Source of the DNA: Climacium dendroides | Taxonomy: Eukaryota; Streptophyta; Bryopsida; Hypnales; Climaciaceae | DNA: 64,000 nt | Direction: 5' to 3' | Assembly: GCA_950106755.1 (NCBI GenBank) | Contig: OX467083.1 | Coordinates: forward strand, 20,765,029 to 20,829,028 | Shown here: positions 1-64,000 of the stretch, one piece after another | Layout of the letters: each line of letters starts with the position of its first letter | Position numbering within the stretch: the first letter of the stretch is position 1 | The notes under the pieces: model-generated | What the model was told of the DNA's origin: nothing | Seen by the model: only the letters and a program-made list of their open reading frames with translations | The model's database searches: none | Program-made: the position numbers and the translations under genes

Positions 1-456
1 CTATATGGTTCAAAAAGAGGAACATGGAAAAACAAATGTACTCTTATTGATGTTGGAAGTTCCAATTGGTTAGTGATAAGATTGATTTGTTTGAGAATTT
101 GAAATGGCCTTAGTCGATGATAGTCTAATTTGTTATAATTGAGTAGTCTTGATATTGTACCAAATGAGACAAACTTTATCACCTTGGCAGATAATCTATG
201 AATTATCTACCAAGGTCAATTGTAAAATTCAATATTGATGGTGAAACATAGGTACTATTTTAAGACTTGATTTAAACGTTCTGTTTATTCATCCATTTGA
301 AGGAGAAAAATAGAAGAAAGATTAATTTTTACCTTTAAGGTTTTAGAAAGGAACTTTCAAAAATTAGAAACAAATTGTGATACTTAGTCAAATAAAATAT
401 CATCTGATAATCTATGATATTGATAATAGTGTAAAAAAAAGCCTTCCTTTTTTTCA
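1..456. other. AT-rich DNA, no feature seen
   Basis: No coding frame, repeat or RNA gene recognised. It may include decayed 5' sequence of the Mutator-like pseudogene that follows. Confidence 0.4.
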
Positions 457-492
457 TTGGTGATTGTCTTTTTTTATAGTGTTAAATGCGCC

Positions 493-3400
493 ATGCTCAA
501 TACTGTGAAAATTGTGCCTAGTATAGAGGTCATTGCCATTAAAAGTAATGATTTTGATGGTTCTTCACTACCATACAAACTTTTGAAACCTACTTTGTGT
601 CCTCTAATTCAAAGGCCTTCCACATCTTTCTCACCTTCTCTAGCCTTAGTGATACCATCCTCATCTTCTCGCGTGTCTTCTATTGTTCCATGTTTACAAA
701 AGTTGTGCCATATTAAGGGCTCTAGGAACCCGTTTAAGAAGGCCGACTGGGACTTAATTAGATTTTGTGTGGTGCAATTTGTTCCACCTTTGTATAATGG
801 TGACATAATTTTTGAATTACCTCCACTCAGATATCACTCAGTTTCTTGCTATCAAACTAAACTTCTCACTAGAATGGAGAAACGCTACAATGGTCACGTC
901 TGGTCAAATCTTCACACAACGAATATCAAGAATGGAGATGGCTTGACATTTTGTTTGTCATCTTGTGTGGGGCATCTTCACTGTGACAACCCAACTTGTG
1001 ACTACCTCACTCGTCAACACTATATAGCCCTCATCAACAAGACTGAATGGGATGGCTATTCTCCTATTCCATTTGAGGTTTGTGCTAATCCTCTATCTGG
1101 TTCAACTATTGCATACAAGATGTGCTCTATTGTTCCATCCTGTATTAGTAGTTGTTTTGCCAAAATCTACTATGTAGTTGGGGCCAAGGACATGACTCGA
1201 GCTTATATTTATTTTGGTACTCACTATCACCCTGTGAAAGATGGAGACTGTCAAGCATCCAAAGAAAGAATTTATTCTTTGATTTTGGACGAAATTGAGC
1301 AAAATCCATCTGGAACAAATTCTGCTATTATCTTAGAGGCAAGCAAGGAGTTCATTGGAAAGATGCTTCTTCAACATGAAGGAGCACCGCCTATCCAATT
1401 AGGAGTACATGAACTTATGCTGGTTCTCGAGAAATGCAAATTCATGAGCTCACCAAGTATTTGAAATGAAGTCACAATACTCAAGTACTTTTGCCATTTT
1501 GGAGTTATAGATAGCATCACAAAGCTCCATAGTTGTAGTAGTTGGGCTTTTGTACATGAAAACAAATTTTCCCGGACATGGATCTAATTCTGATAAAGTG
1601 TTTGTCTTTAAAATGCCGGAGATCGATTTTGGTAGTGGCATGGACTTGGTAATACGCATGCAACTTGGTGGTGACTTAGAAAGATGCCTAGATTATGTTT
1701 GATCATGTTAGATGAGTGAAGCATTAGACGACAATTGCGTGTCATGTTTATGACGCAAGCTACTGTCGTGTCATGACTATTGCAGTATGTGATATGCAAT
1801 CAGAAGATGTAGTTGTCCAACGCAACTTTTGGAAAAACTTAAATGTTGTGATGGGTAGATATGGACTTACATTAATGCCTTGCTTTAAAGGCTTCATGGC
1901 TGATTCGGCACAAACAAATTGGAATGTGGTATGAATGGTTTATAGAAATGGTGATCCAACCGATTCCATGCCCAATTGAGAATGTGCATGTTTATTTCAA
2001 TGGACTCAGTCAATGGAAAAACACACAAAAGTAGACATTCATGGTGACCTTCAAGATCAGCATTGAAAGTTATGCAAGTAGTATAAAGGTGTTAATTCCT
2101 TAGTAGAATTAGAAATCAGGTTTCATGCAATTCAAATGTAGTGGCATTCTTTTGGAGCTACAATTGAGGAGGGTTTTAGGCACTTGGAGTTATGGTTAGC
2201 ATTTTGGTACTTTCAATACAGATAGTAGGGAACATTCATGGACACTATAAGATTCTTGAATCCCCTATGTGTAGTTGATACCTTCTGTTTCTGAAGCTAC
2301 ATTTCATGCTTCTGTTGTTTCTTTTGGCCTTATTAATCATGCATTTCAGAAATACTTGCTCTTTTCAATTTGATGAGTTCTTCATGTAGGAACTCTAAGC
2401 CTAAACTATCAACCATTAAAACTTTGGTACTTTTTTCCAGTAATCCTAACCTATGCTCTGTGGAACAGGGACTATTTGAAGATGAATTTGCATAGGTTCC
2501 TAATTACAACCTTACTGAGACGGTCCATAACAAGTGGATGTAGCAGTTTGGAAAGCAAGGGTCTAATTTGTACGTAGCCACCATGGATGACTATGTTTGC
2601 GCTTTCATACAGATGGTTAGATATTACTAGTTTTTGAAAGGTGAGAATCTAGAAAATGGTCCAAGAAAAGAAAAACTATTGCTTTGTATTGCACAGAGTA
2701 TTCCCAACATATAGGTAACCCAAGAGTATTGAATGATGCCATGGCATCTATACCAGGTCTCGGAGAGTATTGTACTAGGGAGCCTCATTTTGAAGGCAAA
2801 GAAGCTTTTGGATCTGAGAAGCGAATGTCCAACCTTCCACCTGGTTTTGAGCATGATTCACATCACCCTGACAAAGTAAATTACTTCCAATCCCATATAG
2901 GAACAAGGGCCACCATAGCACCTGCATTAGTTATTTGCTTGAACAAAATTGCCGAAGAAGTGTGGCCATCTGTAGATGAAGACAATACAAAGTTATTAGA
3001 GTCATGTAATCCAATGTCAATTGATACAATAGTTTCAGCCTCTCAAGTGAAAAGCGTTCAAGAAGCTAATTGTGACGAGTCTCAATGGCATATTGCCCAG
3101 TTAAATAAAACATCTTCCAAGGCATATTTTGCATTGCAGGCCATTATAAAGAAGAAGTGTGTTGCGAAGATAGTACAAGGCAATAGAGCCACCATTGCAC
3201 CTACGTTCACCTGAAGCATAGACAATTATAGGAAGAATAGAATTGAGAAGATGCAATTTTTCTTCTGCAATGACAACATTTTGCATTGTGTGACAGGTTC
3301 ACAATGAAAATGGGTTCTCTCTAAACTTGAAGTGCCAGACATTTGGCTAGTGAAAGATGGAACTAGTTTAATGCCAAAAGAGATTTTGGATCTTCAAAAT

Positions 3401-3830
3401 GCGGGGTTCTGTCTTCCACAATGTGTTGAAATCTCCCCCTGCAAGCTATTTGGAAACTATGATATACCAGTTGATGTTTTAGGGGTTTAAATTACGGAGT
3501 CTCTCGCGGAGCATCCTAGTTTGCAGTCAAGCAAGAAGATTCAAGGGAATCCTAAAGCACCTACAATAAAATAAGCTAACCATTGTACTTCAGCCCTAAT
3601 GTTGAAGGCAATGGTTCATCAAGTAACTATGATACCGCACTTTGGCTTTGGGTGCATCATCACACATGACTCAAGTACACCTCCTGCCATTGAACAGTAC
3701 ATAGTCACTATAGGTTCATTTCCTAAATGCACTTGCCTATATTTCAAGGAGATGTCAATATAGGCTCTAGGAAAAAGAGGGCAATGGACAAATTGCAAAC
3801 ACTTGTACTTTCTGTTTGTTGGCGTCTGCT
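493..3830 (+). pseudogene. Decayed Mutator-like (MULE) transposase gene with SWIM motif
   Basis: A long coding trace on the + strand, broken by frameshifts and stops. The first ATG of the longest open part is at 493, and that part runs to 1464 (323 residues). It contains a GTHYHPVKDGD segment and the stretch EASKEFIGKMLLQHEGAPP. A second trace at 1800-2300 reads QSEDVVVQRNFWKNLNVVMGR, then GFMADSAQTNWNVV and LFQWTQSMEKHTK. A third at 2465-2650 reads EQGLFEDEFA*VPNYNLTETVHNKWM*QFGKQG. The C-terminal part has a CxC (3728-3736) and CxH (3794-3802) pair 22 residues apart with an in-frame TAG between them, which fits a SWIM zinc finger. SWIM fingers are typical of plant MULE/FAR1-type transposases; the family call is inference from that motif and the general layout. 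No terminal repeats were found, so this may be only the gene body. Confidence 0.6.
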
Positions 3831-5413
3831 AATTAGATGCAGAAGTAGATCTTTTTATTCATGCTCCAAGCTTTAGCTTTAACGAAGTGAAATGTCTTCT
3901 TTAGAGTAGTATCTTGAAGCTCAAATCCAATTAAGACATGAACATAGCTCTAAACTGTGGGCGCTAACATATAGCTAAACACCTTTGGGTGATGTGTTCC
4001 AATGGGGTTTTATTTAAGAAGTGTAGTGAGACTAAAAGGGCCACTATTCAATTTCAATTTATCCCATTTATGTTGTACTAGCAAGTGTTCTTGCTCGTCT
4101 TCAACCTTCTAGGATGATTAATGTATATCTCTCACCATTGAATGTTCATATAGGGCCGTTGATATTGTTAATGAATGAATGCCAAAAATTTAACAATGGC
4201 CTTATCCTGAACCCTGTCCAGTTCAATTGACCTTGCCAATATTCAATTTTTATAGCGAGGATGGTAGGACAACGGAAGAAAGTGATGCATAAGGTGACCA
4301 CCAAAAAATTGCCTTTTGGTACCGAAAGGCAACTCAAGGATCAAACAACTATGTACTGAATGGTTTTCTAAATTTGTGAATTGACCAGAACTTGCTATAG
4401 TGCATAATCCATTTCAAATGAGCACCACCTCATTTTTACATTTTGGCACTGTAGGGGGTTAACTTCTCATGCATTAAAGATGAATATTGATTATCTACGG
4501 TGTAGTTGCTAACACTGTTGTAGCACATAATGATTGGCTACAAGCTTGTCAATATTGCAACTAGGCCTTAGTTGTAAACCAAAGACCTATATGACTACGA
4601 CGGGTTGAACCCAATCTTCAAGTACAAAAGAAGTGGTAATTTTGTTTTAAGAAATAAAATTTGAAGCGAATATGGAATTGCCCTAAATATTATTTTTGTG
4701 CATGTGTAAATTTGTTCAACCACTATATCAACATTTTTAATATGCTAAAGTGCTTAAGTGGTAAGAAATGGATTGCCACCTTCATGCATTCTCACTCTAT
4801 TGCATAAAAATGTTAAACTAATCTTACACATTGCAATTACAATTGTTCAACAATTAGAACTCCAACGTTCAAGTAACCATTGAAGCACTTCAACATAAGA
4901 ACATCAGTGTACAATAGAATATGAAGATGTACATCCAACAATAAGTAATTTCTATGAAGCTTAGACTTGAAATCCTACATCCCAAATCTTGAATCCTAAA
5001 AATTTTAAAGGACATACAGTAAATACAAACCAAAGTCAATAGACAATGTTCAATACCACATTTCCTTGCAACCCTAATTGTATGCTCTTGTTTAACCCTA
5101 AAAGGATAAACTTGAGGTCTTAGACCCATAAGTATATTGTAGCATTAGATAATGGTTATAGGTTTATGGTCACATCTTAAATCCATGGTGGTAGGATATG
5201 ATTTGGGTTTTGGGACCACAGTCATAGGTTAATGCCCCCCTCTAAATCTACGGTGAAAGGATATATTTCTGGTCTTGGGATTATAGTCATAGGTACCCAT
5301 CCATATCCTATGTTTGCAATGAAACCTCAAGTTTGTGGTCTTGGATGCACGGTGATAGGGTCATAGGGCTACTACCATGGTCATAGGTACATTAACATAA
5401 GATTCTTGTATTA
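3831..5413. other. Intergenic AT-rich DNA with a weak local repeat
   Basis: No gene recognised. Between about 5150 and 5400 a degenerate unit of roughly 65-80 bp recurs about three times, each containing a variant of 'agtcataggt' followed by a 'ggatatg...gg' block. Confidence 0.4.
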
Positions 5414-5421
5414 TACTTCCC
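5414..5421. repeat. Left target-site duplication of giant hAT element
   Basis: TACTTCCC directly before the left inverted end. The mate at 23892-23899 is CACTTCCC, 7 of 8 identical. An 8-bp duplication is the known hallmark of hAT insertion. Confidence 0.75.
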
Positions 5422-5520
5422 CAGGGTTGTCATAACGGGCGAGTTAGGGTTGTCGGACATCCCGGACGGATGGGCAAACCGGACCAGACGGACGGACGGT
5501 CCGGACCAACTAGACGGCTT
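5422..5520 (+). repeat. Left inverted terminus and subterminal GGACGGA cluster
   Basis: Starts CAGGGTTGTCATAA. Within the next 85 bp are GGGCGAG, CCGGACGGATGGGC, ACCGGAC and tandem GACGGACGGAC. The right terminus carries the same words (CGGATGGGCGAG, CGGACGGACGAG, ACCGGAC). Subterminal clusters of this kind are where hAT transposases are known to bind. Confidence 0.7.
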
Positions 5521-5579
5521 TAATTTTTCAAAGTTGTGGAATTTTTTTGAATGACACGTCACCTCAAACAACGAATCCA

Positions 5580-5760
5580 GGGCGCGAACGTCACCGTGCC
5601 ACCGTAAGGGCGTGGACTCGTGAAGTCAGGGCGCAGACTTCAGCGTGAGCGTCAGGGCATGGACTTTAGCGTCAAGGCGCGGACTCGTACACTTAGGGCG
5701 CGGACTTCACCATGAGTGTGAGGGCGCGGACCTCAATGTCACAGACAGGGCGCGGACGGA
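5580..5760 (+). repeat. GGGCGYGGAC motif array, left end
   Basis: About eight copies or near copies of GGGCGCGGAC (for example at 5697, 5724 and 5747) spaced by 10-20 bp of variable CTTCA/GTCA-rich linker, in otherwise AT-rich DNA. This is the same motif as in the arrays near 10920, 11340, 15180, 15600, 19905 and (inverted) 23590. Confidence 0.75.
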
Positions 5761-6168
5761 TAATCAGGTAATGGTGGATTTTATTTATGTGTTCTACAAT
5801 ATATGTAATATATATATACATATTTTTTTTGAACAAGGTAATGACCCCACTGCACTTAAAAGAACCAGTAACTACAATATATTTTACATGATTGCACTCA
5901 CCAATGTTTCCAACATGCACGTCAAATACAAAAATGCAAAAAAAATAATAGTAGGTTGCAATGTTTGTGATAACCAAAACTGTTTATAAAATTCATGCAT
6001 TGCAAAGTACAATAACAATACAATGAATCTATACTTCCAAAATACACCCACTTTCTCATAGGTTATCTAAGACAATCCTTTGGCTTCTCGTCCATCTTTC
6101 TTCCAATTGCTACAATTCTCTTCAACTCTTAAAGACCCAAGATCTACCATCGATGCAACTCTATAACC

Positions 6169-9100
6169 TCAATTATTCAAACGACTTGACCTACGAACTT
6201 CTTGGGCACCTGGATCCGCTGCATTAGCATCTCGAATGACAACATCATCATCCTCAGGTGCCTCGTCATGGGCATCTTCGTTGCTATCATATTCATCTTC
6301 TGCTTCATCACTGTCTGTGGTCCAATGTCCTTCAACTTCCGAGTTTTCATTTCGAAGTTCTACAATAGTTTGACTTTGACTACGTTTGCGCTTCAACCTC
6401 TTATGTCGTTGTGCGTGGGAATCTTTTGCATCTAAATTTATAGTGGGCCCACCTGGAATTGTAATTGTTGGAACAACAAATGCCGGGGTTGACCCACTAG
6501 GTCCTGGTACGTATGTACTTAGGAACGGTTCTACCACCCTATTTGGATCTCTTGCCCCAATTCCGAGAAGTGGATGATTAGTAGGCCTTGATGATGATAC
6601 TTCTCCAATTTGTTGACCTTCTGTTTGTCCACAGCCTCTAGTCCCTCCACGGCCTCTAGTCCCTCTAGTCCCCCCACGGCCCAGCCCTTCCACAGCCTTG
6701 TTGATATTGCCCTACTTCATGATGAACGGAGGGCCGAGGAGCTATAGGTGGTCTACCCCCAGTAGTACCACGTGAAACACTTTGATGAGTCAAATGAACA
6801 TTGCCCACTGAGCCTAACCCTTCTTGAGAAGGTCTTCGGATGGCATTGGGAGTTGTTATTGAAGATGGGTCTACGAAATGTGGCGTTTGTGTACCTTGCT
6901 CTGAAATAGCAGGATGGCCTGCAATTGGAGCAAGTACACGGGCAAGGTCTTCTGCAGGGTCCACAAATGCAAAAACATCATCAGGGTCCACACGCTCTGG
7001 ATCAAAAGGCCTTCTCACATTACCATCCGGTTGATTTCTTGCAATAGGGCGTGCCACTCTTGCATTTCTAACGTTTCTGTCATGGTGTCCTTGAATAGTT
7101 CTAATGTTACGAGTTGATGGCCTCACTCCCGTAAGCCCTATATTGCCATCTCGATTGTGAGAAGATCCTCCACGATTTGGATTTGCATTCCTCTCCCTAT
7201 TTCCGTCGCCATCTTCATTTCCACCACCATTTCCATTTTCACCGCCATTTCTTGGAGGGAGGTTGTCATCATCGTCGTTGTTGTTATGGGAAATACCATC
7301 ATCGACGTTATCGTCATTTGGATTGTCGGTCTCTAAAGAAGACGACAAAGCTTGGACTTCAGCATTCCCTTCATTTTGAGGAAGTGGAGGTAAAGGATGG
7401 CGACGTGGATTGGATGGAATGGGTGGCCCCCAAGGACCCCAACGACCATGAAGGAGTTCCTCCTCTCCATCGTCATCATCTCCATAGTAGTTCCTCGCTT
7501 CCTCGAGGTGATCGGCTCCTCGCCTCCAAAGATCTAGGTTTGACGGATACTCTTGAGGGTTTAAATTGGCTTCTCCATCAACCTCTTCTTCTTCCTCTGC
7601 TTGCATTGCGTCGAATTCTCGATTGCGTTCATTCACCGGGATTGGACCAAGGGCATCTGAATCGGAATCCTTCGAGTATATATTTGCATCGTACCAACGA
7701 ACTGGATCGGCTCCTGGTCGCTGCTGAAGTACACGGCTATTGGTATAAATATATACCAATGACTCTGCCTTTTCGGGGGCTAATCACTAGAAAAAAAAGT
7801 AGGGTTTTGCGACTGCGGTTTGCGACTGGTTTGTAGTCGTATCGGACGTTTGCGACTTGGTGATATTCTGGAGTCCGCAGTCGCAGTGGACAAGTCGCAT
7901 GAGTTGCACTGCAGTCGCGAGGTTGTTTGTCATTCGATAGGCAATGGAGAACTTCGTCGATGAACTGCTGTGACGTGGTTGCTGATGTGGAAGTTATTTC
8001 ACTTATTTGTGTGCAATTGGTTTGCGACTAATGTGCAACTGGTTTGCGATTGACATACAACTGGTTTGCAACTAGTTTGCGACTTGGTTATAATTTATAG
8101 AGTTGTAGATTATAGAAATCTACAAATTGTAGAAATCTACAAAGTGTAAAAATCTACAAAATATATAAATATTAGAATTTCACTATCAAAATTCATTACA
8201 CAAGAATGCTATAACTTACCATTCTTATCTGTTCAAGCTGATGGTATTCTTGACAATCGATATGGGACAATTGAATCGATTTTCAGTCATGTTCTAGTTG
8301 CATTGCACTTGTTCTCTAGTTGCATTTGAATCGTTTTTTAGTTGCACTGTAGTCGGGCTCTAGTTGCATTATAGTTGATTCCTAGTTGCATTTGAGTCAT
8401 TTCTAAATTGCAATCTTCTAGTTTTTAGTTGCAGCCTGTAATCAGAGCGATTGCATTTTTCCACGGTGGACTCTACTTCGCGGATAGCTGTCCACATGGA
8501 CAACTGTGATGAATACTGAATGTAGAATACCTCATGTCAGTTCTTCTGTTACAATATCGTAACCCTATTCTTCATTTTCTAACTACTTTGCGACTACAAC
8601 TACATACACGTGAAATTTGGTGCAAATACAGAGGGCTACAGTCGCATCTCAGTTGTATAGGACACGTAGTCGCATCTCAGTGGGTTGCAACGGACACGTT
8701 TTTCTTCTAGTGAATCGATTTCGGACCTTATTGTGAACAAATGAATAGTTACTCCAATTCCTTTCACAAAAGTTTGCGGAACATGTGAGGGATAAAAGAC
8801 GTACGACAATTTTAGAAAGAGCCCGATCTCCAACCCTATGCCACCATTGGTGGAGAAGCATTTGTGTCACACAGATGTTGGGTGTCTCGGCTGCATTGTA
8901 TGGTCCAGTATCCTCTTCAAATTGTATTAATTCCGCCAGCACATCATCGAAATCCACACCCACTGAATCTGCCATCTTACGGATGACTTTGTACAATGCA
9001 CGTAGGGTAATTCCATCCACTCTGAGCGCCACATTATCCAAGAGGTATGGATTCAAAAGGGCCGTAGCGTAGTGTGTATCTTCAAAAGCCATCTCCCACC

Positions 9101-10636
9101 TTTCATTGAAAGATTCTTCCAAAGTGACTGCTATATCATCACGTAAGCTGAAAGGTGGTTCTCTTAAAGAATACACGTGCCCTCGCAAATTGTGCATTAT
9201 GAGCCACACCCGATCCATGGCTGGTTCTCGTCCATCAAACACACGCAAAGCCTTCAATACGTCTTCAGTCATGTACACGTAATTCATACATCGTTGCCAG
9301 AAGGCCACATCTTGAATGGTGTTTCTGACATTACGTGCAGCGGTAGCTGACTGCGGGCCATTTTGTTCGTTCCGTAAGGTATCAAAGTAATTTAGAACAC
9401 GTGGGTGGTTATTCAACCGCTCCAAGACTGCTCTGAGTCTCACCAGGCGCTGTAACATGAGGAAATTACAAGCAAAGCGGATTTCAGTAGGCACTACGAG
9501 TTGTAGATTCGGACTCAACTCACAGAAATCCGACATGGTCGCATGATGGTTTCGAATGAATTGGCACAATCTTTTTGCCCTGACAATCAAATCGGCAAAT
9601 TCTTGGATTTTGGCCCAATCTTCCAATATGAGATCCAATGCATGTGCCATGCAACCTTGCGCAAAAATTTGCGGGTATGTTCGAGTGATGTCTTACAATG
9701 CCCCAAGCATGTTTGCTGCATTATCTGTGCACACTTGTGTCACATATTTGGAACCCACCTTCTCAATGTACACTTTCATTTGGTCCGCTATGTAGCGCAT
9801 GGTTTTCTTTTGTGAGGTAGTATCAATCGATCCCAAAAATACATCACCTGTGGGGCATGACATCATTACATTCATGAGAGGCCTCCGATTGACATCATCC
9901 CAACCATCGCTACATATCGTCACCCCGTAGTGCTTCACAGCAAAACCAACCTTCTCCTCAATCTGCTTCTTGATTTGCAACCTCCTCGGTTCAATTAAAT
10001 TAGTCCTGAACTAATGGTAAGAAGGTGGACTATATTCAAACCTCGCCAATGAAGTTGCCTTCACAGCCTCAAAGAAGGCTGGATGCCTTACCACATTAAA
10101 TGGCACATTCGCTTCATAGAAAAAACTTGCCCACTTCTCATCCAACTCCTTCCTCTTTGCAATGTTGAATGCGTCCACCATACGCTGCTGACGTAATGAT
10201 CCAGATCTCGTAGAATTTGATGCAGCAAGGCTATTGGACGTTTGTAGGGTTTCATTTCCTTCTGAAACGTTTGCCCCTTCTTCGCTCTCCCACCATTGAC
10301 CCCATCCGTCACCTCATTTTCTGTGGCTTCACTTGAACTTGCAAGTGGAGTTGTTCTAGATGGCGCACTTTGAATTGATTCTCCTTCATACATGTCCCCA
10401 GGATCCATTCGTAGCGGGACAAAACCTGCACAATTGGCAAATCTATGGCGCACTACACGAGGCATACTTCGACAAATTGACCTCTCTGATTTTGAGCCAT
10501 ATCCGAAATGTGCAAAAGCATGCTCACGTTTGTAACTGAAGGTCCCAGCACAAAAAACACAAGTCACCTTCGTCCCATTCTCCGCAAAGTTTAGCCACGG
10601 TTCCCATTCCTTACTTTGCTTCCTTTGACTTGCCAT
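6169..10636 (-). pseudogene. hAT transposase (BED, DUF659, hAT dimerisation) with long acidic C-terminal extension, disrupted
   Basis: The chosen start is the ATG at 10636 (MASQRKQSKEW). Just after it is a BED-type finger (CVFC, then HAFAHFGYG). A frameshift near 10250 leads into a DUF659-type block (GVTICSDGWDDVNRRPLMN; VCTDNAANMLGA) at about 9980-9696. The catalytic core and the C-terminal dimerisation block (CSANFCERNWSNYSFVHNKV) lie at 9650-8715. A CACTA element (7785-8712) interrupts the codon after VRNR; the frame continues beyond it with APEKAESLVYIYTNSR. A tail of about 530 residues follows, rich in Asp/Glu/Asn. It shifts frame once near 6690 in a GRGG-rich stretch and ends RRSSRLNN. 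In-frame stops are at 10011-10013 (TAG) and 9693-9695 (TAA). In hAT elements this protein binds the ends and excises the element; this copy cannot be functional. Some of the breaks could hide introns. Confidence 0.85.
7785..8712. mobile_element. Non-autonomous CACTA element nested in the hAT transposase gene
   Basis: Ends are CACTAGAAAAAAAAG and, inverted, CACTAGAAGAAAAACG, flanked by the 3-bp duplication AAT (7782-7784 and 8713-8715). Subterminal DNA on both sides is full of short TTTGCGACT / AGTCGCA repeats in both orientations, the typical CACTA (En/Spm) pattern. No transposase is encoded. Insert plus one duplication is 931 bp, and its removal restores the hAT reading frame across the site. 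Confidence 0.9.
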
Positions 10637-10895
10637 TCTGTTCAGCCGTTCACAAATAATTTCAAATGTCTTCCTCCTCCTTTGTATTGAAGTTAAAAAG
10701 ACCAAAGATATACCGAACAAAGTATCAGTAACAACAGTTAGCGCTAATCCACTGCTTGAACTGATTTTGACATCACCTCAACAGCAAACTAGGGCCATTT
10801 GCCACCCAAGTAGACTCACAAGGAGCTCAAAATGAATTGAAGTCCAAGAGATAGAGGCCAGGTGACAAATGTGGGGAATGCTCGGTCTTCTTTTT

Positions 10896-11110
10896 CTATA
10901 TATACTTAGGGAATGCAGGGGCGTGGACTTCATCGTTGTGCGTGCCAACAGGGGGCGGATGCACAATCTGAGAATTTGTGAAGGACGTTCACAATGCACA
11001 CTTGAATTCTTGGCATCAGGGCGGGTATAGGAAGGTAGGGCGGGTACAGGAAGGTAGGGCGTGGACTTCAGGGCGCGGACTTCAGAACAAGGCGCGGACT
11101 CCAGGGCGTG
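10896..11110 (-). promoter_or_regulatory. Putative transposase promoter: TATA box plus GGGCGYGGAC array
   Basis: On the minus strand a TATATATAG sequence lies at about 10896-10906, some 260 bp upstream of the chosen ATG at 10636. Immediately beyond it (10918-11110) is a cluster of GGGCGTGGAC / GGGCGCGGAC motifs. The same TATA-next-to-array layout recurs at the other two genes of the element, so the array is probably a shared control region. Function is inferred. Confidence 0.5.
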
Positions 11111-12452
11111 ACACCATTACAGAAATGGGGGTGCGCACATGGGGATGCACTGAAAAGTAGGTTGACCTCCGGCATAGGATCCCTCCTTCCTATTTAATGG
11201 TCTTGAAAGATGGTGTCCCTCCTTTTCATGGAGAAAGGGAAACATTAAATGCTGACACACCTTGTTTTGGATTCCTCATATTTGTAGGGAGAGAAGTTGG
11301 TAAAGTTAAACATACGTTTTTGCTGAATGGGTTGTGTTAGGGCACGAACGCAGGGCGCGGACTCCTAAGCGAACAATTCACAGAGGCGGAGGAACTTGAA
11401 AGAGCACAACTGAATCACAGACTCCATGGCTTGGAGTTAAAATCAGGGCGCGGACTTGAAGTCAGGGCGTGGACTCCAGGGCCTGAACTTGAAGTCAGGG
11501 CGCGGACTCCAGGGTGTGGACTTGAAATCAGGGCGTGGACTTGAAGTCAGGGCGTGGACTGCAAGTCAGGGCGCGGACTGCAAGTGAGGGCGTGGACTCT
11601 AGGGCGCGGACTCCAGGGCGTGGACTTGAAGTCAGGGTGTGGACTCCAAGGCGTGGACGTGGTCGTCCAGCACAGGAGGCATGACTTTGAAATGCGCTTG
11701 GGCTTGGCATCCTTCAATCCATCCTATTCTTGAAGCGGGTGAACCATTAATTTCAGCCTCAACAACTTGTTTTGGATTCCGACAAGTCAATGAAAGCAAG
11801 AGACCAAATTAAGAGCTCCACGGACTAAGATTTGGAAGAAACTTCATGGAAGAGCATGTCCCATCGTTGTGGTGGAAAATGTTTCTCCTTACTTCTTCTA
11901 ACACTTCAAACTACTTTGAACCAACATATACTTTAGGGTGTAAAACAAAGACTCTAAATTCTTTGATTTAGGAAATGGTTAGAACACTTTGAGGAAATAT
12001 TTTGGAAATGTTTTGAAAATGTTTAGGCAATATTTTGAAAATGTATTGTACTCGATAAAAATCATTATTTTCCTATTTTTCTTGCTTCATTAATTAGAGA
12101 AATTTTTCTATTTTTTTACTCCAATCCTAAAATTCTTTTATTCCAACTCATTGTCATTCTTTTTTTTGGTGAATCATTCCCTGTCTATTTTTGTTGGCTA
12201 TATTCCTAAAACTCTTTCATCCTAAGTCAATGCCATTTTTTATTTGTTCCATCATTCCCTTTCCTATTTTTTCCATGAATTAGGAAAGCTCTCCCATCCC
12301 AACTCTATGCCATTCATTTTAGGTTGGATCATTCTCTCTCCTATTTTTTTTGCTTCAATCCTAAAACTCTCCCATTCCAACTTGTATTTTTTTTTTCTTT
12401 TGGTTGAATAATTTTTTTTTCTATTTTGTTCCTAAAACTCTCCCATCCCAAT
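11090..12452 (+). repeat. Internal direct repeat, copy A
   Basis: Matches 15350-16536 in the same orientation (offset about 4086 bp). From 11675 on the two are almost identical over roughly 780 bp; before that they differ by motif-array length and scattered substitutions. The copies diverge where the T-rich satellite begins. This indicates a relatively recent duplication inside the giant hAT. It includes a GGGCGYGGAC array at 11340-11670. Confidence 0.85.
11340..11670 (+). repeat. GGGCGYGGAC motif array, copy A
   Basis: Around fifteen near copies of AGGGCGTGGACT / AGGGCGCGGACT separated by short linkers such as TGAAGTC or CCAGG. It is longer than the matching array of copy B (15600-15745), so the unit number is unstable. 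Confidence 0.75.
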
Positions 12453-13200
12453 TCATAGTTCCTTTTTTTTCCCTAAATTCATTCCCTTTCCTTTTTTTTT
12501 GGGCTTCATTTCTAAAACTCTTCCATCCCAACTCAAAGCCAAATGTTCTGTTTTGGTTCTATCATTCCTTTCCCAATTTTTTGGATTATTCCTGAAACTC
12601 TCCCATCCCAATTTATAGTTCTTTTATTTGGGCTTGAATCATCTCCTTTCCTATTTTATTTTTGCTAATTTCCTAAAATTCTCCCACCCCAACACAAAGC
12701 CATTATTTTTTTGTTCCATCATTCTCTTTCCTCTTTTTTTTGGTTTCTGCTTCATTCCTAAAACTCTTGCATCCCATCTCCATGCCATTTTTTTTGGATT
12801 CATCAACTCCTTAAAGTCTTAAACACTTCCATTTCAAGTCAATGCCATTTGTTTTTGGTTCCAGCATTCCCTGTCCTATTTTTGGGGCTTCATAAATTCC
12901 TAAAACTCTTGTATCCCAACTCCATGCCAATATTTATATGTTGAATCATTTGCTTCCCTATTTTTTTTGTTTTCCTATTTTTTTTTCTTCATTAATTTCT
13001 AAAACTCTTTTATTCCAACTCCATGCCAATTTTTTTTGGTTTTGTCATTCCCTTTCCTATTTTTTTTCTTTGCTTCATTCCAAAAAATCTACCATCTTAA
13101 TTCATTGCCATTCTTTATTTGTTGAATCATTCCCTTTCTTATCTCTTTTGCTTCACTAATACCAAACTCTTGCATCCCAACTCAAACATAAATTTTTTTA
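12060..13200 (+). repeat. T-rich degenerate satellite array
   Basis: A unit of about 70-85 bp repeats many times: CCTAAAACTCTYCCATCCCAAC, then a 'tcaatgccat' word, a T-run, 'tgaatcattccctttcc' and another T-run. Open frames here are low-complexity artefacts. The same family recurs at 16146-17110 (same orientation) and 22360-23160 (inverted), only inside the giant hAT. Confidence 0.75.
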
Positions 13201-13239
13201 TGGTACCAAATTGGAGTCTTTGCATTCACTTCCCATTTC

Positions 13240-14175
13240 TCATATAAAAAAATAGGTAATGAAAAACAAGATTTGTTTCATAATTTTTTCACATTTGTTT
13301 GCTTTGATTAACAACATTTAAAATGCACTTACACTCCAATGGATTGACATTCCTTTCCGTTCCATGTATGGTATATGGGACATTTAATTAGGGGGCAAAA
13401 GCATTTTTTTTTATTTTTTTCTTCACAAGAAAAACTCTTCCATTTAACTCAATGTCTCAATGCCATTTTTTTCTCTTCACATGTCATAAAAAAATAGAAC
13501 ATCAAAAAAATATGAAGTTAGTCTAGCAATCACCTCAAAGCCAAATTTAACTATTTAAGGGATAGGGTTGAGGGTTTAGATTTAGGTTCACTCACTCACT
13601 CCATCCCAACTCCATTCCAACTCAATGATAAATATTTTTACAATACCTTTCCATTCTCTTCACATGTCATAAAAGAATAGATAATTAAAAAAATGAAGTT
13701 AAAGGCCATCACATGCATTAGAAAATGAAGAATGGGGCAAAAGACTCTTTAAAAAAAGGAAAATAGGTGAAACAATTTTTTCTATTGGTTTAGTTCCCAT
13801 TTTTTTATAAAAAAGAATTGTAGGGCCTTACATCGGATCCTACCCTTGGATTCCCTACTTGCCTTTAATTCTCTTCCTTGGATTTGTTTCTCACCATTTT
13901 CCTTTCCTAGAATTATATTTTAGCAAAAAAGCAAATTCAAATATTTGTGTTTGGGATTTAGGAATTTAGGCTCCAACATTTTAACTTGTAACTAAAGTTT
14001 TGAATCATACCGATGATAAATTTACAAAAGTTTGGGTGACACCATCCCTCTTTGGAGGCATTGAATTTCAAAGAACTTACATTCGAAGTCAATGCCAATT
14101 TTTTGGGTTAGATAACTTGGAAGGGAACCATTTCTAAAAAAATAGCTAGAAGGGATTGTTCTTGAATTGAAACTT
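13240..14175. other. AT-rich interior of the hAT element, no gene seen
   Basis: No coding frame recognised. Scattered degenerate pieces of the T-rich satellite vocabulary ('caatgccat', 'ccatcccaactcc') are visible, so this is probably decayed satellite DNA. Confidence 0.4.
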
Positions 14176-14178
14176 AGA

Positions 14179-14381
14179 CACTACAAGAGAAAGGGGTGTT
14201 TTAAGTATAGTCCTAGTAGTATAGTCTTTTAAGTAACAACCTTTAAGTAAAATTTTTAGTAAAATTTTATTGAAAAGACTGTCTTTTCAGTAAAATTTTA
14301 CTAAAAACCTTATTTAAAAGTCATTACTTAAAAGACAATACTACTAGGACTATACTTAAAACACCCCTTTTTCTTGTAGTG
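14179..14381. mobile_element. CACTA-type MITE (203 bp)
   Basis: Begins CACTACAAGAGAAAGGGGTG and ends with the inverse of CACTACAAGAAAAAGGGGTG. The arms stay complementary for about 60 bp. It is flanked by the 3-bp duplication AGA (14176-14178 and 14382-14384). It has no coding capacity, so it would need a CACTA transposase supplied from elsewhere. It is nested inside the giant hAT. Confidence 0.9.
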
Positions 14382-14384
14382 AGA

Positions 14385-15170
14385 TCTTCCATTTTTTTGG
14401 ATTCACGTGAAGGGACTAATATTTGAAAATGCTTCGTACGAGGGGTTTTTTTTAACGTAATCTGTAAGTTTCATTCTTTTGAATTCGTTATTCTTAGAAA
14501 GAGATTCATTCTTGAACAATTTCACTAATAGAGATTGTTTCTGAATGAGAACTTAGAGCTTACATTATTTTGGATTCACGTAAAGAGATTCATTTTTGTA
14601 GATACTTCATGCTTGTTACAAGTTGTTTTTTTAAGAACTTCAAAGTTTTGTTTACTTAGATTCACGTGGAAGGGAGTCAATTCTCAAAAGTAATTGATAG
14701 ATTGAATTTTATTAATGAACCCATAGGTTTTATTTTTTCAAATCCATTATTCATAATTAAGGATTCAATTTTAGGCATATTAACTACAATAATAATCTTA
14801 TTTGGGAAACGAGAAATTACAAGTTATATTTTGTTCTAAACGTAAAGGGATTCTTTTTTTTAATACTTAGCACAAGGGACTCTTTCTTAATTAAACATAC
14901 AAGTGAAATTGAAATAGAGTGATTGTGAATGCCAATCCACAATTATGAATCATTGCTACAAGAAATTCATTTTCACATGAACTTACAAGTTAAATTGATT
15001 TCGATGCATGAGAAAGGTTCTTTTCTAAAGGTAATTGCTACATCGATTTGTTATTTTATCTACCCTAAGCCATTAACTCAAACCCTAAACCCTAAACCCT
15101 AACGCTGCACTCTTGAAAACCTTGCCCATGATAATTCAAAAAGTTGGAGGCTGCAACTTCACCGTGCTGG
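14385..15170. other. AT-rich interior of the hAT element, no gene seen
   Basis: Repeated words such as 'ggattcacgt' plus 'aaggga' suggest a decayed local repeat. No coding frame recognised. Confidence 0.35.
15080..15103 (+). repeat. Short interstitial plant-type telomere repeat
   Basis: Three consecutive CCCTAAA units (minus-strand TTTAGGG), the plant telomere type. Too short to be a functional telomere; it may be a repair scar or chance. Confidence 0.5.
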
Positions 15171-15179
15171 CGCTACTCA

Positions 15180-15400
15180 GGGCATGAACGTCATCATAGG
15201 GCGTGAACTCCAGGGCGTGGACTTCTAATGAGGGCGTAGACTCCAAGGCCTGGACTTCAAGTGAGGGCGTGGACTGGAAGTCAGGGCGCAGACTCCAGGG
15301 CGTGGACGTCATCAGAGGGCGTGGACTCCTGAACAGGGCGTGGACTCTAAGGCGCGGACTTCAGGGCGTGACTCCACTATAGAAATGGGGGTGCGCACTT
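15180..15400 (+). repeat. GGGCGYGGAC motif array upstream of direct-repeat copy B
   Basis: About ten near copies of GGGCGTGGACT / GGGCGCGGACT, including variants GGGCGTGAAC and GGGCGCAGAC, starting just after the short telomere-like run and continuing into direct-repeat copy B. Confidence 0.7.
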
Positions 15401-16536
15401 GGGGATGCAATGAAAAGTAGGTTGACCTCCGGCATGGGATCCCTCCTTCTTCCTATTTAATGGTCTTGGAAGATGGTGTCCCTCCTTTTCATGGAAAAAG
15501 GGAAACATTAAATGCTGACACACCTTGTTTTAAATTCCTCATATTTGTGGGGAGAGAAGATGGCAAAATTGAACATATGTTTTCGCCGAATGGGCTGTGT
15601 CAGGGCGCGGACTCTAGGGTGCGGACTTCAAGTCAGGGCGTGGACTACAAGTCAGGGCGCAGACTGCAAGTGAGGGCGTGGACTCTAGGGCGCGGACTCC
15701 AGGGCGTGGACTTGAAGTCAGGGTGTGGACTCCAGGGCGTGGACGTGGTCGTCTAGCACAGGAGGCATAACTTTGAAATGCGCTTGGGCTTGGCATCCTT
15801 CAATCCATCTTATTCTTGAAGCGGGTGAACCATTAATTTCAGCCTCAACAACTTGTTTTGGATTCCGACAAGTCAATGAAAGCAAGAGACCAAATTAAGA
15901 GCTCCATGGACTAAGATTTGGAAGAAACTTCATGGAAGAGCATGTCCCATCGTTGTGGTGGAAAATGTTTCTCCTTACTTCTTCTAACACTTCAAACTAC
16001 TTTGAACCAACATATACTTTAGGGTGTAAAACAAAGACTCTAAATTCTTTGATTTAGGAAATGGTTAGAACACTTTGAGGAAATATTTTGGAAATGTTTT
16101 GAAAATGTTTAGGCAATATTTTGAAAATGTATTGTACTCGATAAAAATCATTATTTTCCTATTTTTCTTGCTTCATTAATTAGAGAAATTTTTCTATTTT
16201 TTTACTCCAATCCTAAAATTCTTTTATTCCAACTCATTGTCATTCTTTTTTTTGGTGAATCATTCCCTGTCTATTTTTGTTGGCTATATTCCTAAAACTC
16301 TTTCATCCTAAGTCAATGCCATTTTTTATTTGTTCCATCATTCCCTTTCCTATTTTTTCCATGAATTAGGAAAGCTCTCCCATCCCAACTCTATGCCATT
16401 CATTTTAGGTTGGATCATTCTCTCTCCTATTTTTTTTGCTTCAATCCTAAAACTCTCCCATTCCAACTTGTATTTTTTTTTTTCTTTTGGTTGAATAATT
16501 TTTTTTTCTATTTTGTTCCTAAAACTCTCCCATCCC
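15350..16536 (+). repeat. Internal direct repeat, copy B
   Basis: Second copy of the block at 11090-12452, same orientation. It includes a shorter motif array (15600-15745) and the same downstream single-copy stretch (15761-16150) with only a few differences from copy A. Confidence 0.85.
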
Positions 16537-17110
16537 ATTTCATAGTTCATCTTTTTTTTGTTGAATCATTCCCTTCTCTATTTTGTTTTTGCTTATTTCT
16601 TAAAATTCTCCCATCCCATTGATCCCAATTCCAAAATTCCCAACTCAAAGCCCTTATTTTATTTTTGCTTATTTCCTGAAGTTCTCCCAAAGCCAATAAT
16701 TTATTTTTGCTTATTTCCCAAAGTTCTTCCACCCCAACTCAAAGCCATTATTTTTTTGTTCCATCATTCTCTTTCCTTTTTTTGTTTTTGCTTCATTCCT
16801 AAAACTCTTTCATCTCACCTCAATGCCATTAATTTTTTTTGTAAATCATTCATTTTTTTTTGTAAATCATTGATTAGCGAAATAGATCCATCTCAACCCA
16901 AGGCCATTTAATTATTGTATTCCCTAAACCCATTCTTTATTTTTGGGCCTTGATTTGCAAGATTATTCTATCCCAACCGAATGCCATTCATTTTCTTGCA
17001 TACCATTCCTTCCCAATTTTTGGCTTTTATCCATCATTCCTTTGCCTATTTTGCAATTAAATACGTACCTATTTGACTATTTTCATCCCATTTTTTTTTG
17101 GGTTCCATCA
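16146..17110 (+). repeat. T-rich degenerate satellite array, second block
   Basis: Same unit family as 12060-13200. The first part is within the nearly identical direct repeat; beyond 16536 the units are diverged. Confidence 0.7.
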
Positions 17111-17496
17111 TTCTTTATTTCCTTTGCATATATATATATATATATTTCCATTAACAACATTTCAAAAGCGTTTTTTCCTAGTAAATGACATTTGTGGTCC
17201 TTTTCTAACTTTATTAATTGATTTGTGTTTGGGAATGAATTGTACTCCAATTCAATGACATTTAATTTCATGGTATAAATAATTTTAATGTGTATGAAGT
17301 GGACAAGTCGTTCCAAATGAGTACGTGCAAAAAATGAACGAAGTCACTTTGGGCAAAACCATTCAAAACAAAATCATATATATTTCATATGCATAGTGTA
17401 ATACAAAGTAGGAAAGTATATAAGCCTATATAATGCTAGGAAAGTAAGTCTTCTAAGAAAACCTAAGCTCACTAGCTAAAACACTCTAAACTGTAC
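17111..17496. other. 3' flank of the RING gene, no feature seen
   Basis: AT-rich, with a short TA microsatellite at about 17130-17144. It probably contains the 3' untranslated region of the minus-strand RING-type gene. No poly(A) signal was assigned. Confidence 0.35.
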
Positions 17497-19802
17497 TCAG
17501 TCCATGTTCATTGGACTGCTTGCATTGTCACTTGGTCCAGCCTCATTGTCATGTGTCCTAGCGCGGACTGGAAGGTCTTCATTTGAGCCCAAACAAAGTC
17601 TACGAACTGCGGATCGGGTTTTCCTTGCTGGTTCGTCTTCCTCTAATATAGCCCTCAATATTTGTGATTGTTTGAGGCTCTCAAGACATTGCAGAGTTCT
17701 TGGGCTATGTTGTTCCATCAAATAGTCCATCCCTTCATCTTGAAAGGTTTCTCTCCACTCTGACTCTGATAGTAGTACAAGTTCAGCTGGGTCTGGCATG
17801 TCAATGTCTCCCCCAATATGCATGCTTTGGTCATCAGTAATGCGACGTTTATCAACGCCCCACAACCATCCACGAGGATGAGGGCCAAATTGGAAGTATT
17901 GTCCAACCTCATTCCAATGCCCATTGAAGCATTGGAAAAAGAAATTCCATCGTCCTTGGCTGAAGTTGTCCTTTAGTGGAACCAAGTGGTGGCACACCTC
18001 GACAATTTTAGATGGATCTGTTTCCCAACCCCATTCGGTACAAAGGTGTTGTTTGCCCAACGAATGGATGTTCAGTTTCTAGCTCCATACCAAGTCAGTT
18101 CCCCACTTCGACGAATGATCAAGCGCATTTTTTTCATTGTATTCCCAATGCGGTGGCATGTAGGGAACTAATCCAAACAACTCATACAAACGCTCATGGA
18201 AAGGAGCCTTGCACAATGAACAACGTCGGCGAACAATCATCAAGCTAATTAGGCAGAATGGATGGTACAAATGTTCGCACGTGCCTAGGCGCATTCCACC
18301 TTCCGGACCAAATGGATTAAGGCAAATGGGACATGTAGTTCCATCATGCACGAAGGTTGAAGGGTTTGGCCACAGTAGTAATGGATTCATTAGATTGCCC
18401 TGATGGTCGACGGCAGTGCCAACTTGATTCTTGAAATTCCAACCATGTTTGGACCAATCGATGGTTGTTGGTTGACCAGTACTGTCGATGGTCGCCATTT
18501 CATCCATGCTGAAATGATCATCCACCAGAGCCCACGATGTCAATCCAAAACCCCTCTCCTGATTGTGTGCATCGTAATTGTGGTCAATTTTTTTGAATTC
18601 TTCCACCATTTGCCTAGTCCTGTCAACACTGAAGACGCATGCCATCTTCCATTGATAATATTGCTCCATCAACGCATGCAATTGATTTTTCAATCTCAAA
18701 TTCTTTGCAAGCGTGTCCGTCAGTTGGGTGCTTTGGTCAACAGGCATTGCTGCAACTTCATTCGTGGGTAATTCTCCGAAGGACAATGAATCATTTTGAG
18801 TATTCATTGTTGCACCAACTTCTGCATGTTCCAATGGAATTTGAGAAGTATTCAAAGGCCCTTGTACTTCCCCTTGTAGATCTTGACCAGCATTAGCCAT
18901 TGTTGCTGCCTGGAGAGCGTGTCGAAGTGCCTCCATGTCACGTTGTTGTTGATTGATGATGTTGTCCTTCTCTTGGATTTTTCCCTCAATTTGTTAATAT
19001 CATTATACAAAAAACGTAATTCCGCATTCTTGTCATTCACTTCGGTCAACAAACTCTGAATTCGGTTTGCAACAGCTATAACATCGACAACTCCTACTAC
19101 TGGTTCGTCCATAGGTGGCACCTGTTCTTCCACAACATTTTCAGGTAAAACCTCAGCAGTTGCACGCGCAGCCCTTCTCCTTTTAGCACGTTGTTGTTGT
19201 GTTCTATGGCTGACTGGAACTACCACACGAGATCCATCAGAGTCGCTGTCCGTAGATGAGTCCGGAGTCTCATATGTTGGTGGTGGTTGAACTTGTGTAG
19301 TTGTTTTCCCTAGACCACCTTCCGGGTATCTTTTTATCCCCCTTGGAATGAATCCATTTGCTGGGGTAGGAATATTGACATCTTTTCCCATTGTCTTCAA
19401 AGTTGACCAATCCACTCTCTTGTTCAACTTCACCTTTGCATGGACCCCTCGTGCAATGAAAAGATGCACTTCATTGCGCAGGACGGTCGCGACATCATAC
19501 AACACTTGAACCACCTCAATGCATCGGGTCGTGAACTCCTCGTCAAGGCAATGTTTCAAATTTGCCTTGTGGAAGCGTCTGTGGAAGTTGTGGCGCTCTT
19601 CTGGGAAGACCTTGTCAATGTGGCACCACTCGATGTAATTGGTGCAGTCATCAAAGGTCCATGGATCAGGCACGTCCTCCCACCCCTTGAATGCAAGCTT
19701 GGCTGGGTTACGTAGAACATGTAGTCGCTTACGATGTTTATTTCCTGGTCGAAGTCGGGTCTTGTCTCGTTCCTCCTTGGTCATTCTTGGTGGCGTAGCC
19801 AT
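17497..19802 (-). pseudogene. RING-H2 finger protein, cargo gene of the hAT element, disrupted
   Basis: The chosen start is the ATG at 19802 (MATPPRMTKEERDKTRLRPG). The N-terminal part is basic (KHRKRLH), followed by an Asp/Ser-rich linker and a basic RAKRRRAARA stretch. A likely coiled coil (LLTEVNDKNAELRFLYNDIN) is broken by a frameshift near 18990 and continues in another frame (DNIINQQQRDMEALRHALQ). A RING-H2 finger follows at about 18333-18200: CPIC, then CEHLYHPFC, then CSLC, the full C3H2C3 spacing. An in-frame TAG at 18079-18081 precedes a C-terminal region of about 190 residues with many Trp and acidic residues. RING-H2 proteins usually act as E3 ubiquitin ligases; that role is family knowledge, not shown here. 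It is divergent from the kinase gene and shares its promoter. Confidence 0.8.
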
Positions 19803-19904
19803 TTTTGCAGAAAAAATCGAAAACCTCCCACGTGGCAATCAAGAGGACCCCGCACAACGCTCACAACCAACTCAATGAAGAGGTGGAAGGCTGAGAGTAT
19901 GCAG

Positions 19905-20182
19905 GGCGGGGACGAATGGGGCGGGGACGGCTTTATATAGCGGGAGGTGGGGTACGCCAGGGTGCGGACGCCATCGATGCGGGGGCGCGGACGTCAAACC
20001 AAGGCGTGGATGCCATCGATGTGGGGGCGCAGACGTGAAGTCAAGGCGTGGACGCCACGTGCCAGGGCGCGGACATCATCGCGATTGGGGCGCGGACGTG
20101 TGGGAACAGGGCGGGGACGTGAAGAGATGGGGCGGGAACGCGAGAAGATGGGGCGTGGACGTGAGGGGGGGGACTATATAAA
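19905..20182. promoter_or_regulatory. Bidirectional promoter: GGGCGYGGAC array between two facing-away TATA boxes
   Basis: A minus-strand CTATATAAAG at 19931-19940 serves the RING gene (ATG at 19802). A plus-strand CTATATAAAG at 20174-20183 serves the kinase gene (ATG at 20375). The interval between them is filled with about twelve copies of GGGCGCGGAC / GGGCGGGGAC / GGGCGTGGAC spaced 15-25 bp. The two TATA sequences are identical including neighbouring bases. Divergent transcription from one array is inferred from this geometry. Confidence 0.65.
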
Positions 20183-20374
20183 GCGAGTCCCCGCCCTTAT
20201 TTTTTTGCCAAGTCCGTGCCTTATGCCTCACACGCTAGTTCTAACGGCCTATGCAAGTGAGTTTGGTGGGTGGTGGGCTTGGCCCGCATATGTGATCCGG
20301 TTTTTTTAAATTTTTTTTGAACTTCCGTGCTTGGGGAGAGATACAGAGACCCATCGTATAAAATATTCTTCATT

Positions 20375-21952
20375 ATGACAGGGGAAGGGAGTGGATCGGC
20401 GGAGAAACGTCCCATGTTCATAGATTTGGATGACGTCGGTGAGATGGTAATTCCATCCACGAATACATTGGTGGCCTCAAGTTCATCGAATCCTTCCTCA
20501 TCGGGCCAAAAGAAGCGCAAGAAAGCACCCAATCCCCATATGTCTCCACACGAATTCATAGTTGAAGGGAGAGCAATAGTTGTGGTGTTCTACACTCGTC
20601 GAAGTACAACTATGTTGACTAGGGAGTATGTGGTGCACAATGAAGAAGGATACCACAAACTGACGAGGGACCTGCGAAGGGAGCTGGAGTCCAAATTTGA
20701 ATCATCAGAGAAATTCAACAATTTCTCTGATTATTGGTTGCACCAAGACTGGCTAGATAAACAGGTGGTTGCCTTCACAACCAATATAGTGTCAAATTAG
20801 TGTTACCACACGAGGAAGAAAGAAGATGGTAGCGATTGGGACACGCAGAATAAAGAGGTGGTTGCAAAGTTGAAAATCATTCAAAACTTCGCTCAACAAT
20901 TTTCTTCATCGCGTAAGAAAAAACAAGCACCATGGAAAGCAACAATAGAAGACGCCATAACGGCTCATTGTGTGAGTGGAACATTCAAGTGGCTTGAAAG
21001 TACAGTGAAAGTCATCCCCATGCCGGACAATAGTGCGGTTGGTTCATATGGGACCGTGAGGAAGGTGATGCTTACAAAACTTGAGAGCATTCCTAGTTGG
21101 ATATTTTTTGCTGGGAAGAGCTTGAAAACCACAAATGAAAAGGAGAAGCGCCAAAGAATCATCAATGAGGCGGGAGGGTGTCTAGTGATACATCCTGGCA
21201 TCATTCAAATTGTGTACATCCGCCCTAAAACGATGGAAGGCTATACCCTATGGTAGAATGGAGGATCTCTAATTTCTTTCTTATCCAAGTACAATTCGAA
21301 AGTGAACGAATCAGTGGATGTGGATGACATTGAGCGTAAACAAGGTACGCTGCTGACAAAAGAAGAGCTTGCATGGGTTGCAACTTACCGAAGGAACCGA
21401 GTGAACTTGGCACTCTCTTTGCTTGTCATTGTGGGGAAATGCCATGATGCGCAGTACATGCACAACGACATAACTCCATCCAATGTTTTGCTCCATTTTG
21501 ATAATTGGAAAGAGCACAGGGTGTACATAGGGATATGTGATTGGGGACTTTCTAGCCGAGTTGTAGAGGAGTCATCAAGGCATGGCTTTCCCAACATGGA
21601 GACTCTAGCGAAGGAAAAGAAAAAGCGAAAGTTTGCAGCCCCTGAGTTGTTTTATGTATACAGAGAGCAAGATTCAGCTAATTCAATTGAGGCCATGCAG
21701 AAAACGCATTTGTATTCCATGGCAGCTGATGCATATGCGGCGGGATGGATAGTAGCTGCAATTTGGCAAGAGGAGTGGGACCCCAAATACTTTACAACGA
21801 AGAATCCAGAGCAATATGTGAACCTCAAGATCAAATTGAGAAGCCTCATGAAAGATGATGTGAGTGAAAGGGCGACAATGCAAGATGTTCTGGACACATT
21901 GAAGAAGGCCCCCCACTGTTGGACTATGCCAGATTATTGTTATCGTACATAG
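20375..21952 (+). pseudogene. Protein-kinase-like protein, cargo gene of the hAT element, disrupted
   Basis: The chosen start is the ATG at 20375 (MTGEGSGSAEKRPMF). The N-terminal half, about 210 residues, has no recognised domain; it includes a basic KKRKK stretch. Kinase motifs follow in order: a glycine-loop-like GSYGTVRKV (about 21038), a catalytic loop HNDITPSNVLL (about 21461) where canonical kinases have HRDxxxxN, a metal-binding CDWGLS (about 21535) in place of DFG, and an AAPEL (about 21640) matching APE. Both key Asp residues are present, so a catalytic ancestor is plausible. In-frame TAG codons at 20798-20800 and 21254-21256 interrupt an otherwise continuous single frame of 525 codons; no intron is needed. 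The family within the kinase superfamily is not recognised. Confidence 0.8.
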
Positions 21953-22359
21953 TATTTAGTTTTTTTAATTTTTGTAGTTTTCCATATAATTTAGGCATAG
22001 AAGGTAAACCATCCTCGTAGAGGACCATGTGTACATACTTGACAATTGCGAAACATCTCAAATATATATAAAATCGGATGTATTCTCTACTCAAAATGTC
22101 ATAATATATTAATATGCCATATCATTGTTCTTTCTCATTGCATTTTTATTTTTTATGAATTCTATGAGTTGATGGTAAAACCTCTACAAAAACAGTGAAT
22201 GCAGTAGTTTGGTATAAAAATACATACACTGTATTTTTTCAGTAGGTCTATGTTTTTGTTTTTGTTTTTTTGAACAAATGGAAAAAACAATGCATTAAAA
22301 AAATAGGTCTATGTTCTAGAAGTTAATGAAGCCCCCCCTCCAAAAGAAAGTAATTGATC
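21953..22359. other. 3' flank of the kinase gene, no feature seen
   Basis: AT-rich, no coding frame recognised. It likely includes the 3' untranslated region. Confidence 0.35.
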
Positions 22360-23160
22360 CACCAAAAAAAAGAATGACATTGAAGTAGATTGGAATAATT
22401 TTAGTAATGAAAAAAATAAATAAAAGGATAGAGAATGATGGAACAAAAAAATAAGAATAATGGCTTTGAGTTCAGATGGAATAACTTTAGTGAATTAGAA
22501 AAATAAAATAGGGAAGGGAAAGAGTGAACAAATAAAGCAGAACTATGAGTTCGAATAAAATAGTCTTCCTAATTAATGAACCAAAACAAAATAGAAATTG
22601 AAAATTTGGAATGTTAGAACATGAAAATTGTCCATTTCTTTCAAAAAAAAATGTTCAAAAAGAAAAGAATAACTATGAGTTGGGATGGGAAGAGCTTTGT
22701 TCATTAATGGAAAAAAAATAGGAAAGGAAATGATGGAACAAATACAAAATGGATTGGGCTTGGGTTGGAACAATTTTGTGAGAGAGAGAAGCCCACAAAA
22801 AATAGTGTGTCAAAGTGATTTCAACTAACAGCCCCAAAAAATTACCATTTAGTTCAAATAGAATTGGGATACCACAAAAAATAAATGGAATTCACTTGGG
22901 ATGAAAGAGTTTTGCTATGGAGCAAAAAATGAAAGGAATGGGAATGATCAACGAAAAAGAAATGGCCTCGGCTTGGGATGGAACAATTTTACTAATCACG
23001 GAAAATAAAATAGGAAAAAAAAGTCATTCCACCCTACACAAGTGGCATTGAATTCAAATAAAAGACTTATGGTAATGATGCCAAAAAAATAGGAAAGAGA
23101 ATGATTCCGCCCAAAAAATAATGGCAGTCACTTGGAATGGAAGTGTGCTTTAAAAATCTA
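22360..23160 (-). repeat. T-rich satellite array in inverted orientation
   Basis: The reverse complement of the units at 12060-13200 and 16146-17110 ('gggatggaa...tttagt...gaaaaaaatagg...gaatgatggaaca'). The giant hAT therefore carries opposing arrays on its two sides. Confidence 0.65.
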
Positions 23161-23234
23161 TGTCCAAAAGGGGAGATGGGGTGACCAAAGCTTTTGAAAA
23201 GCATACCAATTTATTTTAGGGTGGCCAATTATTT

Positions 23235-23570
23235 TGAAGGAGTTATATAATCTAACATTAAAAGAAATATGAATGGTGGAGTGCTTTCGAATATGGAAAT
23301 GCTTTGGATGTCAGTGTAATATAATGTAACACCCAAAAAATTTATGGAATGGTGGATTGGTGGAGTGATTTGGACGTGGAAGTGGTTTGGGTGTTACAAA
23401 CTTATAATGAGGTAATTTAACACCCCGCAAAAATATGGAATGATGGATTGATTAGGATATGGAATTTATTTGGGTGTTACAATGATATGATCTAACATTA
23501 AATAAAAATATGGACTGTTGTAGTGACTTGGAATATGGAATATGAAATGGAAATATGTAAAAAGCATATT
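23235..23570 (+). repeat. Tandem repeat, about four units of 75-95 bp
   Basis: Units start TAACACCC or CTAACATTA, contain 'atatggaatg-tggat-g' and end 'tttgggtgttacaa'. They are diverged from each other. No coding. Confidence 0.6.
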
Positions 23571-23589
23571 AATTTAGTATATTTATTAA

Positions 23590-23725
23590 ATCCCGTCCGC
23601 GCCTTGACGATGGCATCCGCACCCTGACGATGGCGTCTGCGTCCTAACGATGGCGTCCACGCCCTGACGATGGCATCCGCACCCTGACGATGGCGTCCGC
23701 GCCCTAACGATGGCGTCCGCACCCT
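23590..23725 (-). repeat. GGGCGYGGAC motif array, right end (inverted)
   Basis: Seven regular units of about 20 bp reading GTCCGCGCCCTGACGATGGC on the + strand, that is GGGYGCGGACGCCATCG(T) on the minus strand. Orientation is opposite to the left-end array, so the two ends of the element are symmetrical. Confidence 0.8.
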
Positions 23726-23811
23726 GCATGTTCCAGAATCCATGTGGCATCCCAGTGGCATCCACGTGGCCTATTTTTCCATTTTCATAAAGTCAACTTT
23801 GTGTTGACTGT

Positions 23812-23891
23812 ATCGGATGGGCGAGCCCTCTAACAGACAGACGAATCGGACGGACGAGTGAACCGGACGTCCATCCATTATGACAACCATG
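23812..23891 (-). repeat. Right inverted terminus of giant hAT
   Basis: Reads inward (minus strand) CATGGTTGTCATAATGGATG, then CGTCCGTCCGATTCG and GCTCGCCCATCCG. It matches the left end over the first 14 bp except one base and shares its subterminal words. Followed directly by the duplication CACTTCCC (23892-23899). Confidence 0.75.
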
Positions 23892-23899
23892 CACTTCCC

Positions 23900-26800
23900 A
23901 GAAATTCAAACAAAATCAAGTCTAAACTTTTGAAGGACAATTGTTCAACCAAAAATTATTTCAATTTTTAGATACATATGCCTAAACTCATGTGTTACTA
24001 AAGGTTTAAGGATATTCATACACGATGTACAACTAAACATCCTTTGTAGGAATTCAAAAATATTCCCAAACAATTGCCCACATCGAAAATTAAAGTATCC
24101 AGATTCTTTCTTTCGGGGCAACTTTAGCAGATGTCCTATATCCTAAGTAAGATTTGGCACATGTATAGACCCTAAACCCTATAAAATAAAATTGCAAAAG
24201 TCAAAAAAATTGTACTTTAATAATCCCATAGTAAGAGGAGTTCAATGTTGTTGTTATTATTAGGCAAGGCCATAAACAAATAAATTCTTCAAATTTCAAA
24301 CATTCGAATCCTTCATTCCATGTGGTGAAAGCTTATAAATTTTTATACACATGTTCAAATAGTGATCAAGCACAAATTTTGGTGTTTGAGTTTTGAAACC
24401 CAATCATTTTTAGACATGGCTTTTTCATTGCCTTAAAATATGCCAATTTATCAAAAACAAGCCCAAAATTTACAGTCAATTTCTGCAAATAATCACCCAA
24501 CTTTGCAAAAAAAACTAAATTTTTCACTTTCTATTGCATCACATCACATAAAAAGGCACTAAATCCATACATCACGTTCCAATTCCACGCCCTACACTCT
24601 TGCTTTACGCCCATATACTAGCTTTGTTGGTCCAAGTTGATCAAAAAGTTTGAATATTAATGACAAAGGGTATTGCCACAATCCAAATAACATTTTATAT
24701 CTCCAAATAGCCTTTAAAGGCCTTTCATAGGTTGATAGACTTATTAAGCTTTACTTTTAGTGTCACTTGAATCACAACTCACTAACACTGTACATGCTAC
24801 ATACTCACAACATTAATTCCCATTTTTCAACTCATGTTACCAAATCCCAATTCTTGGGACTACTAACACATACTCTACATATGACACTAGACATGTCATT
24901 TGGTGACATGGGGTGAATCTTCCATTGATGTCCAAGCACTTACTAGAGGCATTACTCTCCACTAGTGTTGACCGCCTTTAAAATGTCACCTTACTCCATT
25001 CTAGGTCTATTGTGTATTTGTTACTTTTACATCGTAATTAAATGGGACTCATAACTTGAGACACATTGGAAATGACTTAAAAAAGTATGATTCCATTCAA
25101 CTAGTGCTATAGGACACACACACAAGTGTTCCATGGTGCCTTAAATTCAATAGTGAAATTACATCACCAACTTTGAATCACCAAGACTCATTAAGGCTCT
25201 AAAAGGGAAGAAGGAGGGAGATCAATCCCTTCTATAGTACTTTCTGTGGCATTCGGCAGACCCCCGCTTCATAGATTAAAGGAACTTCCAAAATCCACTT
25301 TGATTTTGGAAGACCATCCATTTCCAACCAAAATCACCAAGTTACAACCCCGTTTGGACTCTCAAACTTCCAAACAACATAACTTTGTAGTTAAGGTTCT
25401 AAATTTCATTTATCAGTCCATTTTGGATATCTACGCAACAAGTAGATGTTGATGGATTATTTTTTTGTCTCATTTGACTAAGTTCTCGTAAAGTTATGGC
25501 CCTCCAAAGATTTGGGTTCATTGAGAGTGGTGTCACACCTTCACCATAGTCCTTATCTTAGCTATAACTTTGGGCTAGTAGCTTAAAATCTCTTAATGCT
25601 TGTCATTCTAAATTTCTTGTGTTTTAGATTTTCAATGATATAATATATGCCATATGTCCATGAAGAATTCATTGGGAACCTCTCATTCCTAGCCCTTAAG
25701 TGTCTCGGTGCCATAGGGACACCACCAACTTTAAATGGCCATAACTTTTAACCAACTAGTCCAAATCACATATTCTTTGAACAATTGGATGTGTATTCTC
25801 AAGTTATTTCTTAGCATGTATGATACTTTACCATGCCCTTTTAATCTAGGGCACTATTGGATCCTGTTTGCTCAAAAGTCATTTATTTTTCCCTTCTTAG
25901 ACTCTTGTAAGGCTTGGAAAGTCACCCCTAAGGCCCCCCTTGCTCACTAAGACACTTCAAGCACTGTAAAGAGATAGGGATGTGATAGATATTAATTTTG
26001 TACCGTTATTTTATTCAAGATGCAATTGTTCATGCACATCTGTAAAAAACTATTTTTATGGAGAATTTCATTAAAATGGTGATTATTCCATGAAAATGGC
26101 ACAAAAGGGGATTGCAAAATGGAAGAAATTCACATAAAGATGGCATGGGGGGTGAAGAAACATGGGAGTTGTGTTGCAATTTGGACTTGTTGGGGACAAA
26201 ATTGGTACATCTATGAGGTTGACATGCCGAGAATCATTGTCGTATGTGCTCTTGACTCGCATAAATGGCATGCGGAATATTGCTATTTTAATGAAACTCC
26301 CCATTTTTCTTCTTAACAAAGAAGATTGACATTTACATTAGAGATTTGGAATGTAAAAAAAAATTCTTTACAAGATTTTTGTCAATGTACTCCCTTAATG
26401 TTGAAAGTTCATTCTAAGATAGATTGTAGATTGGATCAAGTGGTAGTTGGGCTCTATAGTAAAGATCAATGGCAGAACTATATGCTCAATGCTTCGGCAA
26501 ATTGTCAACATTTTTCTTCTCAAATGCATCTCCAAATTTTTATATTGAAGTAAAATACTTGATGAAGTATTGCCTTTCTCATGCATTAGAGTTGTATAGA
26601 TAATATAAAGTTAACCTTTCTTACTACTCTTATAAAAACTTTGGCTTCGACAAGTACAAGTTTGATAGTTGAAGGTTTTGAAGAGGATTCTATTGCAGGG
26701 ATTTCTAAAGAAAATGATAAGCTTTTTGATCTTCAGTCTACAACTGGATTATATTTTTTGAGCCAACAAAGTTCTAAAATCATAGGATTTGATGGATTTT

Positions 26801-29207
26801 GATAATATTAAACACAATCATATTTCTATGTTCCTTAAATGAAACCTCTAGTAGTTTAGTTTCATAAGTAACATCCCTCAAGGATAAGGCTCGTCTGTCT
26901 ATAGTCTCTACATATATAGGTTTTAGCTTTTTGATTAAAAAAATCTTATTCTATTTAATAAATTCCTCATTTTAAAAACAAGCTAAAGCTCTAGAATGTA
27001 ATAAAGCTTGAATTCGTAACTTTTTCGAGGGGCCCAAATATAAAAGTATAATAAAACAAGGAAAAGGTTGGAAAAAAAAGGTAAGGACTTGGATTTGTCT
27101 ATAAAATTGAAGGCTCATAAGTGTTATTGGCTCATAAGTGTTTTTTCATCTAGTTGATGTGATAGACAAATTGTCGAAATTTGGAGGCATATAATGCAAC
27201 CAAGCATCATCCTTGTTGTAAAGAACAGATCTTGGTTGTTGCCCAACAATTCTTATCATGTTCTCCAAATGCCTTAGCAAAAGCTATTAAAAATATTTTC
27301 AAGTTGTTTAAAAATTAGAGATCTTGTTTCAAATAGGGGCACAAACCAAACCAAAGCTTGTCTAATAAACAAAGTCTCAATCAAGCCTATTTTTGATTTG
27401 TTTGTTGGGTATAATTGAGGATGGAGAACGGTGATGAGTTGAATTTAATTAACAAACTCTTAAAATTTTGATCGGACACCATTAAATTTATTAAAGAGAT
27501 TAATCTACGATTTTTTAATAGTTGCAATATTTGAGCTCTACAAAGGTAAACTCATTTATGAAGTTGAGGCGGTTGGCATGGGTTGAGATGCCTCAATTGC
27601 TCTAGCATTTGTGTTGACTTTGGTAGCAAAGTCTTCAAGAACATTTGTCCTCATGGATAAAGAATTGATGGCTTTCAAGACAAGATCTAATTTTGATTCT
27701 ATTATACTAATGTCTTCACTTTATGTCATCTTTATTTGCTCAACAAGGACACAAAAAGATTGTTCTAATAGACTAATATCAATTTATAAATGAGTAATCC
27801 ATGATCTTTAAATGTTAAAGTTGTTTTTAAGAAAGACAATAGTCTGCATACAATCAAAAAAAAATTTGAGAAAAAATAATATTAGTTTAGAGGAGGATAA
27901 TTTGCAACTTCTAAATACTTGGTATTTTTAAGAAGAGGGTTAATCTACACACAACTAAGAAAACCAAGCTCTAATACTAGTATTATCCTTGGTTTGGTCT
28001 ATGACTAGTACAACAAAATTTGAACAAAACTAACATACTATTTGTTTACTTCAAACTTAGAAATAAAACTTTGCAAAGTAAAATTTGAAGGCCAATCTTG
28101 ACAAATTGTAATGGACGCAAGAGATACAAGACAAAGTAATAGGTGTTCTGGATAACAAGGCTTGATATTGAAGTTCAAGAGTACAATACTAGAACAAGAA
28201 CCACGAGTTAAAATCTAAGAGTTGTATTAAAGAAAGCAAAAGTACAGAAGACGTACAAGGCCTCCAATCTAAAATTAAAATTAAAAGCTATGAATTAGAC
28301 ATCAAAGTGAGTTGTCAAGATCAAGGAACCTTTCAATCTTACCTTTTATATATATTAAACTACTTTTATGAGCTTGAAACCATCTAAGCTGCTTTCATCA
28401 AATAAGAAGTTTTTTGAAGACTTTTGATGAGCTTTTAGAACCTTCCACAAGCTTCTAAAGGCTTGGAAGCTATTTGAGTTGCTTTTATCAAAGAGGAAGC
28501 TTCTTGAAAAGTTTCCACAATCTTCTATCTTCCGTGACACCTCACTTACTATAAGTCTATTGCGATCCTTAGTTTTCTTGTCATCTAAGATTGATGAAAG
28601 ACTTAAAGAAAGTGCGGTAACAACTCTGATGGAAGAATAAAAGAAGAGTGGGTCTAACATTACAAATGGAGGCATTTGGATGTTTCTAAATGCAGATTGA
28701 AATTGGGTTGTTTGAAATTTGTTTGTAGATGTCAAGATAGTGAAGTACTTGATAGAGGTTGCATTCATTGATCCATTGAGATCTACATGTGTTTTTCATA
28801 TGGATGTTATATTTTGGATTATTTGCTGGTATAATATAAAGCGATGCAATTTCTAGTTTGATTAGGACGTCAGTTTGGGTTATATTACATTAATTCATCT
28901 TCATTGATAGTCAATTTTTCATTTGCAAATTAAGAATTTTGGCATCCAATGCACACAACATGAAGATGAGGACATCTATTGGTAAGTTGATGTTGGATTT
29001 TTATGAATGTTTATTTTTTGCACATTGAGAATTTTTTTATAGATATCAAAGTAAGATGTTCTATTTTTTGCAACCTTCAATGAAAGTATGATCCATCCAT
29101 TAAATTAGGTTGTTTGAATGTATATATGTATGTTATGGTAAGATCTCTTGGACTTCATGCCCCCTAGTTGCATGTTTGATACTATCAGAAAGCCTTTGCC
29201 ATAGAAG
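23900..29207. other. Decayed intergenic DNA, no gene supported
   Basis: AT-rich with only short open frames (the longest a 137-residue minus frame at 28355-28768 with internally repeated FLFDxS words). The piece at 27960-27985, read on the minus strand, resembles a degenerate initiator-Met primer-binding site (TAGTATTAGAGC against TGGTATCAGAGC). A dead LTR element is therefore possible, but no LTR pair or retroviral-type domain could be identified. Confidence 0.35.
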
Positions 29208-29215
29208 GGTGTATC

Positions 29216-29367
29216 ATGGTTGTCATACTGGACAAGTTACTATTCATTTCTTGTCTTGTAGGACGAGTTACTATTCATCAAATGTACCTCTCAAGTACAT
29301 TTGATGAAAAGTAACTCATCCTACAGGACGAAAAATGAATAGTAGCTTGTCCAATATGACAACCATG
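29216..29367. mobile_element. hAT MITE 1 (152 bp palindrome)
   Basis: Starts CATGGTTGTCATACTGG and is self-complementary almost throughout (fold-back hairpin). The flanking 8-bp duplication is GGGTGTAT (29208-29215) against GGGTGCAT (29368-29375). Its first 13 bp are identical to the right end of the giant hAT. No coding capacity. Confidence 0.9.
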
Positions 29368-29926
29368 GGGTGCATGAGCTTTGTTTTGTGGATTTTGAAC
29401 CTAATGAAAATCATTGAATTTTGAAGTTTTATATGAATTAAAAATTAGAAAATTATTTTTACATACATTTTGGTTGTGGCAATAGCACAAGGCATACTAG
29501 ACACCATATTGTGTTGTGATGGAGATTGAAATGTCAAATTGCACATATCAGTCTCCAAAACCCAATGAGGTGGACCAAGTGGTTTAGAGTGGTTTCAACA
29601 AATGATTTATCAATGCGAAGAAATTTTTTGCAAATTTTTCAAGAAATCAATGCCAGATTGCCGGTCATAGAATAAAGCTCCAAACATACAAATAAAGTGT
29701 ATGATCAATCACAAACTAGTTTCCCACTTTCCTTCCCAAAAACTTTTGCAAAATGTTGCAATGAAAGGAACTAAGAAAAAGAAAATTTGGTACAAAGAAA
29801 TGAAGAAAAGGAATCTTGTTTCTACTATTAATTAGAACCACAAATAGCTTTTGAAATTCATTGGCAGAGGTCACTATTCATGATAAACTTGACCAAATGT
29901 GAGTGACTTGACCTAAGTCTTAAGAC

Positions 29927-30079
29927 CATGGTTGTCATACTGGACAAGTTACTATTCATTCTTTGTCTTGTAGGGTGAGTTACTATTCATCAAATGTACT
30001 TGAGAGGTACATTTGATGAATAGTAACTCATCCTACAGGACAAGAAATGAATAGTAACTTGTCCAGTATGACAACCATG
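29927..30079. mobile_element. hAT MITE 2 (153 bp palindrome)
   Basis: Same family as the MITE at 29216. Its end CATGGTTGTCATACTGG is mirrored at the right by CCAGTATGACAACCATG. The 8-bp target duplication CTTAAGAC (29919-29926 and 30080-30087) is perfect, so it is younger than MITE 1 or better preserved. Confidence 0.93.
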
Positions 30080-30087
30080 CTTAAGAC

Positions 30088-31060
30088 CCATCTCTAGTCG
30101 TGGAATTGGTCTATCGAGTTCAATATTAAACTAGTAAAACTACTAAAGTAGAATCACTCAAATTCTAGCCATCAACATTACAAAACCATTTTAGAATCTA
30201 AGGTAGGACATGTCAATGAAATTCATTGAGAATTAGTTCTCATCTAGGACCATCTCTTGATTCTATATATATTTTTAGATGTGGGGAATTGTGCATTGAA
30301 CTTTTTTTAGTGTATTTCAAGGAAATGTAGATCCAAATTGATATAGTTATCAATTGATGAAAGTTCTACTTATATGTAATTGATCAAATTGTTTTAAAAT
30401 CAACTTTCAAAGTAAAAACTTTTAGAATAATTTAGACTCGTTAAATGTAAAGAATTCTACAATATGGCCTTATTCGTTAAAATGAGACAATCTGCACATT
30501 TTGAGACTACAACCCTAAAACAATTATAGTGATTTATCCTCGAGTCGAGGATAAGATGAGCCTGCAACCTTTGGAAAATCAAAGGTTTTTATATATCTTA
30601 ATACATTGAAATCCCAACTTCCCAAATAGTCTTAAAACTGAACAATTATTATGATTTATCTTTGAGTCGAGGATAAAAATGAGACTACCAAAAGTCTCAA
30701 TATAACGAATATGGCCTTCAATCTTATTTCACTCTATCAAAAAAAATTCAATCAAATGTGCGCAATTTTATTATAAAATCATGTAGGGATCCATTGACAT
30801 ACATTTGGTACCAAGTACCAATCACATGGATCTCATATGAGGATATGATCTTAAGCTAAATACCAATTTATTTAGAGTAAATCTACACATTGTGACTTAC
30901 TTAAGAAGCTCTACCTTTGAAAAAAGATGAGTGGACAAATAATATTCATGTATTACTAATTATAAACACAATGAAAACATGTGCGCTTCATCTTCAATAG
31001 TATTATTTAAATGTTGTCTTTTATAATGCTTTCAAGATCAACATGATTATTCTAATAGTT
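30088..31060. other. Intergenic DNA containing a small inverted-repeat element
   Basis: No gene recognised. It contains the candidate element described at 30466-30716. Confidence 0.4.
30466..30716. mobile_element. Candidate MITE with imperfect ends
   Basis: Left end GGCCTTATTCGTTAAAATGA and inverted right end GGCCATATTCGTTATATTGA agree at most positions. The arms also share 'gtgatttatcctcgagtcgaggataa' type words. No clear target duplication was found, so the superfamily is open. Confidence 0.45.
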
Positions 31061-31077
31061 TGATGAAACTAAATGTT

Positions 31078-32316
31078 TCATTCACCAGACTCAAGTTTAG
31101 CGACTCCATCATTGGCTTGTGGAGAAGAAGTTGGTGAAGTGCTAGCATCAACATTAGTTGAAATTGGAGGAGAAGCAAGTGAAATTATAGCATTACCATT
31201 GCTAGGACTTGCAGAAGAAGTTGGTGAAGTGCTAGCATCAACATTAGTTGAAATTGGAGATGGAGTAGGTGAAATTATAGCATTACCATTGCTAGAACTT
31301 GCAGAAGAAGTTGGTGAAGTGCTAGCATCAACATTAGTTGAAATTGGAGATGGAACAGGTGTAACTATGCTTTCACTAACACCAACATCACTTGAAGTAG
31401 GGGAAGAAGCCGATGAAGTTGAATTGCCATTATTGCTAATGTCGTCATCATCATCGTCGTCATCATCGTCATCATCGTCGTCATCATCGTCGTCGTCATC
31501 ATCGTCGTCATCATCGTCGTCGTCATCATCGTCATCATCATCATCGTCATCACAATCATCATCACCTTTAGATTTCTTGCATTTTTTATGCTTATTGTGG
31601 TCTTGGTCGTCATCATCGTCGTCATCATCGTCGTCATTGTCGTCGTCATCATCATCGTCATCATCATCGTCATCGTCGTCGTCGTCGTCGTCGTCATCGT
31701 CATCGTCATCGTCGTCATCGTCGTCATCGTCATCATCGTCGTCGTCGTCATCACACTTACAATTTTTGTCATCGTCGTCATCGTCATCATCATCGTCATC
31801 ATCATCGTCGTTTGCTGCAGGAGATGTAGCAGGAGAAGCTACATCATCGTCATCATCGTCATCGTCGTCATCGTCATCACAAGAGCACCATTTCTTCTTC
31901 CCTTTGGATTTCTTCTTCTTCGATTTTCCGGAGCCCCCACTTGATTTCGCGATGCTCCCACTAGACTTGCCACCCAAGAGACTCCTCACCACTTGAACAT
32001 AATGAGAGAAAGCATTCGGAACGGAACCGTAGTCCACTTCGTCTATGGTGTCCGAGCCTGAGGTCAGAGCTACTTCGCTGAATCGATCGCGCTCTTCGTC
32101 TACGGAGTCACCATCACGTGCATAATCTAGAGACAATGCGGATTCTTCCTTTGTTTCGGAACCATAAGCTTTTTGTTCGGAAGCTGCAACATCGTGGCCG
32201 TGGTTAAACAGGGAGCCAGCGGGTCTAGCAGTTGCGAGAGTGACCAGGGAAGCACAGAGCAGCAACGTGAATGCCATCGCCATTGTCTTCTTGGAGGTCA
32301 TCGTTACCTCTTTCAT
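31078..32316 (-). CDS. Secreted poly-aspartate protein (about 412 residues)
   Basis: The first in-frame ATG is at 32316 (MKEVTMTSKK); a second at 32301 is equally possible. A signal peptide follows (MAMAFTLLLCASLVTLATA, then RPAG). An acidic/Ser region comes next, then a Lys-rich KSKKKKSKGKKKW stretch. Then come several runs of aspartate totalling more than 100 residues, broken by short inserts (CSC, NCKC, QDHNKHKKCKKSKG). The C-terminal part holds nearly three copies of a 30-residue Ser/Thr/Pro repeat (90-bp DNA unit, 31121-31370), suited to O-glycosylation. The Asp codons mix GAC and GAT. Secreted acidic proteins often bind calcium or mineral; that role is inference. The frame is intact over a repeat-rich stretch, which suggests selection. 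Run lengths may be affected by assembly. Confidence 0.75.
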   Translation of the reverse strand: MKEVTMTSKKTMAMAFTLLLCASLVTLATARPAGSLFNHGHDVAASEQKAYGSETKEESALSLDYARDGDSVDEERDRFSEVALTSGSDTIDEVDYGSVPNAFSHYVQVVRSLLGGKSSGSIAKSSGGSGKSKKKKSKGKKKWCSCDDDDDDDDDDDDVASPATSPAANDDDDDDDDDDDDDDKNCKCDDDDDDDDDDDDDDDDDDDDDDDDDDDDDDDDDDDDDDNDDDDDDDDDDQDHNKHKKCKKSKGDDDCDDDDDDDDDDDDDDDDDDDDDDDDDDDDDDDDDDDDDISNNGNSTSSASSPTSSDVGVSESIVTPVPSPISTNVDASTSPTSSASSSNGNAIISPTPSPISTNVDASTSPTSSASPSNGNAIISLASPPISTNVDASTSPTSSPQANDGVAKLESGE

Positions 32317-32691
32317 CGTGAAGTTGCACACAAGAAGCCGGACCTTACCTAGCGCAACATGCACACTTCATTTCGTGAGTTGAAGAATTCTCTACGCCAT
32401 TAGGTCGAAATTTCCGACATGAGTTTTTATTCCATCCTGTTTTTTCGTTGTGAGAGTTATAATTGTTAACACATTTCACAATCACGAGTTGATCTATGGA
32501 TGGATGCGTGGCAGGCATGGCGAGAAGCCAGACAACAACGTCAAGAAATTGGATCATCACTGAGCCCTAATTGCTTTCATGACACATGGAGTCAAAGAAC
32601 ATACTTGTTACGGAATGCATGGAAAGGTACAACTGCTGCTAACATTGAACATTGTTGAGCTAACGTGCATAGAAGAGTTAGAGAGTAGCTG

Positions 32692-32698
32692 ATTTATA
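32692..32698 (-). promoter_or_regulatory. Candidate TATA box of the poly-aspartate gene
   Basis: TATAAAT on the minus strand in GC-richer context, about 375 bp upstream of the first ATG. A long leader or a leader intron would be needed; a GGTAAG sequence at about 32344-32349 on the minus strand could be a splice donor. Confidence 0.35.
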
Positions 32699-32704
32699 GC
32701 GGAA

Positions 32705-33055
32705 GTTGGATCCACTTACGTTGCGTCCACCACCTTAGAAAACTGCCTGACTGAGTATTTAACTTGGACTATGAAAGCAGACCATGACGGTCAAGTGCAG
32801 ACTCTGAAATCGAAGTCGAACCTCAAGAGATGTAGCTTCAAGTCGCCATAGCTCCAGACAATGTCAGGGACAGATCCTACCGGCAGTTGTGTTCTTAGCA
32901 GAATGTTTCACGTCCATTTATATTACTCTTGCATCACATCAAAACCGTGACACTCATCGACGTGATTTCAAATCATTACTAGTCATTCAAATTACATGCA
33001 AATGCAATGCGATCCTTGCGGCATTCGAAAATACTCATGACAGGAACATCCAAAG
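32705..33055. other. Upstream region of the poly-aspartate gene, no gene supported
   Basis: Moderate GC, no recognised coding frame. It may hold promoter sequence for the minus-strand gene and the start of the decayed gene that follows on the plus strand. Confidence 0.3.
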
Positions 33056-33059
33056 ACCA

Positions 33060-33810
33060 CTCAAAATTTTCAAGGGAAGCTTTGGAGACAGAAATTTACG
33101 CCTCGCCCAAAGCAACTACACTGTCAGTTGGAAAGCGCTTTACAAAAAACGTTTTATGATTTCAAATCATCATTTTCAAATGCAGCACAATCCATGCTGG
33201 CGGAGTGGGGAAACAATGGAAACATTGAGAGACTACTCGAATGCACGCGACAATGTCATGACCGAGGAATTCGAGGAGAAGCTCCACAATGCATGATGCG
33301 AATTGGAATTACGACTTCGACAAGTTTTCTGGTACTACCTGCACTCTTCCGGCCTTCCACTCCTTCCTAGTATATGAAGCAGCATGAGGAATTGTTCAAG
33401 CCAGCGTCGAAGTTCGTGAAGCTGGGGAGTTTAGGGATTAGGTGGCGAGGCGACCATAGTTACGAAGCACGGCGTTGAGAATGTTCTCATTTATTTGCTA
33501 GCTCAGCGTCAATTTGAATGCTTTTCCAATGATGTTCAACAAAATTTCAGAGCCTGTCACAACTCAAGAACACAGGAAAACGCAAATCTCGTCAGCAAAA
33601 ATACAGCCCAAAAAACTCGATTCTGGATCGTTTTGTAACAATGCCTGCGGCTGTTGAGTGATCATGTTCAGCACCAGATGAAGTGGGACAAAATCACACA
33701 ACGAATTAGATGGTCTCCAGCTGAGCTCATCGAATTCGTGGACAAGGTTCATGAAAGAGCTAACAGTTCCTTGAGGCGAGAAGAAATCATGCTCTCTGAC
33801 TACTTAGGGG
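33060..33810 (+). pseudogene. Decayed protein gene of unknown family
   Basis: Protein-like sequence passes between frames. From about 33080 it reads FGDRNLRLAQSNYT, from 33128 ESALQKTFYDFKSSFSNAAQ and GNIERLLE, then from 33255 TEEFEEKLHNA*CELELRLRQVFWYYL. Further on come YMKQHEELFKPASKFVKLGS and, from about 33465, VENVLIYLLAQRQFECFSND. It ends with WSPAELIEFVDKVHERANSS and REEIMLSDYLG, then a hydrophobic AGLAVGFILVAVH stretch that may have been a membrane anchor. Several frameshifts and stops. I do not recognise the family. It could alternatively be a spliced gene whose introns I cannot place. Confidence 0.4.
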
Positions 33811-33829
33811 CTGTGTGAGCAGGACTTGC

Positions 33830-34640
33830 CGTTGGGTTTATCCTGGTTGCTGTTCATGACCACAGTTTTTGCCTACCTAACTTATGTTCTACCATCGAAT
33901 TAGAGTTAAATATGAGAAATACATGTGACTAAACATCACTGACAACACCGTCACTTTCTCCATAGAAAAAACTCTGGAATATGAAAGAACACAATTATGT
34001 CTCGTCGAGACTTAATGGTCAAAAGTATTTCAGACTCACAACAGTCATGTTTCAGAAAGCGCAGGGAGTGTGATCATGGCAGGTGTATGTATGATTCTGA
34101 ATCAACAATCAAAAGTCCATCATCTCAATTGATCTCAGTTGCCGGTTGCATGAATCGCAACAACCAGAATGCGACAGAAGGGCGGAATCGAAGCATGGAA
34201 TAGATCATATACATCCATGGCATGTAACTCACACAGAAGCTTTCCATAAGGTCTCGATCACTGTGCGTCATTCAAAAAAATTGAACCCAGGTAGGGATTC
34301 GAAACATCGATCGACTCTCCTACCATGCGGAATGAACGAATGGATGAATCATACGTTTTATTCGAGCTAAATATATATCCTGTAAGAATAGAAGGGTGGC
34401 GGGGATTGCTGAACATACATACATGTGTCAGCTATTCAAATATGAAGAGGAGGGGAGGTTCAAGGGAGTACGTAAATCGGAGCTAAACTCACACTACAAT
34501 GAACTAATGCAGCTAAAACTCCATTGCCTGACAGCTAGGAATGGAAGTCCAGAGTCGTCCGAAGAAGACGCAATTAATCGCAGCCAGCAGAACTGACTGA
34601 GACATCACTTCGATCCAAGCACGGTCTCCATTGAATTGAT
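33830..34640. other. 3' flank of the minus-strand secreted peptide gene, homologous to flanks of its paralogs
   Basis: Words at 34060-34260 (for example 'ttgatctcagttgc', 'gcatgaatcgcaac', 'cacagaagctttcc') match the reverse complement of 56850-57010 and 62510-62710. The peptide gene was therefore duplicated together with its 3' DNA. No coding supported. Confidence 0.55.
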
Positions 34641-34910
34641 CTATGGTGCCGAGTAATAAGTAGCGGTACCCGCAGTGCCCTCGGACTCGGGAGCAGAGAC
34701 GGGCTCCCAAACCGGTGCCCACGACGGAGGTGCGTCCACCGGAGATTCCATGGGAGCCCCTTCAGGAGCAGAATCCGGAGCCCCAATGAACAAGGGCGTC
34801 GGAGAACTGGAGGGGATCTCCGCGAGAACACGTCCCGGGGCTGGCCTTGCAGCACTCGCAGCCACGACACACATGAGCATCACGGCCAACACGGCCATCG
34901 CTCTCGCCAT
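34641..34910 (-). CDS. Small secreted Pro/Ala-rich peptide, diverged paralog (89 residues)
   Basis: ATG at 34910 (MARAMAVLAVMLMCVVAASA signal peptide), then RPAPGRVLAEIPSSSPTPLF, GAPDSAPEGAPMESPVDAPP and SWAPVWEPVSAPESEG, ending TYYSAP. It aligns end to end with the three copies at 46500, 56209 and 61888, but has only one MESP-type unit and a different C-terminus. Pro/Ala/Ser-rich short secreted proteins resemble arabinogalactan peptides, though no GPI-anchor signal is visible; function is unknown. It lies opposite in strand to the other three copies and is the oldest split of the family by divergence. Confidence 0.75.
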   Translation of the reverse strand: MARAMAVLAVMLMCVVAASAARPAPGRVLAEIPSSSPTPLFIGAPDSAPEGAPMESPVDAPPSWAPVWEPVSAPESEGTAGTATYYSAP

Positions 34911-35539
34911 CGTTACGTTCAGCAGCTTTCTCACTCCGAAAGTCCGAATCCCAACTCGAAATTATCCTCCGATCCTCGATCAAGCAGATCTTCTTCACTT
35001 GATGATCAGTACTACGTACGCCGTGGTAATAACAATGAATGTCGCACCGATCGAGATGAATTCTTGGCAATGAACTAGCTGTAGCTAGCTAGCCTCGTAA
35101 TGGGAGCTAGCAGCTTCGGAGAGGCCGGTACGTTGTTGTAAATGAGATTGCAATTGATCAATTGATTGCAGTTTGATTGCAATTGCAAGTGGAGAGGGTT
35201 GGTTGAGAAATGGAGGGAGGGAGTTGATTTCAAGTAGGCGAGAAATCGAAGTGACGCGCGTCGATCTCGCAAGGACGGAGTCTCGCGGACGTACGGTTTT
35301 GTGGTCGCTGCGGGGACTGCGCTGCAGGTCAGGGAGGAGTGAGTTTGTACGTATGCTGTGTTCCGCATTCGGTCCTTGTTTTCAGTCTCGATCACGTGAC
35401 GGATCGACGCAATTGCAGTCGGGTTGAGCTCGAGCTCCAATGCGAGAATGGCAGGTAACTTAATGCTGATCCGCACCAAAGTGTTTCAAAAAGTGTTGAA
35501 ATGGATAGAAGGAGAGAGAAGGAACTAGATACTGTACTA

Positions 35540-35900
35540 TGCAAGCTTGAGGAATTTCAGATCAATTGGAATTGTACAACATAGTGGACAAAAATAGTAA
35601 GTAAAGAAAAGTATAACATGATTCAAAATATCTAAATTGTTAAGAAATTTTGTTATGGAAATTTTGAAAAATCCCAATCTCAAAGGTCGTAATGTTGTAA
35701 TAAACAATCGACTTTCAATGATTTTATTTTTTCCAAAAAATATTGTAAATTGAGTTAAATGAAGGACTTCAAAGTTTATTGTAGAGTAGACATTTCATAA
35801 ATGGCCACAAACTAAAACTCCTCATAACTTTCATCACCAATTGTTATCAATTAAATATAAAATAATATAATAAAAATACATTTAAAATTCACTTTTGTGA
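35540..35900 (+). repeat. Solo copy of a dispersed repeat (family IR-A)
   Basis: Matches 57655-58020 in the same orientation and the reverse complement of about 53960-54240. Shared words include 'ttggaattgtac', 'ctaaattgttaagaa', 'gtaatgttgta' and 'ctcataactttcat'. It starts right after the 5' region of the secreted peptide gene at 34641. No coding. Confidence 0.65.
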
Positions 35901-36344
35901 AATGAGAATTTGGTATGCTTGATTGTAATCATGTTATTGCAAAACCCTTTCATTCTGATTTTATTTTAACTACTCACACTCAAGGTAGCCAAAGTGCTTG
36001 TTTGTCTTGAAGGTAGCATATTGCACTAAATTTCACAAACTTATTTTGGGATCACTACTACTCATTGTCAAGGTGGTCAAAGTTGATGCTTGATTGTCTT
36101 GAAGGTAGCATAATGCACTAAATTCCATAAACTAATTCTTAGATCACTAGTAACCATTCACCTTTGTGCATTTTGGTAGGGAGGGCATTCCCTCCAAAAT
36201 TCAAAGAAATGACTGGTCGCTTACAAGGTGGGATGTTTTAAGTAAACTCGGAAAACCTTGCGCCATAAACATCACCTTCTATATAAATGTATGAAAGAAC
36301 CCCAAACTACAACCTTTATCACCTTATTTGTTCAATCAAGCAAT
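35901..36344. other. AT-rich DNA with a local duplication
   Basis: A block of about 90 bp ('caaggt-g-caaagt...cttgaaggtagcata-tgcactaaatt') occurs twice, at 35983 and 36069. No coding. Confidence 0.5.
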
Positions 36345-36581
36345 CACTAGTAGAATCTCCTATTTATCTAAACATGAGTTGTCTAACTTGACGTTGTTTA
36401 CCTAAATGTTCAATGTAACTACCCCATGTTTTATGTCATTGAAGATGTTACAATGAACATTAGTAGATGTCAATGTTGACATGATATTAACATAAAAACA
36501 TGAAGTTGTTACATTGAAATTCAGGTAAATAGCATTAAGTTAGACAACTCATGTCTAGATAAACATGAGATTCTACTAGTG
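36345..36581. mobile_element. CACTA-type MITE (237 bp)
   Basis: Ends CACTAGTAGAATCTCCTATT and, inverted, CACTAGTAGAATCTCATGTT. Complementarity continues inward ('aacatgagttgtctaactt' against its mirror). Flanks are AAT and GAT, 2 of 3 matching, as expected for a decayed 3-bp duplication. Confidence 0.85.
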
Positions 36582-38559
36582 GATTGAGGATTTTCACAAG
36601 GCTAAACTATCATTTTAAATAGAAGCTTCAAGGTCTTCAACAGCTTCTGTTGAAGCAAGTATGGTTGATGTTGAAGCAAATGGAATAGTTGATCTTATAC
36701 TACAACTTGAGTTACTTGGAGTTAGAATCCCTTTTTGAAAAAGTTGCTGCAACTACTCTTTGCATTTGATTCCTTCACCTGCAAATCATCAATACTTCCA
36801 CTTGCGCCATTTTCCTCTACTCACATCGCTCCATTCTCTCCTCTACTTCTGATACAACATCCTTCAAATCCAAGTGCATACTCACTCCTGCAACTTCACA
36901 TTTTTCAACTGATTTTTTTCGCTCTCATTTGCATGTGTTGGAATGCATGGTAACACAATGTTCTTGCTAAAGATTTAGAGTCTGTCTGAGATACAATGAG
37001 TGTGTGGTATATAATTGCTTTCTTATATGTAGTTGACTGTGGTCTTTAGTGTTGAGGATCTTTGAAAACTGGCATGTAGTTTGGTGTTCAATTTGTGAAT
37101 TCTGGTTTTAATTTTGGTTTGTTTGGATTTTTGTGCAACATTTTGGATGGCATTTCTTGCTTGTGCTATTTTTTTACAAGCTTGTTTTTTGAAAAAACTG
37201 AAAGCTCTTGGGATTCCAACTTGTTTTGTGGCATTTGGGCATACAATTCTTATATATAGAATCTCAAAAAACTTCCTTCTCTTCAATGGATCTTTTCCAT
37301 CTTGATATGCATGTATTGGAATAGTAACACAATATTTGGAGTCTAGAGAGCTAAAGTTGTAGAATTTGTAAATCTGGAGATACAATTACTATTTGTAACT
37401 CCATTTTCTTGTATTGAAGTTTGTTTGGATTGTGAAGAGCAAGAGTAAAAAGGAGAAGAGCAAAAAGGTTTGACCATTACCTTCTTGTGATTTTATTTTG
37501 GAATCTATCCAATGATATGCCATCACCTTTGGTATAGTATGTGAAATTAAGAGTACTTGTAGAGTTTACTAGGATGACCATTTGGAATGACTATCATTTA
37601 ATCATTTCTTATATTAATTTTTCTAGAATTTGTTCATTGCATGCTCATAATCTTATATTAGCAACACTTTGTATCTCACTACAATGCATACTCATCATTT
37701 TTTAATACCAACACTGTGTATCACTCTACAATGGATTGGAGTTAGAAAATGCCAAACTCAATGAGATTTGACTATCTTTTTCTATTGTATTATTGTGTAG
37801 TTGCAAACAGATTTCTCTTTTTTAGGTTGGTTTTTCTTCTGAGTTTTTATTAAATTCCTATGGTGGGACGAAAGGATTTGTCTTACATTGACTGAGCTTT
37901 CTAGTTTAGGACCTTGTCTCACTTGTGTTGGAGTGCTCTTAAGTTCAAGGTAGGAGAAAAGAGAAGGAGGAAATTGATGTTGTAGAGTAGATGCAAGTAT
38001 TTTTTAAAGTTTACACAATTTCATTGGTGTTTAAAACATTTTGTTTGACCCTTGCTTATTGGTTGCTCTTAACGAATAGAAGCCAAATCCAATAACAACT
38101 TCAAAACTTGAATATGAGGTGGCTATTGTAGATGAACTTGTGAAAGACACCTACTTGTTAAAGATATCATACAAATTTTTGTTTCTTAAATATGTTCAAA
38201 AACTATGAATATGCAACTTGTAGTACTATATCCTTATTCCTTTTAGAATAGATTATTTTGGTTTTTCTTTGGTTTTTTAACATTTTTATATAGTTGTATT
38301 GAACATTTTCTCATACAATGTTAGTTAGTTATTGGTAGTCAGTTTTTGTATTTCTGTAGTTTCCAACATTAATCACTAATGAGAATGGGTTACTATAGCT
38401 TGTGATAGCTTAAGTAAGAATCTTGAACAAGAGAGGGAGCAGTGTAAGGGATCAAACACAAAAATCAAAGCCTTGCAAAGCAAACAAAATTTGGGCATAG
38501 GCAAGCATTGTGCAAGTTTGTAAATTGACTTATACATAAACAATGTGAACCCAATTTCA
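36582..38559. other. Intergenic AT-rich DNA, no gene supported
   Basis: Short open frames only. No repeat or domain recognised. Confidence 0.4.
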
Positions 38560-39531
38560 TTTCTTACAAATGGAACTCTTCATATTCTTTTCCAACAATG
38601 AACTATCAATTTTTGCAGGAGCATTTTTAAACATAGCAAGAGCATGCTTCTGTTCAAGATATGGCTTACCATTTCCAAATGACTTAACTATTTTTTGTCA
38701 TCAATGCAGAATGTCTAGAGATAAGGGACAAGTTTGTTTGGAGAAAGGTGAAGGGACACTAAAAAATAAAGAACTAGTTGACACCATTTTAGAATTTAGA
38801 GGTCCCTCTCATACAAAATCTTTAAATGTAAACCCTACCCTAAAGTCACCATCTTACAATACAATTTCCAATCCTCCGCTTATTAAAAATAAGAAAAGAG
38901 AAGGTATATGGCAAACTAGCGCTATGTAAAAATTGGGCTATCCAATATAGTAATCTTAAAGATAATAGTAAACAAGTAAAAAATGGATCAAAGATGGACA
39001 AGACAATGGAGTTCTTCCTCAAGGCACCTTTATTTTAGAAGATATAGAAGTGAGGGAAGCTTTAAACAAAATAATAGATGACAACATTAATGATTTACAT
39101 GAATTAAAATTCAAAGATAGAAGTGAGACTTATAAAGTGAAAAAAAATATTTAGATGCAAATAAAAACACATTTTAAGTATAAAAGGCAAAAAGAGAGAT
39201 AGTTGCAAAGAAAAATGGCACATGAGGCCCTTAAGACATCCCATAGTACCCAAACACATCATTTGCAAGAAGATCCAATGTGGTTCTTAGAAGGTCCATT
39301 GGGTGAGGGTGTTCACGGGTTACAAGGGGAGGATGGAAAAGATGGAGTTGTAGTCCAATGGAGGAAAATGGTGTTGATGAAGATGATGAAACGTTAGTAA
39401 TGAAGGATATAGGGCTAAGTGATGTTGATCTAATGTATTCACAATTAGATGCATTCATAATTGAGAAAAATGTCACTATAAGTCCTAAGCCTTTTCCCAC
39501 ATATAGAAGGGTAAGGGAGTTAAATTTTGAA
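38560..39531 (+). pseudogene. Degenerate coding remnant, family unknown
   Basis: Protein-like pieces in shifting frames: RNKGQ-like basic text, KNKELVDTILEFRGPSHTKS, DGQDNGVLPQGTFILEDIEV, REALNKIIDDNINDLHELKF and, at 39358, DDETLVMKDIGLSDVDLMYS. The trace is cut at 39540 by a Mutator-like MITE. It may be part of an old transposon or retroelement; no diagnostic domain is seen. Confidence 0.3.
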
Positions 39532-39540
39532 GAAAAATTC

Positions 39541-40101
39541 TCGGGGGGGCACTTAGAGTGTCCATTAAAAACCACATGCAAACAAAACTTTGAATCCCTA
39601 TATACTTTCTAAATTTTAAATAAAATAAAATGAAAAAAATATAAATATATTTTTCTACTTTGAAAGTTTATATTTTGAATTATTGATATTTTTATTTGTT
39701 ACTAATAATTAGTTACAAATTTTTGAAGTAAAAATGATATACTATAGAGCTGAAAAATAACTTTCACATCCCTATATTATATAAGAAAAAAATATTTTAA
39801 AAATGAACAAAAAATTCCTAAAAATAACACTCTATTGAAAGCTCATTTTAAGTTGAATATTGATGCAATGGTCATCTAAATGTGTTCTCTAAAAATATTT
39901 GAGTTAAAAAACATGCTATTTTAGTGCATTTTTAACCTCTTTTAGAAATCATGCCATATTTTATTTGAGTTTGAAATTTTGGGGGTAGAATCCTATAGTC
40001 AGTAGTAAACAATGCTCAAAATTTGAAGTTAAAATTATAGTTTATTAGAAATCACTTGTTCGCATGTGATTTGTTGTAGTAGAACTAAGTGCACCCCTGA
40101 G
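39541..40101. mobile_element. Mutator-like MITE, copy A (561 bp)
   Basis: Left end TCGGGGGGGCACTTAG, inverted right end CTCAGGGGTGCACTTAG. Flanks GAAAAATTC (39532-39540) and GAAAGATTG (40102-40110) match at 7 of 9. The interior is homologous, in inverted orientation, to the element at 42692-43281 over its whole length. No coding. Confidence 0.7.
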
Positions 40102-40110
40102 GAAAGATTG

Positions 40111-42682
40111 CAATTGGTGGCTATGTTTATTCATAATAAAGGACTTCATTGGGAGACATCAAGCGGAGGTCGAAATATTTGAATCCTAAATGAGATTGGC
40201 AAGCATGGTTAGGGGTTCCACAACCTTCACTTCCTTGTATGGCGAAGGTAAATTAGATAAGTATTGCTTTGCTATTGCTTAAGGTTATATCCAATCCATC
40301 AAATGTAACATTCCAATTAATCGTAACAACATGATTTAAACATCTCCATTCATTGAGTAGAAATTTGAATGGAGTGTGTCATCTCATGCAATGTTTTGCC
40401 TCACACACCTTGCCTTACACATGAACTCACTTTGTTTGTGGTGGCCTTATACAATGCCTATCAAGTGGCTAGTTTTTTGGCTGCCAAATTTTTTTTCTTG
40501 AATCAGTAGTATATTGGAGTTACTTTACATATCATAAATCTAATGAAACCTTTGGTACCTTTGTCTCCACAAGGGGTATAGAATTATGTTAACTAATATT
40601 GATAGTGTGTTCCAATCGAAGTGAAGGAGACTTGCTATTGAAGAAACAAAGGCCAACGGGGATATTGGTGGAGAGAATGAGTTATTGCGAAGTTTGTTAG
40701 TTGTTCATCAAGTACATTGAGTACTAGCTCACCTGACATCCATCAATATTCTATTACAAGTAGAAAGAAGTTGACGGTCATGAATGCCATTGCTTTGCAA
40801 ATTTCTACTCTTGACTATATTACCTCATTCTTTGTTATGTTCAGAGCATATCTTTGAAGATTAATGACGCGGTGGTTATTTGCAATAATTGTCTTATCTC
40901 ATGCTCCATCAAATTCCGCAGTCAAGGTTAAATTTTCTTGAATAAGGTAGTTTACTTCCTAATTTTTGTGTTAAAGAGGTTTTTTGGATCTAGGTTTGTA
41001 ATTAGTGAAGACCGGAGAGGGATGATAGGAAGTCACCATGTTCTGCAAGTTTGTGTAGGGCAATACTTTTGTATCTACCCTCGCCTTTTAGCTTATTTGT
41101 GTTTCAAAACAAGCGTGGATTATTGGGAGTAATATAACACAAAACTGACTTAAAAAAACTTATTTCAAGGTGGAGCAAGTTTCAAATTGGCTATCAATTC
41201 TATTGTTTGTTATAATATTGACTAAAATCTAATTTTTTCAAGTATTTTTTCCAATGTTCATTTAGGTACTGAAAATTTTAATTAACAATGGAAGAAATTT
41301 TAGGCAATTCTATGAATGCTATTGCAAAGTATTATACTTAATTATCATAGGTCTAAGTGGAGGAGAGTGTAGCTTTGGAACAATGGAAGTTTTTGCAGCT
41401 TTATATAGGATTTTCTTGAACCACATGCATTCACCATTTTGATAATCACAAATTTTCCAATTATGTCAATGAATGTTGTATCATATAAAGAAGATTTGAA
41501 TTGGTGTAATATGCATTATTGGATGTATGCATTGATTGTAGTATAATAGAGCTCCTCCATAATGCCTAGTACAACAAAGGATTGGCTGTCATAGAGGAGC
41601 AACACAACTAGTACTTGACAAGCCTTCTCTAACCAACAAGAACTTCTAGTATGTTGTTATGTGCACACGAACTTTATTTTGTAATTTTTTTCTAACATGG
41701 ATGTGATTATTAGGCTTGAAATCATCTTGAAAGCTTTGGATGTTGATTACAGGTGAAAATAATCATTAAGAATGTCCACAAGTACAAGGAACCTATGTAG
41801 AAATATATTGGCATCAAGGACCTTCATCTACATCAAGGTGCACTCTTCCTTCTTTGTTTTTTTTGCCTTGACAAAGCTTTTTTGATCCTAAATGGGATAG
41901 ATGAGAGCTATTGCTTTCTGTTGTTGGGAAGAGTGCAACTTATTATTGAATTAAAATGATTTTTTTGGCTTATGTAGGGTTTGGTACTTTGGTATTCAAT
42001 TCCATTTTTGACTCCCGTTTTTCCTCTCAAATTTTAGATGAGTAGCAGTCATACTGATTTTGTTACATTATGTTGATTCCAGGTTCAGAAGTGTATATGC
42101 ATTACAGAAGTTAACCTTGGAGAGAGTAGCCAAAAAGTTAATCATGGAGAGACCCATGGAGAGAGCAATCAGGAATCAAAGCCAATGCAATAGGTGGTTG
42201 CAACCACCTATTGGTGAATTGGGTCCCAAGTGTCAAAAATTCAAGGATCTTAGAGATTAGGTTTTGCAGGGTAGATTTTGCAAATAATCAGCATGTGGGT
42301 GTATTGCTATAGTCAAGATTTAAGTATACTATTGTGCTTCAAGTATGTTTTCTTTGCAATATTAAGATTATCTCTTCATATGCAATCAAATTTTAAACCA
42401 TTTTATTAATTCCCAATTTCATACCATGTAGTGACTTTCATTCATTGCATGAATGTTCAAGAATCCATCCATTGTAGTGGAATTTCATCCAATAATATAA
42501 TAAACTTCATCCAACTATTCAACGAAAGTCACCCTTAAAGGTCAAAAATTCATCCAAATTGGGAAAAAATCCACATTTGTTTAGAAAAATTAGATTTAGC
42601 CCTAGTTAATGGTCTTGTTCTTAGCTGGGGATAAAACACAAATATAGCCCCGGCTAGCAGTTGCATTCTTAGCTAGGGATAA
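40111..42682. other. Intergenic AT-rich DNA, no gene supported
   Basis: Only short open frames (the longest about 66 residues, 42060-42260). The 5' part could continue the remnant interrupted at 39540. Confidence 0.35.
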
Positions 42683-42691
42683 ACATTGCCC

Positions 42692-43281
42692 GTGGGGGGT
42701 GCACTACAAAGGAAGTTCATGGGTGAGGAGCGATCAAACCCTAACTACCCATTTCTACTTTTCCTAATTACTTTCTAATAAACTATAATTTCAACCTACA
42801 ATTTTGAGCTCTGTTTAACAATGTCTATAGGTTTCTATTGCCAAAAATTTCAATCCAAAATAACATGTGATACATTATCTAGAAAGGATTGAAAAATAAA
42901 CTAAAATGGCATGTTTTTCAACTAAAATATTTATAGAGATCACATGAAGATGACAATTGTATCAATATTTAGCCAAAATAAACTTTTAATAGAAAGCTAT
43001 TCATAGAATTTTTTTTTCATTTTTCAAATTTTTTTTCTTATATAATATAGGGGTGTGAAAGTTATTTTTAGCTTTACAATGTATCTTTTTTCTTCTAAAA
43101 TTTTTAATTAATTATTATTAACATAAAAAAATATCAATAATTCAGAACATAAACTTTTAAAGTAGGAAAATCTATTCATATATTTTTTTAGAAAAAAAAT
43201 AATATTTTAGGATATAATATAGGGGGTCCAAAATTTGGTCGCTCCTCACCCATGAACTTCTTTTGTAGTGCACCCCCCGGG
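42692..43281. mobile_element. Mutator-like MITE, copy B (590 bp)
   Basis: A perfect 9-bp duplication ACATTGCCC flanks it (42683-42691 and 43282-43290). The ends read GTGGGGGGTGCACTACAAAG and, inverted, CCCGGGGGGTGCACTACAAA. The arms match further over 'gaagttcatgggtgaggagcga'. A 9-bp duplication is the Mutator-type hallmark. It contains no gene. The CACTA word inside the end is coincidental, because a 3-bp duplication next to it does not match. Confidence 0.85.
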
Positions 43282-43290
43282 ACATTGCCC

Positions 43291-45190
43291 TTTAGCCCCG
43301 ACTACTGGTTCCAAAAGAGGGCTAAGTTTTTTAGCCCCCCCCCCTTTTGACTAAGGTAGGTGGCTTAAAATCCGCCCTTCTTCTTCTTCAGACCATCTTG
43401 TAAGTAGCTGTAGAATGGATGCTAGGTGATCCTTGAATGGACCTCTTTGGTCCGTTAATGAATTCAAGAAAAATTGTTTTTTTATTGCAAGAGCCAATCA
43501 TTGTCTTTGGTTTTTGCACATTTCTTTATAACTCACAAGGGGACGGATTTTGGGACACCGAAAGTCACAAATAGGTGCCTATGACCTCAATCTTTGAAAA
43601 TTCATAAGTAATTCAAAAATGCTTGGAAAAATACAAAACTACTTGTATTGTATTCCACATCTATTTTTCTTTCTCTGAAAAATGAGCTAAAATCCTTTTG
43701 TCCATGAAAACCTGTGAAAAAGGCAAATCAGCCCTTAAAAGGTTGCTTTTAGAGCCTCCTACCTTAATGTTAACAAGGGTCTGAAACTATGGCTAGACCA
43801 CCCTAGTTTGGCCTTGGCTACTAGCTTCAAAATCCCTAGTGTGTGTGAAGGTTGGTGGAAATTAAGCCTAGGGCTGTTCATTTTGGGTCCCACGCTTAGC
43901 CTCAAGTAGGATTTTTGGATTTTATTTGGTCTAGTGTGCCCTGTGTCGTTGCCACAGTCAAAATAAATGTAAAAATAATTTTCTAATTTTTTAATCCCCC
44001 AAAACTTCAAAAATTAATAACTTTTGCACCATGAGTTAGAACACCACAAATCAAAGCCCGTACACCCTTCCTTGCTGAGAGCTTTCCAATGGTACCAAAG
44101 ATGCAACTAAGGGACACACAATCCAAGAGATCTCAACATAATAAACAAACAAACAACCTAATTTAATGGATAGATTGGAGAGTGCAGAAAGATGAAGCTA
44201 TGGGCACTTGGATATTATATATAAGGGTCTAATTCAACATCGATGTGTTGAAATTGAATTTTTTTTATAGAAATGACTTGATTTATACCAAATTTGACCT
44301 TCAGATTGTTTATTTATTTACTTGTGGTGTTTGTATTGATGTATATATAAATCCCACCTATTAGTAATTGGAAGGGGCTACTTGTCCATGGAACTAATAA
44401 AGGAATGTGGAACTTTGAAACTTTAGGATTGAAGAAAAATAAAAGTATTCTTGAATTTCAACATATAATTCTTATATAATTTTTTTTGCTAAAGGTTATA
44501 TTTATCCAATGGAATTATAAAATTAAAGATGTATTTTTAATTTGAAGAAGACAAGTATAACCTTCATAGGGCAAGTAAGGGATCAAAATATCCACCTTCT
44601 TGTGGAGATTCAATTACTTTATTATCATTATTTTAACATTATTTGTATCTTTAATTAAATATTCAAAACCAAAAAATGAACATACTTCCAATATTACATA
44701 GAGTAGGGTAAAGATTTGCCCCTTGGTGCATGTCCTAAACACTAAGTCTAAATCAAGAAAACCAAAATAATTTATCACTTTCATTGATCAAATTCCACCA
44801 CTAATATAAACTCTTTGACTAATGAAAGTATTCAAGATTTTTAATTTATCATGACATGGTCCCAAGTGTAAAAGGACCCTAAATCAAATTCCAAAATTGA
44901 ATTTGGAAACTAGACCTATTGAGTTTTTATATTTTCCTCCTTTGTGTAATTACACCTTAGGAATCAAAACATGCAATTGAGCATGAAAATGCATTGAGTA
45001 TTGTACAATTAGGATACACAAATTTGACCTTCTCTTCGACAACAATCTATTGAATCCAAAATCTCTTGGATACTTGCCACACTACCATTGCCAATAGCAC
45101 TGGCATGTGTCACATCTAACTATTTTACTAAGAACATGACTTTCCTCTGAGTAGTCAGATTAACCCTTAAACAATGCTACAAGTGATTTT
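43291..45190. other. Intergenic AT-rich DNA, no gene supported
   Basis: Includes a run of ten C at about 43338-43347. No gene or element recognised. Confidence 0.4.
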
Positions 45191-45387
45191 CCACCAATGA
45201 ATGATAAAGAATCTTTCAATATAGGACAAAAGTGCAATTGTTTATCCTTGACATTTTATGAAAAAAGGAGAAATCATGCACAATAATTTCACCTTCTATG
45301 AGCATTTTTGATTTTTTTAAGTAGATGATGTCATACAATATATGATTTCCACAGTCAACAACTAGACGTTTAACCCACAATCAACAA

Positions 45388-45592
45388 CCAGACATTTAAC
45401 CCATAAACAACATTGTAGCCATTTTCTGGTCGATGAATCCAGACATTTAACCCATAAACAACATTGTAGCCATTTTCTGGTCGATGAATCCAGACATTTA
45501 ACCCATAAACAACATTGTAGCCATTTTCTGGTCGATGAATCCAGACATTTAACCCATAAACAACATTGTAGCCATTTTCTGGTCGATGAATG
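45388..45592 (+). repeat. 51-bp minisatellite, four copies
   Basis: Four nearly identical 51-bp units containing 'ccagacatttaacccataaa' and 'gccattttctggtcgatgaat'. The matching position in block 3 (58523-58573) has a single diverged copy, so the expansion happened after the duplication. The unit length (17 codons) keeps a spurious minus frame open. Confidence 0.9.
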
Positions 45593-46274
45593 ACACAGAA
45601 TCCTTGTGTATAGGATAGGAGTGCAACTATTCATCCTCAAAATTTTGCATGAAAAAGGGAGGTCTTGTGTAGTAGTTTGACTTCCAATGAGTGCTTTTGC
45701 ATTTTTTTAAACCAACTATTCACAGAATGCAGGAAAGGATGATTCCCACGGTCACAGGCCCGTCCATTTTCAAGGTTCGGGGTTAAGGGGGATGCTTTTA
45801 GACTGTCGGAATTCGAGTGTCTTGCAGGACGAGTTGACCTTCGTTGAACCGGCGTCGGCTTCTTCCTCTCTCTGCGTCCCCGGTTTCGCAGTGACCCGAC
45901 CACGCCGCCTCGCTTTGTCTCCAAGATACTCAGAGTCCTTCCTCGAACTTCAACACCAGCTACCATCACAAGAGCTCATGGAGGTACGCGAACGCGCCAT
46001 TGAGTCGATGAGATGCTCTTCCTGGTAATTCAGCCAGTTCAGATTCCGCCCTTCATTGGAACGACTGCACATATTGTCTCGCTTTAATTCACGTGGTCGA
46101 GAAATTCACACAGTAAAGACTGCCGCAACGCAAGTACGCCCGTAAGTGAAGTACTGTACGTACACAACAGCACCCTTGCTCAGAAAACCCTCCGGGATTC
46201 ACCACGCCGAGATTGCGTGACGCGATTGTGCAGGACGATATTTCCCCGTCGTTATTTCTGTACGTAGTTGCTCC

Positions 46275-46282
46275 TATAAATA
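46275..46282 (+). promoter_or_regulatory. TATA box of secreted peptide gene copy 1
   Basis: TATAAATA in CTCCTATAAATAACAGCTCC, about 225 bp before the ATG. Identical in copies 2 (55984-55991) and 3 (61663-61670). Confidence 0.65.
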
Positions 46283-46499
46283 ACAGCTCCCTTCCTTCAC
46301 TCCTCCACCATCTCCAGCAGCGCTTGCAAGTTCTCATTTCCAATCATCTTTGTGAAAGCTGCTCCAAAACGAGGTCGAAGCAAGGCGCAAAGAACTGATC
46401 TCGATCGTCGTTTCTTGGATACAAGACAGTAATTGTTGTTACACTGATCAAGAGGATCGATCTGCTTGAGGAGGAATTGGAAAGTTGCTGTAAGTGACC

Positions 46500-46793
46500 A
46501 TGGCGAGAGTGATGGCAGTGTTGGTCGTGATGCTCATGTGTGTCGTGGCTGTGAGTGCTGTAAGGCCAGCACCGGGACGTGTTCTGGCGCAAGTGCCTCC
46601 GACGCCCTTGTTCATTGGGGCACCGGATTCGCCTCCTGAAGGCTCTCCCATGGAATCGCCCATGGAATCGCCCGTGGAATCGCTCGTGGAGGCCCCTCCG
46701 GCGTGGGCGCCTGTTTGGGCCCCCGTCCCTGCTCCCGAGTCCGATGGCGCTCCAACTCCCGCTTCTGCCCCTGCTCCGATTCGCGGCTACTAA
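46500..46793 (+). CDS. Small secreted Pro/Ala-rich peptide, copy 1 (97 residues)
   Basis: The ATG at 46500 sits in a good plant start context (GTGACCATGGCG). A 20-residue signal peptide (MARVMAVLVVMLMCVVAVSA) is followed by VRPAPGRVLAQ, GAPDSPPEGS, three MESP/VESx units, APPAWAPVWAPVPAPES and a C-terminal PTPASAPAPIRGY. AP/PAP dipeptides fit hydroxyproline glycosylation of the arabinogalactan-peptide kind; there is no hydrophobic C-terminal anchor signal, so it is probably released to the wall or apoplast. The role is unknown. The copy differs from copies 2 and 3 by having one fewer VESP unit. Confidence 0.8.
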   Translation: MARVMAVLVVMLMCVVAVSAVRPAPGRVLAQVPPTPLFIGAPDSPPEGSPMESPMESPVESLVEAPPAWAPVWAPVPAPESDGAPTPASAPAPIRGY

Positions 46794-47540
46794 GTTATGT
46801 CTCGCTCAGCAGCATAGATCAATGGAGGTGCCTCAAAGGGAGGTTTCGTTTCTCCAGCAATTCATCATTTTTTTGCGACTCTGGAATTGAATATCTGTAA
46901 GACAATTGAGGTCTGTTTTTAGTTCATTGTAGTGTTAGTGCAAAGATTTGCTCCCTTGGACCTAGACCCACTGCTACGGTAGTTCTTTGCCGACACATGG
47001 TTGCGATTGATGCAACTGAGATTGAAATAATGAACTCTTGATTGTTGATTCACATCGTTTTCATCATACATCGATCTGCCGTCACACCCTTCAGCTTTCT
47101 GAATTTTGATTCCAAGTTTTGTTTATCATCGTGCCATCCCACCAGCCCCTTGCGTGTCTTGAGTGTGAATTGTTTTCGATCATTGAGCCTCGAGGAGACA
47201 TTTCGTGTTCTGAGGAAGCGATGGGATCCGGTGGTAGTTTGTCACATCATTCAGTATTTTTCGTAAGTAACTCCAATGCGATGGTAGATTCTGAGTTCGG
47301 TAGGCAGTTTACAATAATGGTACGTTTGCATCTGGGGTTAATTGTTAGAAAGAGAATCGTGTGTGTTCGCACTTCCACTCTATAGCAAATGTCAATCCTA
47401 GGTGGACGGCAAGCTGGCAAGAGGAAAGAACCACTCTAGCAAATGCTGATCTTAGGTGGATGGCAAGCTAGTAAGAGAAAAGAACGATAGTCAAGTCAAT
47501 AAATGAGGACATTGTTCATGTAGTTACGTGAATTACAAAA

Positions 47541-47910
47541 ATGTTACATAGCACCTCAATCAGCACGAAAGTGATACAAAAATGTTACATAGCACCTCAA
47601 TCAGCAAGAAAGTGATACAAAAATGTTACATAGCACCAGAAAGTGATACAGAAATGTTACATAGCACCTCAATCAACAGGAAAGTGATACAAAAATGTTA
47701 CATAGCACCTCAATCAGCAGGAAAGTGATACAAAAATGTTACATAGCACCTCAATCAACAAGAAAGTGATTCTAAATTGTGAGGAGTGGCAAAAAAGTTA
47801 CATAGCACCTCAATCAGCAAGAAACATAGATTCTATATTGTGATTCTAAATTGTGAAGAGTGGCAAAAAATGTTACATAGCACCTCAATCAGCAAGAAAC
47901 ATAGATTCTA
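47541..47910 (+). repeat. 41-bp minisatellite, about eight units
   Basis: Repeat of ATGTTACATAGCACCTCAAT followed by 'cagcaagaaagtgatacaaaa', with a few truncated or longer variants. Only in duplication block 1. Confidence 0.9.
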
Positions 47911-48060
47911 GATTGTGAAGAGCGTTGTTAGTTAATTGGACTCCAATTGGGCAATTAACGAAAAATAGCTCCTACCAATTAGGAGGTATTGTTGGCAAAA
48001 ATTCATGGGCCACTCAAAACTTTGGGTTCAAATCATGAAAAGAAGCTCTTACTATACAAG

Positions 48061-48535
48061 AGGGGTGGTAGGAAGTAAAACAATCCATGTAGAATATGTA
48101 AATGAAAATTAGTAAGAGCTCAACTACAGTTAAGTCAAATGCAGGAATTGTGTTTGAAGTAAAATTTCAGACCTCATGTAGGCATAGAAGAATGATTCTT
48201 TTCAAAAAGAATTGAACTAAAAAAAGTTGGAAAATTAAGCTAACATTTATATTCAAAAATCCATTTGATATTTAAAGCCTCTAATCAAAAGTTATAAACA
48301 GAGAAGAATTGGAAGGGACATTTTCCTTGGAATTTTTAAGCACCCCTTTCTAAAATTTGTTCATAACTTTTGATTAAAAGTTCAAAATTACAAATGGGAT
48401 TTTCAAAAATTTAATTTAACTTAATTATTCAAGTTTTTTAGTTAATATTCTTTTTGAAAAGAGGTATTCTTTTATGCCTAAATGAGGTCTAAAATTCTAC
48501 TTCAAATGCAATTTTAGCTCTAATAGTACTATACT
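48061..48535. mobile_element. Fold-back element, family FB-1, copy 1
   Basis: Two inverted arms of about 190 bp share words such as 'gaagtaaaatttcagacctcat', 'tcttttcaaaaagaat' and 'aatcaaaagttat-aac'. The left edge carries GGGGTGGTAGGA. A second member lies at 50880-51361. No coding, no clear target duplication. Confidence 0.6.
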
Positions 48536-48536
48536 C

Positions 48537-48647
48537 CACTATCAATGATATACAATACAAAATATAGGAGAAGGCTCAAAAACTACTTGGGCACTATCAA
48601 TGATATACAATACAAAATATAGAAGAAGGCTCAAAAACTACTTGGGC
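48537..48647 (+). repeat. 55-bp tandem duplication
   Basis: Two copies of a unit beginning ATCAATGATATACAATACAA and ending 'aactacttgggcact', with one base difference. Confidence 0.85.
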
Positions 48648-49277
48648 ATTAAAAACTGTCCTACATAAGTGTCAAAAACAATGCACATAATTGTTCATAT
48701 GGAACAAAGTGTGTGTGATGATAAATTGCCATCATATATGCATAGTTTCAGAGTACTCATCAAGTGAAATGGATTACTGTAATAACTATGTGTTCTTTTT
48801 TCATAAATGAGTTCTTAATTATATGAAGCTAAAATTGAAGTGTGAAGATCAACAAATTAGTATTGATAGTAGGGAGTGAATTGAATGAAGATGTGTTTTA
48901 GATTTTTGGAATGAAGTGACACATTACATAGTGATATAAGCATCCCAAGCATCTTAGTGATCATTTTTTGGACTCAATTGCTTTGTTTACAACCTTATTT
49001 GCATTCATGACTACTCTAGTCTATAAGCAAGAATAGTGAACTATGGTGCTTTCACTTCAAAAAAATGTACATAATTCATTTGTAGTCAAAAAAATTTGAT
49101 GAAAATTGTCATTAAATTATTATTCATTTTTTTTTCTACAAAAAATATTTTATAAATCTTTGCTTGGAAACATTTATCTACAAACTTTTAAGGACTATTT
49201 CTCCTTACATGGTCAATTTAGGAGCCTTTTACCTTATACTGCAAACTACCACCATCTAAATAGCGCAACACTACAAT

Positions 49278-49570
49278 AGACTACACTAGGGCTTTTATTT
49301 TTGGCTTTGTAGTGCCTGATTGCACTAGCAAAGAATACTTTGGCTAAAAATGGCAAAAATTTGTGAAGTTTTTTGCTAAAAAACTTCTAATTAATAAAAA
49401 ATTCTTGGATGAAATTGCCACAATAGTAGACTACACTACGGCTTTTTTTTGGCTTTCTAGTGCTAGATTGTACCAACAAAGAATAGTTTGACCAAAAAAT
49501 GGCAAAAAATTGTGAAGTTTTTTGTCAAAAAACTTCTAATTAATAAAAAATTCTTGAATGAAATCGCTAG
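49278..49570 (+). repeat. 149-bp tandem duplication
   Basis: Two copies starting AGACTACACTA at 49278 and 49427. Both contain 'acttctaattaataaaaaattcttg'. Moderate divergence. Confidence 0.8.
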
Positions 49571-50879
49571 ATTGTGGATGAAAATAGAATTAGAGACATG
49601 CGATAATGAAATGAAAAGATGCAAAAATTGCCATTTCCTCCCCCGGCCCCTCCCTCCTCCAAAAATCACAAACCATTGATTTTTATTAAAGAAAAATTCC
49701 CTCCCTCCTCCAATGCAATTGATTTAAAAAAATACAAGATGCGGATTAAGGAATACAAATATGATATACAAATATAGATATGAGATACGAATTATGGGAT
49801 ATGGATATGATATAGAAATACAGATATAGATATAGATATGGACTTGGAGTAATATACGAATACAAATACAACCCTCATGATATATCCCATATTGATTGGC
49901 ACCCCACCTTCACTTGGAAACTACAAAGGGGTGAGATGGGAGGAATAATGAAATTTTTATTTCAAATTGTCTTTATGGGGGCTCAATGGGGGGTGTATAA
50001 AAAGTTAATTTAAATTATTTTTTTAGCTCATAGAGGGGTATAAAAATATTTAATTTGAATTATTTTTCTAAGCTCACTATAGGTTTGTAATGAAATCAAT
50101 TTGATTTTTTTTGAGCTCATTGTTACAGTTTGTCACAATGACAATGAGCTCAAACGATGCAGTTTACTACATTAACATATAGATTACTGGATATATATAT
50201 ATATATATATATAACATATATGTACAAATGTGATATTTTCTATCTAATATGTGGATGAATGTTGAAATTTGGATCACTGCCACCATAACATTTTATATGG
50301 CCACTTTGGCATTTCATAAAAAATGAAAAAATAAAAACTACTCTGGACTGCACAGCTTCCGGTGAAGGCTCGGAGACCCAAGACCTCATTCTCATCCCGT
50401 ACCCACGTAGTTTGTGTTTCGCAGTCGCGGCGCATTAGAAAAAAAATGAGGCCATGGGAGGGCTGCTAACTTGGGGGGGTTGGAATGATTTACAGTGCCA
50501 TCCCATTAACTACCTGTGCATGTCCGAGTTGGCATTACTTGTTCCAGCACAACTTTGGAAAGTTCAAAAACCTATGGTTCTTTAATTCCCCGCGTGCCAG
50601 GACTATCAATGGCAATAGACATATGGTTTACAATTTTTTTCCTTCTAAATCTCAGACCAACCAAACAAATATTCAAAGAAACATTAAGATGATATGCCAA
50701 ACACCATGAGAATCCTTTGAATCAAAATTTCAATGTCATTTAACCCATTCAAAAAATAATTTTGGTACACCTATGAAGGAATTGAGTAGGAAACACTTGA
50801 GGGAATGAAGCTTGGAGATGTCATTTTTATATTGAAATTGAATTTTCACCATGAATCCTCAAAGGATATGGGATAATTT
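49571..50879. other. Intergenic DNA, no gene supported
   Basis: Includes 'gatatagatatg'-type simple sequence (49760-49850), a TA microsatellite (50190-50212) and a short GC-richer patch at 50340-50470 of unknown nature. Confidence 0.4.
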
Positions 50880-51361
50880 GAAAATGAGTGCTAAACCGCT
50901 TATTGTCAAAATGTCAAAATGATGTTTATATAGAATTTCAAACCTCATTTAGTCATAATAGAAGAACTGTTTTCAAAAAACTTTGAACTAAAAAAAGTTG
51001 GGAAATCTATATAAATTTCATCTTCAAGAATCTGTTTCATATTTCAAGCCTTCAATCAAAAGTTATGGACAAAATTTAAAGAGGGTGTTTCAAGATGTAA
51101 AATGTCCCTTCCAACCCCTCTTTGTTAGGTTGGAGTCTTAAAATATGAAATGGATTTTTGGAGATGAAATTTAAATAGATTTCCCAACTTTTTTTAGTCC
51201 AAAGTTTTTTGAAATTTTCTATTTTACTATGACTAAATGAGGCCTGAAATTTTACTTTAAATAGAATTCTTGCTTTAATTTGACTTTCCTATGAGCGGTT
51301 GAGCTCCTACTAACTTTAATTTATTTATCCCACATTGTTTACTTTGCCTCCTACCACCCCA
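50880..51361. mobile_element. Fold-back element, family FB-1, copy 2
   Basis: Inverted arms around a centre near 51110. The left arm has 'atttcaaacctcatttagtcata' and 'ttgaactaaaaaaagttggga'; the right arm is its mirror. It ends CCTCCTACCACCCC, matching in inverse the left edge of copy 1. Confidence 0.6.
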
Positions 51362-53640
51362 AATGTATATAAAGATTTGGTTTCCATTGCTTCCAATGTA
51401 TATAATGATTTGGCTTCCATTGCTTTGGTTTTGTTACGGAGGCTTTGTGTTTTTTGTTTGAGGTGTTTTTTTCATTAAGGGTGCGGTGCTTCACATTGCG
51501 TTGGAAACTTTGATTGGAATCCATGCCACATTGACAGAAGAGCATAGACTTGGACTGGTACAGACATGTGACATTTTTTGGGCTATCCTTTGTGTGTTTG
51601 GTCAATTTAACCACCAAGACCCACATTGCCATTCAAGTGGTGAAAACTAATTTACACCCTATTGGTGTAATTAAATTAGGATCACAAATAAAATCAAACT
51701 AACCATAGTGCATTGCTCCAATATAACACCACGATTAGTTTTAAGGAAAATATATATGGTAACTAGTGACAAACAAATCATTTACATTGGTACCAATATT
51801 TCTAAAGAATGGAAAGAAAACATATGGCCACATAATTTAAAAAGAGAGAAGGGGAGGGGAGGTTTTTTAGAAGCACATGAGGGAGGGAGGGACTATTAGA
51901 CCATTAACGGTGAGCAAAATTAACTACAACCAAGGCCTTTAAATTAAAACCCTTATTTATCACAATATATAGGCTAGTAATTTGCTTTGGGATGTTTATA
52001 AGGGAACATTGCCCACCTTATAAATAATATAAGTTTCTACCAAAGGGGGATTCACCTACTATAGCCTTTGAAAAACATACATACCACAAAATGTGACTAA
52101 GGGTTTAGGGTTTAGGTAACCCAAGTGGGTGGGAGGGACATCCCTTGAAAGGGCCTTTCTTATAAATAACATACAAATCTATTAAAAAGAACCTTTGAAA
52201 ATAGAACATAACAGAATGGAGGACCCTCACATTCAATTATAAAACTATCATAGTCATCTAATCTTCTTGCACTAACCATAATGCAAAGAAAAAATAAATA
52301 TAAAAAACATATAAAGATATCATCAATGTCCTCTATATGGTATTATTTCAGCAATAAACACCTTTCAATAAACTTTTGCAAAGAATACTAACAATGACCA
52401 AGTAAAGATGAAATCAATAGTCTTTATAAAGTGCAACTCTAGTAGACAAACAATGTTGTCATAAAGATTTGGTCACTAAATCATATTTTAAAACTAAATC
52501 TTATAGACAAAGTGATTTAGATTTTTCCCCATAGCATAGGTCTTGGAAAGAGCTGCCACAAAGAAAAATCCAAAGAGGCTATGGACCTCACATGTCCCCA
52601 TGACAAACCAAACATCAGAACGTTAGTAAGTTGTAGACAAGGTGTCTACGACTACCTATAGCAATGTATTATTGCGTTCACAAAAGAAAAATCAACCTAG
52701 CAAAGCTTTGCATACATCACACAAGAACCATAGCCATAAATCACATTACACAGTCTTTTGTATGGTGCAGCATAAAAGGCCTATGTAGACGCCATCTCTA
52801 GACCTTACACCAAACAATTGTAGCTAGTCACCGCCACCTTGTGAGAGTAAGCCAACAAAACTATATTATGTAGGTTTAAGCATAGTCTGGGTCCTTAATT
52901 TATACCTCCAACATGGTCAGCCATGGCTAGGGTTAGTTCAAGTCTTAGGTCCCAACGAGGCTTGCCTTCGCCATCAAGGTTAGCAAATTTGTTCTAGAAG
53001 ATACCAATATTAGGTGAATAAAAACCTTCATTACTCCATGGATATTTGTGGACCACAAAAAGCCACCAATCATTGTCCAGACAAGGTTCCACCTATGATA
53101 TGCAAGACATGTTTCTAGTGACACCTAAGGAGATTGGCCAAGTCAAATCCTCTTGTGCTCTTTTCCATTCACCATAGAAGTTTCTAAATTTTTAACACAC
53201 CTTGCTAGATTAAATAAAAACCTTCATACAAAAGAAAAAGTTGCTTTGTATGGGCTTAATCCGAATAATTTTCTATGTTTAGAAGAACCGTATTAAAAAA
53301 CCAAAAGAAGGTAAAATTATTCAAACAAAATTGGTGTGACTAAAGAGACTATGGCATAGAAATTTTAACCAAAACCCAAAGGGAATAGTACATACAAGAG
53401 GGTGGATGGAAATTCTAGGTCCAAAAATCAGATGGTAAGTGTTTAAACAAAATCTTACCAAACATTTTGTAATCATTTGCAAGTAAAAAGTAAAAAGATA
53501 GTCACCAAATTGCTTAAAGTATTAATAAGCCATAATGCTAAGATCTATAGTGGTTCTCATAAGTATTCACACACTTCAAAAAATACCATTACTAATGAAA
53601 AAATTAGATTTTTCCAACAAATTTTGAGAATGCTAAAATA
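51362..53640. other. Intergenic AT-rich DNA, no gene supported
   Basis: No domain or element recognised. A short GGGTTTAGGGTTTAGG run at about 52102 is telomere-like. Confidence 0.4.
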
Positions 53641-53649
53641 CAAGTAACA

Positions 53650-54240
53650 CCCTTATTTAAGTCCTAAAGGACCAAACACCTTTTTTGATAACATAACAAT
53701 TTTGGGTAACTCACTACAAACAAATTTTTTATCTTTTTCCTTTGAAATTTTCACACAAGATGTACCCAAAAAGTATCTTTATGGCCCAACAATTTTCATA
53801 ATTTTTGACTACATGGTTAAAAAGTTATTACGTAATATGTCATTCTCATTAGTTGGCAGGTAGCCTGGGCAACTCAAAAAACTTCTTTAAAAATCACTTT
53901 TTGAAAAAATAAATATATATATGCAGAAAGCTTTGAATCATTCCATTTTTATCAATGGGTCAAAAGTTATGAGGAGTCATAGTTTGAGAGTAATTATAGA
54001 ATCTCTACTCTAAAATAAACTTTGAAGTCCTTCATTTTCAATATTTAAAAAAATAAATAAAAACATTAGGTGTATCTTGTTTGTTACAACATTACAACAT
54101 TGGGGTTGGCGTTTTTCAATTCCATATCTAAATTCTTAACAATTTAGTGTTTTGAATCATTCACTACATCTTTCTACTTACTATTTTTTTCTATATGTTT
54201 TACAATTCCAAATGATCTAAAAATTTTCAAGCATCTAGCC
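53650..54240 (-). repeat. Long inverted repeat, left arm (family IR-A)
   Basis: The reverse complement matches 57655-58317 over almost its whole length (for example 'gcttgaaaa', 'cactaaattgttaag', 'aactttttaaccatgtagt', 'gaaaattgttgggcc'). The two arms enclose secreted peptide gene copy 2. A solo copy lies at 35540-35900. Confidence 0.75.
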
Positions 54241-54842
54241 AACTTGCCTTGAAGAATGAATCCAAAGAGCATTTACCATTTTGGATATTTTTTCATACAA
54301 ATGTGGCCTTGTGTAGTGCAGCTGCCCGGATTTTCATAGGGACAAAAAAATGATTTTTGTCGATTCAAACACTATTATCTTGCAATTTATAATGGAAATT
54401 TCTGAAATTTTTTCCACAACTTCTCTAACTAGTGTACTACAAGATCCTATGGTTACATTTTTCCAAAAATGTTTTTTTTTCTAAAATTTGATACTTGTAC
54501 TAGAAATGGCAATTTTGGAGCAGTTTTGGTGAAAACATAGTCTTTGACCTCTAGGGGTTAAAATGAATGTTCAAAAGTTTTAAATCACTTTTTTGGTTTC
54601 TTCAAAAATATATTGAACTTATAAAAAAAACTTTTGGTACAAGTAAATTTTTTTCAAGGTTTCTAAGTAAATAAAATGAAAATTCTTTTTATAATGTCTT
54701 TGTAAGAATTTCACAAATTTCAAAATTTTATTGAGTGAAATACTAATGACTGAAATATAAATGAAAGCTTTTAAGTTTCTTTTAATTCACTCCAAAAATC
54801 TCCAAAAAATAACGGAAAATAACTTATAAACATTTCACGTTC
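54241..54842. other. AT-rich DNA between the left inverted arm and the next element
   Basis: No gene or repeat recognised. Confidence 0.35.
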
Positions 54843-55297
54843 TAAGGTAAGACAGCCCATTGCGGTCAATTGACCCATTGTGGGCGCCTAAGAAATGACC
54901 CATTGTGGTTTTTTTCCAGGATGTGGGATGTGGGCAACAATGCATGTCTTACATGACAGCAATGGAGTGAACACTGACCTCATTAGGAACTTCTGAGTTT
55001 TCAGTGTGAAGTCCATTGTAAAAATTGACTTTTTTGGCCTTCTGTAATAGAAAATGTTTTGACTGCATTAAGTAGTGAGATGAGCATTACAGATTCAGAT
55101 TTTAGATAGTCTACAGACTCCTTTGGGCTCAATGCTTCAGAAATTTCTAGCAAATTCATACTTTGTCAAAAAAAATTAATTTCAATTGCACTTGCTATTT
55201 CTCACACTTGTACTAATGTAAGAAGAAAATTGAAAAAATTCAGCAACAAGATGATGCCAAACTCCTCATTCTGACCACAATGGGCTGGATTACCTTA
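54843..55297. mobile_element. Candidate MITE with 26-bp inverted ends (455 bp)
   Basis: Left end TAAGGTAAGACAGCCCATTG, inverted right end TAAGGTAATCCAGCCCATTG; both continue into GYGGTCA. No coding. The target duplication is not resolved; the superfamily is open. Confidence 0.55.
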
Positions 55298-55368
55298 TGT
55301 CAATTTAGTTCATGTGAACCAGATGGCATCTAACCTCTTGAGCTGGCAACCAGGTTATAACCAAGCGG

Positions 55369-55385
55369 CCCCCCCCCCCCCCCCC
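55369..55385 (+). repeat. C17 homopolymer
   Basis: Seventeen consecutive C inside the fold-back end fragment of block 2; block 3 has only CCCCCC at the same place (61051-61056). Confidence 0.9.
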
Positions 55386-55983
55386 AAACAATACCAACCG
55401 ATCTGCACCGTTGAACCATCTGGAGGGTCCAGATGCACGGAGCCCTTCTAGAGACGAGGAAAGGATGGTTCCCACGGTCACAGGCCCATCCTTTAAGGGT
55501 TCGGGGTTAAGGGGGATGCTCTTAGACTGTGTCGGAATTCGCAAGACGAGTCGTTGAACCGGCGTCGGCTTCTTCCTCTCTCTGCGTCCCCGGTTTCGCA
55601 GTGACCCGACCACGCCGCCTCGCTTTGCCTCCAAAATACTCAGAGTCCTTCGTCGAACTTCAACACCAGCTACCAGCACAAGAGCTAATGGAGGTACGTG
55701 AAGGCGCCATTGAGTCGATGAGATGCTCTTCCTGGTAATTCAGCCAGTTCGGATTCCGCCCTCATTGGAACGACTGCACATATTGTCTCGCTTTAACTCA
55801 CGTGGTCGAGAAATTAACACAGTAAAGACTGCCGCAACGCAAGTACGCCCGTAAGTGAAGTACTGTACGTACACAACAGCACCCTTGCTCAGAAAACCCT
55901 CCGGGATTCACCACGCCGAGATTGCGTGACGCGATTGTGCAGGACGATATTTCCCCGTCGTTATTTCTGTACGTAGTTGCTCC

Positions 55984-55991
55984 TATAAATA
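55984..55991 (+). promoter_or_regulatory. TATA box of secreted peptide gene copy 2
   Basis: TATAAATA, in the same context as copies 1 and 3, about 220 bp before the ATG. Confidence 0.65.
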
Positions 55992-56208
55992 ACAGCTCCC
56001 TTCCTTCACTCCTCCACCATCTCCAGCAGCGCTTGCAAGTTCTCGTTTCCATCCATCTTTGTGAAAGCTGCTCCAAAACGAGGTCGAAGCAAGGCGCAAA
56101 GAACTGATCTCGATCGTCGTTTCTTGGATACGAGACATTAATTGTTGTTACACTGATCAAGAAGATCGATCTGCTTGAGGAGGAATTGGGAAGTTGCTGT
56201 AAGTAACC

Positions 56209-56514
56209 ATGGCGAGAGTGATGGCAGTGTTGGTCGTGATGCTCATGTGTGTCGTGGCTGTGAGTGCTGTAAGGCCAGCACCGGGACGTGTTCTGGCGCA
56301 AGTGCCGCCGACGCCCTTGTTCATTGGGGCACCGGATTCGCCTCCTGAAGGCTCTCCCATGGAATCGCCCATGGAATCGCCCGTGGAATCGCCCGTGGAA
56401 TCGCTCGTGGAGGCCCCTCCGGCGTGGGCGCCTGTTTGGGCCCCCGTCCCTGCTCCCGAGTCCGATGGCGCTCCAACTCCCGCTTCTGCCCCTGCTCCGA
56501 TTCGCGGCTACTAA
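56209..56514 (+). CDS. Small secreted Pro/Ala-rich peptide, copy 2 (101 residues)
   Basis: ATG at 56209 (AGTAACCATGGCG). Signal peptide identical to copy 1, same mature sequence, but four MESP/VESP units instead of three (an extra 12-bp unit). The reading frame and the promoter are intact. It lies between inverted IR-A arms, so it could be embedded in a larger mobile unit. Function unknown, as for copy 1. Confidence 0.8.
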   Translation: MARVMAVLVVMLMCVVAVSAVRPAPGRVLAQVPPTPLFIGAPDSPPEGSPMESPMESPVESPVESLVEAPPAWAPVWAPVPAPESDGAPTPASAPAPIRGY

Positions 56515-57654
56515 GTTATGTCTCGCTCAGCAGCATAGATCAATGGAGGTGCCTCAAAGAGAGGTTTCGTTTCTCCAGCAATTCATCATTTTTTTGCGAC
56601 TCTGGAATTGAATATCTGTAAGACAATTGAGGTCTGTTTTTAGTTCAATGTAGTGTTAGTGCACAGATTTGCTGCCTTGGACCCACTGCTACGGTAGTTC
56701 TTTGCCGACAGATAGTCAGCAACCCCCTTTACCGTACTGGCAAGATTAGTCTCATGAAACGATTCGAGATTCATTCAGCTTGCTAGGAGAGTCGATGTTT
56801 GGGCTCCCTAACAGGTTTCAATTCTTCAGAAAAAATGCGCAGTGAGGGCTTACTGAAAGCTTCTGTGGAAGATTCGTAGATGATATTCTGTACAAGCTTC
56901 GATTCCCTTCCGATCCGTTGCAAACGTTCTGGTTGCGATTGATGCAACTGAGATTGAGATAATAAACTCTTGATTGTTGATTCACATCGTTTTCATCATA
57001 CATCGATTTGCCGTCACACCCTTCCACTTTTTGAATTTTGATTCCAAGTTTTGTTTATCATCCTGCCATCCCACCAGCCTCTTCTGAAGCATGACTGTTG
57101 CGAGTCTGAGTGTGAAATGTTTTTGATCATTGAGTCGCGAGGAGACATTTCATGTTCTTTCATTTTCACAGAGTTTTTTTTGGTGGAGGAAGCGATGGCA
57201 TCCGGTGGTAGTTTGTCACATCAGTATTTTTTGTAAGTAACTCCAATGTGATGGTAGAACATGAGTTCGGAGGCAGTTTACAATAACTGTAATATCTACT
57301 TTTGATAGTGCATAATAATTCTATTGAAAAGTGGGATGAGGTCCTGATGGACAAAACTTTATATAATTGATCAAAGTCAAAGACATTGAAAGATGCAAGA
57401 ACATGATTTTATCTTACTAGTCATATGCTTCCAAAATGATTTTCCTATTTTTAGTTTATGCATTTAGTGGTCAATTTAGCAATATACAGAAGGGTATATA
57501 TTTTTTGCGATATTTCACTAAGAATCGACTTGGTTGAGATGTTAGTGATAGTAGTATAGGAATTTTGTTGGTTATGGGGAAGCATTTCACCAATTCCATT
57601 CAATTCCATCCTAGAGATTTTGCCAAATTTTTGATTAAAGTAAACTATATGTAA

Positions 57655-58317
57655 ACCATAAAGGCTACATGCTTGAAAAAAATTGTATCATTTGGAATTG
57701 TACAACATACAAGAAAAAAAACAATAAGTACAAAGAAGTTGATAATGATTCAAAATACTAAATTGTTAAGAATTCATTCATGGAATTGAAGAATGCCAAT
57801 CCCAATGGTTGTAATGTTGTAGTAAACAATCTACACCCAATGTTTTTATTTTTTTCCAAAAATATTGAAAATTGAATTCAGTAATGGACCTCAAAGTTTA
57901 TTTTAGTATAGAGATTCCATAACTACCCGCAAACTACCCACAAGCTACCCTCAAGCTACCCACAACTAAAAATCCTCATAACTTTCATCTCATTAATCAA
58001 AATGGGATGATTCAATGCTTTCCACCAATATATAAATTTAAAGAACCAATTTCAAATTTTTATTTCTTAAAAAGTGATTTTTTCAAATCTACTTGAATTG
58101 CCTAGCCTTACAAAAAACTACATATTATGCAATAACTTTTTAACCATGTAGTAAAAAATTATGAAAATTGTTGGGCCTTAAAGCTACTTCTTGACTACAT
58201 GTTGTGTGAAAATTTCAAAGAAAAAAAATAAAAATTCCATTCGTAGTGAGCTGCCCAAAATATCTATAATGCCAAAAGACAATATTTGGACCTTTAGGGG
58301 TTAAACAATGATGCGGG
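57655..58317 (+). repeat. Long inverted repeat, right arm (family IR-A)
   Basis: Mate of 53650-54240. Contains a small internal run of 'ctacccacaag'-type 11-bp repeats at 57930-57970 not present in the other copies. It begins just where blocks 2 and 3 stop matching. Confidence 0.75.
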
Positions 58318-58732
58318 TGTTTTCCAACCAACAAATGTATCAAATAGGACAAAAGTGCAATTATTTATCCTTGAAATTTTGTGCAAAAAGGAGAGATCAT
58401 GCACAATAGTTTGACCTTCAATGAGCACTTTTGATTTTTTAAAGTAGATGATGATATAAGGAACCAAACAATGTATGATTTCCATAGTTAGTGTATGATT
58501 TCTATAGTCAACAACCTCGGTCAACAGCCAAGCATTTAACCCATAAATAACATTGTAGCCATTTTTCTGATCAATGAATGACACAAAATCCTTGTGTATA
58601 GGATAGAAATGCAACTATTCATCTTCAAGATTTTACCTGAAAAGGGGAGTTCTTGTATAGTAGTTTGACTTCCGGCCAATGAGTGCTTTTGCATTTTTTT
58701 AAACCAACTATTCACAGAATGCAAGAAAAAAT

Positions 58733-61134
58733 GACCAAGCAACCAAGGGTTACCAAGCAGCCTCGAGTTTCAAGAATGGCTCCATGCATCTAGTCCCTCC
58801 AAATGGTTTGACAGTGTAGATCGGTTGGTATTATTTGTTGGAGGGATTGGTAATAATCTAGTTACTAGCTTGAGAGGTTAGATGCCCTGCCATCTGGTTC
58901 ACGTGAACTAAATTGACATTCAATAAACTCTCTTGTTGATATATTTTGATGGTTTCTATTCTTGGCTAGCTTCTTTGCTATGCCTATAAGCAAGAGACTA
59001 AATCTTGAGCAAGGTAATTTTGGACAGTTCACTAAGGGTAAAAGTGAAAAAAAGCCCTCTATTCTGAATCATGTCTAGGGTCTATTCTAGACTTTTTAAG
59101 CTAGTTTGGGGTCTCTAGTTGCATATATGAATACAAAATTTGAAAAAAAAATTGTGAAAAATATCTAAGGCATGTTCTAAAATCCACCTAGCTAATTTGG
59201 GGTCTTTCATTGCAAATATGAATTCAAAATTTGCAAAAAACAAATTGTATGAAAAATGTCTAGGGTATGTTCAAGACTCCACCTAGCTAATTTGGGGTCT
59301 TTCATTGCAAAGATGAATTCAAAATGTGCCAAAAAATCCCCATCAGGAGCACCTTTATGGAGGTACTACCTTTATAGCCCCACTTTCAATTATAGGGGTC
59401 AAAGGTACCTTTAGTAACATGCAACCTTTTGCTTTAGGGTTCTACATATGCCATCCAACCTCTTTTAGGTCTCCCAATAGCTCTTAATTGTTACTCCCAA
59501 TTATTATCGGGCCTACTCCATCGGTGAGGATCTAAGGATCTCCAATAATACAACAATCAACATGCAAGGCACCCTAAATCCTAAAATTGCTTTAATTAGA
59601 TGTATGCATCATATATATGTTCAAAGTTTTATTATATATGAGTTTATAGCAATTCCAATATACATTAGTGAGTATTATTTGAATATGTTCTAAAAAGTTA
59701 AAGAATGTTCAAAGCTTGTTAAATCACATGTGACTAATGTCCCTAACCTCAAAAGTAGGGGGTAATTACATTAATAAAATGTAAATTAATTTTTTTGAAA
59801 GCCTAATCTTATTTAAACATTAAAAAGAAACTAGAAGTGAAACATTTGAAGTAAAAGAGATTGTGCATGCAATATGAATTTAGTTCAAAAGTGTAGATGA
59901 ACTCATTTCTAAAATTGTTGTAAACATTAACCCGTAAGTATCTAAAGGCTTTAGGCAATACTAGAAGCTATTATAAACTGATGTTTTTTTAACATTTGCT
60001 TCAACTCTAAAGAATATATATATATCATGCTTATTAACAAACATCCATATAGTTGAATTTCAAATAAAATGCATAGAATTTTTTCACATGAATTTATAGA
60101 ATAAAACTTTCAAAATTCACTAAAATTACAATTTCTACACTTTCATTTTTGTAACTTTTAAAGATTGGTTGAAACAGTAGTGAAGTGAATTAATCGAGAT
60201 TTTGTTCTATAGAGGTGTCTTCAACTTTTTTTCAGTACAAAGAAATGATAGTTTCATAGGTTAAAATGTTGCACATTATGCAAAACTTGATTCAATGATG
60301 AACATTAAGTTCTATTGGTCAATCATTTCAACATTCATAAGATAATGTGAATTTTTATCTTTCATATAATGTAAACATTAATATTATTTATTTAACTTCA
60401 TGTATAATAAAAGTTAGATATCCCTAATTTTAAATTCTATCCATATGATATCTATAATTGCAATCACCTAGCTTTTCTTATAAATTTGAATCTTAAAATT
60501 TTTAATCATAACTAGACTTAATCATAACTAGACGAATGATTGCTAATCACCAAATTAGCTAGGTGGGGTCTAGAATATAGCCTAGACATTTTTCAAAAGA
60601 ACATTTTATTTTGCAAATTTTGAATTCACATTTGCAATGAAAGACCCCAAATTAGCTAGGTGGGATCTATAATATACCCTCAACATTTTTCACAAAATTT
60701 TTTTTTTGCAAATTTTGAATTCATATTTGCAATCAATGACCCCAAATTAGTTAGGTCGGGTCAAAAACATATCCTAGACATGACTCAAAATAGGGGACTT
60801 TTTTTCAATTTTATCCTTGGTGAACCGCCCAAAATGACTTTACTCAGTGCACTTTATGGACTTAGTATAAACTATAATTAAAAACCACTTATTTGCACGT
60901 GGTTTGTTGTAGTAAAACTAAGTACACCCCAGAATAACAAGGAAGCCAGCCAAGAATAGTACCCACCAAAACATGTTAGCAAGAGAGTTTATTGAATGTC
61001 AATTTAGTTCATGTGAAGCAGATCGCACGGCATCTAACCTCTCAAAGGCTTACAAAGGCCCCCCAACAATACCAACCGATCTGCACCGTTGAACCATCTG
61101 GAGGGTCCAGATGCACGGAGCCCTTCTAGAGACG
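58733..61134. mobile_element. Fold-back element with long inverted ends (about 2.4 kb)
   Basis: 58760-59340 is the inverse of 60540-61130. The arms share 'tgcatctagtccctcc'/'ggagggtccagatgca', 'gatcggttggtatt', 'gaggttagatgcc' and 'ttgacattcaataaactctcttg'. Each arm contains about three tandem units of roughly 95 bp built on 'agctaatttggggtctttcattgcaaatatgaattc'. Flanks AGAAAAAAT (58724-58732) and AGAAAAGGAT resemble GGAAAGGAT at the empty site in block 1 (about 45734). The interior is AT-rich without a gene. Long ends plus a probable 9-bp duplication suggest a Mutator-like non-autonomous element. Confidence 0.7.
60842..60931. mobile_element. Internally deleted relative of the 39541/42692 MITE family
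   Basis: About 90 bp, with a left CTCAGTGCACTTTATGGACTTAG-like edge and a right inverted CTGGGGTGTACTTAG edge. It contains 'aaccacttatttgcacgtggtttgttgtagta', also seen at 40040-40090. Nested in the right arm of the fold-back element. Confidence 0.55.
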
Positions 61135-61662
61135 AGAAAAGGATGATTCCCACGGTCACAGGCCCGTCCTTTTCAGGGTCTTAGACTGTGTCGGACTTCG
61201 AGTGTCTTGCAGGACGAGTCGAGACCTTCGTTGAACCGGCGTCGGCTTCTTCCTCTCTCTGCGTCCCCGGTTTCGCAGTGACCCGGACCACGCCGCCTCG
61301 CTTTGCCTCCAAAATACTTAGAGTCCTTCCTCGAACTTCAACACCAGCTACCAGCACAAGAGCTCATGGAGGTACGCGAACGCGCCATTGAGTCGATGAG
61401 ATGCTCTTCCTGGTAATTCAGCCAGTTCGGATTCCGCCCTTCATTGGAACGACTGCACATATTGTCTCGCTTTAATTCACGTGGTCGAGAAATTCACACA
61501 GTAAAGACTGCCGCAACACAAGTACGCCTGTAAGTGAAGTACTGTACGTACACAACAGCACCCTTGCTCAGAAAACCCTCCGGGATTCACCACGCCGAGA
61601 TTGCGTGACGCTTTTGTGCAGCACGATATTTCCCCGTCGTCATTTCTGTACATAGTTGCTCC

Positions 61663-61670
61663 TATAAATA
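61663..61670 (+). promoter_or_regulatory. TATA box of secreted peptide gene copy 3
   Basis: TATAAATA, in the same context as copies 1 and 2, about 220 bp before the ATG. Confidence 0.65.
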
Positions 61671-61887
61671 ACAGCTCCCTTCCTTCACTCCTCCACCATC
61701 TCCAGCAGCGCTTGCAAGTTCTCGTTTCCAATCATCTTTGTGAAAGCTGCTCCAAAACGAGGTCGAAGCAAGGCGCAAAGAACTGATCTCGATCGTCGTT
61801 TCTTGGATACAAGACAGTAATTGTTGTTACACTGATCAAGAGGATCGATCTGCTTGAGGAGGAATTGGAAAGTTGCTGTAAGTGACC

Positions 61888-62193
61888 ATGGCGAGAGTGA
61901 TGGCAGTGTTGGCCGTGATGCTCATGTGTGTCGTGGCTGTGAGTGCTGTAAGGCCAGCACCGGGACGTGTTCTGGCGCAAGTGCCTCCGACGCCCTTGTT
62001 CATTGGGGCACCGGATTCGCCTCCTGAAGGCTCTCCCATGGAATCGCCCATGGAATCGCCCGTGGAATCGCCCGTGGAATCGCTCGTGGAGGCCCCTCCG
62101 GCGTGGGCGCCTGTTTGGGCCCCCGTCCCTGCTCCCGAGTCCGATGGCGCTCCAACTCCCGCTTCTGCCCCTGCTCCGATTCGCGGCTACTAA
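61888..62193 (+). CDS. Small secreted Pro/Ala-rich peptide, copy 3 (101 residues)
   Basis: ATG at 61888 (GTGACCATGGCG). Identical to copy 2 in the mature part, including four MESP/VESP units; one signal-peptide substitution (LAVML for LVVML). Intact frame and promoter. Near identity of copies 2 and 3 points to recent duplication or gene conversion. Function unknown, as for copy 1. Confidence 0.8.
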   Translation: MARVMAVLAVMLMCVVAVSAVRPAPGRVLAQVPPTPLFIGAPDSPPEGSPMESPMESPVESPVESLVEAPPAWAPVWAPVPAPESDGAPTPASAPAPIRGY

Positions 62194-62990
62194 GTTATGT
62201 CTCGCTCAGCAGCATAGATCAATGGAGGTGCCTCAAAGAGAGGTTTCGTTTCTCCAGCAATTCATCATTTTTTTGCGACTCTGGAATTGAATATCTGTAA
62301 GACAATTTGAGGTCTGTTTTTAGTTCATTGTAGTGTTAGTGCACAGATTTTCTCCCTTGGACCCACTGCTACGGTAGTTCTTTGCCGGCACATGGTCAGC
62401 AACCCCCTTTACCGTACTGACAAGATTAGTCTCATGAAACACGATTCGAGATTCATTCAGCTTGCTAGGAGAGTCGATGTTTGGGCTCCCTTCACAGGTT
62501 CCAATTCTTCAGAGAAATGCGCAGTGAGGGCTTACTGAAAGCTTCTGTGGGAGATTCATGTCAGGGATACCGTAGATGATATTCTGGACATGCTTCGATT
62601 CTCTTCCGTTGCAAACGTTCTGGTTGCGATTGATGCAACTGAGATTGAAATAATGAACTCTTGATTGTTGATTCACATCGTTTTCATCATACATCGATTT
62701 GCCGTCACACCCTTCCACTTTTTGAATTTTGATTCCAAGTGTTGTTTATCATCCTGCCATCCCACCAGCCTCTTCTGAAGCATGACTGTTGCTAGTCTGA
62801 GTGTGAAATGTTTTTGATCATTGAGCCTCGAGGAGACATTTCGTGTTCTTTCATTTTCACAGAGTTTTTTTTAGGAAGCGATGGCATCCGGTGGTAGTTT
62901 GTCACATCAGTATTTTTCGGAAGTAACTCCAATGTGATGGTAGAACATGAGTTCGGAGGCAGTTTACAATAACTGTAATATCTACTTTTG

Positions 62991-64000
62991 ATAGTGCATA
63001 ATAATTCTATTGAAAAGTGGGACGAGGTCCTGATGGACAAAACGTTATTCTAATACTTATAATTGATCAAAGTCAAAGACATTGAAAGATGCAAGAACAT
63101 GATTTTATCTTACTAGTCATATGCTTTCAAAATGAATGTCCTATTTTTAGTTTATGCATCTAGTGGTCAATTTAGCAATATATAGTAGGGTATATATTTT
63201 TTGCGATATTTCACTAAGAATTGACTTGGTTGAGATGTTAGTGATAGTAGTGTAGGAATTTTGTTGGTTTTGGGGAAGCATTTCACCAATTCCATTCAAT
63301 TGCATCCTAGCAATTTGCCAAGAATCTTATTATAGTAAACCATTTGTCTTAAATGATTAAAATTAGTACAAAATATTTTAGAATAGCGGAAACAAGCATC
63401 TTCATCTTGCACTTGATTGCCACTCTGTAATATGTGAAATGGAATATTGTAATGATTGTATGCTCTTTTATACTCTTTTCTCATAAATGAGTTTGTAACT
63501 ATATGAAGCTAAAATTGAAAAGCTAATTTGAAATGTGAAGAGCAACAAATTTGTCCCTAACTATATGAAGCTAAAATTGAAAAGCTAAAATTGAAATGTA
63601 AAGAACAACAAATTTGTATTGAACTATATATAGCTAAAATTGAAATGTGAAGAGCAACAAATTTATATTGACAATGGAAAGTGAATTGAATGAAGATGTG
63701 TTTTGGATTTTTGCAATGAAGGGACACATTACAGAGTGACATGAGCATCCCAAGCATCTTAGTGATCATTTTTTGGACTCAATTGGTTTGTTCACAACCT
63801 TATTTGCATTCATGACTACTACAGTCTACAAGCAAGAATAGCAACCTATGGTGCTTTCATTGCAAAAAAGTGTATGTAATTCATTTGTAGTAAAAAAAAA
63901 TTGATGAAAATTGCCACTAAACTATAATTCATTTCTCATTCTACAAAAAATATTTTAAAAATCTTTGCTTAGAGACATTTTTCTACAAACTTTTAAGGAC
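62991..64000. other. 3' flank of block 3, AT-rich, no gene supported
   Basis: 62991-63310 matches block 2, and 63430-64000 matches block 1 (48770-49192). A local triplication of 'tatgaagctaaaattgaaa...gaagagcaacaaatt' is seen at 63500-63660, expanded relative to block 1. Confidence 0.6.

What the first reader, a model, noticed from the sequence alone, without database searches (positions are those of the whole stretch)
5422..23891. An 18.5-kb composite hAT transposon carrying a RING-H2 gene and a kinase-like gene
Inverted ends (13 of 14 bp) and an 8-bp flanking duplication (7 of 8) enclose a hAT transposase and two protein genes with no known role in hAT transposition. hAT elements are normally a few kb and carry only a transposase. 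A hAT carrying ubiquitin-ligase-type and kinase-type cargo, with dedicated promoters of shared design, would be a new kind of cargo transposon. The cargo could help it control host silencing or its own transposase, or could be captured host genes.
Basis: partly seen in the sequence, partly recalled or inferred. Interest (0 to 1): 0.93.

Follow-up and report, generated by a model that had tools for sequence, protein, structure and literature searches.

The report
Three-gene hAT transposons in a moss
This moss genome holds many large jumping genes that carry, beside their own jumping enzyme, a protein-tagging (RING) gene and a kinase gene that have travelled with them for a very long time, which suggests plant transposons can keep standing helper genes, perhaps to escape silencing.

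Summary
The finding holds. Window 5422-23891 is one hAT transposon of a dispersed family (genome 412.6 Mb, a moss by its LEAFY sequence). Of 39 other scored places per end, 36 left matches start and 33 right matches stop within 3 bases of the predicted ends. Of 18 places with both ends (this one included), 14 have transposase, RING-H2 and kinase genes in the same order. All 10 other copies fetched whole carry the trio; 7 have perfect 8-bp duplications, 3 none. Six unoccupied copies of the target repeat have one target site at the junction. The 18.5 kb is a ~13.4-kb element plus a 0.93-kb CACTA-like insertion and ~4 kb of internal duplication; this copy's genes are broken. A divergent copy and a second family (41% transposase, 32% RING, 31% kinase) carry the same trio, so it is old. 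Catalytic residues are conserved and older variants show constraint on all three genes. A short repeat, largely confined to the first family, is arrayed at both ends and before the genes; the second family has another repeat there. Most likely (inferred) the accessory proteins serve the element, perhaps as a VANC-like anti-silencing system. My literature searches showed no such plant hAT.

The parts
5414..5421 (.). left target site copy (TACTTCCC)
5422..5435 (+). left terminal inverted repeat
5579..5735 (+). left subterminal array of the RGGCGYGGAC-type repeat
6169..10777 (-). hAT transposase gene region (DUF659, Dimer_Tnp_hAT); broken here by at least two in-frame stops, the CACTA-like insertion and probably frameshifts
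7785..8712 (.). nested non-autonomous CACTA-like element (CACTAG...CTAGTG, TSD AAT), not part of the family
10918..11660 (+). repeat array upstream of the transposase gene
12103..13208 (.). ~80-bp degenerate T-rich repeats, non-coding
14179..14381 (.). nested 203-bp palindromic MITE, absent from copies E17a and E37a
15179..17000 (.). second copy of the array and T-rich block (internal duplication)
17500..19802 (-). RING-H2 gene (N-terminal helical domain, coiled coil, RING, C-terminal part); one in-frame stop and one frameshift in this copy
19959..20197 (.). repeat array between the divergent RING and kinase genes (shared promoter region, inferred)
20375..21952 (+). protein kinase gene (525 codons), two in-frame stops in this copy
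22341..23157 (.). inverted copy of the T-rich repeat block
23594..23726 (-). right subterminal array of the repeat, inverted
23878..23891 (-). right terminal inverted repeat
23892..23899 (.). right target site copy (CACTTCCC)

Best explanation
The window holds one aged copy of a large hAT transposon family whose standard gene set is transposase, RING-H2 protein and protein kinase. SHOWN: the unit moves as a whole (shared ends, 8-bp target duplications, unoccupied sites for this copy); the trio keeps its order within the family and in a divergent copy, and recurs with a permuted layout in a second family; older variants in all three genes have fewer amino-acid changes than a neutral model gives; a repeat largely confined to the family is arrayed at both ends and before the genes. 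INFERRED: the RING and kinase proteins serve the element and not the host. Most likely one element protein (the transposase, or the RING protein through its conserved N-terminal domain) binds the arrays, and the RING ligase and kinase then remove or inactivate host silencing factors there, so that the promoters and both ends stay accessible: a hAT counterpart of the VANC system of VANDAL elements. My split: element and trio about 0.97; trio serves the element about 0.85; anti-silencing specifically about 0.4.
For: Ends and copies. Unoccupied sites. Divergent copy D with the same order and strands (largest transposase piece 53%, five pieces 41-72%; RING 47%, kinase 55%). Second family F: one copy of 14.4 kb with TSD AATACAAG on both sides and the same trio; 13 of 13 F-type transposase rows have a convergent kinase within 5 kb, 12 of 13 have kinase and RING in order, 59 of 66 RING rows have a divergent kinase within 6 kb. 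Kinase Lys, His-Asn-Asp, Asn, Asp-Trp-Gly and Ala-Pro-Glu invariant in 10 sequences, nine of window type and one of F; seven RING metal ligands invariant in 22 sequences, one of them F. Variants shared by two or more of 12 copies: non/syn 37/27, 74/47, 124/67 for kinase, RING, transposase against neutral ratios of 2.28, 2.68, 3.03. Repeat: 710 exact matches of a 15-base form in the genome, 0 for the reversed control; of the first 100 listed, 94 lie within 15 kb of a family feature (1.5% of C1 does) and all 97 within 30 kb agree in orientation. The F copy has none of that repeat but arrays of another.
Against: No expression, methylation or binding data. No DNA-binding domain was recognised in the RING protein; its model is only fair (mean pLDDT 63), and no PDB structure matched at E <= 0.001 (top rows RING fingers). 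Arrays of subterminal repeats also fit plain transposase binding. The divergent copy D has only 10 repeat hits in three places and none between RING and kinase. Distances of the three genes do not correlate across 12 copies (Mantel r 0.20, 0.33, 0.01; none significant), so co-descent rests on linkage and deep homology. Singleton variants are near neutral, and some stops are shared by copies (5, 2, 5): most copies are decaying. No significance test was run on the ratios. Three of 10 fetched copies lack a recognisable TSD, and none was seen in the second F copy. Many transposase, RING or kinase rows stand alone in the clustering.
Confidence: 0.6

Rival explanations
1. The accessory proteins regulate transposition itself and not silencing: the kinase phosphorylates the transposase or host repair/cell-cycle proteins, and the RING ligase sets transposase turnover. 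The arrays are transposase-binding sites that double as auto-regulated promoters.
For: Arrays lie at both subterminal regions as well as before the genes, as in hAT Ac and CACTA elements (recalled). Kinase and RING diverge from an array region in the window family and the F copy, and are divergent genome-wide in F, which suits a matched pair.
Against: No direct evidence for or against; simple hATs transpose without such helpers (recalled).
Confidence: 0.3
2. Passive capture: host RING and kinase genes were picked up once and merely hitchhike.
For: Many copies have broken frames; plant transposons often capture gene fragments (PMC8903248, abstract start only).
Against: Complete genes kept together in two families at 31-41% identity; catalytic residues invariant; fewer amino-acid changes than neutral among shared variants; D against the window family has mean dN 0.36-0.40 with dS of 1.7 or more, or not computable, in the six of 12 pairs printed. 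No closer host gene appears in the lists, but those lists are capped.
Confidence: 0.05
3. The RING-kinase pair is a selfish survival device, kept because its loss harms cells that lose the element.
For: Divergent pairing of two signalling enzymes in both families.
Against: Nothing specific supports harm; many decayed copies are tolerated.
Confidence: 0.04
4. The interval is several unrelated insertions that happen to lie between two similar ends.
For: A nested CACTA-like element and a MITE are present.
Against: 14 of 18 two-ended places have the same gene order; unoccupied sites.
Confidence: 0.01

Closest known systems
VANDAL/VANC anti-silencing system of Arabidopsis (PMC5735166; passages seen, parts of the abstract among them)
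   Same: Plant DNA transposon with extra genes; short family-specific motifs in dense arrays of one orientation in non-coding parts; related families have different motifs.
   Different: VANDAL are Mutator-like (PMC13317346, passage); VANC is not a RING or kinase protein (recalled); VANC's binding and demethylation were shown by experiment, here nothing was.
TET+ hAT7 transposons of rust fungi (PMC12730594; passages seen, parts of the abstract among them)
   Same: hAT elements with a standing accessory gene, thought to help escape methylation.
   Different: TET/JBP dioxygenase instead of RING and kinase; 7-bp TSD; fungi; the gene moves between transposon superfamilies.
IS3EU transposons with alpha-kinase genes (PMC12730594, one passage)
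   Same: DNA transposon with a kinase gene near the transposase.
   Different: Other superfamily, alpha-kinase, fungi; the word RING does not occur in that paper's main text.
ToxhAT of wheat pathogens (PMC6737239; passages seen, part of the abstract among them)
   Same: ~14-kb element with hAT-like transposase and several further genes between inverted ends.
   Different: Composite of at least two transposons, no target duplications found, other gene content.
Pack-TYPE / gene-capturing plant transposons (PMC8903248, listing with abstract start; PMC13317346, passages)
   Same: Plant class II elements with non-transposase coding DNA.
   Different: Pack-TYPE are non-autonomous; here complete genes stay beside a transposase across families.

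Membership tests
hAT superfamily | 8-bp target site duplication | tested here: met
   7 of 10 fetched copies 8/8, 3 of 10 none, window 7/8 with empty-site support; one F copy 8/8, the other none seen
hAT superfamily | short terminal inverted repeats, CA...TG ends | tested here: met
   CAGGGTTGTCATAA / CATGGTTGTCATAA
hAT superfamily | transposase with hAT dimerisation region | tested here: met
   window piece 18.5 bits, under the 21.4 cut-off; intact relative of family F 35.6 bits, over it, with DUF659 134.7 bits
hAT superfamily | BED-type zinc finger at the N-terminus | tested here: inconclusive
   Pfam found no family in window:10088-10777
RING-H2 E3 ligases | eight-ligand RING with C3H2C3 spacing | tested here: met
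   seven ligands invariant in 22 sequences, the other mostly H or C, once D; sequence profile matches RING-H2 fingers in the PDB; Pfam score just under cut-off
RING-H2 E3 ligases | ubiquitin ligase activity | not testable with these tools
   no assay
eukaryotic protein kinases | kinase domain with Lys, HxD, DxG | tested here: met
   PF00069 36.9 bits, cut-off 31.7; residues invariant in 10 sequences
VANC/VANDAL | Mutator-like transposase | tested here: not met
   transposase is hAT
VANC/VANDAL | motif arrays in non-coding regions largely confined to the family | tested here: met
VANC/VANDAL | accessory protein binds the motif and removes methylation | not testable with these tools
   needs experiment
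Pack-TYPE elements | non-autonomous, without transposase | tested here: not met
   transposase and full-length RING and kinase genes present

The most novel reading that the evidence does not exclude
Mosses host an ancient clade of 13-14-kb three-gene hAT transposons that carry their own signalling kit, a RING-H2 ligase and a kinase aimed at element-specific repeat arrays, and this kit is a protein-degradation-based anti-silencing system that evolved independently of VANC and whose target repeat changes from family to family.
Probability: 0.35. Interest if true: 0.92.

Novelty: new variant of a known kind. Interest (0 to 1): 0.8.

Why it matters
Plant hATs are usually taken to be one-gene elements (recalled). 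Here a RING ligase and a kinase are standing element genes, in dozens of copies per family, in at least two families that parted long ago. How transposons fight host silencing is known in detail for few plant elements; this offers a second, unrelated candidate system with named genes, candidate target repeats and copies with open frames, in a plant group with good laboratory genetics. It also warns annotators: dozens of 'RING' and 'kinase' genes in this genome are transposon genes.

Tried and rejected
Relatives in viral contigs (RING and kinase alignments) and genome contigs (kinase alignment): none confirmed. Protein database: 37 RING relatives, 8 and then 44 kinase relatives, mostly on short contigs without an organism name, several on contigs over 100 kb; the one named record ('Bacilli bacterium' MAG) I take for contamination. 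Host origin of the two genes: not resolved. Mantel test of co-descent inside the window family: not significant. Simple NG86 omega (means 0.45, 0.57, 0.68) is not used as proof, because a C-to-T-biased neutral model already gives 0.61, 0.74, 0.90. Kinase fold model poor in the N-lobe (mean pLDDT 63); the 50 PDB rows shown were kinases or a pseudokinase. Transposase rows of about 53-60% identity: only one (C41:1111110) was looked at, in two short stretches; no kinase or RING finger was found there, only a piece like the RING protein's N-terminal domain; the others were not read. The stand-alone N-domain search did not complete. Seven of the 17 other two-ended places were not fetched. Loci L029 and L030 were fetched but not analysed.
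Full report
OBSERVATION. The ends at 5422 and 23891 are as described. In the window alone the terminal motif is not beyond chance (7 matches, 7.02 expected). In the whole genome (412.6 Mb, 123 contigs) it is decisive: a probe of 5400-5800 gave 50 rows at 40 places, and 36 of the 39 other places start at query 20-23; a probe of 23511-23911 gave 46 rows at 40 places, and 33 of the 39 others stop at query 380-383, two of them through split rows. Only 40 of 227 and 40 of 248 candidates were scored, so the family is larger. For the clustering below I kept one row per place and so dropped 10 and 6 split rows.

TRANSPOSITION AS ONE UNIT. The window's flanks are themselves a repeat. Joined across the element, with one target copy, they match six other places nearly end to end at 84-89%; four more places match across the junction in part at 84-90%, and ten weaker rows do so at 65-67%. 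I read the six: each has one target site at the junction, exactly CACTTCCC in 2 of 6 and with one or two changes in 4 of 6; all six have C at the base where the window's left copy has T. So the mismatch in the window's duplication is a later change in the left copy. Of 10 further copies fetched whole, chosen from the 17 other two-ended places, 7 have perfect 8-bp duplications, each different; 3 have none.

SAME THREE GENES. Own-genome searches gave 85 kinase rows (82 of 729 candidates scored), 87 RING rows (86 of 667) and 118 transposase rows (117 of 1186; the lower rows belong to other hATs). Clustering by position and orientation: 18 places have both ends, the window's included; 14 read left end, transposase, RING, kinase, right end; one lacked the kinase by that probe but has it by tblastn; two are short end pairs without listed genes (8.1 and 3.4 kb); one has another order. 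A further 14 clusters lack only the right end and 8 lack only the left end. Against this, 46 clusters are transposase only (13 of those rows are family F, below), 13 kinase only and 12 RING only; 62 of 85 kinase rows have a RING row within 10 kb. All 10 fetched copies carry all three genes in the same order and strands.

LENGTH AND STATE. Four fetched copies span 13.2-13.5 kb end to end. The window copy is longer by a 928-bp CACTA-like insertion (7785-8712) inside the transposase gene and about 4.1 kb of extra array and T-rich sequence; its 13.2-15.2 kb stretch is shared with copies E17a and E37a, without the 203-bp MITE. In the window the frames are broken: at least two stops plus the insertion, and probably frameshifts, in the transposase; one stop and one frameshift in the RING gene; two stops in the kinase. 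Some other places have matches without stops.

AN OLD TRIO. A divergent copy on C1 (D, L031+L032) has the same order and strands, with transposase 53% over its largest piece (41-72% over five pieces), RING 47% and kinase 55% identical. A second family, F (C41:6684000-6710600; another copy on C38), has a 1027-aa open transposase 41% identical over the same piece, a kinase at 31% and a 686-aa open RING protein at 32%. The two F copies are alike at 93.6-95.6% over three blocks covering about 14.4 kb. The C41 copy has AATACAAG on both sides and ends TAAGGTTGTC / CAGGGTTGTC; no TSD was seen in the C38 copy. Its layout differs (transposase, then converging kinase, then RING), but kinase and RING again point away from each other, with arrays upstream of each. 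For linkage in F I used all 66 RING rows, the 77 F-type of 118 kinase rows and the 13 F-type of 118 transposase rows: 13 of 13 transposase rows have the kinase, 12 of 13 have both in order, 59 of 66 RING rows have a divergent kinase within 6 kb, and 59 of 77 kinase rows have the RING. Identity falls in the same order for all three genes (D nearer than F), as expected of shared descent.

SELECTION. Lys, HND, Asn, DWG and APE of the kinase are invariant in 10 sequences, one of them F; seven RING ligands are invariant in 22, one of them F. In 12 copies, variants shared by two or more copies have non/syn ratios of 1.37 (kinase, 37/27), 1.57 (RING, 74/47) and 1.85 (transposase, 124/67), against 2.28, 2.68 and 3.03 expected from the fourfold-site singleton spectrum; singletons are nearer to neutral (1.86, 2.24, 2.36), and 5, 2 and 5 stops are shared (no significance test was run). 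D against the family: mean dN 0.36-0.40; dS 1.7 or more, or not computable, in the six of 12 pairs printed per gene. So RING and kinase look about as constrained as the transposase, and present copies are mostly decaying. Distances of the three genes do not correlate among these copies, which neither supports nor excludes exchange between copies.

REPEAT ARRAYS. RGGCGYGGAC occurs 13-40 times in each of the 11 two-ended copies read and 0 times in the 45.4 kb of window outside the element. In all 11 it lies at four or five places: left subterminal, upstream of the transposase (one hit only in E41a), between RING and kinase, right subterminal in inverse orientation, and in the duplicated block of two long copies. 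A 15-base form occurs 710 times in the genome, 0 times reversed; of the first 100 listed, 94 are within 15 kb of a family feature, where 1.5% is expected on C1, and 3 are more than 30 kb away. D keeps the core but has 10 hits in three places, none between RING and kinase. The F copy lacks it and has arrays rich in GACGG/CCGTCGA upstream of kinase, upstream of RING and at both ends. This resembles VANC targets: dense arrays in one orientation, in non-coding parts, differing between related families (PMC5735166).

PROTEINS. The RING protein has a confident N-terminal helical domain (about 24-144), coiled coils, a RING and a C-terminal part. The profile matched RING fingers in the PDB, besides weak coiled-coil matches; the fold search gave nothing at E <= 0.001. 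A piece like the N-terminal domain also lies alone beside the transposase in D (132-aa ORF) and near a 59% transposase on C41, which makes it a candidate recognition module (inference). The kinase has an N-terminal helical region and a protein-kinase domain.

HOST. One of five LEAFY-type matches is followed by an exon that aligns over 65 residues to chain 4bhk, 'Floricaula/Leafy homolog 1', with three differences, two of them at the ends of the alignment; I recall that chain to be from Physcomitrium patens. I infer a moss.

LITERATURE. Ten searches, eight of them on this question and two on precedents. Four found no paper with all or enough terms; in the others no listed title or abstract start describes hATs with RING and kinase genes. 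The library is open-access PMC only. Nearest precedents are under Closest known systems.

JUDGEMENT. A real, old kind of multi-gene hAT. Its function is open; the arrays and the enzyme pair make element-specific anti-silencing the reading I would test first.

Noticed in passing
L031:6792-7187 and L046:1416-1754: A stand-alone gene or remnant like the RING protein's N-terminal domain, without RING, sits next to the transposase in divergent relatives.
   Followed up: partly
G000:C35:445159-448923: A transposase 46% like the window's and a kinase 37% like family F's lie about 2 kb apart: probably a third lineage.
   Followed up: no
G000:C39:4400000-4583600: Five kinase rows, with RING and transposase rows, recur about every 44.6 kb: a tandem amplification holding an element copy.
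   Followed up: no
window 5200-5421 and 23900-24121: The element sits inside another dispersed repeat with at least six unoccupied copies (84-89%) in the genome.
   Followed up: partly
window 45700-47000, 55450-57300, 61100-63350: Long direct repeats (92-95%) holding similar small, proline-rich, secreted-looking reading frames (my reading), outside the element.
   Followed up: no
window 29215-30087: Two palindromic elements with ends like CATGGTTGTCATAC, close to the family's right-end sequence; possible related MITEs.
   Followed up: no
G000:C1:34269661-34277744 and C1:40118465-40121872: Short end pairs (8.1 and 3.4 kb) without the three genes by probe: likely deletion derivatives.
   Followed up: no
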